Source: a virus. Taken from it: a stretch of 39,041 nt of DNA. Position numbers and translations under genes: made by a program. The notes beneath the pieces are model-generated. The model searched no databases, was not told the origin of the DNA, and was given only the letters and a program-made list of their open reading frames with translations. Shown here in pieces: positions 1 to 39,041 of the stretch. How positions within the stretch are numbered: the stretch's first letter is position 1; each line of letters opens with the position of its first letter. The stretch is from positions 1 through 39,041 of IMG/VR virus record IMGVR_UViG_3300047496_000205; one strand, 5' to 3'.

Positions 1-2
1 GT

Positions 3-251
3 GGAAATACACAATTCACAACTTTATATCTACTTTCAGATGAATCTTATGATCACCCGTTAGGAACGATTATTCAAGTTATTGGTTCTGAAACCCCTGG
101 AATTACTGGTTTTTTTGCAGCTACCAATGCTATAATTTTACCAGAACAATATAGTGGTGGAGGGGACTGTAGTCGTCCATTCGGTCATCTTATAGCGACA
201 AAAACTTCAGCTAATACTTGGACGCTTTCTGGCGATGTGCAACAGGATTAA
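3..251 (+). CDS. Phage fibre-tip protein, C-terminal part (5' end outside window)
   Basis: The frame is open from the window edge and gives 82 residues ending in TAA. It closely matches the C-terminus of the next gene: both carry a DES-Y-HP-GT segment and both end in a TKTSANTW-(T)-GDV motif. This module resembles the beta-rich C-terminal domain common at phage tail-fibre tips, where an 'exact value plus GDL/GDV' ending is typical (known of the family). The start and N-terminus lie outside the window. It sits 2 bases before the next gene, so the two are probably co-transcribed tandem paralogues. The receptor-binding role is inferred. Confidence 0.75.
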   Translation, partial: GNTQFTTLYLLSDESYDHPLGTIIQVIGSETPGITGFFAATNAIILPEQYSGGGDCSRPFGHLIATKTSANTWTLSGDVQQD

Positions 252-253
252 AA

Positions 254-820
254 ATGACAAATAACATTCCTATGTCAAACGAAAGTTTAAATCAAAATCC
301 TCTCAACAGTTCCGATTCAAATAGCATTGACTATCGCTATGCTATAGTCAATGGAACCACTATGACAGGCTCTCTTATTTTGAGCGAAAATCCAACAGCT
401 AACTTACAGACGGCCTCAAAAGAATATACTGATCTCTATGGAGAGAACTTAAATCCAAATGTGATTACAAATGTTATGAGATATCCAGCATTATTACCTA
501 ATGCTGTAGTTAATCCTATAGTAGTATATATGAATCAATATTATGATGACAGACTTTTTCTAGTTCCTGGAGGCAATCAGTATGGAACTACTCTGGTATT
601 GCCTGCTGATGAATCCTACAACCATCCTATTGGAACTGTAATAGAAGCTATTTCCGGAGAATATAATTCAAATTTATATGTTGCGGCTGGTCCTAGTGCA
701 ATTGTATATATCGATAATGCAATTGATTCCGCTGATAGCGCCGGATTGTTTGCACACGTGCTCGCCACAAAAACTTCAGCAAATACTTGGACTGTTACCG
801 GAGATGTAACACCAGACTAA
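254..820 (+). CDS. Tail fibre/tip protein, paralogue of the upstream gene
   Basis: 188 residues. The ATG at 254 is preferred over an in-frame ATG at 218 because 218 lies inside the upstream gene, while 254 is 2 bases after its stop and has a GGA-containing ribosome site. Residues about 31-60 contain the classic phage fibre motif: a G-x-MTGSL-x-L stretch followed by P-T-x-N-L-Q-T-AS-KEYTD, equivalent to the MTG-L-L ... AATKQYVD repeat of tail fibres. The last 90 residues form the same tip module as the upstream gene, ending TVTGDVTPD. It probably belongs to a fibre trimer that contacts the host surface. Unlike the other structural genes nearby it lies on the + strand. Its stop overlaps the convergent homing endonuclease gene by 4 bases. 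Confidence 0.7.
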   Translation: MTNNIPMSNESLNQNPLNSSDSNSIDYRYAIVNGTTMTGSLILSENPTANLQTASKEYTDLYGENLNPNVITNVMRYPALLPNAVVNPIVVYMNQYYDDRLFLVPGGNQYGTTLVLPADESYNHPIGTVIEAISGEYNSNLYVAAGPSAIVYIDNAIDSADSAGLFAHVLATKTSANTWTVTGDVTPD

Positions 821-2652
821 GAAATAATCTTTGTCCATAACCAAACGGAGTTCCCACAATCCCAAATCTTTGTGTAATTCATAGAAAGCATGAATTGTTT
901 TTCTGTTAATTTTGGATCACAACCGTTTTTAATCAAATTAGATTTTCTAAAAGTAAACCTATGAAGTCTAGGCCCAACACTGTTTTTACTATACCAATAA
1001 CCAGGAGCGGTATTGTGAGAAAATTTCATGCCCATTTCTTGATAAACTTTTCCTGTTCCCCATCGTCTATCACAATAAGAAATTATTTTAGAAGGCTTAT
1101 ATTGTTTTTTGAAGTAAGAAAACATTTTACTTGCAATTCCAGGAATCGATCCTATTGATGCCATTCTTAATATTTCCCATTCATCATGAACTTTGTTTTT
1201 ACTCCCTAATGCATTACGTAAATGACCAAAAGTCATCACAGATAACAGTTTACCGTTAAAAAAAGCACCCAATTTTACTTTACTCTGATAATATCCTTGT
1301 ATATGATTATCAATTAAAAAAGTTTTTGCTTCTTTAGTGGTTATTTCTTTTACTATCGTCTGCCTTGCTCCACAAATTTTAGTATTTTTACCAAGTATAT
1401 GACTAATTTTATCTTGAATTAAGCTTAAATTTTTTATTTCATCTTCAAATATAGTGATTAAACGAATGCCTAATTCGTTACACTTTTCTAATTTGTTCAA
1501 ATGATATTTTTTATCTTTTCCCTGTTCTTCTGAATGCCAATATAACCCACAAACTTCAATAGCTAATTTTTTATCTGGTAAATAAAAATCAAGTTCAAGA
1601 GGCTTTATTATTGAACGATTACGAATCAATACATTTGTTTCTCCGCATTCTAATAAAAAATTATAAATTATTTGTTCAGGCGTAGTTAAATTTTTATTGT
1701 AGGTTACATCATATTTTATCAAATTATAACGAAGTGTTTGACGTGTTAATAAAGGATATGTAAATAATATTCCTTTTACACCAAGTCTATAAAATTCTGA
1801 AGTAAATGTTTCCTTATTACTGATTAGTTTTAATAAAGCACTGTCGTAATTTTTTTGATTGTAATAAGGCGCCCCATATTTTTCCAAACATGTATTTCTT
1901 ATTTGATCTTTTAATGCAAAACTATCCATAGGTTTTGTAGAGCCCCAACGAGCTAAATTGGTAGACAATTGTTTTTCTCTACATTTTTTATTTTGTAATG
2001 CATGATCTACGCCATATCTTTCTTGCATTACTCCTGTAAATTCATCACGCCGACTTATAAATGTCCCATTATATTTTTCACGCTGAGTTTGTAACGTTTT
2101 AGCAGAAATTTCAGTATTGCTCATGGGTGATTCAAACCCATAAATCTGTTTATTTTTAGTCTTTATCTTATTTTTTATTTCTGGATTCATTAAAGAAGTT
2201 TTAAAGCCAAATTTTTCAATTGAAGTTTTTTCTACTTTTTCTCGAAATTTATTACTCTGAGAAATATGTTCAACACCATAACGATTTAACACAGTTCTTT
2301 TTCTTTTTTCATTGGCAACTAGAATATCGTCGTTAGTCATATTTTGTTTTGCATTTGAAATCTTTAAACTGTGATTATCATGAGCACAGCGACATTTAGA
2401 TGGGATTCCACAAAACGTTTCCTTCGAAAGATTTTTATCCCACTTTAAATACTTTTTTTCATATTTGCATATACTAGGAAGTTTATTTGTTTTAATTAAA
2501 TAAATTCGTTGGTGTAATGAAATACCTTCAATAAATGCAGTTAGTCTCTCAACTTCTTCAACCAAATTTGATCTATTCTTAATCAATATATAAGCTTTAG
2601 ATTTCAGGATCGCATCTGATAATTCGGATGAAAGTTCATATTTTTTACTCAT
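817..2652 (-). CDS. Free-standing homing endonuclease (Hef/Vsr-like phage type)
   Basis: 611 residues from ATG 2652; a GTG at 2667 is in frame but would sit inside a promoter box. The middle holds at least four degenerate repeats of the type (R/K)YG-(V/A)-x-(H/Y)-x-x-Q, e.g. RYGVEHISQ, RYGVDHALQ and KYGAPYYNQ, which are DNA-binding repeats in phage homing enzymes. Residues about 335-400 form a Vsr-like PD-(D/E)xK fold: LELDFYLPD with D355, then AIEVCGLYWHSE with E366. The C-terminal 150 residues carry a YCDRRWGTGKVY motif followed by W-YSKN, a conserved domain of this enzyme class. It cuts DNA lacking its own gene and so spreads between phages. It is inserted between + strand fibre genes and - strand structural genes and has its own late-type promoter boxes. 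Confidence 0.85.
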   Translation of the reverse strand: MSKKYELSSELSDAILKSKAYILIKNRSNLVEEVERLTAFIEGISLHQRIYLIKTNKLPSICKYEKKYLKWDKNLSKETFCGIPSKCRCAHDNHSLKISNAKQNMTNDDILVANEKRKRTVLNRYGVEHISQSNKFREKVEKTSIEKFGFKTSLMNPEIKNKIKTKNKQIYGFESPMSNTEISAKTLQTQREKYNGTFISRRDEFTGVMQERYGVDHALQNKKCREKQLSTNLARWGSTKPMDSFALKDQIRNTCLEKYGAPYYNQKNYDSALLKLISNKETFTSEFYRLGVKGILFTYPLLTRQTLRYNLIKYDVTYNKNLTTPEQIIYNFLLECGETNVLIRNRSIIKPLELDFYLPDKKLAIEVCGLYWHSEEQGKDKKYHLNKLEKCNELGIRLITIFEDEIKNLSLIQDKISHILGKNTKICGARQTIVKEITTKEAKTFLIDNHIQGYYQSKVKLGAFFNGKLLSVMTFGHLRNALGSKNKVHDEWEILRMASIGSIPGIASKMFSYFKKQYKPSKIISYCDRRWGTGKVYQEMGMKFSHNTAPGYWYSKNSVGPRLHRFTFRKSNLIKNGCDPKLTEKQFMLSMNYTKIWDCGNSVWLWTKIIS

Positions 2653-2656
2653 GTTA

Positions 2657-2684
2657 TATTTATACACGAGCTTTGGTATTTATA
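2657..2684 (-). promoter_or_regulatory. Two tandem T4-type late promoter boxes before the homing endonuclease
   Basis: Two exact TATAAATA boxes on the - strand: 2677-2684 and 2657-2664. The nearer one ends only 4 bases before ATG 2652, so RNA from it would start at about the start codon. The outer box would give a leader of about 20 bases. TATAAATA is the T4 late-promoter consensus; use here is inferred. Confidence 0.65.
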
Positions 2685-2696
2685 GCAATATATATT

Positions 2697-3311
2697 TTAA
2701 ACCATAAATATCCGAATAGTATAGATAATTTCAATTGCTCTATTCAAAGATTTTTGTAAAGGATGAAAAACCACATGCGAAAGTAATCTACCATTTCCTT
2801 CAATAGGATTAAAGGACTTTAGACCGAGTTCATCAAAAATAAATTCTGATTGAGAAGTCGCAGTATCAAACGTATCCTGCCCGGCTGGTTCTCCTACATC
2901 CAAGGTACATGTAATGATAATATCGCTAAATGTTGTATTTGACACGTGTTGAACTTGCATAAAATTTTCTTGAATATTAGTATCCAATGGAGACATATTG
3001 TCTACAACTTTGCGATATGTCTGATTGTAGAGTTGAGCGGATTGACCGGTAACGTTTGGGGGGAAGTAGGTTACTGCACTGGTTCCAGAAATTGTAGAAG
3101 CACCATTACCAAAAACCATTTCATGAATAAAACCAAGCGCATTATCTGAAATTCCAAATGCAATAGCTTGAGAGAAATTTTCCAAATGGATAGCATTCTT
3201 TTTATCAACTAATACAACTTTATTATTTTTATCGGTTATATCTCTAATAAGAACATGCCCCGTAACTTTAATAAACGCGGTATCAGTTATAGTTTCATTT
3301 ATGGTTTTCAT
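2697..3311 (-). CDS. Conserved phage virion-type structural protein
   Basis: 204 residues from ATG 3311, chosen because an AAGGAATT ribosome site lies 7 bases upstream. In-frame starts further up would overlap the preceding small gene fully. The N-terminus has a VTGHVLIRD segment followed by VLVDKKNAIH, then the core reads FIHEMVFGNGAST and YFPPNVTG. The C-terminus reads FHPLQKSLNRAIEI-YT-RI. This pattern recurs in virion proteins of marine and other T4-like phages, where the molecular role is not established. It ends the run of structural genes 3442-16516. I recognise the family pattern but not a T4 gene equivalent. Confidence 0.65.
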   Translation of the reverse strand: MKTINETITDTAFIKVTGHVLIRDITDKNNKVVLVDKKNAIHLENFSQAIAFGISDNALGFIHEMVFGNGASTISGTSAVTYFPPNVTGQSAQLYNQTYRKVVDNMSPLDTNIQENFMQVQHVSNTTFSDIIITCTLDVGEPAGQDTFDTATSQSEFIFDELGLKSFNPIEGNGRLLSHVVFHPLQKSLNRAIEIIYTIRIFMV

Positions 3312-3438
3312 CAGGAATTCCTTTTTTATCATCTTCCACTTTATCAAGCAATATTTCTTTGGTATCTTTATATCTAATCATTATGCGTTCTTTTACATGA
3401 ACTGCTACGCTATCAGTTGTTTTTTGGTTATTTATCAT
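3295..3438 (-). CDS. 47-residue protein, probable truncated relative of the neighbouring structural protein
   Basis: ATG 3438 lies 3 bases after the stop of the 976-residue gene and has an AGGAT ribosome site formed by that gene's last codons, so translation is probably coupled. The product contains VKERIMIRYKD-TKEILLDKV, which aligns with VTGHVLIRDIT-KVVLVDKKN of the next gene downstream. It then ends in a charged tail. Its 3' end overlaps the start of that gene by 17 bases. It could be a shortened tandem duplicate or a small functional protein; I cannot decide between them. Confidence 0.5.
   Translation of the reverse strand: MINNQKTTDSVAVHVKERIMIRYKDTKEILLDKVEDDKKGIPDENHK
3429..3436 (-). 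promoter_or_regulatory. Possible late promoter box GATAAATA
   Basis: GATAAATA overlaps the first codons of the 47-residue gene and would start RNA about 110 bases before the 204-residue structural gene. The same GATAAATAACC string precedes the gene starting at 27011. It could be coincidence in AT-rich DNA. Confidence 0.3.
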
Positions 3439-3441
3439 ATT

Positions 3442-6372
3442 TTATCCTAAAATTACTGTATTCGTTATAGAATTTCCGACTAAGAAATAATCATTTTGAT
3501 CTTGATAATACCATGCCCCATTAAGAACGTTTGAACCAACTAGATGGACATAATCTAAATATTTTGTTATGTATACTGTTGTATTTGCCGCAGGCGCAGT
3601 AAAAAATGTAACAACGGCATTTCCATCAACATTAGTTCCGGTATAATGAATATTTAAACTCTTTGGAATTGTTGTATTGTATGCCGTAGGAGTTATAACA
3701 ACGCCATTGGCATAAGTCAAAATGCCGTTAACAACAACCACTACATTAGAGACATCTGTAGATGGAAGCGTAAATGCGGTCGTAGTGCCATCACCAGAAT
3801 ATACTCCTTGAAGTGATTGTTGAACACATACCCGAGTATTATGAGTTCCACGTGTTATTTGACTTAAAGTAACATTTGTTCCATCTACCGCATAATCAAG
3901 AAATTCTATTCTTTCACCATTTATCCATACTACGCCCGGCTTTGTAGTATAACTGGTTGGTTCTATCATAGTATTGCTTAACATTTCTCTAACTGGAAGA
4001 GTAAATGGCATTACTCCAGAATTCATAGTAGTGATTGAAATAATTTTGCTATAAGGGTCTATTTCACTTGAAAGTACCCCGCCAATTTGTCCCCATTGAG
4101 TTACTTGCCACGAATCATAACGAGATACGTATCTATTACTTTCAATTTCACCTATATCAAAAACTAAAGTATCCAATGGTCGTTCATCAAAATCACCTAC
4201 TTCAATGGGAGCTAAAAGATCGTTACCAGGGCGAGAAGTAGAATATGATATACCAGTGGTAGTTGATCCATTATCATATAAAATCATATTCAACGATTCC
4301 GTAACTGTTAGAACAATTAACTCTGGAGGTCTATCAGAATCAATATGAGGATCAGATAAGCCATAAAAACTACTTGGTGGATTAATCGTTTCCAAAAAAA
4401 TGCCGGTTGAAGAACTACTATCCAGGTCGAAATCAGAATCACCTGAATTCATCTGTCCGCCATCAATTTGATTTTCTTTAAACTCCATGTCCATTAATCT
4501 ACGAATATTTTTTTCTGGACTGTCAGGAAAAATTGGAGCATAAAATGCAGATATGCGCTGAGCTTCGAGACCGGTAGATAGGTTATCTCTAACGACCAAA
4601 GAAACCCATGATTGGTTTGTTGGAGCATTAGCCAAGGAAAACGTATTTTCACTTGTTACAGTATATGCTGCATTCGAAAGACGATTTTCATCAACAAAAA
4701 CTTCTACTATTTTTGTTGTTAGATCAACATTTACGGTTGTAATCATAAAATTTAAAGAATTTCCAGTAGTGAAAAGAAAATCTTGTGTATAAATCACTGG
4801 CATATGAGCTACTCTATCGTAAATCATTTTTATATTGAAGTGGCGAACTGGATTCCAAGTCTGAGGATCATAATTATTAGGATCGGTTCCAGTATTTGAA
4901 TAACTGTAATACCAATCTTTCCATGGTTGTGTTGTTTGATAAACAAGCAAATCTGAAGGATCAGTTAAACTTAGTTGGCGATAAGCTGAAATTGAATTGT
5001 CATAATATGGAGGATTATCAAAATCGCTTACATGCGTATTTGCGTAGTCGATAGGTGGTGTATAAATTGTTGTAAAACTACGAATAGTTACACGATAAGG
5101 TTTAACTTCATCAATATAATTGATTAAACTTGTAGAAATATCTACCGGTTGAATTGGTGTTTGTAATAATGGTTCATTATATCCACCAATATTCATGAAA
5201 GATGTTTTAAATGCCCATGCTACTTGATCTTGTTGAGCGTGAATAAAATGCAGCATGCTAAAAAATGTTTCATTAACTTCAATATTTTGTAATAAAGAAA
5301 AATCTCTTAACGCATCATATAAATATCTTAGTTCCCAACTTCCGTCACGAATTGGAATTTTTGATAAATCTGCTAACGAAATAGGGTCTAATCCTATCAC
5401 TGGCGCCGCTGGATTATTATAAAATTTTGAAGAAAATCGAATCGTTCCGTTTTGCTGAGCGACAATAACCCAAGTTCCACTTACGAAAATTGTCCAAATC
5501 CAACTACCAGTGCCATCATCATTAACTTTAACAAAAATTGTTTGTGGATTAGCTCCTTCAGTAACATTTCTTGCGGCGATATTTGGATATATAACTACTG
5601 GTGGATTAGCAGGAGAATATCCGTTCGCATACCAATCATATAATGACCAAAAATCCATGGTAGAATAAGTTTGATATCGAGTAAGACTAAAACTTGTTCC
5701 ACCCATATATTTCCATACTGTCCAAAAATTGTAAGTTGCAGAATTGCCATCAACTAAAATTCTATCGCCGATATTTGGTGGATTTTCGCTGGTTAAAAGA
5801 TTATCTCTTTCACCAAGTGTGGCGACATGAAAAGAATAAGATAAAGCGATTGAAAATACTTCACCAGGATTATTCGCCAAATAATTAGCATCCACTGTTA
5901 CATTTGCAGTCGGTAAATTTGTTTCATATACACACCATTGCGGAGCATCTTCGTTTCCTAAACCATTAACAAGAATTCTTGGGAAATTTTCGTTTAAAAT
6001 GGCGGCAGCTATTTCCGGATTAAGTAAAAATCTATCTCTATCTTCTATACTAAAAAATTCATAATCCCATTCGGTATGAGGAGGCACAGGCTCAATGTGT
6101 TCTACGCCTACTGGTCTATGCCAAATCAAATATTGGTCAATAGGAGTTGTTGCAGAAAGTTTAGAAACTGCTTCAGGACGATCTATCGCAATCGGCGTTT
6201 GTGAGAAAATAACTTCATTTAAAAATCTAATAAAAGAACTTCTGGCATCAAATATACCCTGACGAGAAGTATCTGATACAAACATACTTTGTCCCGGTAA
6301 AATACCATTAGGTCCAAGATTATATGCTTGACCGTCAACAATAACTTCTGAATTTGTGTTAGGATATGTCAT
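3442..6372 (-). CDS. Large baseplate/fibre structural protein (976 residues)
   Basis: Long, Asn/Thr/Ser/Tyr-rich and almost free of Cys and Lys-rich stretches, as is typical of phage baseplate and fibre proteins. An N-terminal segment (residues 1-120) contains DARSSFIRFLNEVIF and EWDYEFFS. A central conserved block (about 345-430) reads RDGSWELRYLYDALRD, then FFSMLHFIHAQQDQVAWAFKTSF, then GYNEPLL and YIDEVKPYR. The C-terminus has beta-rich modules with the D-G-TTAFTLPS pattern, also found as D-TFSLPP near the start of the 3369-residue protein. It starts 5 bases after an exact TATAAATA and lies 34 bases downstream of the giant gene. It probably forms part of the same baseplate periphery. No T4 gene name can be assigned with confidence. 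Confidence 0.7.
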   Translation of the reverse strand: MTYPNTNSEVIVDGQAYNLGPNGILPGQSMFVSDTSRQGIFDARSSFIRFLNEVIFSQTPIAIDRPEAVSKLSATTPIDQYLIWHRPVGVEHIEPVPPHTEWDYEFFSIEDRDRFLLNPEIAAAILNENFPRILVNGLGNEDAPQWCVYETNLPTANVTVDANYLANNPGEVFSIALSYSFHVATLGERDNLLTSENPPNIGDRILVDGNSATYNFWTVWKYMGGTSFSLTRYQTYSTMDFWSLYDWYANGYSPANPPVVIYPNIAARNVTEGANPQTIFVKVNDDGTGSWIWTIFVSGTWVIVAQQNGTIRFSSKFYNNPAAPVIGLDPISLADLSKIPIRDGSWELRYLYDALRDFSLLQNIEVNETFFSMLHFIHAQQDQVAWAFKTSFMNIGGYNEPLLQTPIQPVDISTSLINYIDEVKPYRVTIRSFTTIYTPPIDYANTHVSDFDNPPYYDNSISAYRQLSLTDPSDLLVYQTTQPWKDWYYSYSNTGTDPNNYDPQTWNPVRHFNIKMIYDRVAHMPVIYTQDFLFTTGNSLNFMITTVNVDLTTKIVEVFVDENRLSNAAYTVTSENTFSLANAPTNQSWVSLVVRDNLSTGLEAQRISAFYAPIFPDSPEKNIRRLMDMEFKENQIDGGQMNSGDSDFDLDSSSSTGIFLETINPPSSFYGLSDPHIDSDRPPELIVLTVTESLNMILYDNGSTTTGISYSTSRPGNDLLAPIEVGDFDERPLDTLVFDIGEIESNRYVSRYDSWQVTQWGQIGGVLSSEIDPYSKIISITTMNSGVMPFTLPVREMLSNTMIEPTSYTTKPGVVWINGERIEFLDYAVDGTNVTLSQITRGTHNTRVCVQQSLQGVYSGDGTTTAFTLPSTDVSNVVVVVNGILTYANGVVITPTAYNTTIPKSLNIHYTGTNVDGNAVVTFFTAPAANTTVYITKYLDYVHLVGSNVLNGAWYYQDQNDYFLVGNSITNTVILG

Positions 6373-6377
6373 AACTC

Positions 6378-6385
6378 TATTTATA
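6378..6385 (-). promoter_or_regulatory. T4-type late promoter box, 5 bases before the start codon
   Basis: Exact TATAAATA followed by GAGTT and ATG 6372. There is no room for a Shine-Dalgarno leader: if T4 geometry applies, RNA begins at the ATG. Confidence 0.7.
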
Positions 6386-6406
6386 TATGTATTTTATCCA
6401 TACTTA

Positions 6407-9400
6407 TTAAGCTATTCCAGATGCAAATGCTTCAAGATTAACTATATTAGAAGCTACTATAACACCATCACTTACTCTTCGTATATTAACTTGTAATGTA
6501 ATTTGTTTATCAACATCGCCGCTATGATGAGCAACAGCTATAAGATTATAGCCAGTAAAATGATTTGCGCCCAAGTTATACCAAGTATTTAATGTTGTTC
6601 CAAATGCAGTAGTATCAATAGTCGATGTCCTAGTAGAACTTACATAAACGGCCTGAATTTCATAGTTAGAAGCTGGTTCATGTTGCGGATTCCAATCCGC
6701 AGTATATACCGTAGATGTACTTGTTATTCCATGCGTGGTCATTTCAACTACTGAACCATTAGCTGCCGATGGATAATACGAATCGTGGTCATTGATAAAC
6801 AAAATACTTGCTGCCGCATTTTCTGGATATATAGAATCTGAAAAAATATCATGTTCATTTAAGACGATAGTGCTTCCTGCTGGAGTTCCACCAACTGCTC
6901 CTTGAGACGGAAAGGTAATTTCGACATATCCTGGTGCTCCGTCTCCACCCCACCACCAACCAATTGAGCCAACGGCTCTGTCAGAGACCGCTGAGCCGCC
7001 TCCACCACTGCCGTAGCCCACGGCTGGTCCTGCTTGGAAAACACCGCTGTAGGCCGCGTTGGCGCCCGCTGTAGGCCCTGCGGGATCGCCGCCGCTTCCG
7101 GGTGTACCTGAGAGACCACCAACAGAATTTGCAAGTGGACCAGTTGCACCGGCTCCCCCAGTTGGGCTTGACGTATCAGAAGTTCCGGCTGGCCCCAAAT
7201 ATCCAGCAATACCGTTAGGAGTTCCAGCGAGACCACCGGGAGTATTGATGAAACCTATACCAGTATTTGTAGCGGATGGAGCACCACCGCCGCCTCCCAC
7301 CATAACAACATTGTTTCCATTAAGAAGAATTACAGTATCTCCACCATTTGTTGCATTAGGAGGTGGAGTTAAACCGGTATTAGTTGGATAACGTCCTCCA
7401 TATCCATGTCCACCAATATTGAAGGTAAATATATCTCCTGGATTACATGCAACATTACCGTAGTAATGATAATAGCCGCCGCCGCCCCCGCCAGAACCAC
7501 CAGCACCATTTCCACCTTGCGTGCCTTCTGATCCACCGCCGCCGCCCGCAATGACCCACGTAAACATTACATTATGAATGCCAGAAGGCACAGTAAATGT
7601 GGTCGAGTTAGCGAAACCCAACGTTACAGGAGCAGGATTTGCGATTGTGTAAGTAAAGCTTTGAGGAACAATAGAAATACCATCAGTTACCGCAACCGTA
7701 AATGGTACGACAGTATTGGCTATAGCTCCCAAAGTTCCACTTATAATAGCGGTATTTGCTGAATTGGATAATGATAAACCAGTTGGAAGAGAACCCGCTG
7801 TAACACTATAAGTTAGAGGGAGACTATCAAAATCGGTAGCAATTAACGTTAATGAAACGGTATCTCCGCTTGCTCCCGACCCCAAGTTTCCGGCTGGCGT
7901 GGTCCAAAGTGGCGGGTATGCGACAGGAATATCTGAAGTAACAGAAAAATTTCTTGATACACCAACGACACCATCAGATGCCGTAACTGTAAAGTAATAA
8001 GTTGATGTATTAGAAACTATTGGTAATATACCACTCACAAAACCTGTAGTGTTCATAGTCATTCCAATTGGTAGAGCACCATTAGAAATAGTATAAGCTA
8101 ATGGTGTTGGATGACCTTCTGGGGTAGCTGCAACCAATTGAAAAGAAAAAGAATTTGCAATAAATCCGCTTCCGATACTTCCAGCAGGTGTTGCCCAAAC
8201 AGGAGGTTGATTTCCGGTTATAGAAATACTAAAATCTCTATTTGTATAAGCTCCAATAGAATCCATTGCTTTAACAGTAAAATCAAACTCCGTCGCATTT
8301 GAAAGTAATCCAACAGTTCCAACTATGGAATTAGAACTAATAGTTAATCCGGCTGGCAATGCTCCATTTGCTATACTATAAGTTACGGATAACAATCCTG
8401 GACTATTAGCCAGCATTAGAATATCTTGAGAAGTATTTTGATCAAAAAGTCCAATACTACCGGACGCTGGATATTGCCATACTGGAGGAAGAGAAACATA
8501 AAGAGATTCTATTTCAAAATCTCTCTCTACCGTATAGAAACCATTTGTGACATTAACAGAAAAATCAACAATAGTATTAGCAGGTGGAGCGGTAATAGGC
8601 GGATATGAACCAAAAATCAAACCATTTGAATATAAAGTTAACGATGATGGTAACGTCGAATTGGTTATAGAGTAAGTCAATGCATCTGACTGTGGATCAG
8701 TTGCAAGTAATTGATAAGAAATAGCATTTCCGGTATAAGCAGATGCAATAAGTCCAGCATTGGTAACCCAAACTGGCGGATGATTTACGTTAACAGTAAT
8801 AGAAAACGATTGTGGAGTATATGAAACACCGTTAAAAGCATTAACAGTAAAATTCCAAGTATAATTAGAAGTATCTACTTCGTTATCTATATTTTCTAAA
8901 GTTAATGTACCTGATATTAAACCAGTTTGTGGATTTAGTGTTGAACCTAACGGTAAACTACCGTTTGATATATAATATAGCATAGGATTACCTTGTGGAT
9001 CAACCGCAATTAAAGTAGCCAAGAATGAATCACCACTATATGTTAATGGAGCATGTCCTGAAGTATTTGGAAGATTACCCGAAGGAGTCTGCCAAACAGG
9101 CGGTAAACTATTTGGAGGGGTAATATTTGGGTTCATAGTATTGCTTGGAGTTGAAACTTTATTGTCGTCAAAACCAACTAAGCTATCGCGCATCTTTGCC
9201 CACAACCAATCTGACGGCAAAGATGTTTCGTCATTGGGTCTAAGTAGTTGCCATTGATCATGGATAACTCCTTCGTCCCTATATCCACTGCTATCAACTC
9301 CATGATTATCAACTTCGACTTGCAATACTGTTCCTGATACGGTTCCGAATGCATCATTTACATACGTTTGAACACCACCGACCATCAAGCCATTATCCAT

Positions 9401-12400
9401 AACTGGAGAAATCCAAGGAATATCTTCTGACAGAGGATTCGTAATTAAGCTTGCTATTGTATATGCTGTTATATTTCTAAAGTTAACTGGGGGAACTATT
9501 GTTCTATTCTTAACCCAAAAATAGTAATATGTAACATTACCATAAGTTGGATCGTATTGAACTTGTTCAACCCAGCTTGGAAAATTGGCGTTATAAATTG
9601 TTCCTGAATATTGACCTGTAGTGTCAGTTAACCCTAAATTTGTATACTGCATTGGATTAACGATACTCTGTACCCATTCATAAACATCCACGGATGTTGC
9701 TGGCGCAATCTGTCCCCAATTGGCTACTCGATAACTAACTTCTGAATTGTATCGAGAAGGTTCGTCTAACCCATAACTTACATTATCTGTTTCAGTTTCC
9801 AAGAAACGAACAGTAGAAACGTCCCACCATACTCTTCCGATTTGATTAATTCCCCACTGATTAATATCTACGTTGGGGAATGTTGTTATAGCTCCCGTTC
9901 CTCCGGAAACAAGAGCATCGCTGTATTTTGCTGGATCATATTCTAATACATAATCAATTTGACTTATTGCTTCGCCAGGAAGAATACCAGTCAGAGGCGA
10001 AACAACAGCCATATAATCAAGTTCAAGCGGCTGAGGAGCCGTTTCAGTTGCATTTATCAAAGTTTTTATATCATAAATCAATGAAGCCTGAATACGGCTT
10101 CCATCAATTCTCATAGGTTGAACTCGATATTGCTCCCAAATTTCACTGGTAGTTGTGATAATATTACCACTCCAATCAGTTGTTTTTTCAATATTAAAGT
10201 TTAGTTTATAGACGGCCCATGGAGAACCATCAATATAAACTAATTGTCCAGATAAACCATTTTGAATTTGATTGATTTGATCTAAATTAGAAAAGTGTGT
10301 CGAACGCATTATTCTTAATTCTGGCCCATATTGCCCAGATGGTACGTCATAACCCTTCGTTCCGGCCAAATTTAAACTGAAAGAGTTAGGAGACAATACT
10401 TCATAAAGAGTTTGCACACCTTGTAATTCTGGCATAGAAAGCGACATTCCATCGACCACGATGTATAATCCTTGATCTTCTGGAATTAATCCATGAGGAT
10501 AAAGAGTGTTTACAATCAAAATGGTATTAGAAATAGTTGGGAGTTCAGAATTAGTAACAACATTAGAAATAAAGTTTGGATTACCATTACTACTCATGTT
10601 GTAAATATTCAGAGTATCCCATTTAGGACCTTCTATTAAGGTTAGTGTTTGGGATGAAACTTCAAATACTGCATTAGAAAGATTTGGATTAATTAGAATT
10701 CTAGCAAACGCAGATACAGAAGGTTCTTGGCAAGTCCATATTACACTGACAGGATAAAAGGTGTTTAATGTCCAAGACGAAGTATCAATGATATTATTTG
10801 CAATGCTATATCCTTGCCCAGAAACTATTCCGAGACCATCAGTGAATGACGTTGCATTTGCAGCAAGGAATCCAGGCTTCAAATATGCATTTGCGTCATT
10901 TGAAGTTTTCTGAACCATAAATGATGCTTGGTAAGTCTGACCAACATACGGTTTGAAGGCATCATCATTGGTTGCGTATGGACCATCGCTTACGTGTGAT
11001 CGGAAAACAAATTGTCCATTGGCGTTATTGGCGATGTAGCCATAATTCAGAGAAACCGAATTGCTTACAGTCCAAACACCGCTGTTGCCAACCGCATTGC
11101 CAACGACATACCAGTTTGTGATGAGTGAATTTGAAACGTCTCTAGTTGCTTGATTGCTATGAATCCAAATGACTTCAGAGGTTGCAAGAGAATTGGCATT
11201 GGCTACGTATAGAGAAGGAACGTCCGAAGAATAAAAAACAGTGTAGCCAACTTCGTTTAAACGCACATAACCACTTACTGGATAATCTCCAACTTCTGCG
11301 GCATAAGAATTGCGTCGTGGGAAAGCCACCAACGGATTTTTTGGACGCTCAACCCAATTTGGGTCCAGACCAGTTACAGAAGAATCAGTGAGTTGATTCC
11401 AATCCAAATTTGGATTAGCCACGACCGTATTTGCGCCATTAACAGCAAATTGGACATACTGAGGATCGCGAACTATATCACTTTGTCCAAAGTAAAAAGC
11501 AATTCGATCAGTAGTATTTACGGCGCCAAACTGATTAAGAAGAATAGCCCATTCTTCAAAGAAATTTAAATTACCACTTTGTGCAATATAAGTTGAACGC
11601 AGTAATTTATTAAAAGCTCCAACTGCACCTTTTTGATGAATCATTCCTTGATAGAATTCAAATTGTTCTATATCAGATATAACTAAAGAAGTCAGATAAT
11701 CACGACTATCATACCCAATATTTAACCGGGCATGATTAGTTAAAATAGCGTTGGCGGTATTTCCTTTTTCTATATCAAACATCGTCAACAAATCGACGGC
11801 CGCTTTATCAAAATTCGAAGTGATACCACTTTTAACTAGAATATATCCGGGTATATCAAGCCGACCATTCCAATTCATGGAGCGTGGGCCTTGCAGTAAT
11901 AGGCGAGGCTGTCTTAGATTGAACTGGGGTTCATAAAGAACATCACCAAAAATAGTGAAATTATTGAAAATCAGTGCATGTTCAACTTCACCAATAGTGA
12001 CTCGTGTTCCATATATATCATTATTTTTTGATAAGAAAACCGTAGTATCGTCTGTCCTATTTACTATAACATTTTTTCTACTAATAGGAAGACCGGCCCG
12101 ATCAATCATTCCGTAAGAATAATTATTTGGACTTAAAACGTCTAGAACTGCTCCATGAGTAGTGATAAAAGTTAATTCAGAAGCACCAGGAGATAACGTT
12201 ATAAAATTACCAACTTGCCAATTTACTTGCGACCAAGCTAAAAATTCTTTTACTGACGAAGACCAATCTGAAGTAATCTGTGTAGAAGAATCAACTGATG
12301 TAAAACTCCAACCATTATTCACGAGATATCGTTCATAACCAAGTAAAAAATTAGCTACATCTTGATAAGACGAGAAAACTGTTCCATACGGAATTATTTT

Positions 12401-15400
12401 TATTGTACCATTACCATTTTCATAGGTTATTACTCTTGGTGCTCTTTCCGGAAGAGCCGATACTGCCGTCCAAAATTTTGTCTCGAAAACTAATCCGCTG
12501 GTATGAGGAGATTTACAAGTATATATTGTATTTTCATACGCAACATTTATACCTATACGGTAATATGTATTTGATCTCCAAGGATTAATAACAGGTTCGG
12601 GTGTTGTTGCAAGAGTTATTACTCCTTTTGGGCCATTTACATCCTCTGGTATAATATAAAAATATGAATTTAAAACATCATAACCAATAACTCTCCAGCC
12701 AAATTCAACTTTTTCTATAAGAACACCACTGTAAAACTGCTCATTTATAGGTGCTGAATTATAAAGTTGAATAGTTATATCACTACTATTTTCAATCAAA
12801 CCAAAACTTTCAGCCACAACTTGAAGATTATCACCCGTAGTAAAACCAGCTAGTTTATGAATTAATCTTACATCCAGACCACGAATCGCATTACCTAAAT
12901 CTGAAGGATTTTGTCCTTTAGAAACTATGTAATCGCTTATCCATTGTTGAACGCCAAGTGCGACAGTCAATTTACCAGAAGAATTAACTTCTCCATGAAT
13001 AATTAATTCACTATCTTTTGGACGATTTCCAGTTAAAGCGTAAATCCATTGTCCGCTACCATCTTGAATATTATTGATAGTGTCCCAACCTTGTTCAACA
13101 AAGCGAGAAGGTTTCATCAAAAAACTTAGTTTTGCAAGAGAAAACTTATAGGAAGGAGAATTAATCCACAATGTTTCAACAGGGGAGCCATCACCAAAAA
13201 CCCAATCCGCAGATGACTGTAAATAATCAGGAGGACGCTTTACTAAACCGCAAGCTATGGGATCAAGAAGAACACCATCAACATCTACCGGAAGATTTGC
13301 GAGAAGAGTGGAATTTACGTAACGAGGATCAACCCCCATTCTTGGACCAGCCGCGATAGTGCCAGTAGCCATGTCATTCCAAAGTTTTGTATTCCCACTG
13401 GTATATGGAGCAGGCCCATAAGTTGCCGTCCACCATATAGGCATTTCTCCAAAACCTAACATTTCCCATGGAGCAATATTTGGACGATCCGTATTGAAAT
13501 AATATCTATAAATCCCTCTCCAATATCCAGGGAGAGATTGATTATTAATATCTACACAAGAAGAATAATTCCAAGTAAATGGATCGCCAGCATCAAACGA
13601 AGTATTAGTTCTAAAATCAAGTCTATTAGATTGAACCCAACGTTGGAAAAATGGTTCTAGCATTCCTAATATTTCATAAGAATAATATCCATTTTCGTTT
13701 ATATATGAAATAGTAGGAAAATAATATTGCACATCAAATACTGGCCGTTTTTCTGTAGAAAAACTTGATGGAATATTGTTATAAATTAATTGCTCTAAAG
13801 CCAAAATAATATTGTCTCTATAATCACCATAAGCCGGAACCATACTTCCATCATGGCCTCGTATCATTGTAACAGACGGAGAAAATGTGGTATCGACAAT
13901 AATGGCGGGAGTTGTAACCACCGCCAAATTCATTGAAGATGGTGTAGGTGGAATGAAATATTGCCCACCACCCATAGAACTCCCCCAAAATGGGAAAGAA
14001 ATAGTTGTAGAATTTGCTATAGAAATTGATTTGTTTAAACGTAATTGTTCAAGAATAGTAGATACCCAAACATTCGGCGTATCTGAAGAAGTTAATGTGC
14101 CATCATTATTAAAATTAACAATAGCTTGCGTGAATCTGTTTCTAAAACGAATATATTCTTGTTCAGCATAGTTTAACGAATTTAATAAATCATAATTTCC
14201 ATTTTCACATATCAACATCGTTTTTAATAAAGGCGAACGATGTTGTAAAATTTCTTTACCATAACCAAGATATTTTTCAGTATCTCGCCAGTTATTAATA
14301 CTAAAAGGAAATCCCGTAAACCCTACTTGACTTGACATAATTTCTGAAAATTGTTCATACCATTGATTACGACTAATTTGCGTAATTTCAAGATTTCCAG
14401 GATTAGCTTGAAGATTAGATGGAATAGTATAAACACCATTTATCAGTTGTTGAGAACTAGATGTTGGTGAAACAAACCAATTATTGGAATATGTATCGTT
14501 ATCAACAAATTTATGGTAATAAAAACCTTGTATTGTTCCTCCATCATAAGTTACTCTATTTTCTACAGAATCTATTTCAAAAATAGGTTGTCCATATTGA
14601 TCTAATGTCAAAGCAAAACCAAGAACTGAATCAATATTATTAGAACCGATTAGATACCCAAACAACCTTGAACCAGAAAAATTAGAACCAGGGTAAATAT
14701 TTTGATCATCTAACGCATTTTCTTCCGAATCATATAATTCAAATAATGGAAATGACGAAGAAGGTTGCGCCAGAATCCATTGAATACCATTAAACCAATA
14801 TTCATCATAATCTGCGAAAACGCTTATGGCTGTCGAATTTGCTGTCAAAGTTCCCAAACCGGGAACAACTCTTACTATATCCCCTAAATTAGGGGATGGC
14901 TCAGGAATTAGTTGAATGATATCATTTCTACCACCAGAAGGCATTAGCGTATCAGCATTAGAAATTACAGTATAAATTGCTTCATTTAATAATGGTTCAT
15001 TAGAAATTGGCTGACTCACTAACAATCGGTCAATAGGTTGAAGAACATACCCATTATCTACTTGTACAGAACCAATGATTTCGGCATCTGTTATACCAGA
15101 GTTATCATATTGATTTTCGTGTAGACGTCCAAAAAACTGCCCATTAATACCAGAAAGCTTAATTTGACCATCGCCAATTAAATTATCATCAGATGAATAG
15201 ATGCCAAAATTATCAAAAGCTGTAGCCGTCGTATTACTCAAAACACCTTGAACGTCAGACTGACGATTGAACCCGTAATTAAACATTTGAATATTTGGTA
15301 AAAATTCAATAATTTGTCGTATGGCTTTTCTACTGGCAAAACTCAAACCAGTCCACGTTAACGTAGTCTGATGAACCCAAACATTGCGGCGTGTCCAAGG

Positions 15401-16516
15401 ACTACCTTCTAATGAACGTCTATCAATGACAATATATTGAGGCGTCGATCCCCCAACATCAGCGGTATAATCCGTAGTTAATAATATAGAAGAGCCGACG
15501 CCATCAACAAAAAACAAAATAGGAGATAACGCAGATATTGAACCCATTGGCTGGTTATCCAAATAACCACCTAAAATCTGTGTGCTGTCAACTGGTCTTA
15601 TTTTTGATCCTGTCGTAGCAGTAAAAGTTTCACCTAAAACTGTCCAATTAACAATTTGCGTAACAAAATTCAACGCAGTATGTGCAGTATTACAAATATA
15701 AAGATTTCCAGAAACATAAACAAGTTCACCAATATTATAAAATCTTGGAATAAATCCATATCCACTTAGCCCTAAATAAGGAGTAGTCGCTTCCCATACT
15801 AAAAATGGGGTGTAATCAAATTGGACAGAACCTTTCATTGATAATTGAATATTACCATATCTCATAGTTTCAATAATAGTTCCAACCGCAAGTCCCGTAA
15901 CATCAATCGAAATAGTTTCGTTATCTCCAAGAGCATTCGAAGGGACAAGAACACCGTTAACCAAAACGGCTGGTGTTTCAGTCATAATGCCTGGAATAAT
16001 TGGCGGAAGGCTAAATGTGTCAACACCATTACCACTGTAGAAATAAGTAGCTCTTGGCGCGTAAAGATTAATTGTCGTCAAATAACGCTCTTGTGTAGTT
16101 AACGATCCCATCCATAGATATTGGTTGTAATTGTTGATCTTATCAAGATCAACTGGTGGAGCCCATGAATAATAATCGCCTTCAAATAAACGACTATTAT
16201 TTTTGATAACTGCGCCTTTGTAGTTCAAATAGTTTAAGAGATCATCATAAGTAAGCGTATCCGTAATAATACCACCCGAATTCATGCTAACCATACCGGG
16301 TTCCAACTGATATTCAGTTCGCAGAGCATTACCTTCCGGAATATAAAAGTCCGTTGCTGGGTTATAATAAATTGGCTTTTGACCAATATAACCACTCAGA
16401 TATTCAGACTCACCGGGCTGAAAAAGTTGGTCTGCCGTCGCCGAGAAAAACGTTGACAGAGCATCCGTTTGGTTAACCACTGGAAGCTGGGAAATTATTT
16501 TACGCTTGTTTGCCAT
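6407..16516 (-). CDS. Giant multi-domain baseplate/tail fibre protein (3369 residues)
   Basis: One uninterrupted frame of more than 10 kb, the largest gene here. The N-terminus starts MANKRKIISQLPVVNQT and passes through many Asn/Tyr-rich beta modules. A segment with LFELYDSEENAL then YPGSNFSGSRLFGY and SVLGFAL resembles large baseplate wedge-type proteins of marine T4-like phages. Residues about 2464-2960 are five Ig-like (He_PIG-type) repeats of roughly 100 residues, each opening PP(V/L)W-x-TP or a variant and containing a LP-G-L/M-G turn. Residues about 2965-3210 form a Gly-rich domain with runs such as AGGGGGS and SGGGGGGYYHYYG, like glycine-rich receptor-binding domains. The last 150 residues are another beta-rich module. 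It probably links baseplate and host binding; a gp7-like identity is possible but unproven. Confidence 0.75.
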   Translation of the reverse strand: MANKRKIISQLPVVNQTDALSTFFSATADQLFQPGESEYLSGYIGQKPIYYNPATDFYIPEGNALRTEYQLEPGMVSMNSGGIITDTLTYDDLLNYLNYKGAVIKNNSRLFEGDYYSWAPPVDLDKINNYNQYLWMGSLTTQERYLTTINLYAPRATYFYSGNGVDTFSLPPIIPGIMTETPAVLVNGVLVPSNALGDNETISIDVTGLAVGTIIETMRYGNIQLSMKGSVQFDYTPFLVWEATTPYLGLSGYGFIPRFYNIGELVYVSGNLYICNTAHTALNFVTQIVNWTVLGETFTATTGSKIRPVDSTQILGGYLDNQPMGSISALSPILFFVDGVGSSILLTTDYTADVGGSTPQYIVIDRRSLEGSPWTRRNVWVHQTTLTWTGLSFASRKAIRQIIEFLPNIQMFNYGFNRQSDVQGVLSNTTATAFDNFGIYSSDDNLIGDGQIKLSGINGQFFGRLHENQYDNSGITDAEIIGSVQVDNGYVLQPIDRLLVSQPISNEPLLNEAIYTVISNADTLMPSGGRNDIIQLIPEPSPNLGDIVRVVPGLGTLTANSTAISVFADYDEYWFNGIQWILAQPSSSFPLFELYDSEENALDDQNIYPGSNFSGSRLFGYLIGSNNIDSVLGFALTLDQYGQPIFEIDSVENRVTYDGGTIQGFYYHKFVDNDTYSNNWFVSPTSSSQQLINGVYTIPSNLQANPGNLEITQISRNQWYEQFSEIMSSQVGFTGFPFSINNWRDTEKYLGYGKEILQHRSPLLKTMLICENGNYDLLNSLNYAEQEYIRFRNRFTQAIVNFNNDGTLTSSDTPNVWVSTILEQLRLNKSISIANSTTISFPFWGSSMGGGQYFIPPTPSSMNLAVVTTPAIIVDTTFSPSVTMIRGHDGSMVPAYGDYRDNIILALEQLIYNNIPSSFSTEKRPVFDVQYYFPTISYINENGYYSYEILGMLEPFFQRWVQSNRLDFRTNTSFDAGDPFTWNYSSCVDINNQSLPGYWRGIYRYYFNTDRPNIAPWEMLGFGEMPIWWTATYGPAPYTSGNTKLWNDMATGTIAAGPRMGVDPRYVNSTLLANLPVDVDGVLLDPIACGLVKRPPDYLQSSADWVFGDGSPVETLWINSPSYKFSLAKLSFLMKPSRFVEQGWDTINNIQDGSGQWIYALTGNRPKDSELIIHGEVNSSGKLTVALGVQQWISDYIVSKGQNPSDLGNAIRGLDVRLIHKLAGFTTGDNLQVVAESFGLIENSSDITIQLYNSAPINEQFYSGVLIEKVEFGWRVIGYDVLNSYFYIIPEDVNGPKGVITLATTPEPVINPWRSNTYYRIGINVAYENTIYTCKSPHTSGLVFETKFWTAVSALPERAPRVITYENGNGTIKIIPYGTVFSSYQDVANFLLGYERYLVNNGWSFTSVDSSTQITSDWSSSVKEFLAWSQVNWQVGNFITLSPGASELTFITTHGAVLDVLSPNNYSYGMIDRAGLPISRKNVIVNRTDDTTVFLSKNNDIYGTRVTIGEVEHALIFNNFTIFGDVLYEPQFNLRQPRLLLQGPRSMNWNGRLDIPGYILVKSGITSNFDKAAVDLLTMFDIEKGNTANAILTNHARLNIGYDSRDYLTSLVISDIEQFEFYQGMIHQKGAVGAFNKLLRSTYIAQSGNLNFFEEWAILLNQFGAVNTTDRIAFYFGQSDIVRDPQYVQFAVNGANTVVANPNLDWNQLTDSSVTGLDPNWVERPKNPLVAFPRRNSYAAEVGDYPVSGYVRLNEVGYTVFYSSDVPSLYVANANSLATSEVIWIHSNQATRDVSNSLITNWYVVGNAVGNSGVWTVSNSVSLNYGYIANNANGQFVFRSHVSDGPYATNDDAFKPYVGQTYQASFMVQKTSNDANAYLKPGFLAANATSFTDGLGIVSGQGYSIANNIIDTSSWTLNTFYPVSVIWTCQEPSVSAFARILINPNLSNAVFEVSSQTLTLIEGPKWDTLNIYNMSSNGNPNFISNVVTNSELPTISNTILIVNTLYPHGLIPEDQGLYIVVDGMSLSMPELQGVQTLYEVLSPNSFSLNLAGTKGYDVPSGQYGPELRIMRSTHFSNLDQINQIQNGLSGQLVYIDGSPWAVYKLNFNIEKTTDWSGNIITTTSEIWEQYRVQPMRIDGSRIQASLIYDIKTLINATETAPQPLELDYMAVVSPLTGILPGEAISQIDYVLEYDPAKYSDALVSGGTGAITTFPNVDINQWGINQIGRVWWDVSTVRFLETETDNVSYGLDEPSRYNSEVSYRVANWGQIAPATSVDVYEWVQSIVNPMQYTNLGLTDTTGQYSGTIYNANFPSWVEQVQYDPTYGNVTYYYFWVKNRTIVPPVNFRNITAYTIASLITNPLSEDIPWISPVMDNGLMVGGVQTYVNDAFGTVSGTVLQVEVDNHGVDSSGYRDEGVIHDQWQLLRPNDETSLPSDWLWAKMRDSLVGFDDNKVSTPSNTMNPNITPPNSLPPVWQTPSGNLPNTSGHAPLTYSGDSFLATLIAVDPQGNPMLYYISNGSLPLGSTLNPQTGLISGTLTLENIDNEVDTSNYTWNFTVNAFNGVSYTPQSFSITVNVNHPPVWVTNAGLIASAYTGNAISYQLLATDPQSDALTYSITNSTLPSSLTLYSNGLIFGSYPPITAPPANTIVDFSVNVTNGFYTVERDFEIESLYVSLPPVWQYPASGSIGLFDQNTSQDILMLANSPGLLSVTYSIANGALPAGLTISSNSIVGTVGLLSNATEFDFTVKAMDSIGAYTNRDFSISITGNQPPVWATPAGSIGSGFIANSFSFQLVAATPEGHPTPLAYTISNGALPIGMTMNTTGFVSGILPIVSNTSTYYFTVTASDGVVGVSRNFSVTSDIPVAYPPLWTTPAGNLGSGASGDTVSLTLIATDFDSLPLTYSVTAGSLPTGLSLSNSANTAIISGTLGAIANTVVPFTVAVTDGISIVPQSFTYTIANPAPVTLGFANSTTFTVPSGIHNVMFTWVIAGGGGGSEGTQGGNGAGGSGGGGGGYYHYYGNVACNPGDIFTFNIGGHGYGGRYPTNTGLTPPPNATNGGDTVILLNGNNVVMVGGGGGAPSATNTGIGFINTPGGLAGTPNGIAGYLGPAGTSDTSSPTGGAGATGPLANSVGGLSGTPGSGGDPAGPTAGANAAYSGVFQAGPAVGYGSGGGGSAVSDRAVGSIGWWWGGDGAPGYVEITFPSQGAVGGTPAGSTIVLNEHDIFSDSIYPENAAASILFINDHDSYYPSAANGSVVEMTTHGITSTSTVYTADWNPQHEPASNYEIQAVYVSSTRTSTIDTTAFGTTLNTWYNLGANHFTGYNLIAVAHHSGDVDKQITLQVNIRRVSDGVIVASNIVNLEAFASGIA

Positions 16517-16523
16517 TATCTCT

Positions 16524-16531
16524 TATTTAGT
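16524..16531 (-). promoter_or_regulatory. Weak late promoter box before the giant gene
   Basis: ACTAAATA, then AAGAGATA-like sequence, then ATG 16516, with a 7-base gap. It departs from TATAAATA at two positions, and the GAGAT could instead act as a ribosome site. Confidence 0.4.
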
Positions 16532-16563
16532 GTCGCCATTAAAACCATATTTATCTTGACGAA

Positions 16564-16848
16564 ATGAAAAAATATGAGATGATGATTTACGATCAAATGG
16601 GAAGACAAATTATGATTATGCAAATTATGAATATGATTGCTGCTATTTTTTGTAATGCGGTATTTATATTCTTTTGGACATTTTTATTTGGTATAGGATT
16701 GAAGTTCACTAACAAATGCAGTAGAGCCGACGAAAATCCATGGTGGGCTTGGCCTTCGATTGTGTCTGGGACTTTAATTATGTTTTGGTCCTTAATATTG
16801 ATTCTGATATTGCCGTGGTTTATAAACCAGCAGATAAATATAAAATAA
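16564..16848 (+). CDS. Small membrane protein, two transmembrane segments
   Basis: 94 residues if started at ATG 16564. An alternative start at the codons reading MIMQIM (about residue 17) has a better ribosome site (GGGAAG, 7 bases away). Two strongly hydrophobic stretches are visible, about residues 24-47 (IAAIFCNAVFIFFWTFLFGIG) and about 63-87 (W-PSIVSGTLIMFWSLILILIL), separated by a short charged loop with an NPWWAWP turn. It is divergent from the giant structural gene and 15 bases before the next + gene. The function is not recognised. Its size would suit a holin or membrane-modifying early protein, but nothing specific shows this. Confidence 0.6.
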   Translation: MKKYEMMIYDQMGRQIMIMQIMNMIAAIFCNAVFIFFWTFLFGIGLKFTNKCSRADENPWWAWPSIVSGTLIMFWSLILILILPWFINQQINIK

Positions 16849-16863
16849 TATAGGAGATATGCT

Positions 16864-17253
16864 ATGAAAATCAGAGAAGCTTTAAATATAATTAAAGAAA
16901 CAATTGAACCTGAAATGGAAGCTGTAGTCCATTTTAGAACTATTCCAAACGGTTCATATAAATATATGAGCGGGTTGACACGAGGATTTTGGCGGGTTCT
17001 GCTTGTCCATAACCCAAAAGGGTCACTTGCTATAAATTCATCTAATGTATTAGCTTCATTATATGAAAGTCCCGTTGGAATAAATGGAGTTACAGAAAAG
17101 TCTAAATATTACATAGGCAATTATTATATATATGCTCGAAATATTGCCGACCGTGTAAATGGGTTACTCATGAGTGGTTTGCATATAACGGTTGATGATA
17201 TAATTAAAGATTTAAGAACAGCACAAAAAGAATCACCTACCATATTTGATTAA
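16864..17253 (+). CDS. Hypothetical phage protein (129 residues)
   Basis: ATG 16864 follows a clear AGGAG ribosome site at 16852-16856. The product is a mixed soluble protein: MKIREALNIIKETIEPEM forms an N-terminal helix, the centre is aromatic and beta-rich, and the C-terminus (GLHITVDDIIKDLRTAQKE) is helical. No known motif is seen. It follows the small membrane protein in the same direction and is followed by the degenerate region 17254-17754. It could be an early gene of unknown role. Confidence 0.65.
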   Translation: MKIREALNIIKETIEPEMEAVVHFRTIPNGSYKYMSGLTRGFWRVLLVHNPKGSLAINSSNVLASLYESPVGINGVTEKSKYYIGNYYIYARNIADRVNGLLMSGLHITVDDIIKDLRTAQKESPTIFD

Positions 17254-17574
17254 GGAAATTGGCTTCGGCACGCCATTACGGATATGAGCCGGGAACGAAT
17301 GAAGAGCGAACGTGTCCTTATGCTTGGTGAAGATCGTTGGGCTGGCGTATTCATAGCGGCAGTGTTCTGATAATTCGTCCAGATCGCTCAAAAATTTTTA
17401 TAGATTTATCCAAGTTCATTGGAGATTCTTGGAACGCCGACAATGGAAAAATAATCGTTTTATGAAAGCTATCACTCCTGCACATATTAAGGCTTATATC
17501 GAAACTGGCGTTAATAGAAAAGAAATACCTATCTGTTGACGCAATGTATCCTACATTTATACCAGATAAAGTGG

Positions 17575-17604
17575 TTGACAAAACTGAAAATTAGGACATA
17601 ATAC
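17575..17604 (+). promoter_or_regulatory. Strong sigma70-type promoter
   Basis: TTGACA (17575-17580), an 18-base spacer, TAATAC (17599-17604). It is followed by AAGGAG and an ATG at 17631 that opens only a 25-codon frame. The promoter therefore appears to have lost its original gene. Confidence 0.7.
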
Positions 17605-17630
17605 AAACATAACCGAAGGAGACCAATAAT

Positions 17631-17708
17631 ATGACCACGCATACGCGGCCATTGCGAGCTTCGCGCATGGCTTCATACTTGGCGTCAGCGGCTTCGTCAG
17701 CCCAATAA
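17631..17708 (+). CDS. 25-codon frame behind a strong early promoter and ribosome site
   Basis: MTTHTRPLRASRMASYLASA plus 5 residues, ending at TAA 17706-17708. Start signals are excellent: AAGGAG about 10 bases upstream and a canonical promoter. The coding content looks poor, because the complementary strand reads as a convincing protein fragment (see the region entry). It is more likely a by-product of rearrangement than a selected peptide. Confidence 0.3.
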   Translation: MTTHTRPLRASRMASYLASAASSAQ

Positions 17709-17754
17709 TTTAGTTCAGCAATGGGCACATCATAAAAGCAATAAAGAAATATTA

Positions 17755-20700
17755 TTAACTAATCCGTAAATTATTTGGTGTGTTAGAATTAATTATAATA
17801 ATATTTGAGACTTGTGCAGTGCTGATAAACAACTCATCACTTCGGCACTGAATTTCAAACAAATCACCAAATGAAGCTCCACTAAATGTTGGAACTAAAA
17901 CAATGCTTCCAATTATGTTTGGTAGTTGTTGATGAACATATGCTGCCAATTCCGTAAAATAGAAACTCTCTCCAAAATCCCAATATTGAACGCTGAAATA
18001 ATTGTTGATTGCACGAACAATTTGGCTGGTGATTTCACCGGAACTTAGGGTTGATGTTGGAACGGTTATGACCTTAAACTGCGCCTGTAACTCTGGATCG
18101 GCCCCTGGCCCAAACAGGAATTTGTATTGAACTGGGCGCCAAACGATTTGGTCACTGTATATTTTATATTGCTCAAAATCTTGGAATGCAAGGCGCAAAT
18201 CTAGTTCTGTGGGCGCGGTAGGCATTTGCGAAGGAATGGCTCCGGCGGCGATCCAGAGGCGCACCAAATAATCATATGATGACGTTAGGACAAAAATATC
18301 GTTTATGTTCGTTCGAGCCGGGTCGATTCTCTGATTTATCGGTGCATAATGTTTCCACTGGAACATCATAGCCTCTGGAGATTGTAAAACAACTGGAGCG
18401 GTATTTGCGGCATACCAACGGCCAGCGACATTTGATCCTCTACCAATACCATATGAATATGTTCCTGGACCTTGTAGGGTCCATGTAGAAGACGTTGAGT
18501 TGGCCGTAGTGCATAGCCAAAATGTGTTTGTAAGCAATGCGTTATTGCTATTGATTTGGAAACCGACCGTATTTACAGATACAACCGTATTAACGCGATC
18601 TGTTTCTTCTTCAAACATATAGACCATATTTGGAAATGGTATATCACCATAAGTATCGTCATGTTGCCAGAACAAATGATTTTGGGCGACGCTATTGGAA
18701 ATAATTTTTTCAAAAGTATCTGGATAATCAGAAGTACCAGTTAAGAAACTATCAGCAAAAGTCACTGTAATTCTTCTAGGATTAGCTGAACCATTACGAT
18801 TGAAGTAGATTCTGTTGATGTCTAAGTCATAATTTTGACTAAGAGCGACGCCGGTAAGCGTAGTCGTATTAGCAACAAAGTTGTTCAAATCTTCATTAAC
18901 TTTCAGAACTCTTACTAAATCGTTTGCAACAACACCTGTATCTTGATCAGTCGTGCGACTTCCGTCATAAAACCATTGAACGTTATTATTGCTCTCAAAA
19001 ACATATCTTAATCCATTAGCCGAAAGCGTCCAAGTTCCTGCGCCAGAGTATTGAACTGCCATAATTTGGAACATGGTTGAAGTAGGCGATACAGGATTCG
19101 CGCTAGAAATAACTACCCAAGGAGATTGAACAGAAGAAGGATACACACTATAATCATACCAAAGAGTAAAAGATAAGTTATTAGTTAGATTTGTTGTTAT
19201 TGCTGCAACAGTAATAGAATCCAAAACTGTAAAGAAACTTGGAATAATATATTCTATTGTTGAAGTCGATGGGATAATGCGAGAAAGAGTTACTGGTCCA
19301 GCGGTTCCGGCTGGAGGAGCGATAGTTGGATCACCAACAATACTCACAATAGTTGACCACATAGGACCAGACCCAGTATTAAATAATACTGTCGCCCCTT
19401 GACGTAAATATGTTGGTGAAGCACTAAAATAGCCAGTATTACTAAAACTTGTATTAGAAGAAGCTTGCGTCCAAATTATACCAGATGCCGAAACAATTTG
19501 CGTATAAAGGTACGAATTAATATAGTTAATCACTTCAACTCTATCAATCATAGGCTGAATATATTGAGTTATTATATTACTTGCCGATGCATTCAAGGTA
19601 ATAGGTAATTGCGTATAAATATTATACTTTTCTTGAAAGAAAATACCATCATCTGAGAAAACAACTACGTCTTTATATGTTCCAGTTGGATCGTTTAAAT
19701 CAATAAAACGAGAATGACCCGAGTATATTCTATTAGTGGATTTGATTTTTGTGGCCAAATTACTTTGAAGTGGAAATGTATTATAATCCTGTCCTGACAC
19801 CATTCTATTTTGGGTGGCATACACAGATGGTGCTCTAGCTTTTACCTGATCATCCGTTTCGGCTGGAGCGGAGTTAGATATGGTCTGTTCCAAAGAAAAC
19901 GTTAGTGTCAACGTCTGCTTTACACCGCCTCTATTGTAATAAGGAATAGATAAATTCACATTTTGTATATCGGTGGGTTGAATTTGATATTGAAGTCCAT
20001 TTGAAGTACGATAAAAAACTCGTATATTACCAGTGGGCACATTGCCAAACAAACCATCGGAGAACCGAATACCTATTGAATCATTTTCGCCCGTAATTAC
20101 GGCAAAAATGTCTCTAATAGATGGATCAATATTGTTATAAGTTATGTTTTGACTAAAAATCGCGGGAACTTTTGTCCATGAATATAAAATATCTCCAGAA
20201 TCATTTACAGTTTGAACCCAAACATCTGAATTATTTACGCCGGTCGCATTGACATTTATAATGTTGTTTTCTATTGGATTAGGAATATTATATGTTGCTC
20301 TTTGTAATGTTCCTTGTTTAAATAACATGAAAAAACCAGTTAAACTACTGGAATATCCTTGCCCATCGTTCATATATAATACATGAAGAGCATCTGAAAA
20401 ATTTGGCTCACGTTCTACTATAGAACCACCATCAATAAAATCACTATTGACTACACTAAAATCCATATTAGTGCCACCGATTGATTTCGAAAAAGCAAGA
20501 TTAGCATCCGACATTACATTATTAAAGCGATAAAGCTGAGTATTTATTGATGCTACCAACCCGCTATTAAGTGGAACTCCAAACTGATTGGTTGAAATAA
20601 AAGAACTATTGAGAATTAACAGAAAACGTTCAAACCAATTTGGATCATCAGGATTATCCCATACTATCGTTTGATTATTTAAATTGGCACCAAAAGAATC

Positions 20701-21090
20701 ATATACATTATCTGTAGTTTTAATACCTACTAATTTTAAAATTCCTTGTGCTTCTTGGTTACGTTGTGGATTATATGAAATAAAACGAGCCAGTCGTAAA
20801 ATAGCGGTTCGTGTTTCGGCAGTGTCTAGAAAACTTTCTCTGGCATTAATATCCGTTCTAAAAGCTAATGTTCCGGCTAACCATGAAAGAAGATCGATGA
20901 TCGCTACAAATTCAGACGAAGTAATCCAATCGTTATAATTCTCCGGATAATTTTGCTGCAAATATGCCTGTAATGCAGCATTGATACTGGCTGGATCAGA
21001 GGCATTAAAATTAATATCGGTGAAAGCTTGATATAAAACCGTCCAATCATTTCCAGCGAACAAATCCGATTGTCTAAGTGATTGACTCAT
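17755..21090 (-). CDS. Baseplate wedge protein, T4 gp6 / baseplate J family
   Basis: 1111 residues, against about 660 for T4 gp6. The N-terminal signature of the family is clear: residues 60-110 read EFVAIIDLLSWLAGTLAFRT, then INARESFLDTAETRTAILRL, then ARFISYNPQRN. The C-terminal 150 residues contain YDYLVRLWIAAGA, then QYKFLFGPGADPELQAQF and ITSQIVRAINNYF, which match gp6-type ends. The middle carries extra beta-rich Asn/Thr/Ser segments that account for the larger size. gp6 forms the ring joining the wedges around the tail hub. The gene lies 32 bases downstream of the gp25-like gene, in the order expected for a wedge operon. The ribosome site is AAAAGGAAA before ATG 21090. Confidence 0.88.
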   Translation of the reverse strand: MSQSLRQSDLFAGNDWTVLYQAFTDINFNASDPASINAALQAYLQQNYPENYNDWITSSEFVAIIDLLSWLAGTLAFRTDINARESFLDTAETRTAILRLARFISYNPQRNQEAQGILKLVGIKTTDNVYDSFGANLNNQTIVWDNPDDPNWFERFLLILNSSFISTNQFGVPLNSGLVASINTQLYRFNNVMSDANLAFSKSIGGTNMDFSVVNSDFIDGGSIVEREPNFSDALHVLYMNDGQGYSSSLTGFFMLFKQGTLQRATYNIPNPIENNIINVNATGVNNSDVWVQTVNDSGDILYSWTKVPAIFSQNITYNNIDPSIRDIFAVITGENDSIGIRFSDGLFGNVPTGNIRVFYRTSNGLQYQIQPTDIQNVNLSIPYYNRGGVKQTLTLTFSLEQTISNSAPAETDDQVKARAPSVYATQNRMVSGQDYNTFPLQSNLATKIKSTNRIYSGHSRFIDLNDPTGTYKDVVVFSDDGIFFQEKYNIYTQLPITLNASASNIITQYIQPMIDRVEVINYINSYLYTQIVSASGIIWTQASSNTSFSNTGYFSASPTYLRQGATVLFNTGSGPMWSTIVSIVGDPTIAPPAGTAGPVTLSRIIPSTSTIEYIIPSFFTVLDSITVAAITTNLTNNLSFTLWYDYSVYPSSVQSPWVVISSANPVSPTSTMFQIMAVQYSGAGTWTLSANGLRYVFESNNNVQWFYDGSRTTDQDTGVVANDLVRVLKVNEDLNNFVANTTTLTGVALSQNYDLDINRIYFNRNGSANPRRITVTFADSFLTGTSDYPDTFEKIISNSVAQNHLFWQHDDTYGDIPFPNMVYMFEEETDRVNTVVSVNTVGFQINSNNALLTNTFWLCTTANSTSSTWTLQGPGTYSYGIGRGSNVAGRWYAANTAPVVLQSPEAMMFQWKHYAPINQRIDPARTNINDIFVLTSSYDYLVRLWIAAGAIPSQMPTAPTELDLRLAFQDFEQYKIYSDQIVWRPVQYKFLFGPGADPELQAQFKVITVPTSTLSSGEITSQIVRAINNYFSVQYWDFGESFYFTELAAYVHQQLPNIIGSIVLVPTFSGASFGDLFEIQCRSDELFISTAQVSNIIIINSNTPNNLRIS

Positions 21091-21122
21091 AAGGTATTTT
21101 TCCTTTTTTCGTTATATTTCAT

Positions 21123-21521
21123 TTAAGCACCATAACCGGGCGACGATTCTTCTTTATTGAAGATGGCTGTGAACGTTCTTACAACATTTAACCCATTATA
21201 TAATAGTAATAAATCAACTCTAATAGAATTATCTGTTGCCGTTACAGTAACATTATTCACCGTTACTCTGGTATCTTCCTCACAAATATTTATTGCCTCA
21301 TTTATGATCAACCCTTCGTTCGTAGGCGTCATTTGTTCCATTAAGTAATCCCAAATCTTACATCCCCAAGTTGGGCGCATAACGCGTTCACCTACTCTTG
21401 TCTGAAAATGATTCATCAAATCTCTATTGACCAAATCAATATCATAGTAAGTCCATTTACGATTTAAATTATTACCAATGGTACTGAAACCAACAAAAAG
21501 ATAAGAAGGAGAATTAGCCAT
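21123..21521 (-). CDS. Baseplate wedge protein, T4 gp25 family
   Basis: 132 residues, the same length as T4 gp25. Family features are visible: DLVNRDLMNHFQTRVGERVM, then RPTWGCKIWDYLMEQ, where R-G-ERVM-P-GC-I is the gp25/W family core. This is followed by IINEAINICEEDTRV and alternating hydrophobic beta strands. In contractile systems gp25 sits at the wedge core and starts sheath assembly. It starts 5 bases after an AATAAATA late box and is followed directly by the gp6-like gene. It is divergent from the helicase. Confidence 0.92.
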   Translation of the reverse strand: MANSPSYLFVGFSTIGNNLNRKWTYYDIDLVNRDLMNHFQTRVGERVMRPTWGCKIWDYLMEQMTPTNEGLIINEAINICEEDTRVTVNNVTVTATDNSIRVDLLLLYNGLNVVRTFTAIFNKEESSPGYGA

Positions 21522-21526
21522 ATACC

Positions 21527-21534
21527 TATTTATT
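21527..21534 (-). promoter_or_regulatory. Late promoter box before the gp25-like gene
   Basis: AATAAATA, then GGTAT, then ATG 21521. The 5-base gap is the same as for the gene starting at 6372. It probably serves the gp25-gp6 operon. Confidence 0.6.
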
Positions 21535-21560
21535 TAAGAGTTAACATCATATTTTATAGG

Positions 21561-21588
21561 TTGCAAAAATAAAATCATATGATATATT
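21561..21588 (+). promoter_or_regulatory. Sigma70-like promoter for the helicase
   Basis: TTGCAA (21561-21566), 16-base spacer, TATATT (21583-21588), about 37 bases before ATG 21625. Moderate match only. It lies back to back with the late box of the gp25-like gene. Confidence 0.45.
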
Positions 21589-21624
21589 GAAGTCATAGCC
21601 GAACGATGAAACTAGGAGAAATAG

Positions 21625-23139
21625 ATGACCCCTACTGTTCAGCAAGAAACTTTTCTGGAAGCTCTTATCAATACCAATGAAAATCTTTCGCTGGTTGCCC
21701 GCGCTGGTTGTGGCAAGACGAGCACTATTCTTCTCGCGGTTGATGCCGTCGCCAATAAATGGCCGACTGCCGAAATTGCGGTTTGTGCCTATAATAAGTC
21801 GATTGCTGACGAAGTTTCTGAAAAACTTAAGTTGGCTGGACATACGAATTGGCGAACGGTTCAAGCCAGCACTTTGCATTCCATGGGTTTTGGTCTGGTA
21901 AAGTTTATTTTCAAGCCATTTGTTGATGACAAGAAAATTCGCAAATTGATTGCTACTCAAAATGATAGCATTTCTGCCGTATATTCTTATCAAATTGAGC
22001 AATTGGTTCGTTATGCCAAACAAGCTGGTGTTGGTTTCTTTTCTGATTCTCCTATTTCCAACGTGCAAGTCTGGTATGATTTGGCGGATCATTTCAACAT
22101 CAACGGCGTTGATGATATGGGTGATATGGATCAGATCGTGGATATTTCGCAAAAGATTTATTCCGCTTCCTTGGCTCAAACAGACGTCATCGATTTTGAT
22201 GACATGATTCTTTTTCCTTTGATTAAGAACCTGCGAACGAAATTTACAAAAGATTTCATTTTTCTTGATGAAGCTCAAGACCTTTCCCGAGCAAGGCAAG
22301 CTTTGGCTCGCAAGTTTCTTAAAGCCGGAAGTGGCCGTATGATTATTGTTGGTGATGATCGCCAAGCCATTTATGGATTTTCTGGCGCAGATGCGGCGGC
22401 TCTGGACAATCTTACCAGTGGATTGAACGCCAAGAAGTTTCCTCTGTCAATTACATGGCGATGCCCTAAGGCCGTTGTTGCTCTGGCTCAACGGTATGTT
22501 CCCGATATTCAAGCTGCACCTAATGCGCCAGAAGGTGAAGTAATGATAATTTCGATGCAAGAAGAAGAAAGTGCTAAGGCTTGGATCAATAACTTAGTTC
22601 CAAACGATGCCATTCTTTGCCGTAATACCGCGCCCTTGATCACCTTGGCCTATAAACTGATCCGAGCCGGTAAGGCGGTCAAAGTCGAAGGCCGCCAGAT
22701 CGGAGAAGGTCTTCAAGCTTTGGCTAAGCGTTGGAAGGTTAATACCATTGATGATCTTCTCAACAAGCTCGATATATATCGAGATCGCGAAATTCAAAAG
22801 GCTATGGCCAAGAGCAATGAGTCCAAAATTGACGAGATCAATGATCGGGTAGATACCCTGGTTGAAGTTTGCGCTGCTTGCATTTTGCAAGGAAAGACTA
22901 CTGTTAACGATGTGTGCCAGTTCATTGATAATTTGTTTGCGGATGATGCAGAAAATGTGATAATTTGCGCTACATATCACCGAGCCAAAGGGCGCGAATG
23001 GGATCGTGTATATTTGTGGGAACATTACTCGCGCTGTCCGTCTAGGTTCGCCACCCAACAATGGGAAAAGGATCAGGAATCCAATCTTGCTTATGTGGCT
23101 ATAACGCGAGCCAAGCGGGTTCTGGGCTTTGTTTCTTAA
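21625..23139 (+). CDS. UvrD/Rep-like superfamily 1 DNA helicase
   Basis: 504 residues from ATG 21625, with AGGAGA five bases upstream. All core SF1A motifs are present in order. Motif Q lies near TPTVQQ, Walker A is ARAGCGKTST (residues 25-34, K31), and Walker B is FLDEAQD (D215, E216). Motif III is VGDDRQAIYGFSGA (about 242-255), motif IV is SITWRCPKAV, motif V is ATYHRAKGREWD (about 450), and motif VI is AYVAITRAKR near the C-terminus. It should unwind or translocate on DNA by ATP hydrolysis during replication or recombination. It is shorter than bacterial UvrD (about 720), as phage forms often are. Its DNA is visibly GC-richer than the structural genes, which may reflect later acquisition or early-gene codon use. 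Confidence 0.93.
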   Translation: MTPTVQQETFLEALINTNENLSLVARAGCGKTSTILLAVDAVANKWPTAEIAVCAYNKSIADEVSEKLKLAGHTNWRTVQASTLHSMGFGLVKFIFKPFVDDKKIRKLIATQNDSISAVYSYQIEQLVRYAKQAGVGFFSDSPISNVQVWYDLADHFNINGVDDMGDMDQIVDISQKIYSASLAQTDVIDFDDMILFPLIKNLRTKFTKDFIFLDEAQDLSRARQALARKFLKAGSGRMIIVGDDRQAIYGFSGADAAALDNLTSGLNAKKFPLSITWRCPKAVVALAQRYVPDIQAAPNAPEGEVMIISMQEEESAKAWINNLVPNDAILCRNTAPLITLAYKLIRAGKAVKVEGRQIGEGLQALAKRWKVNTIDDLLNKLDIYRDREIQKAMAKSNESKIDEINDRVDTLVEVCAACILQGKTTVNDVCQFIDNLFADDAENVIICATYHRAKGREWDRVYLWEHYSRCPSRFATQQWEKDQESNLAYVAITRAKRVLGFVS

Positions 23140-23147
23140 AGGAAAAA

Positions 23148-23339
23148 ATGGAAGAAAAAATAAAAATTGAACTTGATGGTATTGTTCTGGAAAACAAAGC
23201 GATTGTTCCCGGTCTGTCATTTCATGATCTGGTTATGATATACGAGCGAGCTTTCCAGAGTGCCAAGCCGGGGATGAATTTGCTGGAAATCCAGGAAAAT
23301 GGCCAGCTTTTGGGCTTGGGGTTATGGTGGATCGATTAA
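23148..23339 (+). CDS. Small hypothetical protein (63 residues)
   Basis: ATG 23148 has AAAGGAAAA immediately upstream and lies 8 bases after the helicase stop, so it is probably translated from the same mRNA. The product is acidic (MEEKIKIELDGIVLEN), with a central helix (FHDLVMIYERAFQSA) and a Gly/Leu/Trp end (LGLGLWWID). No known motif is recognised. Position suggests an early gene. Confidence 0.6.
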   Translation: MEEKIKIELDGIVLENKAIVPGLSFHDLVMIYERAFQSAKPGMNLLEIQENGQLLGLGLWWID

Positions 23340-23349
23340 AAAATATAAA

Positions 23350-23469
23350 ATGCCGAACATTACAAAGGTCGATCCGTCTTCCGTCCAACGTCACAATGAA
23401 ATTCAGACTACTATTATGATGAAGCAATCCGAAATTGATAGGTTGCGAGCACAATTAGATGACGAGTAA
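23350..23469 (+). CDS. Small coiled-coil peptide (39 residues)
   Basis: ATG 23350, with no clear ribosome site, lies 10 bases after the previous stop. The sequence has a polar start (MPNITKVDPSSVQRHNE), then a heptad-like helix (MMKQSEIDRLRAQLDDE). Position and helical pattern support a real small gene. The function is unknown. Confidence 0.5.
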   Translation: MPNITKVDPSSVQRHNEIQTTIMMKQSEIDRLRAQLDDE

Positions 23470-23483
23470 TAAAACTAATTGAA

Positions 23484-23825
23484 ATGATTGGATATAAACT
23501 ATTTCATATAAGACGTGACGGTTCTATTGGTCCATTATTTATAAATCGCAAACAACGAATACATGTCGGTGAAAGATTAATAGCAGAGGCACATCCGACT
23601 AAAGGTTTTGCTTATCGACCGGGCTGGCATGTGTGTTGTGAACCTTTGGCTCCACATCTTTCTAAAAAAGAAAGAGAATGGTTTGTGGTAGAAATTGAGG
23701 ATTGGGTAGAATTTTCGCGTCCGGTTTCACAAGGTGGTCTGTGGTTTACTGCAAATGTAATGACGGTTTTACATCGTTATCAGGCAAATACCCATACGCT
23801 TCCATTATACCATACAGGAGCATAA
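23484..23825 (+). CDS. Conserved small phage protein (113 residues)
   Basis: Starts at ATG 23484. The sequence contains RRDGSIGPLFINRKQRI, then KGFAYRPGWHVC, then APHLS-KEREW-VVEIEDW and FSRPVSQGGLWF. I recognise this as a recurrent but uncharacterised phage and bacterial family (RPGWH ... APHLS ... RW-VE pattern). The natural family end should fall near VMTVLHRY. The last dozen residues here are read through the complement of the convergent fibre gene, with which it overlaps by 46 bases (23780-23825). It probably lost its original stop or was trimmed by recombination. Confidence 0.7.
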   Translation: MIGYKLFHIRRDGSIGPLFINRKQRIHVGERLIAEAHPTKGFAYRPGWHVCCEPLAPHLSKKEREWFVVEIEDWVEFSRPVSQGGLWFTANVMTVLHRYQANTHTLPLYHTGA

Positions 23826-24919
23826 ACGCTTCCATTACCAACAGCATTTCCCATAAAGACCGGAGAATTAGCATCGGCGACGATTGCTCTGGCTCCTAAA
23901 GCAACGTTAGATACGGGCAAAGTAGCAACTATATACAAATTAGAAATTGCATTTGCGTTGGCGGCGGCGACTACCGCATTGATGCGAGTGCTTAACGCAG
24001 CATCACCAGCAATTCTTGCGCTTGTTTCAGTAGAACCATTTGTAGTTAGAATAGCTATATTTGATTGAAGGAGCGCTATATTTGCGGTATTATTTGCAAT
24101 AGCTGGTCCAAATGTTGCGTTTAACGTTGTTATAGTATTGTTAGCGACAATAACTTGTGAAATTGTATTAGACAATAAGGTATTTGTATTACTTACTACA
24201 GAAGTCAAATTGTTAAGATTTGTAGTGAGAACAGTATCAGCCGAAGAACGCGTATTTGATTCACTGGCTAAAGAATTTGACAAATTTGAAATTGAAGCGG
24301 CTACTGCATTAGCATTAGCTGTTAAAGCCAATGACGTAATTTGACTTTGTAGATTTGTGTCAGCGTTTGCTCTATTAATTTTTTCGGCATTAAGATCAGA
24401 CTGAGTATAAGAAACCGCTGCATTTGCCGCGATCACCGCTTGAGCTACTGCTGTATTTGATACGATTGCTAACTGTGAGATCATATATCCCAAAGGCACG
24501 GCATCTGAAGAAAGCGAAGGAGAATAATCTAATTGCAAATGAGTAGTAACTTCTAAATTTGAAAAAACAACACTTCCGACATTGTTTTGAGAAATTAATG
24601 TTCTCCAACCAGAACCATCATAATATTGAACCGAATTTGATATATAGGCTAAAATGCCTGCCGTTGGCGAACCTGTTGGCGAACCTGGAAGTTGAAGGGC
24701 GTTGTTTGGATAAACTAAATGATAGGTAATAGCTCCACCAGAACCTTGAGATACTGAAAATGCAATAACACTAGCATTATCATTAACTGCAGTCTGAAGA
24801 TTTTCTACCGCAGTCTTAATAATACCAAAATTATCACGAAATTGTTGAGAAGGCTGATCAACGTTTGGTGTTGGAAAATTTGGATTATAAACTAAGGTAA
24901 GGCCAGTATCTATGCTCAT
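23780..24919 (-). CDS. Tail fibre protein with long coiled-coil shaft (379 residues)
   Basis: The N-terminus (MSIDTGLTLVYNPNFPTPNV then DQPSQQFRDNFGIIKTAVEN) is of the type seen in fibre attachment domains. It is followed by YYDGSGWRTL. Residues about 160-330 are Ala/Asn/Ser-rich helices with three related units (LNAEKINRANADTNLQSQI, ESNTRSSADTVLTTNL, ETSARIAGDAALSTRI) fitting a trimeric coiled-coil shaft. The end, NGSVYAPVWYNGSVWVF, is a short beta tip found on phage fibres. The start codon lies 6 bases after an exact TATAAATA. It should form a thin trimeric fibre attached to the baseplate. The 3' end overlaps the convergent gene 23484-23825. Confidence 0.78.
   Translation of the reverse strand: MSIDTGLTLVYNPNFPTPNVDQPSQQFRDNFGIIKTAVENLQTAVNDNASVIAFSVSQGSGGAITYHLVYPNNALQLPGSPTGSPTAGILAYISNSVQYYDGSGWRTLISQNNVGSVVFSNLEVTTHLQLDYSPSLSSDAVPLGYMISQLAIVSNTAVAQAVIAANAAVSYTQSDLNAEKINRANADTNLQSQITSLALTANANAVAASISNLSNSLASESNTRSSADTVLTTNLNNLTSVVSNTNTLLSNTISQVIVANNTITTLNATFGPAIANNTANIALLQSNIAILTTNGSTETSARIAGDAALSTRINAVVAAANANAISNLYIVATLPVSNVALGARAIVADANSPVFMGNAVGNGSVYAPVWYNGSVWVFA
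23796..23837. repeat. 12-bp direct repeat 30 bp apart
   Basis: ACGCTTCCATTA occurs at 23796-23807 and 23826-23837. It encodes the repeated NGSV(Y/W) of the fibre tip and lies across the overlap of the two convergent genes. Confidence 0.7.
24664..24687. repeat. 12-bp tandem duplication in the fibre gene
   Basis: TTGGCGAACCTG occurs twice in direct succession and encodes a GSPTGSPT stretch in the fibre protein. It looks like a simple slippage expansion. Confidence 0.7.
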
Positions 24920-24925
24920 AGGTTC

Positions 24926-24933
24926 TATTTATA
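24926..24933 (-). promoter_or_regulatory. T4-type late promoter box, 6 bases before the start codon
   Basis: Exact TATAAATA, then GAACCT, then ATG 24919. No Shine-Dalgarno sequence lies between box and start. Confidence 0.7.
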
Positions 24934-24935
24934 CT

Positions 24936-27011
24936 TTAAAGAGAGGTTGCTTGAACTGATGAATTTCCTATCGCGGTTCCCATACTTGCGAAACTTTCTG
25001 GAATATAAGGTGGCATTCTTATTAATTGTTTTTGAGAAAAATCTGGTGAGAAAAATCGTGTAGTCAAATCGAAAATAGTTTGATTGCCATCAAATGTTGT
25101 AGAATCACCGGGATATAATACATAATACTGATCAAACCATATTTCATAACCATTTGCCATAGGATTAGGTGAGTCATAAGACTGTTCAATAGGCGCATGA
25201 CGTTGACGAATATTATTTAAAATAGTCGCTCCGGTTCCAGGTTTAAGATATGCTACAACCAAAGCAGGTATATACCCTAAAGCAGAGGCAGGATTGTTAT
25301 TTCCTTGTGGGCTAGTCATCCACAATGGAAGATTTTCGGCCGTTCCTATTCCAAGTGCATGTCGAAAAGCTGGATTAGTAGCAGGGATACCTAAAGCGTT
25401 GACAAATTCATAACGTATATTATTGATACTTGTTGGATATACATACTGAGGATGTCCCGATAAAGATTCTGGATAAATTACTGGATCAATAACTGGCACA
25501 TTATTAATTAAAGTATATCCACCGGCTTTTTCCAATGGATCATAAACTGGTCTATATAATACTTCATATGCAACGTTACCATTAATTACTGCATAGGCAA
25601 GAGCATGATCACCCAAAATTAACTTAATTGGGCGATCATAATTAGATTGTGAAGCAACACTTTGAAAAGAAACCGGAATACTGGCTCTTAATAAAAATAT
25701 AGTATAGGTATTAATAAAGTTTTGATCAGTGGGTCTAAAGATAGAGGAAGGAGATATTACGGTATTATAATAATTTTCCATTGGCTTTTTGTCATTAACT
25801 CGTAGCAAAAAATCCATTTCAAGAAATTCATTATTATAGTACAGGGTTTGCGTTGAAATAGAAAAAGTTCTATCAGCATAAGCTCCATCGACGAAAGCTC
25901 TTATTGCAAAAGTATATATTTGATTTGTGGAAATAAAACCTAAAGTTCCTTCTATATTTCCATTTAAAGAATTAAGAATAAGATTAGGAGGAAGACTCGA
26001 TGAAATTACTCGATACGATACTGGACCTCCAGTAGTACAAAATGCACTAACTGACATCGCACAAATTGTACCAGAAATTAATGTACCCAAACTTCCAGGA
26101 TAAGTATTCCAAATAACTTTCTCAAATGGCGAAAGAATATTGAATGGAGGATTTACTTGAATACCACAAACAAGTGGAGTTGCCCCTGAACCAGAAGTTA
26201 TAGGATCATTATTACTATCTGTCATAGTAAGTTTGAAAAAATATTGTCCAACAGGTAAAACTGTATTCACAGAACCAGTAATCAAACCGGTTCTATTATT
26301 CAATACCAATCCTGTTGGGAAAGCATTAAATGGTGCGGTAATAGATTCCGATCCTGTAAAATTACCAAGAGTGAGATACGGTTGTAATCCATTAGGTTCA
26401 TAGAGACTAAATTGATATAAAAACGGCTCTCCACGGTTAGTTGAACCTAACGGATAATATTGAAATCCGGCTGCCGCCGTAATTTGAGAAGGTAATGCCC
26501 CCCATCCCGGAGGAACCACTACGGTTGAAACTGGAATAGCGTTTATCGAAAGCTGTCGATCTCTACTAAAAAATCCATCAGTAATTCTAATAGCAAATGT
26601 ATATATTAACGGGTCAAGACTTGGGATTAAACCAACTAATCCACTAATCAATCCGGTTGAACTAATAGATAGACCAGGAGGAAGACTGTTGTATAGAAGT
26701 GAATAGGATATAACATCCGATGTATATATCGAAAATATATCAGTTGGCAGCAAAGTATGGGTAAATTGAACAGCGTTAGATAAAATAGTAAATGAAACTG
26801 CATCACCATTTACTAAAATTAGATTAACATTCGCCGAATTTGTTCCAATTTCTAAAACCGTTTGAGAACCAGCTTGTGTAACGCTATCATCACTACCCAT
26901 GCATTGGGCCATTCGAACAGCAGCTAACTGAATATTAGCTGAAACATTTTGAGTAACGCTGCCCGGTAAAAGACCGACTGGTGTCAACCAAGTGGGATAG
27001 AATGTGATCAT
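24936..27011 (-). CDS. Ig-repeat tail/baseplate structural protein (691 residues)
   Basis: The N-terminus (MITFYPTWLTPVGLLPGSVT) precedes three He_PIG-type Ig-like units, recognised by SLPPGLSISSTGLISG (about residue 112), FPTGLVLNNRTGLITGSV (about 230) and SLPPNLILNSLNGNIEGTLG (about 345). Each is followed by an YTFAIR-type strand. The C-terminal 300 residues form a different domain with DRPIKLILGDHAL, a Y-YP-S-NN-RYEF segment, and a proline-rich Asn-rich end. It is most likely a fibre or baseplate decoration protein. The Ig units resemble those of the 3369-residue protein. It lies 16 bases upstream of the coiled-coil fibre gene and starts 4 bases after GATAAATA. Confidence 0.72.
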   Translation of the reverse strand: MITFYPTWLTPVGLLPGSVTQNVSANIQLAAVRMAQCMGSDDSVTQAGSQTVLEIGTNSANVNLILVNGDAVSFTILSNAVQFTHTLLPTDIFSIYTSDVISYSLLYNSLPPGLSISSTGLISGLVGLIPSLDPLIYTFAIRITDGFFSRDRQLSINAIPVSTVVVPPGWGALPSQITAAAGFQYYPLGSTNRGEPFLYQFSLYEPNGLQPYLTLGNFTGSESITAPFNAFPTGLVLNNRTGLITGSVNTVLPVGQYFFKLTMTDSNNDPITSGSGATPLVCGIQVNPPFNILSPFEKVIWNTYPGSLGTLISGTICAMSVSAFCTTGGPVSYRVISSSLPPNLILNSLNGNIEGTLGFISTNQIYTFAIRAFVDGAYADRTFSISTQTLYYNNEFLEMDFLLRVNDKKPMENYYNTVISPSSIFRPTDQNFINTYTIFLLRASIPVSFQSVASQSNYDRPIKLILGDHALAYAVINGNVAYEVLYRPVYDPLEKAGGYTLINNVPVIDPVIYPESLSGHPQYVYPTSINNIRYEFVNALGIPATNPAFRHALGIGTAENLPLWMTSPQGNNNPASALGYIPALVVAYLKPGTGATILNNIRQRHAPIEQSYDSPNPMANGYEIWFDQYYVLYPGDSTTFDGNQTIFDLTTRFFSPDFSQKQLIRMPPYIPESFASMGTAIGNSSVQATSL

Positions 27012-27015
27012 CGGT

Positions 27016-27023
27016 TATTTATC
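27016..27023 (-). promoter_or_regulatory. Late promoter box, 4 bases before the start codon
   Basis: GATAAATA, then ACCG, then ATG 27011. One mismatch to TATAAATA. No ribosome site is visible between box and start. Confidence 0.6.
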
Positions 27024-27042
27024 CGATGAGTTTACATCCAGA

Positions 27043-27579
27043 TTAATCGTAACAAAACATTTTAAATAGAGCTATATCTTTTTTATCATCAAACGATACC
27101 TTAACCAAAGGGGGAACCCTTGTGTACCCCTCCGGACCATAGTATTCAACTTTGATTTTATCTGCTTTATAATTATGATCATGAAGAAAATCTACTACTA
27201 ACGGGTTTAAACCAAACACATAAGCAATATTTTTGAAAAATGTAATTTTATTTCTTTTAGTGCCCCAAGTATTATCAAATAACTTCGCATCTTCAAGATG
27301 TGAAAATTGAAAAATTACTGGAGATTTGATAGTATCTTTATATCGAGAAAACCTATGAGGACCATCGTCAAACATAGACTCTTCCCATTCGTCTCTTGTG
27401 CCGCCATATAATCCTACTTGTTCATAACACCAGTTATTAACTTCAGCCCATATATCCCCACCGGTAGAAAAATAATCGTTTAGCCATGGTACAGCTATTT
27501 CATGCGGAATACAATTCCGACGATTGAAATCATCATTTTCAGAAATGTCATAACCAAAAAATTCGCGCATTCTATTCAT
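27043..27579 (-). CDS. Hypothetical phage protein with duplicated F-x-D-A-LF motif (178 residues)
   Basis: ATG 27579 is chosen because it overlaps the stop of a preceding micro-gene as ATGA; a GTG at 27585 is in frame. The N-terminal half is acidic and aromatic (YFSTGGDIWAEVNNWCYEQ). Two related strand-helix units follow: FQFSHLEDAKLFDNTWG and VSFDDKKDIALFKMFCYD. A similar end (RFDTVHDAFLFKMFWY) closes the 122-residue protein at 32687-33055, so the two proteins share a small domain. The function is unknown. Confidence 0.65.
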   Translation of the reverse strand: MNRMREFFGYDISENDDFNRRNCIPHEIAVPWLNDYFSTGGDIWAEVNNWCYEQVGLYGGTRDEWEESMFDDGPHRFSRYKDTIKSPVIFQFSHLEDAKLFDNTWGTKRNKITFFKNIAYVFGLNPLVVDFLHDHNYKADKIKVEYYGPEGYTRVPPLVKVSFDDKKDIALFKMFCYD

Positions 27580-27635
27580 GACCACAAACTTTCATGCCGA
27601 TACAATTTGTGCCAATATCTCCATTTGAGGATCAT
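27576..27635 (-). CDS. Micro-gene, 19 residues
   Basis: ATG 27635 has an AAGAGG ribosome site just upstream. The product, MILKWRYWHKLYRHESLWS, is basic and rich in Trp and Tyr. Its stop overlaps the next start as ATGA, a typical phage operon junction. It may be a real peptide or only a translation-coupling leader. Confidence 0.4.
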   Translation of the reverse strand: MILKWRYWHKLYRHESLWS

Positions 27636-27651
27636 TAACCTCTTAGATGAA

Positions 27652-27720
27652 TCATCTTTTGAAAGATGCCTCTAATTTTCTGCGATATTTTCGTAGACGA
27701 TGGTAATTACTCCAATTCAT
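27652..27720 (-). CDS. Micro-gene, 22 residues
   Basis: ATG 27720 begins two bases after the stop of the 55-residue gene. The product has MNWSNYHRLRKYRRKLEASF at its start and is strongly basic and aromatic. It resembles the following 19-residue peptide in composition. Evidence is position and composition only. Confidence 0.4.
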   Translation of the reverse strand: MNWSNYHRLRKYRRKLEASFKR

Positions 27721-27722
27721 GA

Positions 27723-27890
27723 TTAATCCGTAGAAATTGGAGGCGGCCTTAACTCATTGATTGCTGCACAGATACGATCAAAAAGGTCGTCATCGATGTG
27801 CGGTTCTTGCGTAATACCAATATAGCCGTCTTCCGCATAAAGACATGCGTCTCGAACTTCTGTCAATAGATCAAGAAGTTTTTCACTCAT
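27723..27890 (-). CDS. Small hypothetical protein (55 residues)
   Basis: ATG 27890 overlaps the stop of the upstream gene as ATGA, which supports translation. The product is acidic and helical (MSEKLLDLLTEVRDACLYAE then HIDDDLFDRICAAINELRPP). It fits small early phage proteins. No known motif is seen. Confidence 0.6.
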   Translation of the reverse strand: MSEKLLDLLTEVRDACLYAEDGYIGITQEPHIDDDLFDRICAAINELRPPPISTD

Positions 27891-28114
27891 CCTATATTAT
27901 CCACAATGAAAGCCGCGAAATCTCCGCGCCAAATCATCTTCGACTGGCGATATTTGATCGGAAGATGATTGAAGGTGCTTAACACCAGTTGCAGTTCGGC
28001 ACCGTCCGCTTCGACCTTAATAGCAGGCGCGGGCCGCTTAAGATAACCGTTTCCATTAGAGTATCCGACATCCCATTGCTCATAATGACCATCTGCATAA
28101 TCAACCTTAATCAT
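27887..28114 (-). CDS. Small hypothetical protein (75 residues)
   Basis: ATG 28114 has an AAGGAA ribosome site upstream and lies 4 bases after the previous stop. It begins MIKVDYADGHYEQWDVGYSN and is mainly beta-stranded. It ends WRGDFAAFIVDNIG and overlaps the next gene by 4 bases. It is unrecognised, in a chain of small early-type genes. Confidence 0.6.
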   Translation of the reverse strand: MIKVDYADGHYEQWDVGYSNGNGYLKRPAPAIKVEADGAELQLVLSTFNHLPIKYRQSKMIWRGDFAAFIVDNIG

Positions 28115-28118
28115 TTGT

Positions 28119-28319
28119 TTATTCCTTTTCTATCCACCGAAGATCATGAAAATCCAACGGTTCAACTCTTCCTGCTTCTATTGCATTTTCCATGGCAAGG
28201 ATTTCACCAGCCAAAGTTTCAGCATCGGCCGCGCCACTAAATGTGAAATGCGCGCTCACTAGACCATTTGCGATCTTTCTTTCATACAACTTCCGGAGAC
28301 GGTCTTGGTTTTTTGACAT
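28119..28319 (-). CDS. Small hypothetical protein (66 residues)
   Basis: ATG 28319 is preferred over 28334 because AAGGAAGA lies just upstream. The product is helical at first (SKNQDRLRKLYERKIANG), then has an HFTFSGAADAETLAGEIL segment with a C-terminal acidic tail. No known function. Confidence 0.6.
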   Translation of the reverse strand: MSKNQDRLRKLYERKIANGLVSAHFTFSGAADAETLAGEILAMENAIEAGRVEPLDFHDLRWIEKE

Positions 28320-28361
28320 TTCTTCTTCCTTCAATACCTTATTCCATACTCGTTGAATAAT

Positions 28362-28472
28362 TTATCTTGTTTCTTCGGAAATGTCAAGCTCTTCAACAGG
28401 TTCTTTGAACTTAACCGGAGGATCGGGCTTTGCAACAAAATTCGGATCGAACAGTTTTCTTGCTTCGGTCAA
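28362..28472 (-). CDS. Small acidic peptide with TTG start (36 residues)
   Basis: The coherent frame reads TEARKLFDPNFVAKPDPPVK then FKEPVEELDISEETR. The only start available after the in-frame TGA is TTG 28472, 9 bases after the upstream stop. An overlapping ATG frame at 28479 gives a less protein-like sequence. The Pro/Glu-rich character suggests an unstructured peptide. The function is unknown. Confidence 0.45.
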   Translation of the reverse strand: MTEARKLFDPNFVAKPDPPVKFKEPVEELDISEETR

Positions 28473-28481
28473 TTTTCATTA

Positions 28482-28691
28482 TCAATCTCGAATTTTGAAT
28501 TCAGTATTTTTTCCATTAAACACCAAATTACCGCTAATGAAAGCATCTTCATGTTTTACAAAAAGAAGCCAATGTTCAATAATCTGTTTGGCGTGATCTA
28601 AATCATCAGCGTGTAGATCAATTTCTACAACTACTTTATGCTTAGGTTTAGAAGAAAAACTACTAAAAAAATCAGAAATATGTTTGGACAT
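28482..28691 (-). CDS. Small hypothetical protein (69 residues)
   Basis: Starts at ATG 28691, inside the last codons of the upstream Lar-like gene (20-base overlap), with only a weak GAAAG ribosome site. After a Ser/Lys-rich N-terminus it reads HKVVVEIDLHADDLDHAKQI and SGNLVFNGKNTEFKI, suggesting a small alpha/beta fold. It is unrecognised. Confidence 0.55.
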   Translation of the reverse strand: MSKHISDFFSSFSSKPKHKVVVEIDLHADDLDHAKQIIEHWLLFVKHEDAFISGNLVFNGKNTEFKIRD

Positions 28692-28953
28692 TTGATTCTT
28701 TCGGGGCTAGGGTTGCGGTGTCTTCCGCTGATACGTCGGCGGAATAGTGGACGGGGCGCGTGTTCCATCGGGCAACCGCACTGGCGCGCTGGACGGCGGC
28801 AGTTGGCCCGGTGCCATGAGCAACACCAGGACAGAGATTGTCTTCACAAAAAACGGCGGCGAAACACCTTGATCCGCCCTTACCGACCGCCTCAAGATGG
28901 GCTCTCCGTCCACAAAATGGACAGGGTAAAAGGGCCGGAACTTCTGTCTGCAT
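28672..28953 (-). CDS. Lar-like restriction alleviation family zinc protein (93 residues)
   Basis: ATG 28953 follows a perfect AGGAGA ribosome site; longer starts are unlikely. The sequence starts MQTEVPALLPCPFCGRRAHL, with C11 and C14. A second Cys pair is at C36 and C41, and the AVARWNTRP motif is at 60-67. This LLPCPFCG ... C-x4-C ... WN-R pattern is that of the Lar/restriction alleviation family, whose founding member modulates type I restriction; most phage copies are untested. It is clearly GC-richer than the flanking genes, which suggests recent acquisition. A sigma70-type promoter lies upstream, consistent with early anti-restriction action. Confidence 0.75.
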   Translation of the reverse strand: MQTEVPALLPCPFCGRRAHLEAVGKGGSRCFAAVFCEDNLCPGVAHGTGPTAAVQRASAVARWNTRPVHYSADVSAEDTATLAPKESNVQTYF

Positions 28954-28986
28954 ACAAATATCTCCTATGCGTTTGCTTATAAACAC

Positions 28987-29014
28987 ATAGTATCACTATT
29001 TTTATATTAGTCAA
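28987..29014 (-). promoter_or_regulatory. Sigma70-like early promoter
   Basis: On the - strand TTGACT (29009-29014), 16-base spacer, TACTAT (28987-28992), about 34 bases before ATG 28953. It probably drives the run of small genes from 28953 to 27043. Confidence 0.6.
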
Positions 29015-29057
29015 GTGGCGATCTAATAGGCGCGTTCTAGGAAACTCGAATTAGTTT

Positions 29058-29133
29058 TGGCGAGTCCAGTCAGGATCGAACTGACAACTTAAACTTAGAA
29101 GGATTAGATGATATCCACTTTCACCATGGACTC
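29058..29133 (-). tRNA. tRNA-Arg, anticodon UCU, with encoded CCA
   Basis: 76 nt. The acceptor stem GAGTCCA/TGGACTC pairs fully. The D arm is GTGA/TCAT, the anticodon loop CTTCTAA reads anticodon TCT, and the T arm is GTCAG-TTCGATC-CTGAC. The discriminator is G, followed by genomic CCA. The anticodon stem TAATC/GTTTA has one T-T mismatch. It decodes AGA, a codon common in AT-rich phage genes, and such a tRNA is frequent in T4-like phages. Confidence 0.88.
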
Positions 29134-29212
29134 GCAGAGAAACAGTTCAGGAAAATTACCTGAATCTTCGTCTCAATCTGGTTGCTCGAAATTCCATAAT
29201 CTTATTTATATC

Positions 29213-29220
29213 TGAAACGA
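29213..29220 (-). promoter_or_regulatory. Late promoter box upstream of the tRNA
   Basis: Exact TATAAATA on the - strand, about 80 bases before the mature tRNA 5' end. The stretch between holds a 6-bp hairpin (TTCAGG/CCTGAA, 29145-29163). This is a plausible tRNA precursor promoter, unproven. Confidence 0.4.
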
Positions 29221-29266
29221 TTTTTGACGTCAATCTTAATTTTGGATTAAACCGGAAACGTAGATA

Positions 29267-29458
29267 TTAAGATTTTCTAGCGTCTCGACCTTCTGGCTTA
29301 TCTGTGTCTTGACAGATTCGAATATACATACTCACGTCGCGTCCGTTATCTTCCGCGCACAATGGGCACCAAGACGATCCACTAAAATCTTTTTTCTGAA
29401 CACTGTCAAACCCGCATTCAGGGCATTCATAATAGATAAAATCAGGTTGTTCGGTCAT
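29267..29458 (-). CDS. Small zinc-ribbon protein (63 residues)
   Basis: ATG 29458 is chosen because it overlaps the preceding stop as ATGA; ATG 29470 is also in frame. Two CxxC knuckles are visible: C12-PE-C15 and C31-PL-C34, within YYECPECGFDSV and SSWCPLCAEDNG. This is a minimal zinc ribbon, probably binding nucleic acid or protein. The C-terminus is charged. Such small zinc proteins are common in early phage regions. Role unknown. Confidence 0.6.
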   Translation of the reverse strand: MTEQPDFIYYECPECGFDSVQKKDFSGSSWCPLCAEDNGRDVSMYIRICQDTDKPEGRDARKS

Positions 29459-29577
29459 CGACTGTTCCATTGACGATCTTCAATTTCATTTATGACGGAT
29501 TTTAGCATGGCTAAAGCTTTGTTTGCTCCAAATAAAGCAACGTCTGCGAGCAAAGGCGAAGATACTTGCCGCCGCAT
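29455..29577 (-). CDS. Small peptide gene, start uncertain
   Basis: The frame ends at 29455 in an ATGA overlap with the zinc-ribbon gene. The last part reads ADVALFGANKALAMLKSVIN then EIEDRQWNSR, a convincing helix. Possible starts are ATG 29577 (40 residues, overlapping the upstream gene in another frame) or ATG 29508 (17 residues, 2 bases after that gene's stop). It might be the displaced C-terminus of the upstream gene after a frameshift. Confidence 0.35.
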   Translation of the reverse strand: MRRQVSSPLLADVALFGANKALAMLKSVINEIEDRQWNSR

Positions 29578-29750
29578 GGGCCGCCGACAACACCATGCTT
29601 GGAACATGGTGTTCCAATGATGCCCAATGGCGTTCTGAATACTTCAACGAATGCCAGATTTTTAGTCATTGCCCATCTCCCAAGGCATAGGTTTTCCGGG
29701 TTCATCGGCGGGTCAGCGACGACTGTTCTATATTCTTCAGCGTTCAACAT
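29511..29750 (-). CDS. Small hypothetical protein (79 residues), possibly two overlapping genes
   Basis: ATG 29750 has GAGGA upstream. The frame reads MLNAEEYRTVVADPP and later TPCSKHGVVGGPCGGKYL, with a CxxH ... C arrangement. There is a second plausible start at ATG 29669 (52 residues, MTKNLAFVEVFRTPLG) with its own GGGAGAT site. In the neighbouring frame, 29662-29700 reads ADEPGKPMPWEMGND and a stop. That piece would join well to the first codons by a one-base shift, giving two genes overlapping at 29662-29669. Which version is true cannot be settled here. Confidence 0.45.
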   Translation of the reverse strand: MLNAEEYRTVVADPPMNPENLCLGRWAMTKNLAFVEVFRTPLGIIGTPCSKHGVVGGPCGGKYLRLCSQTLLYLEQTKL

Positions 29751-29757
29751 TTAGTCC

Positions 29758-29907
29758 TCATGGGTGAAAACCGGATAGGCATGGTTGATTTAATGGATTT
29801 TGGGGATAGATCGTAGGACCACCATAAGTCAAAGCATCGGAATAATCATCAGAATACTTTTTCAGTATAGAAATCCATTCCTTGGCGGAAAGGATATAAT
29901 CAGTCAT
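29758..29907 (-). CDS. Small hypothetical protein (49 residues)
   Basis: ATG 29907 lies 4 bases after the protease stop, so translation is likely coupled. The product reads MTDYILSAKEWISILKKYSD then DALTYGGPTIYPQNPL, a helix followed by a Pro/Asn-rich tail. It belongs to the same early transcript as the protease. Function unknown. Confidence 0.5.
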   Translation of the reverse strand: MTDYILSAKEWISILKKYSDDYSDALTYGGPTIYPQNPLNQPCLSGFHP

Positions 29908-29911
29908 GAGT

Positions 29912-31180
29912 TTACAAAAGTTTGTTAAGGGTTTGTGACACAATTACGGAATAGTCGATTTGAGGTGCATGTCCTGCAATTATTACCGTTGGTTTTTGTG
30001 AAAGGGCTACCATGTTTTTAGCGGCTGCGATAACATTTTCTTTAGTCATCGATTTGATTGTTTTTACAAGTTCTTCACGAGAACGAATTTTTTTCATAGA
30101 AAAGAAATCGGAAATCGCACGAATACCGGATTGCATCCTATTTTCATTTTCCAAAACAACGCCTCGAAGCATAGCGTTAATACTTCTATCCCAATCTGAA
30201 TTTTGAATACCTTCGGTAATATTAAGCAATTCTTTACACAAGGCAGATACAAAAAGAGGAGTATCTTTTGGTGAAGTTGCTCCATATAAAAGAAAAAGAC
30301 TATGATCAGAATTTTTTATGACTGTGGCGCCAACGTCATAACATAATCCTCGTTGCTCTCTTAATTCCTGAAAAAGAGGTGATGCCATACCGCCGCCCAA
30401 AATATGAGCGAGAAAAACGTATGAACTTGCCTCTAGGCCGCCAGGAGCAGGAAATGCAATACCGATATGAGCTTGTTCATACGTGGAATCAAATTTTTGC
30501 GCAAACCCACCGACATACTCTGCTCTAGAGGGAATAATTCTTCCTGAATTAGGAATATTACCGAATTCCTTTTGTATTTTCTTAACAAATTTATCATGCT
30601 TTATATCACCAACACAAATAACAGCCATATTGCTAGTGTTATAATGACTTTTCATATATGATCTAAGCATATCTGCTGAAAATGATCGAACTTTTTCTTC
30701 ATTTCCCAAAATAGGGCGACCCATTGGTTGGTTTGGATATGCGGTTGATGAAAGCAAATCCATGGCGACTGCTTCAACATCATCAAGATCGCGATAAATT
30801 TCTTGCACTACTGCGTTTTTCTCTCGTTCAATTTCTACTGGGTCAAAAACAGAATTTTGAATGACATCAGAAAGAATATTTAGAGCCGGATCAATATGTT
30901 CTTTCAGACCGTTAACATAAAATCCAGTTATCTCCCGTCCGGTAAAAGCGTTAATATCGGCTCCAATTTGTTCAATTTGGAGAGCAATATCTTTAGCTGA
31001 TCGTGTTTCAGTTCCTTTGAAGACACAATGCTCAATCATATGAGAGATGCCATTTTCTTGTTCTGTTTCAAATCGGGCTCCAGCATTAACAAAAACGCCT
31101 ACCATTGCACTTTTTATTGGTTGTTTAACGGTTATAACCGTTAAATCGTTAGACAACGTGGTCAACTGAGTTTTTGACAT
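29912..31180 (-). CDS. M16-family zinc metalloprotease (insulinase/processing peptidase type)
   Basis: 422 residues, the usual length of MPP-beta/PqqL-type M16 subunits. The inverted zinc motif H47-M-I-E50-H51 is intact and the third zinc ligand E127 lies 76 residues later in NAVVQEIYRDLDD, exactly as in active members. NAFTGREITGFYVNGLKEH is the conserved strand after the motif. The C-terminal half keeps the substrate-clamping R/Y pair in FQELREQRGLCYDVG. No signal peptide is visible, so it should act in the cytoplasm. M16 enzymes cut short unfolded peptides or presequences. Such a complete protease is unusual in a phage; its target is unknown. A sigma70-type promoter points to early expression against host proteins or peptides. 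It may be host-derived. Confidence 0.92.
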   Translation of the reverse strand: MSKTQLTTLSNDLTVITVKQPIKSAMVGVFVNAGARFETEQENGISHMIEHCVFKGTETRSAKDIALQIEQIGADINAFTGREITGFYVNGLKEHIDPALNILSDVIQNSVFDPVEIEREKNAVVQEIYRDLDDVEAVAMDLLSSTAYPNQPMGRPILGNEEKVRSFSADMLRSYMKSHYNTSNMAVICVGDIKHDKFVKKIQKEFGNIPNSGRIIPSRAEYVGGFAQKFDSTYEQAHIGIAFPAPGGLEASSYVFLAHILGGGMASPLFQELREQRGLCYDVGATVIKNSDHSLFLLYGATSPKDTPLFVSALCKELLNITEGIQNSDWDRSINAMLRGVVLENENRMQSGIRAISDFFSMKKIRSREELVKTIKSMTKENVIAAAKNMVALSQKPTVIIAGHAPQIDYSVIVSQTLNKLL

Positions 31181-31212
31181 ACAAATACCTTTTTAATACA
31201 CTCTAAAAAACC

Positions 31213-31241
31213 CTTATATCAACGGTAATTGGTTTTGTCAA
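31213..31241 (-). promoter_or_regulatory. Strong sigma70-type early promoter for the protease
   Basis: TTGACA (31236-31241), 17-base spacer, TATAAG (31213-31218), on the - strand, about 33 bases before ATG 31180. It is a near-perfect bacterial promoter. It sits next to a + strand late box at 31247-31254, giving a divergent early/late pair. Confidence 0.8.
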
Positions 31242-31246
31242 TCATG

Positions 31247-31254
31247 AATAAATA
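31247..31254 (+). promoter_or_regulatory. Late promoter box for the + strand operon
   Basis: AATAAATA, then GGATG, then ATG 31260. The gap to 31260 is 5 bases, the same as elsewhere, and favours this ATG over the one at 31257. Confidence 0.6.
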
Positions 31255-31259
31255 GGATG

Positions 31260-31889
31260 ATGGCAAGCACCGATTTAGAAAAAATTCAGGATTCACCACA
31301 TCTAATTGATATTTTGATTCAAATGGAAGATGTTCTTGATTCTTTAGATATTTACGTTTTCAAGAATTGGTCACGTGGAATTATAGCTGAAGGCCCAGTA
31401 ATCAGACGATATTGGCTGGATTTTACATTGAGATACGATTTTGATAAAATGCCTGATCCAAAAGCGGCTCTTAGATTATTGAAGCATGGTCTCAGAGTTG
31501 ACTTCTGGAAGGGAAAATTGCAAAATGGCGAATACGTGGATTACAAAGATGCTCCAGCAGATTCAGATCAAAGCAATGATTTACCAGAGGGTGGTAGTTT
31601 AAACGATGTTGACGAAAGTCAAACCGAAATTACCCAAGATAAAGATTTAGTTTGGCTTGTTCGTATATCTATACCAAGACGTTTAATTCAACAAATGTCT
31701 GCGGAAGAAAATATGTTCTATGAGGAAGAAGTTGATACCGAAGATGTCGAAGCTGCTGAAGATTCTGGTATAGATGACGAAAGTGCATATATGAGCGATG
31801 AAAGTGGTCAAGAAGGAGGACAGATGCCGCCAAATCAATTCGGTGGGCAAAATGAACAAGTACCACCAGGACAAGGACAACCTAGATGA
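31260..31889 (+). CDS. Conserved phage protein of unknown function (209 residues)
   Basis: First gene of a + strand late operon. ATG 31260 is chosen for its spacing to the late box; ATG 31257 is adjacent. The ordered part (residues 1-150) contains MEDVLDSLDIYVFKNWSRG, then VIRRYWLDFTLRYDFDKMPD and KHGLRVDFWKGK, and recurs in T4-like environmental phages. The last 70 residues are acidic then Gln/Gly/Pro-rich (GGQMPPNQFGGQNEQVPPGQ), so probably disordered. The stop overlaps the next start as ATGA. Late timing suggests a virion or assembly role, which is inferred. Confidence 0.65.
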   Translation: MASTDLEKIQDSPHLIDILIQMEDVLDSLDIYVFKNWSRGIIAEGPVIRRYWLDFTLRYDFDKMPDPKAALRLLKHGLRVDFWKGKLQNGEYVDYKDAPADSDQSNDLPEGGSLNDVDESQTEITQDKDLVWLVRISIPRRLIQQMSAEENMFYEEEVDTEDVEAAEDSGIDDESAYMSDESGQEGGQMPPNQFGGQNEQVPPGQGQPR

Positions 31890-32617
31890 GCACCATAACA
31901 GAAGGTATGCGTCCTAATGATCTCGAAGATTTAATTCTTCCTATGATTACTATCGATGAATTTGAAAGTAAAGTAGATGAAAACGCAGTTGTAGTTGGTT
32001 TTTATGTTAACGATAAAGATGGAGCAAATGATCTAAATCGCTTTATTCAAAAATCAGCACTCAAAATATTAGATACTGACGTATCACCAGCCCCGGATCA
32101 ACATGGATATTATTTGGTATTCGTTGAATTTTTGAATGATTCAAATATTTCAGAAAATATTAACTCGTTAGTTGAAGAAATTGTTCCATTATCTGGAAAC
32201 GATAAATGGCAGATGAGTATGAGAGGAATTGATGGTATCACTAATTTTTCTGCAAAAACTGTTAAAAAACATTTCCAGGCTATACGTGATCGAAATAACA
32301 AGAAAAATGTTATAGAATTTTTTAAAAATAGTGATTTAACAAATGTAATTGTAGAAAATGATGTATTAATACTTGAAGGATACAGAAATAAATTTAATGG
32401 TAAAATTTTATCTATTGGCTCAGAAATGGAAATATTTGTTTCTTTCAATCTTTTAGAAAGTGCTTTACAGTTGGATTTAGAAACGTCGGCCGAATACATG
32501 CGTATATCGCGATTTTTAGGAGAAGGTTGGTTGGCAAGTCGTTTTGGTTCTACCACACTTCTTAAGCAAGAAAATTCTGATGTGGTTCTACTTCTCGGAG
32601 ATGCCAATTTTACATAA
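31886..32617 (+). CDS. Conserved phage protein, probable virion component (243 residues)
   Basis: Translationally coupled to the previous gene by a 4-base overlap. The N-terminal half reads LPMITIDEFESKVDENAVVV then GFYVNDKDGANDLNRFIQ and VSPAPDQHGYYLVFVE, a pattern I associate with a conserved late protein of marine T4-like phages. The middle has NDKWQMSM and the C-terminus strands and helices without known motifs. Late operon position suggests a structural or assembly role. No T4 gene name can be given. Confidence 0.6.
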   Translation: MSTITEGMRPNDLEDLILPMITIDEFESKVDENAVVVGFYVNDKDGANDLNRFIQKSALKILDTDVSPAPDQHGYYLVFVEFLNDSNISENINSLVEEIVPLSGNDKWQMSMRGIDGITNFSAKTVKKHFQAIRDRNNKKNVIEFFKNSDLTNVIVENDVLILEGYRNKFNGKILSIGSEMEIFVSFNLLESALQLDLETSAEYMRISRFLGEGWLASRFGSTTLLKQENSDVVLLLGDANFT

Positions 32618-32686
32618 TTCGTAATTTAGAACTTGGTTTATTGAACCGACGCATGTAAAAGTGATTTTCTTAGTACAGGTAGTTTA

Positions 32687-33055
32687 ATGACAGTAATTGT
32701 TAGGGATATGCCGTGTAATTGGCGTAGCATCAATATCTATGGCTTAAAAGAAACGTTTTGGCCGTCCATTCAAGAACTTTGTAAAAATGGTTTAGAAACA
32801 TGCACAAAATCTACCAGTATTTTAATAAGTTTTTCTGATAATTCGGATATAGATGTGTTGAGCGTGAGGGATTGGTTACACATAAACTGCCCTAAACGAT
32901 TTAAAATGTTCAATACGTTTAAATACCTATATAATGAAGAAGTACCAAATATGAATATGCGAAATTCGTTTCCTTTTGAGCGTACTTGGGTTGGCACAAA
33001 TTTTAGATTTGATACTGTACATGATGCGTTTTTATTTAAAATGTTTTGGTATTAA
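32687..33055 (+). CDS. Hypothetical protein sharing an end motif with 27043-27579 (122 residues)
   Basis: ATG 32687 follows a weak AGG-containing site. A Trp-rich N-terminus (MPCNWRSINIYGLKETFWPS) leads to ISFSDNSDIDVLSVRDWLH and ends FRFDTVHDAFLFKMFWY. That end matches VSFDDKKDIALFKMFCYD of the 178-residue protein, indicating a shared small domain or paralogy. No function recognised. Confidence 0.6.
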   Translation: MTVIVRDMPCNWRSINIYGLKETFWPSIQELCKNGLETCTKSTSILISFSDNSDIDVLSVRDWLHINCPKRFKMFNTFKYLYNEEVPNMNMRNSFPFERTWVGTNFRFDTVHDAFLFKMFWY

Positions 33056-33085
33056 TAAAACCACTTCAGTAATATCCCTTACTCT

Positions 33086-33093
33086 AATAAATA
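33086..33093 (+). promoter_or_regulatory. Late promoter box with a normal leader
   Basis: AATAAATA, 33 bases before GTG 33127. Here a leader with GAAGGGA ribosome site is present, in contrast to the short-gap promoters. Confidence 0.5.
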
Positions 33094-33126
33094 TACATTA
33101 GAGCTTCAAAGAAGGGAAATGCCATC

Positions 33127-33384
33127 GTGGATGCAATTATAACCAGTGTCATGGGCATTTTAGCGCAAGGAAAAAATAATTTAGAGATAATTCCGATAAT
33201 TTTAGGATTAATTATTTGGCATCTTCTTGAAGAACGCAAAAAACTTATGGCCGACAATCAAAAAAAAGATGAAAAAATTGACGAGATTATTGAGGGATAT
33301 CATAAAGGTAACATGACTTTAACTGAGGCATTAAATGCTTTGAGAATAGTTTTATATGAGATAAAAGCTAGAATTCAGGATTAA
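33127..33384 (+). CDS. Small membrane-anchored coiled-coil protein (85 residues)
   Basis: GTG start at 33127, supported by GAAGGGA 9 bases upstream; the overlapping ATG frame closes quickly. A short amphipathic N-terminus is followed by one transmembrane segment (residues 20-34, EIIPIILGLIIWHLL), then a highly charged helix (EERKKLMADNQKKDEKIDEI) and a second helix. One membrane helix with a charged cytoplasmic tail would suit an antiholin-like or membrane-tethering protein, but nothing identifies it. It has its own late box and lies 71 bases before the PAS gene. Confidence 0.6.
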   Translation: MDAIITSVMGILAQGKNNLEIIPIILGLIIWHLLEERKKLMADNQKKDEKIDEIIEGYHKGNMTLTEALNALRIVLYEIKARIQD

Positions 33385-33411
33385 GTACGATTAACGAAAA
33401 TAGGAGTTTTA

Positions 33412-33419
33412 TCTAAATA
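33412..33419 (+). promoter_or_regulatory. Possible late promoter box before the PAS gene
   Basis: TCTAAATA, 36 bases before GTG 33456. Two mismatches to TATAAATA, so weak. Confidence 0.3.
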
Positions 33420-33455
33420 GTATCGTGGCTTTTTGATAAAAGGATACTATTATCC

Positions 33456-34220
33456 GTGGATTGGTTTAATATTAAAAAAAGACAGGAAAAACGTCACAAA
33501 GAAAAACAACGTGACGTCAAACTTGATTCCAGTAAATCAACGTTTCTGGATGCCGCTCTATTGACGGTATCAGCCGCTCATGATTTAGCAAACTCACTTC
33601 AAGCAAAGCTTACTGATAGTGCCGCACAAATAGCTGAAACGGCTAATATAATGAACGATGCTTTGATAATTTGCGATGCGAATACCGGTAAAATACAAAC
33701 ATTCAATCGAGCAGCAGAAATACTTTTTGGAAAATCATTCGAAGAAGTTAAAGACACCTATGTAGGGGAAATTTTTTCACATAGAGGTTTATCAGCAACG
33801 AGCCTTTGGTCGTTGCTTGATACGCAATTTTTGCGAGGAATACACAAAAATGGATCGATTTTTTATATAAACATCAACCATGCTTCATTAGTTCGATCAG
33901 ATGGTAGCACAATTATGTTGCTAATTATACGAGCATGTAATGATGAAACCGAAAAATGTTCTTTTACGAATAATAGTATAGTCGTAATGCAAAATAATAA
34001 AATTGTGGCAGCTAATCCTTTAGCTACAAACGAATATAAAATGGAAGATATTACGAATGCGTTATGCCATACTAATGAAGGTGAAAATAGTCTAACAGTT
34101 CAAAAAATCAATGGTCATAATGCAAAGATTAACGTAACTTCTAACAAAATATTATGGCACGGAGCTACTGCATATCTCATAACTTTAAAAGATGAATTTA
34201 AGACCAAAGGGTTCGCCTAA
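33456..34220 (+). CDS. PAS-domain protein without an effector domain (254 residues)
   Basis: GTG 33456 with AAAGGATA upstream. The first 25 residues are very basic (KKRQEKRHKEKQRD), followed by a helical segment (residues 30-60). Residues about 62-162 form a PAS domain: IMNDALIICDANTGKIQTFN, RAAEILFGKSFEEVKDTYVG, EIFSHRG, then GSIFYININHASL and LLIIRACND strands. Residues about 172-250 look like a second, degenerate PAS (SIVVMQNNKIVAANPLATNEY). No kinase, cyclase or DNA-binding domain follows. PAS domains sense small molecules or light and mediate protein contacts. It ends the late + operon and overlaps the convergent gene by 23 bases. Function in a phage is unknown. Confidence 0.8.
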   Translation: MDWFNIKKRQEKRHKEKQRDVKLDSSKSTFLDAALLTVSAAHDLANSLQAKLTDSAAQIAETANIMNDALIICDANTGKIQTFNRAAEILFGKSFEEVKDTYVGEIFSHRGLSATSLWSLLDTQFLRGIHKNGSIFYININHASLVRSDGSTIMLLIIRACNDETEKCSFTNNSIVVMQNNKIVAANPLATNEYKMEDITNALCHTNEGENSLTVQKINGHNAKINVTSNKILWHGATAYLITLKDEFKTKGFA

Positions 34221-34911
34221 TAGATACCAAAATTTCTAACATAGATTGATCTTGTTTCTCATAAAATTCTTCGGTATTATTCAATAATTCATATTTAAAT
34301 TTCTGTGATTTAGTAGAAACCATAGAAAATTTTCGTCTTTTTTTATTACCAGTCTCTTCCGATCTATCCCAGAATCTATCATCCTTATATAAATCAAGTC
34401 TCTGTGGACGTTCTGTTGTCCACCAATTATACAATCTTATTATCTTTTTATATTCTTCGACATTATGAGATTGCTCAATATACCATTGAGCCATAACTAA
34501 CCCTTGTTGTTTCCTAATAGATTTTGTAAATTTTTTTCCTTTATTTTCTTTTTTCCAGTCAGAAATATTTTTCCATCCTAAATTTTCAATAAACTTGGTA
34601 AGGATGTTGAAATTTGCATGAAGCATTATTTTTTCTTCATCATGCCATCCAGGCGACAAAGTTTCTTTAAGGTTCAATACATGATATTTTTCTATTGTAC
34701 GAAATTTAACATAATAACCTATTTCTTTGAGTTGGTATAACTTCCTTCTATAGAAAGAAGGAAGTGTCTCTTGTAGAAAATATCTAACTGGATAGCGATG
34801 TATAAAATTATCTCTCCAACGATCCCATAACTCCATTGAGGCTGATGATGGTTTAGCCACCAAAAACCATGCTAAAAATTTTGGTTTTATAATACGGATA
34901 GCTCTATTCAT
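34198..34911 (-). CDS. Conserved hypothetical phage protein (237 residues)
   Basis: ATG 34911 overlaps the stop of the upstream gene by 8 bases. The N-terminus (AIRIIKPKFLAWFLVAKPSS) and PVRYFLQETLPSFYRRKLYQ are notable. The rest is basic, Trp- and Lys-rich and mostly helical (WTTERPQRLDLYKDDRFWD). I have no domain assignment. The positive charge would allow nucleic acid binding. It is the last gene of the replication-side operon. Confidence 0.6.
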   Translation of the reverse strand: MNRAIRIIKPKFLAWFLVAKPSSASMELWDRWRDNFIHRYPVRYFLQETLPSFYRRKLYQLKEIGYYVKFRTIEKYHVLNLKETLSPGWHDEEKIMLHANFNILTKFIENLGWKNISDWKKENKGKKFTKSIRKQQGLVMAQWYIEQSHNVEEYKKIIRLYNWWTTERPQRLDLYKDDRFWDRSEETGNKKRRKFSMVSTKSQKFKYELLNNTEEFYEKQDQSMLEILVSIRRTLWS

Positions 34912-35323
34912 TTACGACTTCAAAATCTAAACCAACGACTGCAAGAGATACTTTTTCCCTATTACTACGAAAATAATCTCTACCACCATCCACAAAAGTT
35001 GTCTTATCTGAACTTACTCTATAATGATGTCGAAATCTACTAAAAATTATTTCACCATCATCTGCTTCAGAACCATACCAAATACCTTCTGCAACGGAGT
35101 GAGCCGAACAAATATATAACTTTCCAACATTCATATATAATCCAAAATAATTACTGTATTCCGGTTTTGGTGGTGTTTCTTGCCAAAATACAGCGACAGG
35201 TTCTTCCCAATATCCGGTTTTAGCTGTTAAACAAAGATCAGCAATGTAAATCGCATTATACGCCGTTTCCGCCCTATTAATGTTGATTGGAACAATCTGC
35301 GAACCTTTGTTAATACGACGCAT
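34904..35323 (-). CDS. Hypothetical phage protein (139 residues)
   Basis: The ATG directly follows the upstream TAA. The sequence is beta-rich with GYWEEPVAVFWQET, YFGLYMNVGKLYICSAHSVA and FSRFRHHYRVSSDKTTF. No catalytic motif is recognised. It is packed between the small helical gene and the 237-residue gene, so it probably belongs to the same operon. Confidence 0.6.
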   Translation of the reverse strand: MRRINKGSQIVPININRAETAYNAIYIADLCLTAKTGYWEEPVAVFWQETPPKPEYSNYFGLYMNVGKLYICSAHSVAEGIWYGSEADDGEIIFSRFRHHYRVSSDKTTFVDGGRDYFRSNREKVSLAVVGLDFEVVNE

Positions 35324-35545
35324 TTAACTAAAATTTCCTCCATCAATCACGATTGAGTCTGACATTACCTTTGTCATAGCATCAATCCTATTGTTGAGCG
35401 AAACGTTTTTTGACAATAATGATGCAATAATTGTTGTCAATTCAAATGCTTCATTAGCCGGAATTCGAAGTTCTTTTGAACCCATTCTTGCAACATTTCT
35501 GGCTTTTATAAGAAAAGAATCTAACACTTCAAAGTTATCGGTCAT
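35324..35545 (-). CDS. Small helical protein (73 residues)
   Basis: ATG 35545 lies 3 bases after the nuclease stop and uses GGAT in that gene's last codons as ribosome site. Predicted helices: DSFLIKARNVARMGSKELRI, then EAFELTTIIASLLSKNV, with a coiled-coil tendency. Such small helical proteins follow replication genes in many T4-like phages. Function unknown. Confidence 0.55.
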   Translation of the reverse strand: MTDNFEVLDSFLIKARNVARMGSKELRIPANEAFELTTIIASLLSKNVSLNNRIDAMTKVMSDSIVIDGGNFS

Positions 35546-35548
35546 ATT

Positions 35549-36775
35549 TTACACATATCCAGATGACAAGTAAACGGCATGATCGCCTGCTTCTTTGGCT
35601 AATGCAACCAAATCATTTTTCTTACAAAACCGCAAGAAATGAATTCCTATATTAGACACTGGTTCTTTTTGAATAGCCTGAATTATTACAGTATCCATCA
35701 AATTTTTAATATTATCTGGTTGTTTAGTCAAATCAATCAACAATTCGTTGAATTTATATTCATCTAATACTCTAACTTCTTTTTTAATTGGATTACCTTC
35801 GGAATCAGTACCAATTAATTTCGTCCATGTTTTAAGCATGAAGTTGTTCCAATTATAACTTTGTGTATTACGATCTGCCCAAGCATCTTGGATACCTGTG
35901 GAATCTTTACTACCTTTATATCGAACACCAGGATAAGAAGAGAACACACTATCTCCTTTATCTCCTCGAATCAATTTTATGAATAAAGCTTTTTTCCACC
36001 AATCAGGTTCTATTTTAAACTCAAAATCTTGCCAATTGTATTCAGTATGAATAAAAGTTTTTTCTACATAATCAGGAATTGTTGCTTTATTTTTAGCTTC
36101 ATTAATTTTGTGAAGGGAAAATCTTTCTTTTTCTTCTTTTATATACTTGTCTTGGTTTTCTTTTTGCTTTATATCATGATTTTTTTTGGCTGCACTCAAA
36201 GTGCTATGAACTTTTATCTTGGCATCTTTGCCTTGTACTTCAAATACCATAGTCTCGCCATCATCATTAGTTATTCCATCACAAGCTATCAAGTAATGGT
36301 CTACGCCATTATAAATGGAGACATTTGGAGCCAATAATTGCACCATATCGCTATCACTCGTTAAAATGATATGATCATCTTTCGGATGAAGTTGTACCCA
36401 TCGGGCAATCCAATCATCGCCTTCGATACCATCACTTTGCAAAACGGTACAATTTGTTCGTTCTGCAACAAAATTAGAAAAATCCTCCATTATAGAAAAA
36501 AATGCTTCATTTTCTTCTCTAACAGATTCATTCAGATTTTCTTCCGCTTGTTTTAATCTTCTTTCGGCTTTATATTGAGGATATACTTCATATCTCCAAC
36601 TTCTACCTTCTAAACAAAGAACAATATGGTTAGCTTGCATGTCTCGATAAATTTTCTTCAAACTTCTAAAGACAATAGTTAGAGCTAAACCTGATTTATC
36701 ATATGCCGTCCCTTTAGTAGCATGACGGCAACGATGGAATAAATTTGCTACATCTACAATGCAGTATTTTGTCAT
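35549..36775 (-). CDS. 5'-3' exonuclease, FEN / T4 RNase H family, with insertion
   Basis: 408 residues against about 305 for T4 RNase H. The PIN/FEN metal-binding motifs are present: D8 in CIVDVANLF, the arch region EGRSWRYEVYPQYKAERR (56-73), GIEGDDW (E118, D120, D121), and ILTSDSDMVQL (D141, D143). The helix-3-turn-helix is KLIRGDKGDSV (268-278). Residues about 172-258 form an extra Lys/Glu-rich segment between PIN core and H3TH. It should remove RNA primers from lagging-strand fragments, working with the clamp and polymerase upstream. Its ribosome site AGGAGAT lies inside a long hairpin (see 36780-36813). Confidence 0.9.
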   Translation of the reverse strand: MTKYCIVDVANLFHRCRHATKGTAYDKSGLALTIVFRSLKKIYRDMQANHIVLCLEGRSWRYEVYPQYKAERRLKQAEENLNESVREENEAFFSIMEDFSNFVAERTNCTVLQSDGIEGDDWIARWVQLHPKDDHIILTSDSDMVQLLAPNVSIYNGVDHYLIACDGITNDDGETMVFEVQGKDAKIKVHSTLSAAKKNHDIKQKENQDKYIKEEKERFSLHKINEAKNKATIPDYVEKTFIHTEYNWQDFEFKIEPDWWKKALFIKLIRGDKGDSVFSSYPGVRYKGSKDSTGIQDAWADRNTQSYNWNNFMLKTWTKLIGTDSEGNPIKKEVRVLDEYKFNELLIDLTKQPDNIKNLMDTVIIQAIQKEPVSNIGIHFLRFCKKNDLVALAKEAGDHAVYLSSGYV

Positions 36776-36779
36776 ATGA

Positions 36780-36813
36780 ATATCTCCTAGCTATTATTTT
36801 AGCCAGGAGATAT
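36780..36813 (-). promoter_or_regulatory. Hairpin enclosing the ribosome site of the nuclease gene
   Basis: On the - strand ATATCTCCT-G-GCTA pairs with TAGC-T-AGGAGATAT around a 6-base loop. This gives 14 continuous pairs, one of them G-U. The 3' arm contains AGGAGAT, the Shine-Dalgarno sequence 5 bases before ATG 36775. Read-through mRNA should therefore hide the ribosome site, as known for T4 genes e, soc and 49. Confidence 0.75.
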
Positions 36814-36829
36814 CATTTAGTCCATAAAA

Positions 36830-37543
36830 TTATGAATATTCCGTGCTATCGCCGTCTTTAAGACGATTGATTACCCGGCGAGAATTGAAGGGAACGGGTT
36901 GCATATCATCAACTACGACGCTTGCTTGAGATCGGCAGACATCAGAAAACCATTGATCTACTATTTGCTCTGAAGTAAATCCAATATATCCATTCAATTT
37001 TAAATAATCGACCCATTGATCATTCCAATCCAATTCAAAAAAAAGTCCGTCGATTCCTTCTTCTGAATTATAACCATGCTCTGTAATACCAACCCATGGC
37101 TCGTTATGGGCAATAGCCATGGTTTTTTCATATTCATTTTTAGTAATTTTTCCGGCCCTATAATCAGCCGTCAACATGGCTGATTGATATTCTATGCTAT
37201 TTTCATCGCTAAACATTCGCTTGGCCATAGCAATATCATAGTCATATTGATCAATTTTCTTATATTTAAGATCAATCTTAAGAATTTCTTCTGGATCAGG
37301 ATTATCTGATAACCTTAACTTATCTATCATATATTCATATTCATCGACCAGATCAAGTTCGAAATCAATTTCCAAATGAGCCTTCTTACGTTCGTTTCCT
37401 TCAAGTTTTATATCAATAAGGCGGCGTCGTAGATCAATTCCATCCAGTTCATAATAAGCCTTCGCTTCATCATAAGCTTTACCGATCAATCCCCATGATC
37501 CTGGCATTAGATTAAAACCTAACCAATTTTTTTTTCTAGACAT
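36830..37543 (-). CDS. Conserved T4-like phage protein with short helical-hairpin repeats (237 residues)
   Basis: ATG 37543 is chosen because the longer TTG start at 37576 runs through the preceding micro-gene. It opens KNWLGFNLMPGSWGLIGKAY, a start I recognise in T4-like phages. The middle contains at least three similar short units: DLVDEYEYMIDKL, LKYKKIDQYDYDIAMAK and YRAGKITKNEYEKTMA. These resemble SHOCT-type helical hairpins (K-G/I-I-EYE). The C-terminus reads GIDGLFFELDWNDQWVDYLK then GFTSEQIVDQWFSDVCR. It lies between the sliding clamp and the nuclease, but its role is not known. Confidence 0.65.
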   Translation of the reverse strand: MSRKKNWLGFNLMPGSWGLIGKAYDEAKAYYELDGIDLRRRLIDIKLEGNERKKAHLEIDFELDLVDEYEYMIDKLRLSDNPDPEEILKIDLKYKKIDQYDYDIAMAKRMFSDENSIEYQSAMLTADYRAGKITKNEYEKTMAIAHNEPWVGITEHGYNSEEGIDGLFFELDWNDQWVDYLKLNGYIGFTSEQIVDQWFSDVCRSQASVVVDDMQPVPFNSRRVINRLKDGDSTEYS

Positions 37544-37598
37544 TATTTCTTTTCCGTTCAAACATAATTGTTGCAAAATCTACTAAATCTTCTTGCAT
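37536..37598 (-). CDS. Micro-gene, 20 residues, before the helical-hairpin protein
   Basis: ATG 37598 has a very good AAGGGAGAT ribosome site. The product is MQEDLVDFATIMFERKRNNV. Its stop overlaps the next start within ATGTCTAG (8-base overlap). It may act as a coupled leader that brings ribosomes to the next gene, whose own site is weak. Confidence 0.5.
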   Translation of the reverse strand: MQEDLVDFATIMFERKRNNV

Positions 37599-37629
37599 AA
37601 TCTCCCTTTATAATTATTGAGAATGTATT

Positions 37630-37668
37630 TAGTAGAGGGAAAGAAACACACGTCCTTTCCCTCTACTA
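37630..37668. other. 14-bp perfect inverted repeat (stem-loop) after the clamp gene
   Basis: TAGTAGAGGGAAAG (37630-37643) and CTTTCCCTCTACTA (37655-37668) pair without mismatch around an 11-base loop. There is no T run on either side, so it is not a standard terminator. It could be an RNA processing or stability element, or a regulatory hairpin in the 188-base gap between two genes. Confidence 0.75.
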
Positions 37669-37676
37669 TTTCGTAA

Positions 37677-37730
37677 TCAGTTAACTGGAGCTAACTGGCT
37701 ACTATCAACTACCCGCGAGTGATAAATCAC
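37677..37730 (-). CDS. Possible 17-residue leader peptide
   Basis: A GTG frame (VIYHSRVVDSSQLAPVN) follows AAAGGGAG on the - strand; the ribosome site is very close to the GTG, which weakens the call. It stops 8 bases before the 14-bp stem-loop, an arrangement like a translated leader ahead of a hairpin. Low confidence. Confidence 0.25.
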   Translation of the reverse strand: MIYHSRVVDSSQLAPVN

Positions 37731-37764
37731 CTCCCTTTTTGGTGCATGCTGAGTAGAGATTTTA

Positions 37765-38511
37765 TTATTTTTCTTTGTTATTGGCTCTTATATAGTATGT
37801 ATATTTCCCCAATTGAGTGTCTACAGACATCGATAAAATCCCTCTATTTGATACCCTAAGAGAATTTACGTTAAAACCAACAAGCCCGAGAACGGTCATA
37901 ACCAAAGAGGTAGGAAATAAAAGGGGAACTTTAACTGTTCCGTTAATGTTTTTTTCCATAGTCATAGATATTCTATGTGTAGAAGAATTTTCGTCACCGA
38001 TAAAAAATTGGCAGTCGCCTTTTATAGTACGAATACCAAATTCCTTACTATCTACATCGGCATACATTTTAATTATCTGTTGTAATTCTGTAATTTTAGA
38101 TTTAGTTGGTTGTATATCTATATCCCAAGCAATAGTTGGAAAAACTGCTTGCACTGGAATTTGACTAGGGTGCATCATCCTAAAATCAGCGTTATTTCCA
38201 GAAACAGGATTTCTAAACTCAAATTGCTCAATCCACTCTGAACCGTCTTTGTCTTCTTTTTTCGTAACCGATATTGAGGCATCGTCGGTTTGATAATTGG
38301 CAAAATTTAACAAACCATAAAGAAGTTTAGTATTCGCCATACCTAACTTTGCATTATAATTGAATAATGGCTGAGATATTACGCCATATACGAAAAGATT
38401 TCCTTCTTTATCATGACATTCAGCAATAGTTTCTCTGTCATTAACAGTTATGCATACTGCTTTACAATCAATAGAAGTCTGCTTGAGAATATCTAACAGA
38501 ATATCTCGCAT
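37765..38511 (-). CDS. Probable DNA polymerase sliding clamp (T4 gp45-like)
   Basis: 248 residues, near the 228 of T4 gp45. ATG 38511 has GGAGAT upstream. The sequence alternates beta strands and helices as in clamps. The C-terminal half has LLFPTSLVMTVLGLVGFNVN followed by SLRVSNRGILSMSVDT and GKYTYYIRA, matching the final strands of phage clamps, where the end reads like S-G---V-T-LG-Y-Y-L. Context is strong: it lies directly downstream of the DNA polymerase gene and upstream of the nuclease. It would form a trimeric ring holding the polymerase on DNA and, in T4, also activates late promoters with gp55 and gp33. Similarity is too low by eye to be certain. Confidence 0.6.
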   Translation of the reverse strand: MRDILLDILKQTSIDCKAVCITVNDRETIAECHDKEGNLFVYGVISQPLFNYNAKLGMANTKLLYGLLNFANYQTDDASISVTKKEDKDGSEWIEQFEFRNPVSGNNADFRMMHPSQIPVQAVFPTIAWDIDIQPTKSKITELQQIIKMYADVDSKEFGIRTIKGDCQFFIGDENSSTHRISMTMEKNINGTVKVPLLFPTSLVMTVLGLVGFNVNSLRVSNRGILSMSVDTQLGKYTYYIRANNKEK

Positions 38512-38600
38512 TTTTTATCTCCAAATTATATTAAAATATTACTCTATTCAGGAGTTAAATCGCAATATCATTGTTGAAAAATTTAAATGATTTGGACGTC

Positions 38601-38672
38601 TCATTTTTTACTCACATTTTTTAACATGACAAAAACAACCAACAATCCAACAAAGAACATTAGATATGTCAT
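38601..38672 (-). CDS. Small hydrophobic peptide (23 residues)
   Basis: ATG 38672 lies 12 bases after the polymerase stop. The product contains MTYLMFFVGLLVVFVMLKNV and ends in SKK, a single membrane helix with a basic tail. The ribosome site is weak. Its TGA overlaps a further 18-codon frame (38548-38604, MRRPNHLNFSTMILRFNS) as ATGA. Together they fill the gap between polymerase and clamp. Either may be chance. Confidence 0.35.
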   Translation of the reverse strand: MTYLMFFVGLLVVFVMLKNVSKK

Positions 38673-38684
38673 ATTTTCGATGAT

Positions 38685-39041
38685 CTACGATGGAAAAATA
38701 AAAAAATCATCGCCCATTTTATCTTTAGTTTTTTCCAAGTCCCAATCCAAAACACCTACCAGATTTTGAAGCTTCATGTCAATGATAGTATGTTCCATCT
38801 CCGCATCATCAAACGGTAGGGACTTAAACCATGATGGTAAATGTGGCTCATCTATTGGATAAGCAACCTCTTTAATTTGCATCAAATTTGGCCGAAGTTT
38901 ACAAACGACAACTTTGGCTCCGTCGCCAATTCTGGAAGAATACCGATCACCATAAGTTTCACACAGTTTATTCCAATTCACTGCTGCTTCTACGTGTGCA
39001 GTTTTTGCCGCTCTTTTCTTAGCATTAGAGTCTAATATATT
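38685..39041 (-). CDS. DNA polymerase, family B, T4 gp43-like, C-terminal end (5' part outside window)
   Basis: The frame is open to the window edge and encodes the last 118 residues. Visible features match the thumb and C-terminus of T4-type polymerases: AKKRAAKTAHVEAAVNWNKL, then GDGAKVVVCKLRPN, EVAYPIDEPHLPSWFKSLPF, and MKLQNLVGVLDWDLEKT. The end DDFFIFPS has the aromatic, acidic form of the clamp-binding tail at the end of T4 gp43 (known of the family; binding here inferred). The clamp gene lies just downstream. Confidence 0.88.
   Translation of the reverse strand, partial: NILDSNAKKRAAKTAHVEAAVNWNKLCETYGDRYSSRIGDGAKVVVCKLRPNLMQIKEVAYPIDEPHLPSWFKSLPFDDAEMEHTIIDMKLQNLVGVLDWDLEKTKDKMGDDFFIFPS

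Follow-up and report, generated by a model that had tools for sequence, protein, structure and literature searches.

The DNA analyzed here (hereafter the window) comprises one complete IMG/VR record. It is a genome fragment of 39,041 bases with 36% G+C, in which several genes carry a box of the T4 late-promoter type directly before the start codon. This placement raises the question of where transcription of these genes begins, and whether their mRNAs have any leader at all. Counted from the transcription start, the T4 late box spans positions -13 to -6 (PMC1524935), and therefore a gap of five bases between box and start codon places +1 on the A of the ATG.

Origin and gene content of the window

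Judging from the baseplate and virion protein homologues common to those phages, the window derives from a jumbo phage that is related to T4 and belongs to the Atu_ph07/RaK2 type. In a protein search, its gp6-like baseplate wedge protein (1111 aa; gene at 17755..21090, minus strand; PHROG 10646, 1055 bits) matched only T4-related jumbo phages, namely Phosso, Atu_ph07, SCTP-2, 121Q, RaK2, GAP32 and their kin, with about 41% identity to Phosso and Atu_ph07. In a gp6 tree, the window groups first with G001 and G002, both large IMG/VR contigs, and then with Phosso and Atu_ph07. The gp6-like gene lies 3' of a gp25-like baseplate wedge gene (21123..21521, minus; PHROG 43, E 1e-14) in the same operon; a search by the gp25 protein alone found no viral relatives, whereas the gp6 search succeeded. 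Through the virion structural protein encoded at 31260..31889 (plus; PHROG 12928), two relatives closer to the window were found: G008, of 561 kb and with 56% identity, and G009, of 500 kb and with 49%.

Besides gp25 and gp6, PHROG matches in the window comprise several virion proteins and a homing endonuclease (817..2652, minus; PHROG 3339, E 1e-104). One virion structural protein (3442..6372, minus; PHROG 10938) matches the C-terminal portion of a giant virion protein found in relatives. Atu_ph07 and Phosso encode this giant protein as a single ORF (4449-4555 aa); in the window (3442-16516, minus) it is divided into products of 3369 and 976 aa, and the start codon at the division abuts a box. 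An Ig-like domain protein (24936..27011, minus; Pfam He_PIG, E 3e-17) is probably a virion component, and the product of 23780..24919 (minus), with no PHROG or Pfam match and with a homologue in G008, is probably structural by its position. The gene at 37765..38511 (minus) is predicted to encode a PCNA-type sliding clamp fold (AlphaFold pLDDT 77; Foldseek match to PCNA, E 8.5e-11) and is a candidate gp45-type clamp, gp45 being of the sliding clamp class that activates T4 late transcription. No gp55 was seen in the 39-kb fragment, and gp55 homologues are present in all 15 relatives tested. Other genes include an M16 (insulinase-family) peptidase (29912-31180, minus), an unusual phage cargo with both Pfam domains, no PHROG match and a homologue in G008; as a host clue it yielded only a 32% match to an Ignavibacteria bin, which reveals no host. 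The product of 33456-34220 (plus) has a weak PAS-domain match (E 1e-5, under the Pfam cut-off).

Late boxes adjoining start codons in the window

The initial annotation had described six late boxes at 4, 5, 5, 6, 4 and 5 bases before start codons, and all six are present as claimed. On the minus strand, these are TATAAATA at 2657..2664 (gap of 4 to the ATG of the homing endonuclease gene at 2652), TATAAATA at 6378..6385 (gap of 5 to the ATG at 6372), AATAAATA at 21527..21534 (gap of 5 to the gp25 ATG at 21521), TATAAATA at 24926..24933 (gap of 6 to the ATG at 24919) and GATAAATA at 27016..27023 (gap of 4 to the ATG at 27011). On the plus strand, AATAAATA at 31247..31254 lies 5 bases before the second ATG of its gene (31260) and 2 before the first (31257). 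A second TATAAATA (2677..2684, minus) stands 24 bases before the ATG at 2652. As had also been noted, the gaps hold no Shine-Dalgarno (SD) sequence, with a match at 0/6 of the box-abutting starts.

A leadered mode occurs in the same window. The late-type box AATAAATA (33086..33093, plus) lies 33 bases before the GTG at 33127, and a weak late-type box, TCTAAATA (33412..33419, plus), lies 36 bases before the GTG at 33456. These distances had been read correctly, but the ribosome sites described there as normal are SD-like purine-rich stretches about 10-11 bases from the GTG, which is a long distance for such a site. The gp6-like gene has no late box within one mismatch and a weak SD (AGGA), and SD-like sequences are retained by genes inside late operons (21090, 3311). 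Sigma-70 promoter and terminator scans were at chance level.

The signal is the position of the box, not its abundance. The one-mismatch box word is about as frequent in the window as expected (141 matches vs 132.7). Of the 27 gene starts, 6 have a box with up to one mismatch at gaps 4-6, as against 0.6% of all ATGs (binomial p 1.2e-8); once the starts at 2652 and 31260, which were picked with the box in view, are dropped, the count is 4/27 (p 2e-5). As a control, 55 permuted words average 0.60 starts at these gaps, with the maximum of 4 belonging to an overlapping word shifted by one base, and none of 5000 shuffles reached six. Chance placement, an outcome that the initial annotation had named as speaking against its reading, is contradicted by this p of about 1e-8 and by the recurrence of the arrangement in independent genomes.

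Box spacing in other phage genomes

Genomes were scanned by recording, for each ATAAATA, the distance to the next ATG that begins an ORF of 60 aa or longer; the 20 other words that can be formed from these letters served as controls. In a pool of six phages, consisting of HTVC008M and Mosig (infecting SAR11), Melnitz (infecting OM43) and the IMG/VR contigs G003, G005 and G006, 33 boxes lie at gap 5 (control mean 2.25, maximum 7), with only 3 at gap 4 and 2 at gap 6. Such confinement of the peak to one base is hard to explain except by the position of the transcription start. HTVC008M contributes nine of these boxes (control mean 0.2), Mosig six (control words average 0.9, maximum 4) and Melnitz three, while G006, G005 and G003 contribute seven, five and three, respectively, and display a second broad hump at about 15-42. 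No comparable peak was obtained with other A/T permutations of the box word.

Likewise, in the closest sampled relatives of the window, the pattern ATAAATA-N4-6-ATG occurs 32 times in G008 vs 3 for the reversed pattern, and 28 times vs 1 in G009. Over 400 kb of each genome, gaps 4/5/6 hold 11/15/3 boxes in G008, where chunks were picked mostly where hits lay so that totals lean upward, and 16/3/0 in G009, for which the first 400 kb were taken unselected; control means are below 1 in both, with a gap-4 control of 0.0 in G009. The box word itself occurs 41 times per 400 kb in G009, compared to a control-word average of 10. The sharp peak against the start codon that had been expected of a genome-wide scan was thus found in relatives. 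Box-abutting genes in G008 and G009 include those for a tail sheath stabiliser, a virion structural protein, gp25 and endonuclease VII, and across phages the set extends to gp2, gp48, the tail tube and further virion proteins.

Several phages with related boxes lack the arrangement. There are no boxes less than 12 bases from an ORF start (at least 60 aa) in T4, where the spread is 12-35, nor in RaK2, and none less than 10 bases away in Syn9, whose gap-5 count is 0. P-SSM2 and S-PM2 each have one box at gap 5 and no gap-5 peak, and in the 460 kb sampled from Atu_ph07 no box lies at gaps 4-6 before an ORF. An explanation by host lineage, under which all alphaproteobacterial T4-like phages would display the arrangement, was dropped, given that the rhizobial phages phiM12 and phiM9 lack ATAAATA-N5-ATG, that Atu_ph07, which infects Agrobacterium, has none at gaps 4-6, and that Melnitz infects OM43. 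Separately, ATAAATA is rarer than its permutations in G006, RaK2 and other relatives (66 in RaK2 vs a mean of 362), as if there were selection against stray late boxes.

Spacing and the predicted transcription start

The initial annotation held that RNA begins at or near the start codon, and the geometry of T4 together with the base-sharp peak in relatives supports this reading, with 5' ends predicted from promoter geometry. A pyrimidine at -1 is expected if the A of the ATG is +1, because this is the usual context of a +1 purine, and it is found in 68 of 71 abutting vs 112 of 185 leadered promoters (p 2e-9, with some gp25 loci entering the pool twice); the bias is weaker in G008 and G009. The -13 position of the box is variable among 54 distinct gap-5 promoters, which have a TATAAATA-like box centred at about -10 and tolerate NATAAATA.

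In the window, the gaps are scattered over 4-6 without a peak at 5. At gap 4, a T4-type +1 would land on the U, which makes it necessary to postulate a shifted start; in the window, the purine first met around the T4-type start point would be the A of the ATG or a neighbour. The peak at gap 4 in G009 suggests that the late start point lies one base earlier there and in the lineage of the window, and by comparison with G008 and G009 the 4-6 gaps of the window look typical of that lineage. Gaps of 6 or 8 in some pelagiphage gp25 promoters would leave leaders of 1-3 bases. The 8-base gap is common to many pelagiphage gp25 promoters, and boxes 8 bases before the ATG are also seen at HTVC008M 59714 and 109429 and at Mosig 89800, where the ATG is one codon further and ATT ATG or GTT ATG occupies the expected start.

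Translation signals and start codons

An SD of at least 4 bases precedes 8 of 91 box-abutting starts in the window and the eight phages rich in such starts, vs 111 of 132 starts with a box 12-40 bases upstream; in T4, the corresponding count for leadered starts is 25/30. Comparison among homologues indicates that the key start codons are correct. The N-terminus of gp25 is conserved across the compared loci, with the same start residue in leaderless-type and SD-led homologues, and all 18 gap-5 ATGs (ORFs of at least 60 aa) in HTVC008M, Mosig and Melnitz coincide with the starts annotated by the depositors. Codon 48 of gp25, which has a fair SD match, was considered as the true start and ruled out by the N-terminal conservation; apart from this codon, the downstream starts of the six window genes offer no credible SD-led candidate.

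Evolutionary recurrence of the abutting arrangement

For a comparison blind to the box, 80 loci were fetched via gp6 alone and the gp25 gene just upstream was inspected. In this set, 27 of 31 distinct gp25 promoters have a gap of 5, and the remaining four have gaps of 8, 22, 23 and 27. Among 39 pelagiphage gp25 promoters, 15 are at gap 5, 12 at gap 6 and 10 at gap 8, and 6 of 8 distinct gp2 promoters in relatives of HTVC008M are at gap 5. One clade of the gp6 tree unites 42 distinct marine sequences whose gp25 is of the leaderless type, and the window, with its leaderless-type gp25, stands apart from it among leadered relatives (Phosso, G001 and G002). These separate positions imply at least two gains or losses of the arrangement, with the pelagiphages as a third lineage that has it. 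Other genes also differ among relatives. For example, orthologues of the 31260 gene in G001, G002, G008 and Atu_ph07 have the same box with a leader, and the G008 orthologue of 24936..27011 has a box, a leader and an SD.

Weighing the explanations

The pattern is very probably due to gp55-type late promoters whose +1 coincides with the A of the start codon or lies no more than one base from it, so that a subset of the late genes has leaderless mRNAs while other late genes have leadered ones; both the 5' ends and leaderless translation are deduced here from promoter geometry. The proposal of the initial annotation that the late programme is built on leaderless translation is supported as regards such a subset, but is too strong for the whole programme, in view of the leadered, SD-led late genes in the same phages and the SD-like sequences inside late operons. 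An improbable alternative is that these mRNAs are leaderless but not late, with the boxes read by a host or other sigma factor outside the gp55 regulon. Many abutting genes of G008 and G009 have no known function, as this alternative would allow, but the word is ATAAATA rather than TATAAT, other A/T permutations give no such peak, the same word with a leader and an SD precedes structural genes, gp25, gp2, gp48, tail and virion genes are among those with abutting boxes, and gp55 occurs in every relative tested.

It is still less probable that the mRNAs begin upstream at other promoters, with translation by coupling or SD-independent 30S binding and with incidental or minor boxes. Read-through RNA probably does cover many of these genes, 30 of 38 in the six phages lying close 3' of a same-strand gene, but incidental boxes would not peak at a single base (33 at gap 5 vs 3 and 2 on either side), nor be kept at gap 5 in 27 distinct gp25 promoters, nor be accompanied by a pyrimidine at -1 and a selective loss of SDs. 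We see very little room for misplaced start codons, with SD-led true starts downstream of ordinary leadered promoters: start choice is uncertain for 2652 and 31260 and an SD-like match precedes gp25 codon 48, but gp25 homologues share their start residue whether abutting or SD-led, the depositors' starts agree in 18 of 18 cases, and other downstream candidates have no SD or are weak matches to a TTG. Chance in an A+T-rich genome would accord with the unremarkable frequency of the one-mismatch word across the window, but the relatives refute it: besides the positional p of 1e-8, the signal is repeated in independent genomes and persists where the composition of the word is rare (G009), and the probability of chance is close to negligible.

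Proposed mechanism and possible benefit

In the favored reading, that of late promoters set on the start codon, the late polymerase would start RNA on the A of the start codon, producing leaderless mRNAs mostly for the first genes of transcription units, and the host ribosome would take these up by their 5'-terminal AUG. The predicted leaderless set comprises baseplate, virion and DNA-end-protection proteins and the homing endonuclease, while later genes of the same transcription units, together with other late genes, would use SD-led starts.

A likely benefit is gating, which we put forward as a hypothesis: an SD-less start would be silent on read-through early transcripts and switched on only once the late promoter fires. 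Most abutting genes lie 3' of a same-strand gene, where read-through RNA would present no SD and only RNA from the late promoter would begin with AUG. Such tandem placement is equally frequent among abutting (30/38) and leadered (77/96) genes of the six phages. Intergenic length differs slightly (abutting 34 vs leadered 43, p 0.02); compaction may contribute, and with lengths that differ so little it is not supported as the sole reason.

Relation to known systems

The late promoters of T4, served by gp55, gp33 and gp45, resemble those described here in having the same 8-bp box without a -35 element, and relatives of the window have gp55 as the window has its putative gp45-type clamp; in T4, however, boxes lie 12-35 bases from ORF starts, whereas here the box abuts the start codon. 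The T4-like cyanophages S-PM2, Syn9 and P-SSM2 have the same box in their NATAAATA late promoters (PMC2984593), mostly 15-45 bases upstream, unlike the abutting boxes. Predicted ATAAATA late promoters, the same motif as here, precede structural genes in the RaK2-like jumbo phages CBB and GAP32 (PMC5259590); phages of this group have relatives of the gp6 and gp25 of the window, and RaK2 has no abutting boxes. In lambda cI-type leaderless genes, a -10 element beside the start codon implies a 5'-terminal AUG by the same logic (PMC3160421, PMC9031893), but these are scattered genes read by host sigma factors, as opposed to a regulon-like set with a phage late box. T4 e and I-TevI have an SD masked by a hairpin and are made only from late transcripts (PMC3014915). 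In the genes studied here there is no SD to mask, and gating without a hairpin would be the counterpart of these structures; like I-TevI, one of the six abutting genes of the window encodes a homing endonuclease.

Cyanophages and jumbo phages are thus already known to have late boxes like those of T4, and the leaderless placement of such boxes is apparently new. We found no published description of leaderless T4-type late mRNAs or of abutting late boxes in the open-licence literature, beyond which an unseen report is possible, and no paper that joins textbook T4-type late transcription with leaderless translation. For Melnitz, 15 late promoters have been counted (PMC9004378), and late-promoter prediction was reported as unsuccessful in pelagimyophage genomes (PMC7029224), a failure for which abutting placement offers a reason. 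If the reading is true, marine phages of SAR11 and OM43 as well as half-megabase phages translate part of their virions without SDs. Abutting boxes would also correct the annotation of starts and promoters and provide a one-base ruler for the late start point of each phage, and they pose a testable link to the unexplained phage-encoded ribosomal protein bS21.

Phage-encoded bS21 and shared N-termini in the half-megabase relatives

Seven of the eight phages with an abutting peak (HTVC008M, Mosig, Melnitz, G005, G006, G008 and G009, but not G003, a 136-kb fragment) encode bS21, as do 3 of 14 phages without the peak, in a comparison that ignores kinship. G009 has two bS21 copies. Expression of phage-encoded bS21 tracks late infection (PMC9723584).

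In G008 and G009, many box-abutting genes (L407-L446) encode proteins with a common N-terminus of the form M[RK]xx-hydrophobic pair-x-E, for example MRDLLNIVE and MRAYEILE, which resembles the T4 capsid-targeting sequence, MKTYQEFIAE. It is present in 13 of 29 abutting vs 6 of 605 other ORFs of G008 (p 4e-15), and in 7 of 19 vs 18 of 601 in G009. These proteins, one of which has an ART-PolyVal ADP-ribosyltransferase domain, may be head-internal and delivered with the DNA. A broader and rather doubtful extension is that several T4-related lineages run part of the late programme on leaderless mRNAs, that phage bS21 could adapt host ribosomes to initiation on 5'-terminal AUGs at late stages of infection, and that one late switch would load head-internal proteins in the half-megabase relatives.

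Finally, a palindromic TATTTATAAATA lies between divergent genes of G009 (L429; G009:C1:43803-43828), with a box 4 bases before both ATGs, and is a possible 12-bp two-way leaderless promoter.

Follow-up and report, generated by a model that had tools for sequence, protein, structure and literature searches.

An intact M16B metallopeptidase gene with a conserved upstream TTGAC element in a clade of very large phages

What might a phage do with a complete M16 metallopeptidase, and when during infection? The question is raised by a gene at positions 29912–31180 (minus strand) of a viral DNA stretch of 39,041 nucleotides (IMG/VR record IMGVR_UViG_3300047496_000205, hereafter the window), which encodes, from an ATG start, a protein of 422 residues, P0001. 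Pfam searches of P0001 returned PF00675 (Peptidase_M16, E 2.5e-36) and PF05193 (Peptidase_M16_C, E 1.8e-36), which clear the cut-offs by a wide margin and together cover residues 15–336, corresponding to a single M16 half of about 400–450 residues; all Pfam matches were to M16 families, and the PF03420 (S77) domain is absent. The HMIEH zinc-binding and catalytic motif (residues 47–51; 31028–31042, minus strand) is followed, 76 residues past His51, by Glu127, the third zinc ligand (30800–30802, minus strand), and the C-terminal domain carries the R274/Y281 pair (REQRGLCY; 30338–30361, minus strand), in the context LREQRGLCY. His47, Glu50, His51, Glu127, Arg274, and Tyr281 do not vary in either of two alignments, one of 10 diverse homologues and one of 12 closer ones. 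The original prediction of a complete M16 protein with these features was confirmed by the Pfam matches and the invariant residues, and the assignment of P0001 as a complete M16B metallopeptidase is near certain; the protein is predicted to be catalytically competent. The same spacing is found in BHP of Bacillus halodurans (HFLEH at 46–50 and E126), as tabulated in a 2025 M16 review (PMC12731061).

Comparison with named families placed P0001 in none of the groups searched: it has no family match in PHROGs and scores far under the cut-offs of the NCBIfam equivalogs for YfmF/YfmH, PqqF, and pitrilysin (81.6/285, 76/250, 37/320, and 60/765 bits). Inspection by eye revealed no hydrophobic export segment at the N-terminus, which agrees with the predicted lack of an export signal. 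In the mitochondrial-type peptidase MPP, acidic subsite residues bind the substrate arginine. By-eye analysis of the alignment located the corresponding positions at E136 and D141 in the window protein, and indicated that such residues are only partly kept: they are absent from the M16 proteins of L122, L009, and L123, and shifted or lost in some relatives. The M16 proteins of four related loci (L118–L121) carry an N-terminal extension of about 14–18 residues with a similar start (HNFSLDHT and PNFSLDHT, for example), which the window protein lacks.

The AlphaFold2 model of P0001, computed from a 10-row alignment, has a pLDDT of 92.7 and a pTM of 0.88. Its closest solved chain is 3hdi_A (VIA Z 47.5, rmsd 2.0 Å over 409 residues), and yeast MPP-beta scores Z 45.8, so that the model exhibits the clam-half fold of the family (Z 47.5 to 3hdi_A). 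Sequence searches with phmmer against solved chains gave the same best match, 3hdi_A (E 3.8e-62), with MPP-beta reaching E 2.3e-48. Each of the seven M16-positive records described below contains a single PF05193 match, and a separate inactive subunit is thus not evident, which is in line with the predicted stand-alone enzyme and suggests that the phage M16B may assemble as a homodimer, the model itself being of a monomer. The B. halodurans enzyme is homodimeric according to the review (PMC12731061).

To place the virus, we used the baseplate wedge subunit (17755–21090, minus strand) as a marker. The wedge protein shares 41–42% identity with its counterparts in Sinorhizobium phage Phosso (469 kb) and Agrobacterium phage Atu_ph07 (490 kb), the RaK2/121Q group being a more remote relation; judged by this marker, the window represents part of the genome of a jumbo myovirus akin to Phosso and Atu_ph07. 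Bacterial contamination of the window was considered and rejected, since phage structural genes flank the M16 gene and the gene order recurs in independent records. Two other genes of the window deserve mention. A UvrD-like helicase gene (21625–23139, plus strand) runs opposite to the surrounding virion genes, and a 616-residue protein (817–2667, minus strand) matches the Mom family (PF25680) and DUF7487 in Pfam and a 'homing endonuclease' in PHROGs; it may represent a DNA-modification family or a mislabelled endonuclease family.

Is the M16 gene shared by the relatives of this phage? We collected relatives by a wedge-profile scan of IMG/VR, which yielded 55 loci, and searched 48 of the 59 records derived from these loci, L052–L054, and L009, the remaining eleven loci being stretches of about 2–10 kb. 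The Pfam profiles found M16 in 7 of the 48 records, and a search with P0001 found the same seven, at identities to P0001 of 48% (G009), 46% (G024), 44% (G007), 42% (G013), 39% (G011), 37% (G012), and 34% (G002/L009). The wedge tree has 46 rows (44 of the 55 loci, Phosso, and the window). In it, the window and G024, G007, G009, G011, and G013, records of 26 to 578 kb, form one clade of six (SH-aLRT 99), and all six carry M16. Among the remaining rows G012 alone is M16-positive, and it is placed elsewhere; many of the rows labelled M16-negative are fragments, and three of them (x62, x64, and x66) carry the label without an M16 search. L009 is absent from this tree, its contig bearing no wedge gene. 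It encodes T4-type tail-tube and head-closure proteins, the tail tube being 60% identical to that of Phosso, which indicates that it comes from the same kind of phage. Thus, the gene is kept and intact in close relatives, being present in 6/6 members of the clade with identical catalytic residues.

Outside the clade, the profile survey found no M16 in several large records, namely, G017 (436 kb), G028 (490 kb), G030 (465 kb), G031 (462 kb), and G033 (417 kb). G028 is Atu_ph07. A tblastn search matched the M16 in 22 phage records, and these include neither Atu_ph07 nor Phosso. Searches of viral contigs with P0001 alone recovered no relatives of this phage, nor did searches with the gene at 31886 alone. 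The GC content within the clade varies from 36% in the window to 41–58% in the stretches of five relatives (L118–L122), a wide spread that suggests very different hosts. In G007 and G009 (L118 586–5083 and L119 213–4727) the baseplate wedge gene is either split or enlarged by an insert several hundred codons long, possibly through intron or endonuclease insertion.

Phylogenetic analysis was carried out on two sets of M16 sequences, one of 38 rows and one of 33 rows from which several rows of other phages had been dropped, both without near-identical viral rows and weak M16 paralogues. In the tree of the second set, the seven jumbo-phage M16 proteins form one clade (99/95). The G012 protein clusters with four plasmid genes of Burkholderiales (100/96), and the jumbo-phage clade joins this G012/Burkholderiales group (100/99) inside a proteobacterial group with eight alphaproteobacterial genes (100/99). 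The approximately unbiased tests, run on the first set, rejected both a clade of the window with the alphaproteobacterial genes (p-AU 0.0008) and a clade of the window with all viral rows (p-AU 4e-23). The nearest cellular genes are 31–39% (alphaproteobacterial) and 27–29% (betaproteobacterial) identical to the window M16. The phage and betaproteobacterial proteins (one of the four betas being aligned) read SSPL, SSPM, or ASPL where the aligned alphaproteobacterial proteins read S/T-S-R-L. The alphaproteobacterial homologues of Paracoccus, Sinorhizobium, and Paroceanicella are flanked by thrC on one side and by an N-acetyltransferase gene on the other. The nesting indicates a proteobacterial M16B donor without distinguishing alpha from beta; the donor proposed to be found by phylogeny was hence narrowed to this group and no further.

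The M16 proteins of other phage groups descend separately, one group comprising those of phage G, L015, and L029 and another comprising nine rows, two of which (L020 and L013) come from contigs that carry SbcC/SbcD-like genes. Human-faecal records labelled 'Bacteriophage sp.' were discarded as phage evidence: L006 looks by eye like a piece of an actinobacterial chromosome, and L007 and L008 group with Phocaeicola.

This nesting among proteobacterial M16B proteins is what would be expected if the gene were a bacterial passenger that has no role under selection in the phage. That reading is already disfavoured, and we consider it very improbable, because the catalytic residues are invariant although the members are only 34–48% identical to the window protein, the gene occupies the same locus in six phages, and the M16 tree largely matches the wedge tree. 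Comparison of the two trees revealed that the pairs window and G024 (86/73) and G007 and G009 (97/94) recur, with the order of G011 and G013 differing; this broad agreement suggests that the M16 gene was inherited within the lineage.

The locus itself is conserved on one side. Divergent from M16 lie genes for a virion structural protein of phrog_12928 (31257–31889, plus strand), which serves as the locus marker, and a second virion structural protein of phrog_13138 (31886–32617, plus strand) that is 41% identical to its Phosso counterpart. M16 is divergent from the homologue of the 31257 gene, and syntenic with the 31257/31886 pair, in the window, L119, L120, L121, L122, and G007 (L056), with extra open reading frames between the two genes in L121. 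In G012 and L009 the M16 gene is located elsewhere, and L009 shares two M16 neighbors with G011. An operon with a conserved partner was rejected, as the genes downstream of M16 differ between relatives. The other neighbors include a 104-residue Lar restriction-alleviation protein (PF14354, E 2e-9; 28672–28986, minus strand) about 0.9 kb downstream of M16, which sits among small minus-strand reading frames and a tRNA-Arg gene and had no counterpart at the relatives' M16 loci. Adjoining the virion genes is a PAS-like protein (33456–34220, plus strand; PF13426 just under the cut-off), which occurs at 33–36% identity in G007, G009, G011, and G013.

When would the gene be transcribed? Upstream of M16 lies a sigma70-type promoter-like site, TTGACA-17-TATAAG (31213–31241, minus strand). 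The original prediction had called it a near-perfect early promoter. The site is present as described and its TTGAC element is conserved in relatives, but taken alone it is not beyond chance: the window contains two sites scoring at least 11/12, whereas 20 Markov shuffles contained 2.95 on average, and TTGACA-like sites show no enrichment in the window. TTGAC lies at −61, −55, −56, −52, and −59 relative to the M16 start in the window, L118, L119, L120, and L121, respectively, and rereading of the L122 sequence placed it about 54 bases before the start; it is thus kept at all six clade M16 loci, about 52–61 bases upstream. Among 111 genes of these loci, a set without the M16 genes of L118 (where a shadow reading frame was called) and L122 (where the longest reading frame starts inside TTGAC), the element stands at −70 to −45 before 13, that is, before 4/4 M16 genes and 9/107 others. 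The −10 boxes are uneven or poor in some relatives, reading TATAAG in the window and TACCTT, TAGGAT, or others elsewhere.

The virion genes bear a different signal. TAAATA is the core of the T4 late promoter, and this box is found just before the 31257 gene (31249–31254, plus strand). It occurs at −16 to −8 before 7 of the 26 window genes, mostly virion genes, compared with a mean of 0.45 and a maximum of 4 in 2000 shuffles, and it precedes the homologue of the 31257 gene at five loci. The boxes abut the starts at 2667, 6372, 16516, 21521, 24919, and 27011 (minus strand) and 31257 (plus strand), beginning 8–15 nucleotides before them; late mRNAs made from a T4-type promoter that near the start codon would be almost leaderless. 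TAAATA is missing from all six M16 upstream stretches. The TTGAC element at six loci together with the absence of TAAATA favors a host sigma70-type, early transcription, and the RNA polymerase and housekeeping sigma factor of the host probably transcribe M16 early.

The proximity to virion genes raises the alternative that M16 serves to trim proteins of the head or tail, or to remove propeptides freed by the S77 prohead protease. M16 adjoins virion genes in the window and its relatives, and in L009 it is no more than about 5 kb from tail-tube and head-closure genes. In the other phage groups, gp2 of phage G follows the terminase gene and the L015 M16 is near terminase and subtilase genes. Well-conserved peptidases of jumbo phages mostly track virion type, according to a 224-genome jumbo-phage survey (PMC7824862). 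Against these points, M16 keeps the TTGAC element and lacks the TAAATA box of the virion genes, and relatives with similar virions (Phosso, Atu_ph07, and the other large records) show no M16. The S77 family was detected in 8 of 11 records, M16-negative relatives included. It is present in the M16-positive G011, G012, and G013; it was not found in G007 (a 415-kb record), G009, or G006, records that may be incomplete. With an S77 protease encoded by three large M16-positive relatives, M16 is no replacement for the prohead protease. M16 chambers, moreover, accept short peptides rather than folded capsid proteins. We therefore regard virion maturation as unlikely; the late head-maturation role, named at the outset as a finding that would count against an early one, was not borne out by the sequences, given S77 in three relatives and a promoter that is not of the late type.

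A second alternative is nutritional, in that the enzyme would duplicate the host M16B and recycle peptides to amino acids during long infections. The closest cellular homologues do include a chromosomal-type alphaproteobacterial gene beside thrC and an N-acetyltransferase gene. However, M16 is kept in one clade and was not detected in relatives whose genomes are about as large, and M16B enzymes release fragments rather than free amino acids. Although bacterial M16B enzymes break down assorted small peptides, as tabulated in the review (PMC12731061), such a housekeeping role also seems improbable to us.

The reading that we prefer is that P0001 is an early cytosolic peptidase of small, probably basic peptides, serving host takeover or counter-defence; we give this statement as a whole a probability of about one half. 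In the proposed mechanism, the gene would have been taken from the proteobacterial M16B (MPP/RPP-type) group and then inherited with the genome, at a fixed locus, within a single clade of RaK2-like phages with very large genomes (records up to 578 kb). It would be transcribed early by the host polymerase, the virion genes using the T4-type late box. The product would form a homodimeric clam shell in the host cytoplasm and may cut or clear short, unstructured, probably basic peptides. Such a preference has precedents: bacterial M16B enzymes degrade assorted short peptides, and the Rickettsia enzyme RPP prefers positively charged ones, according to the table in PMC12731061, while alphaproteobacterial MPP-type enzymes have been proposed (PMC9291397) to help destroy antimicrobial peptides. 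Comparison of P0001 with PADLOC gave no model match, PADLOC listing host defence rather than phage counter-defence, and none of the neighborhood genes names a substrate. The original prediction is partly supported; its destruction of host or defence peptides as a new phage strategy stays a proposal. A broader version is more tentative: early MPP-type peptidasomes might destroy or edit small host peptides (defence, toxin, signal, or leader peptides) in the cytoplasm and constitute a counter-defence class acquired several times, the repeated acquisition being suggested because unrelated phage groups carry their own M16. We hold this version to be rather doubtful.

That phages carry M16 genes is not in itself new, since gp2 of phage G is annotated as a zinc-dependent peptidase. 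In the open-access literature searched, as distinct from subscription papers and preprints, we found no paper on a phage-encoded M16B peptidase. Neither 'M16' nor 'insulinase' occurs in the searched text of the 224-genome survey (PMC7824862), nor 'phage' or 'virus' in that of the 2025 M16 review (PMC12731061). What appears new is a clade-wide, syntenic, and intact M16B gene with a conserved, apparently non-late promoter in very large phages. A soluble M16B would thus be a gene that a clade of such phages conserves, not one that strayed in from bacteria, and the type of its promoter points towards host takeover. Substrates are unknown for most bacterial M16B members; if the phage enzyme removes specific peptides, it would provide a concrete system in which to seek both peptide-based phage defence and M16B substrates.

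Comparison with known systems sets the phage enzyme among several relatives. Poxvirus G1-type and giant-virus M16 proteins are likewise virus-encoded M16-like folds, but they belong to eukaryotic viruses and are mostly two-half or highly divergent proteins, G1 having a TM-score (query) of 0.35–0.46. Bacillus phage G gp2, annotated as a zinc-dependent peptidase, is also a phage-encoded M16 with HFIEH and the R/Y pair, but it is 24% identical to the window protein and falls in a separate phage group of the tree. In that phage G-like group the M16 gene lies near terminase (L003 1–3212; L015 1999–7218, with a subtilase), a different protease cluster. The alphaproteobacterial thrC-side genes and the Burkholderiales plasmid genes are the nearest cellular sequences, the latter sharing SSPL with the phage proteins, yet they are cellular and stand in other gene contexts. 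RPP and the MPP beta subunit belong to the same subfamily as P0001, the likeness to RPP being drawn from its description; MPP differs in being an organellar heterodimer, whereas no partner gene accompanies the phage M16. Basic peptides and presequences are the substrates described for RPP (PMC9291397, PMC12731061). BHP (BH2405, 3hdi) of B. halodurans, the biological substrate of which is also unknown according to PMC12731061, is about 30% identical to P0001 and encoded by a cellular ymxG-type gene, but it resembles the phage enzyme in fold, active-site spacing, length, and the possession of one active subunit type.
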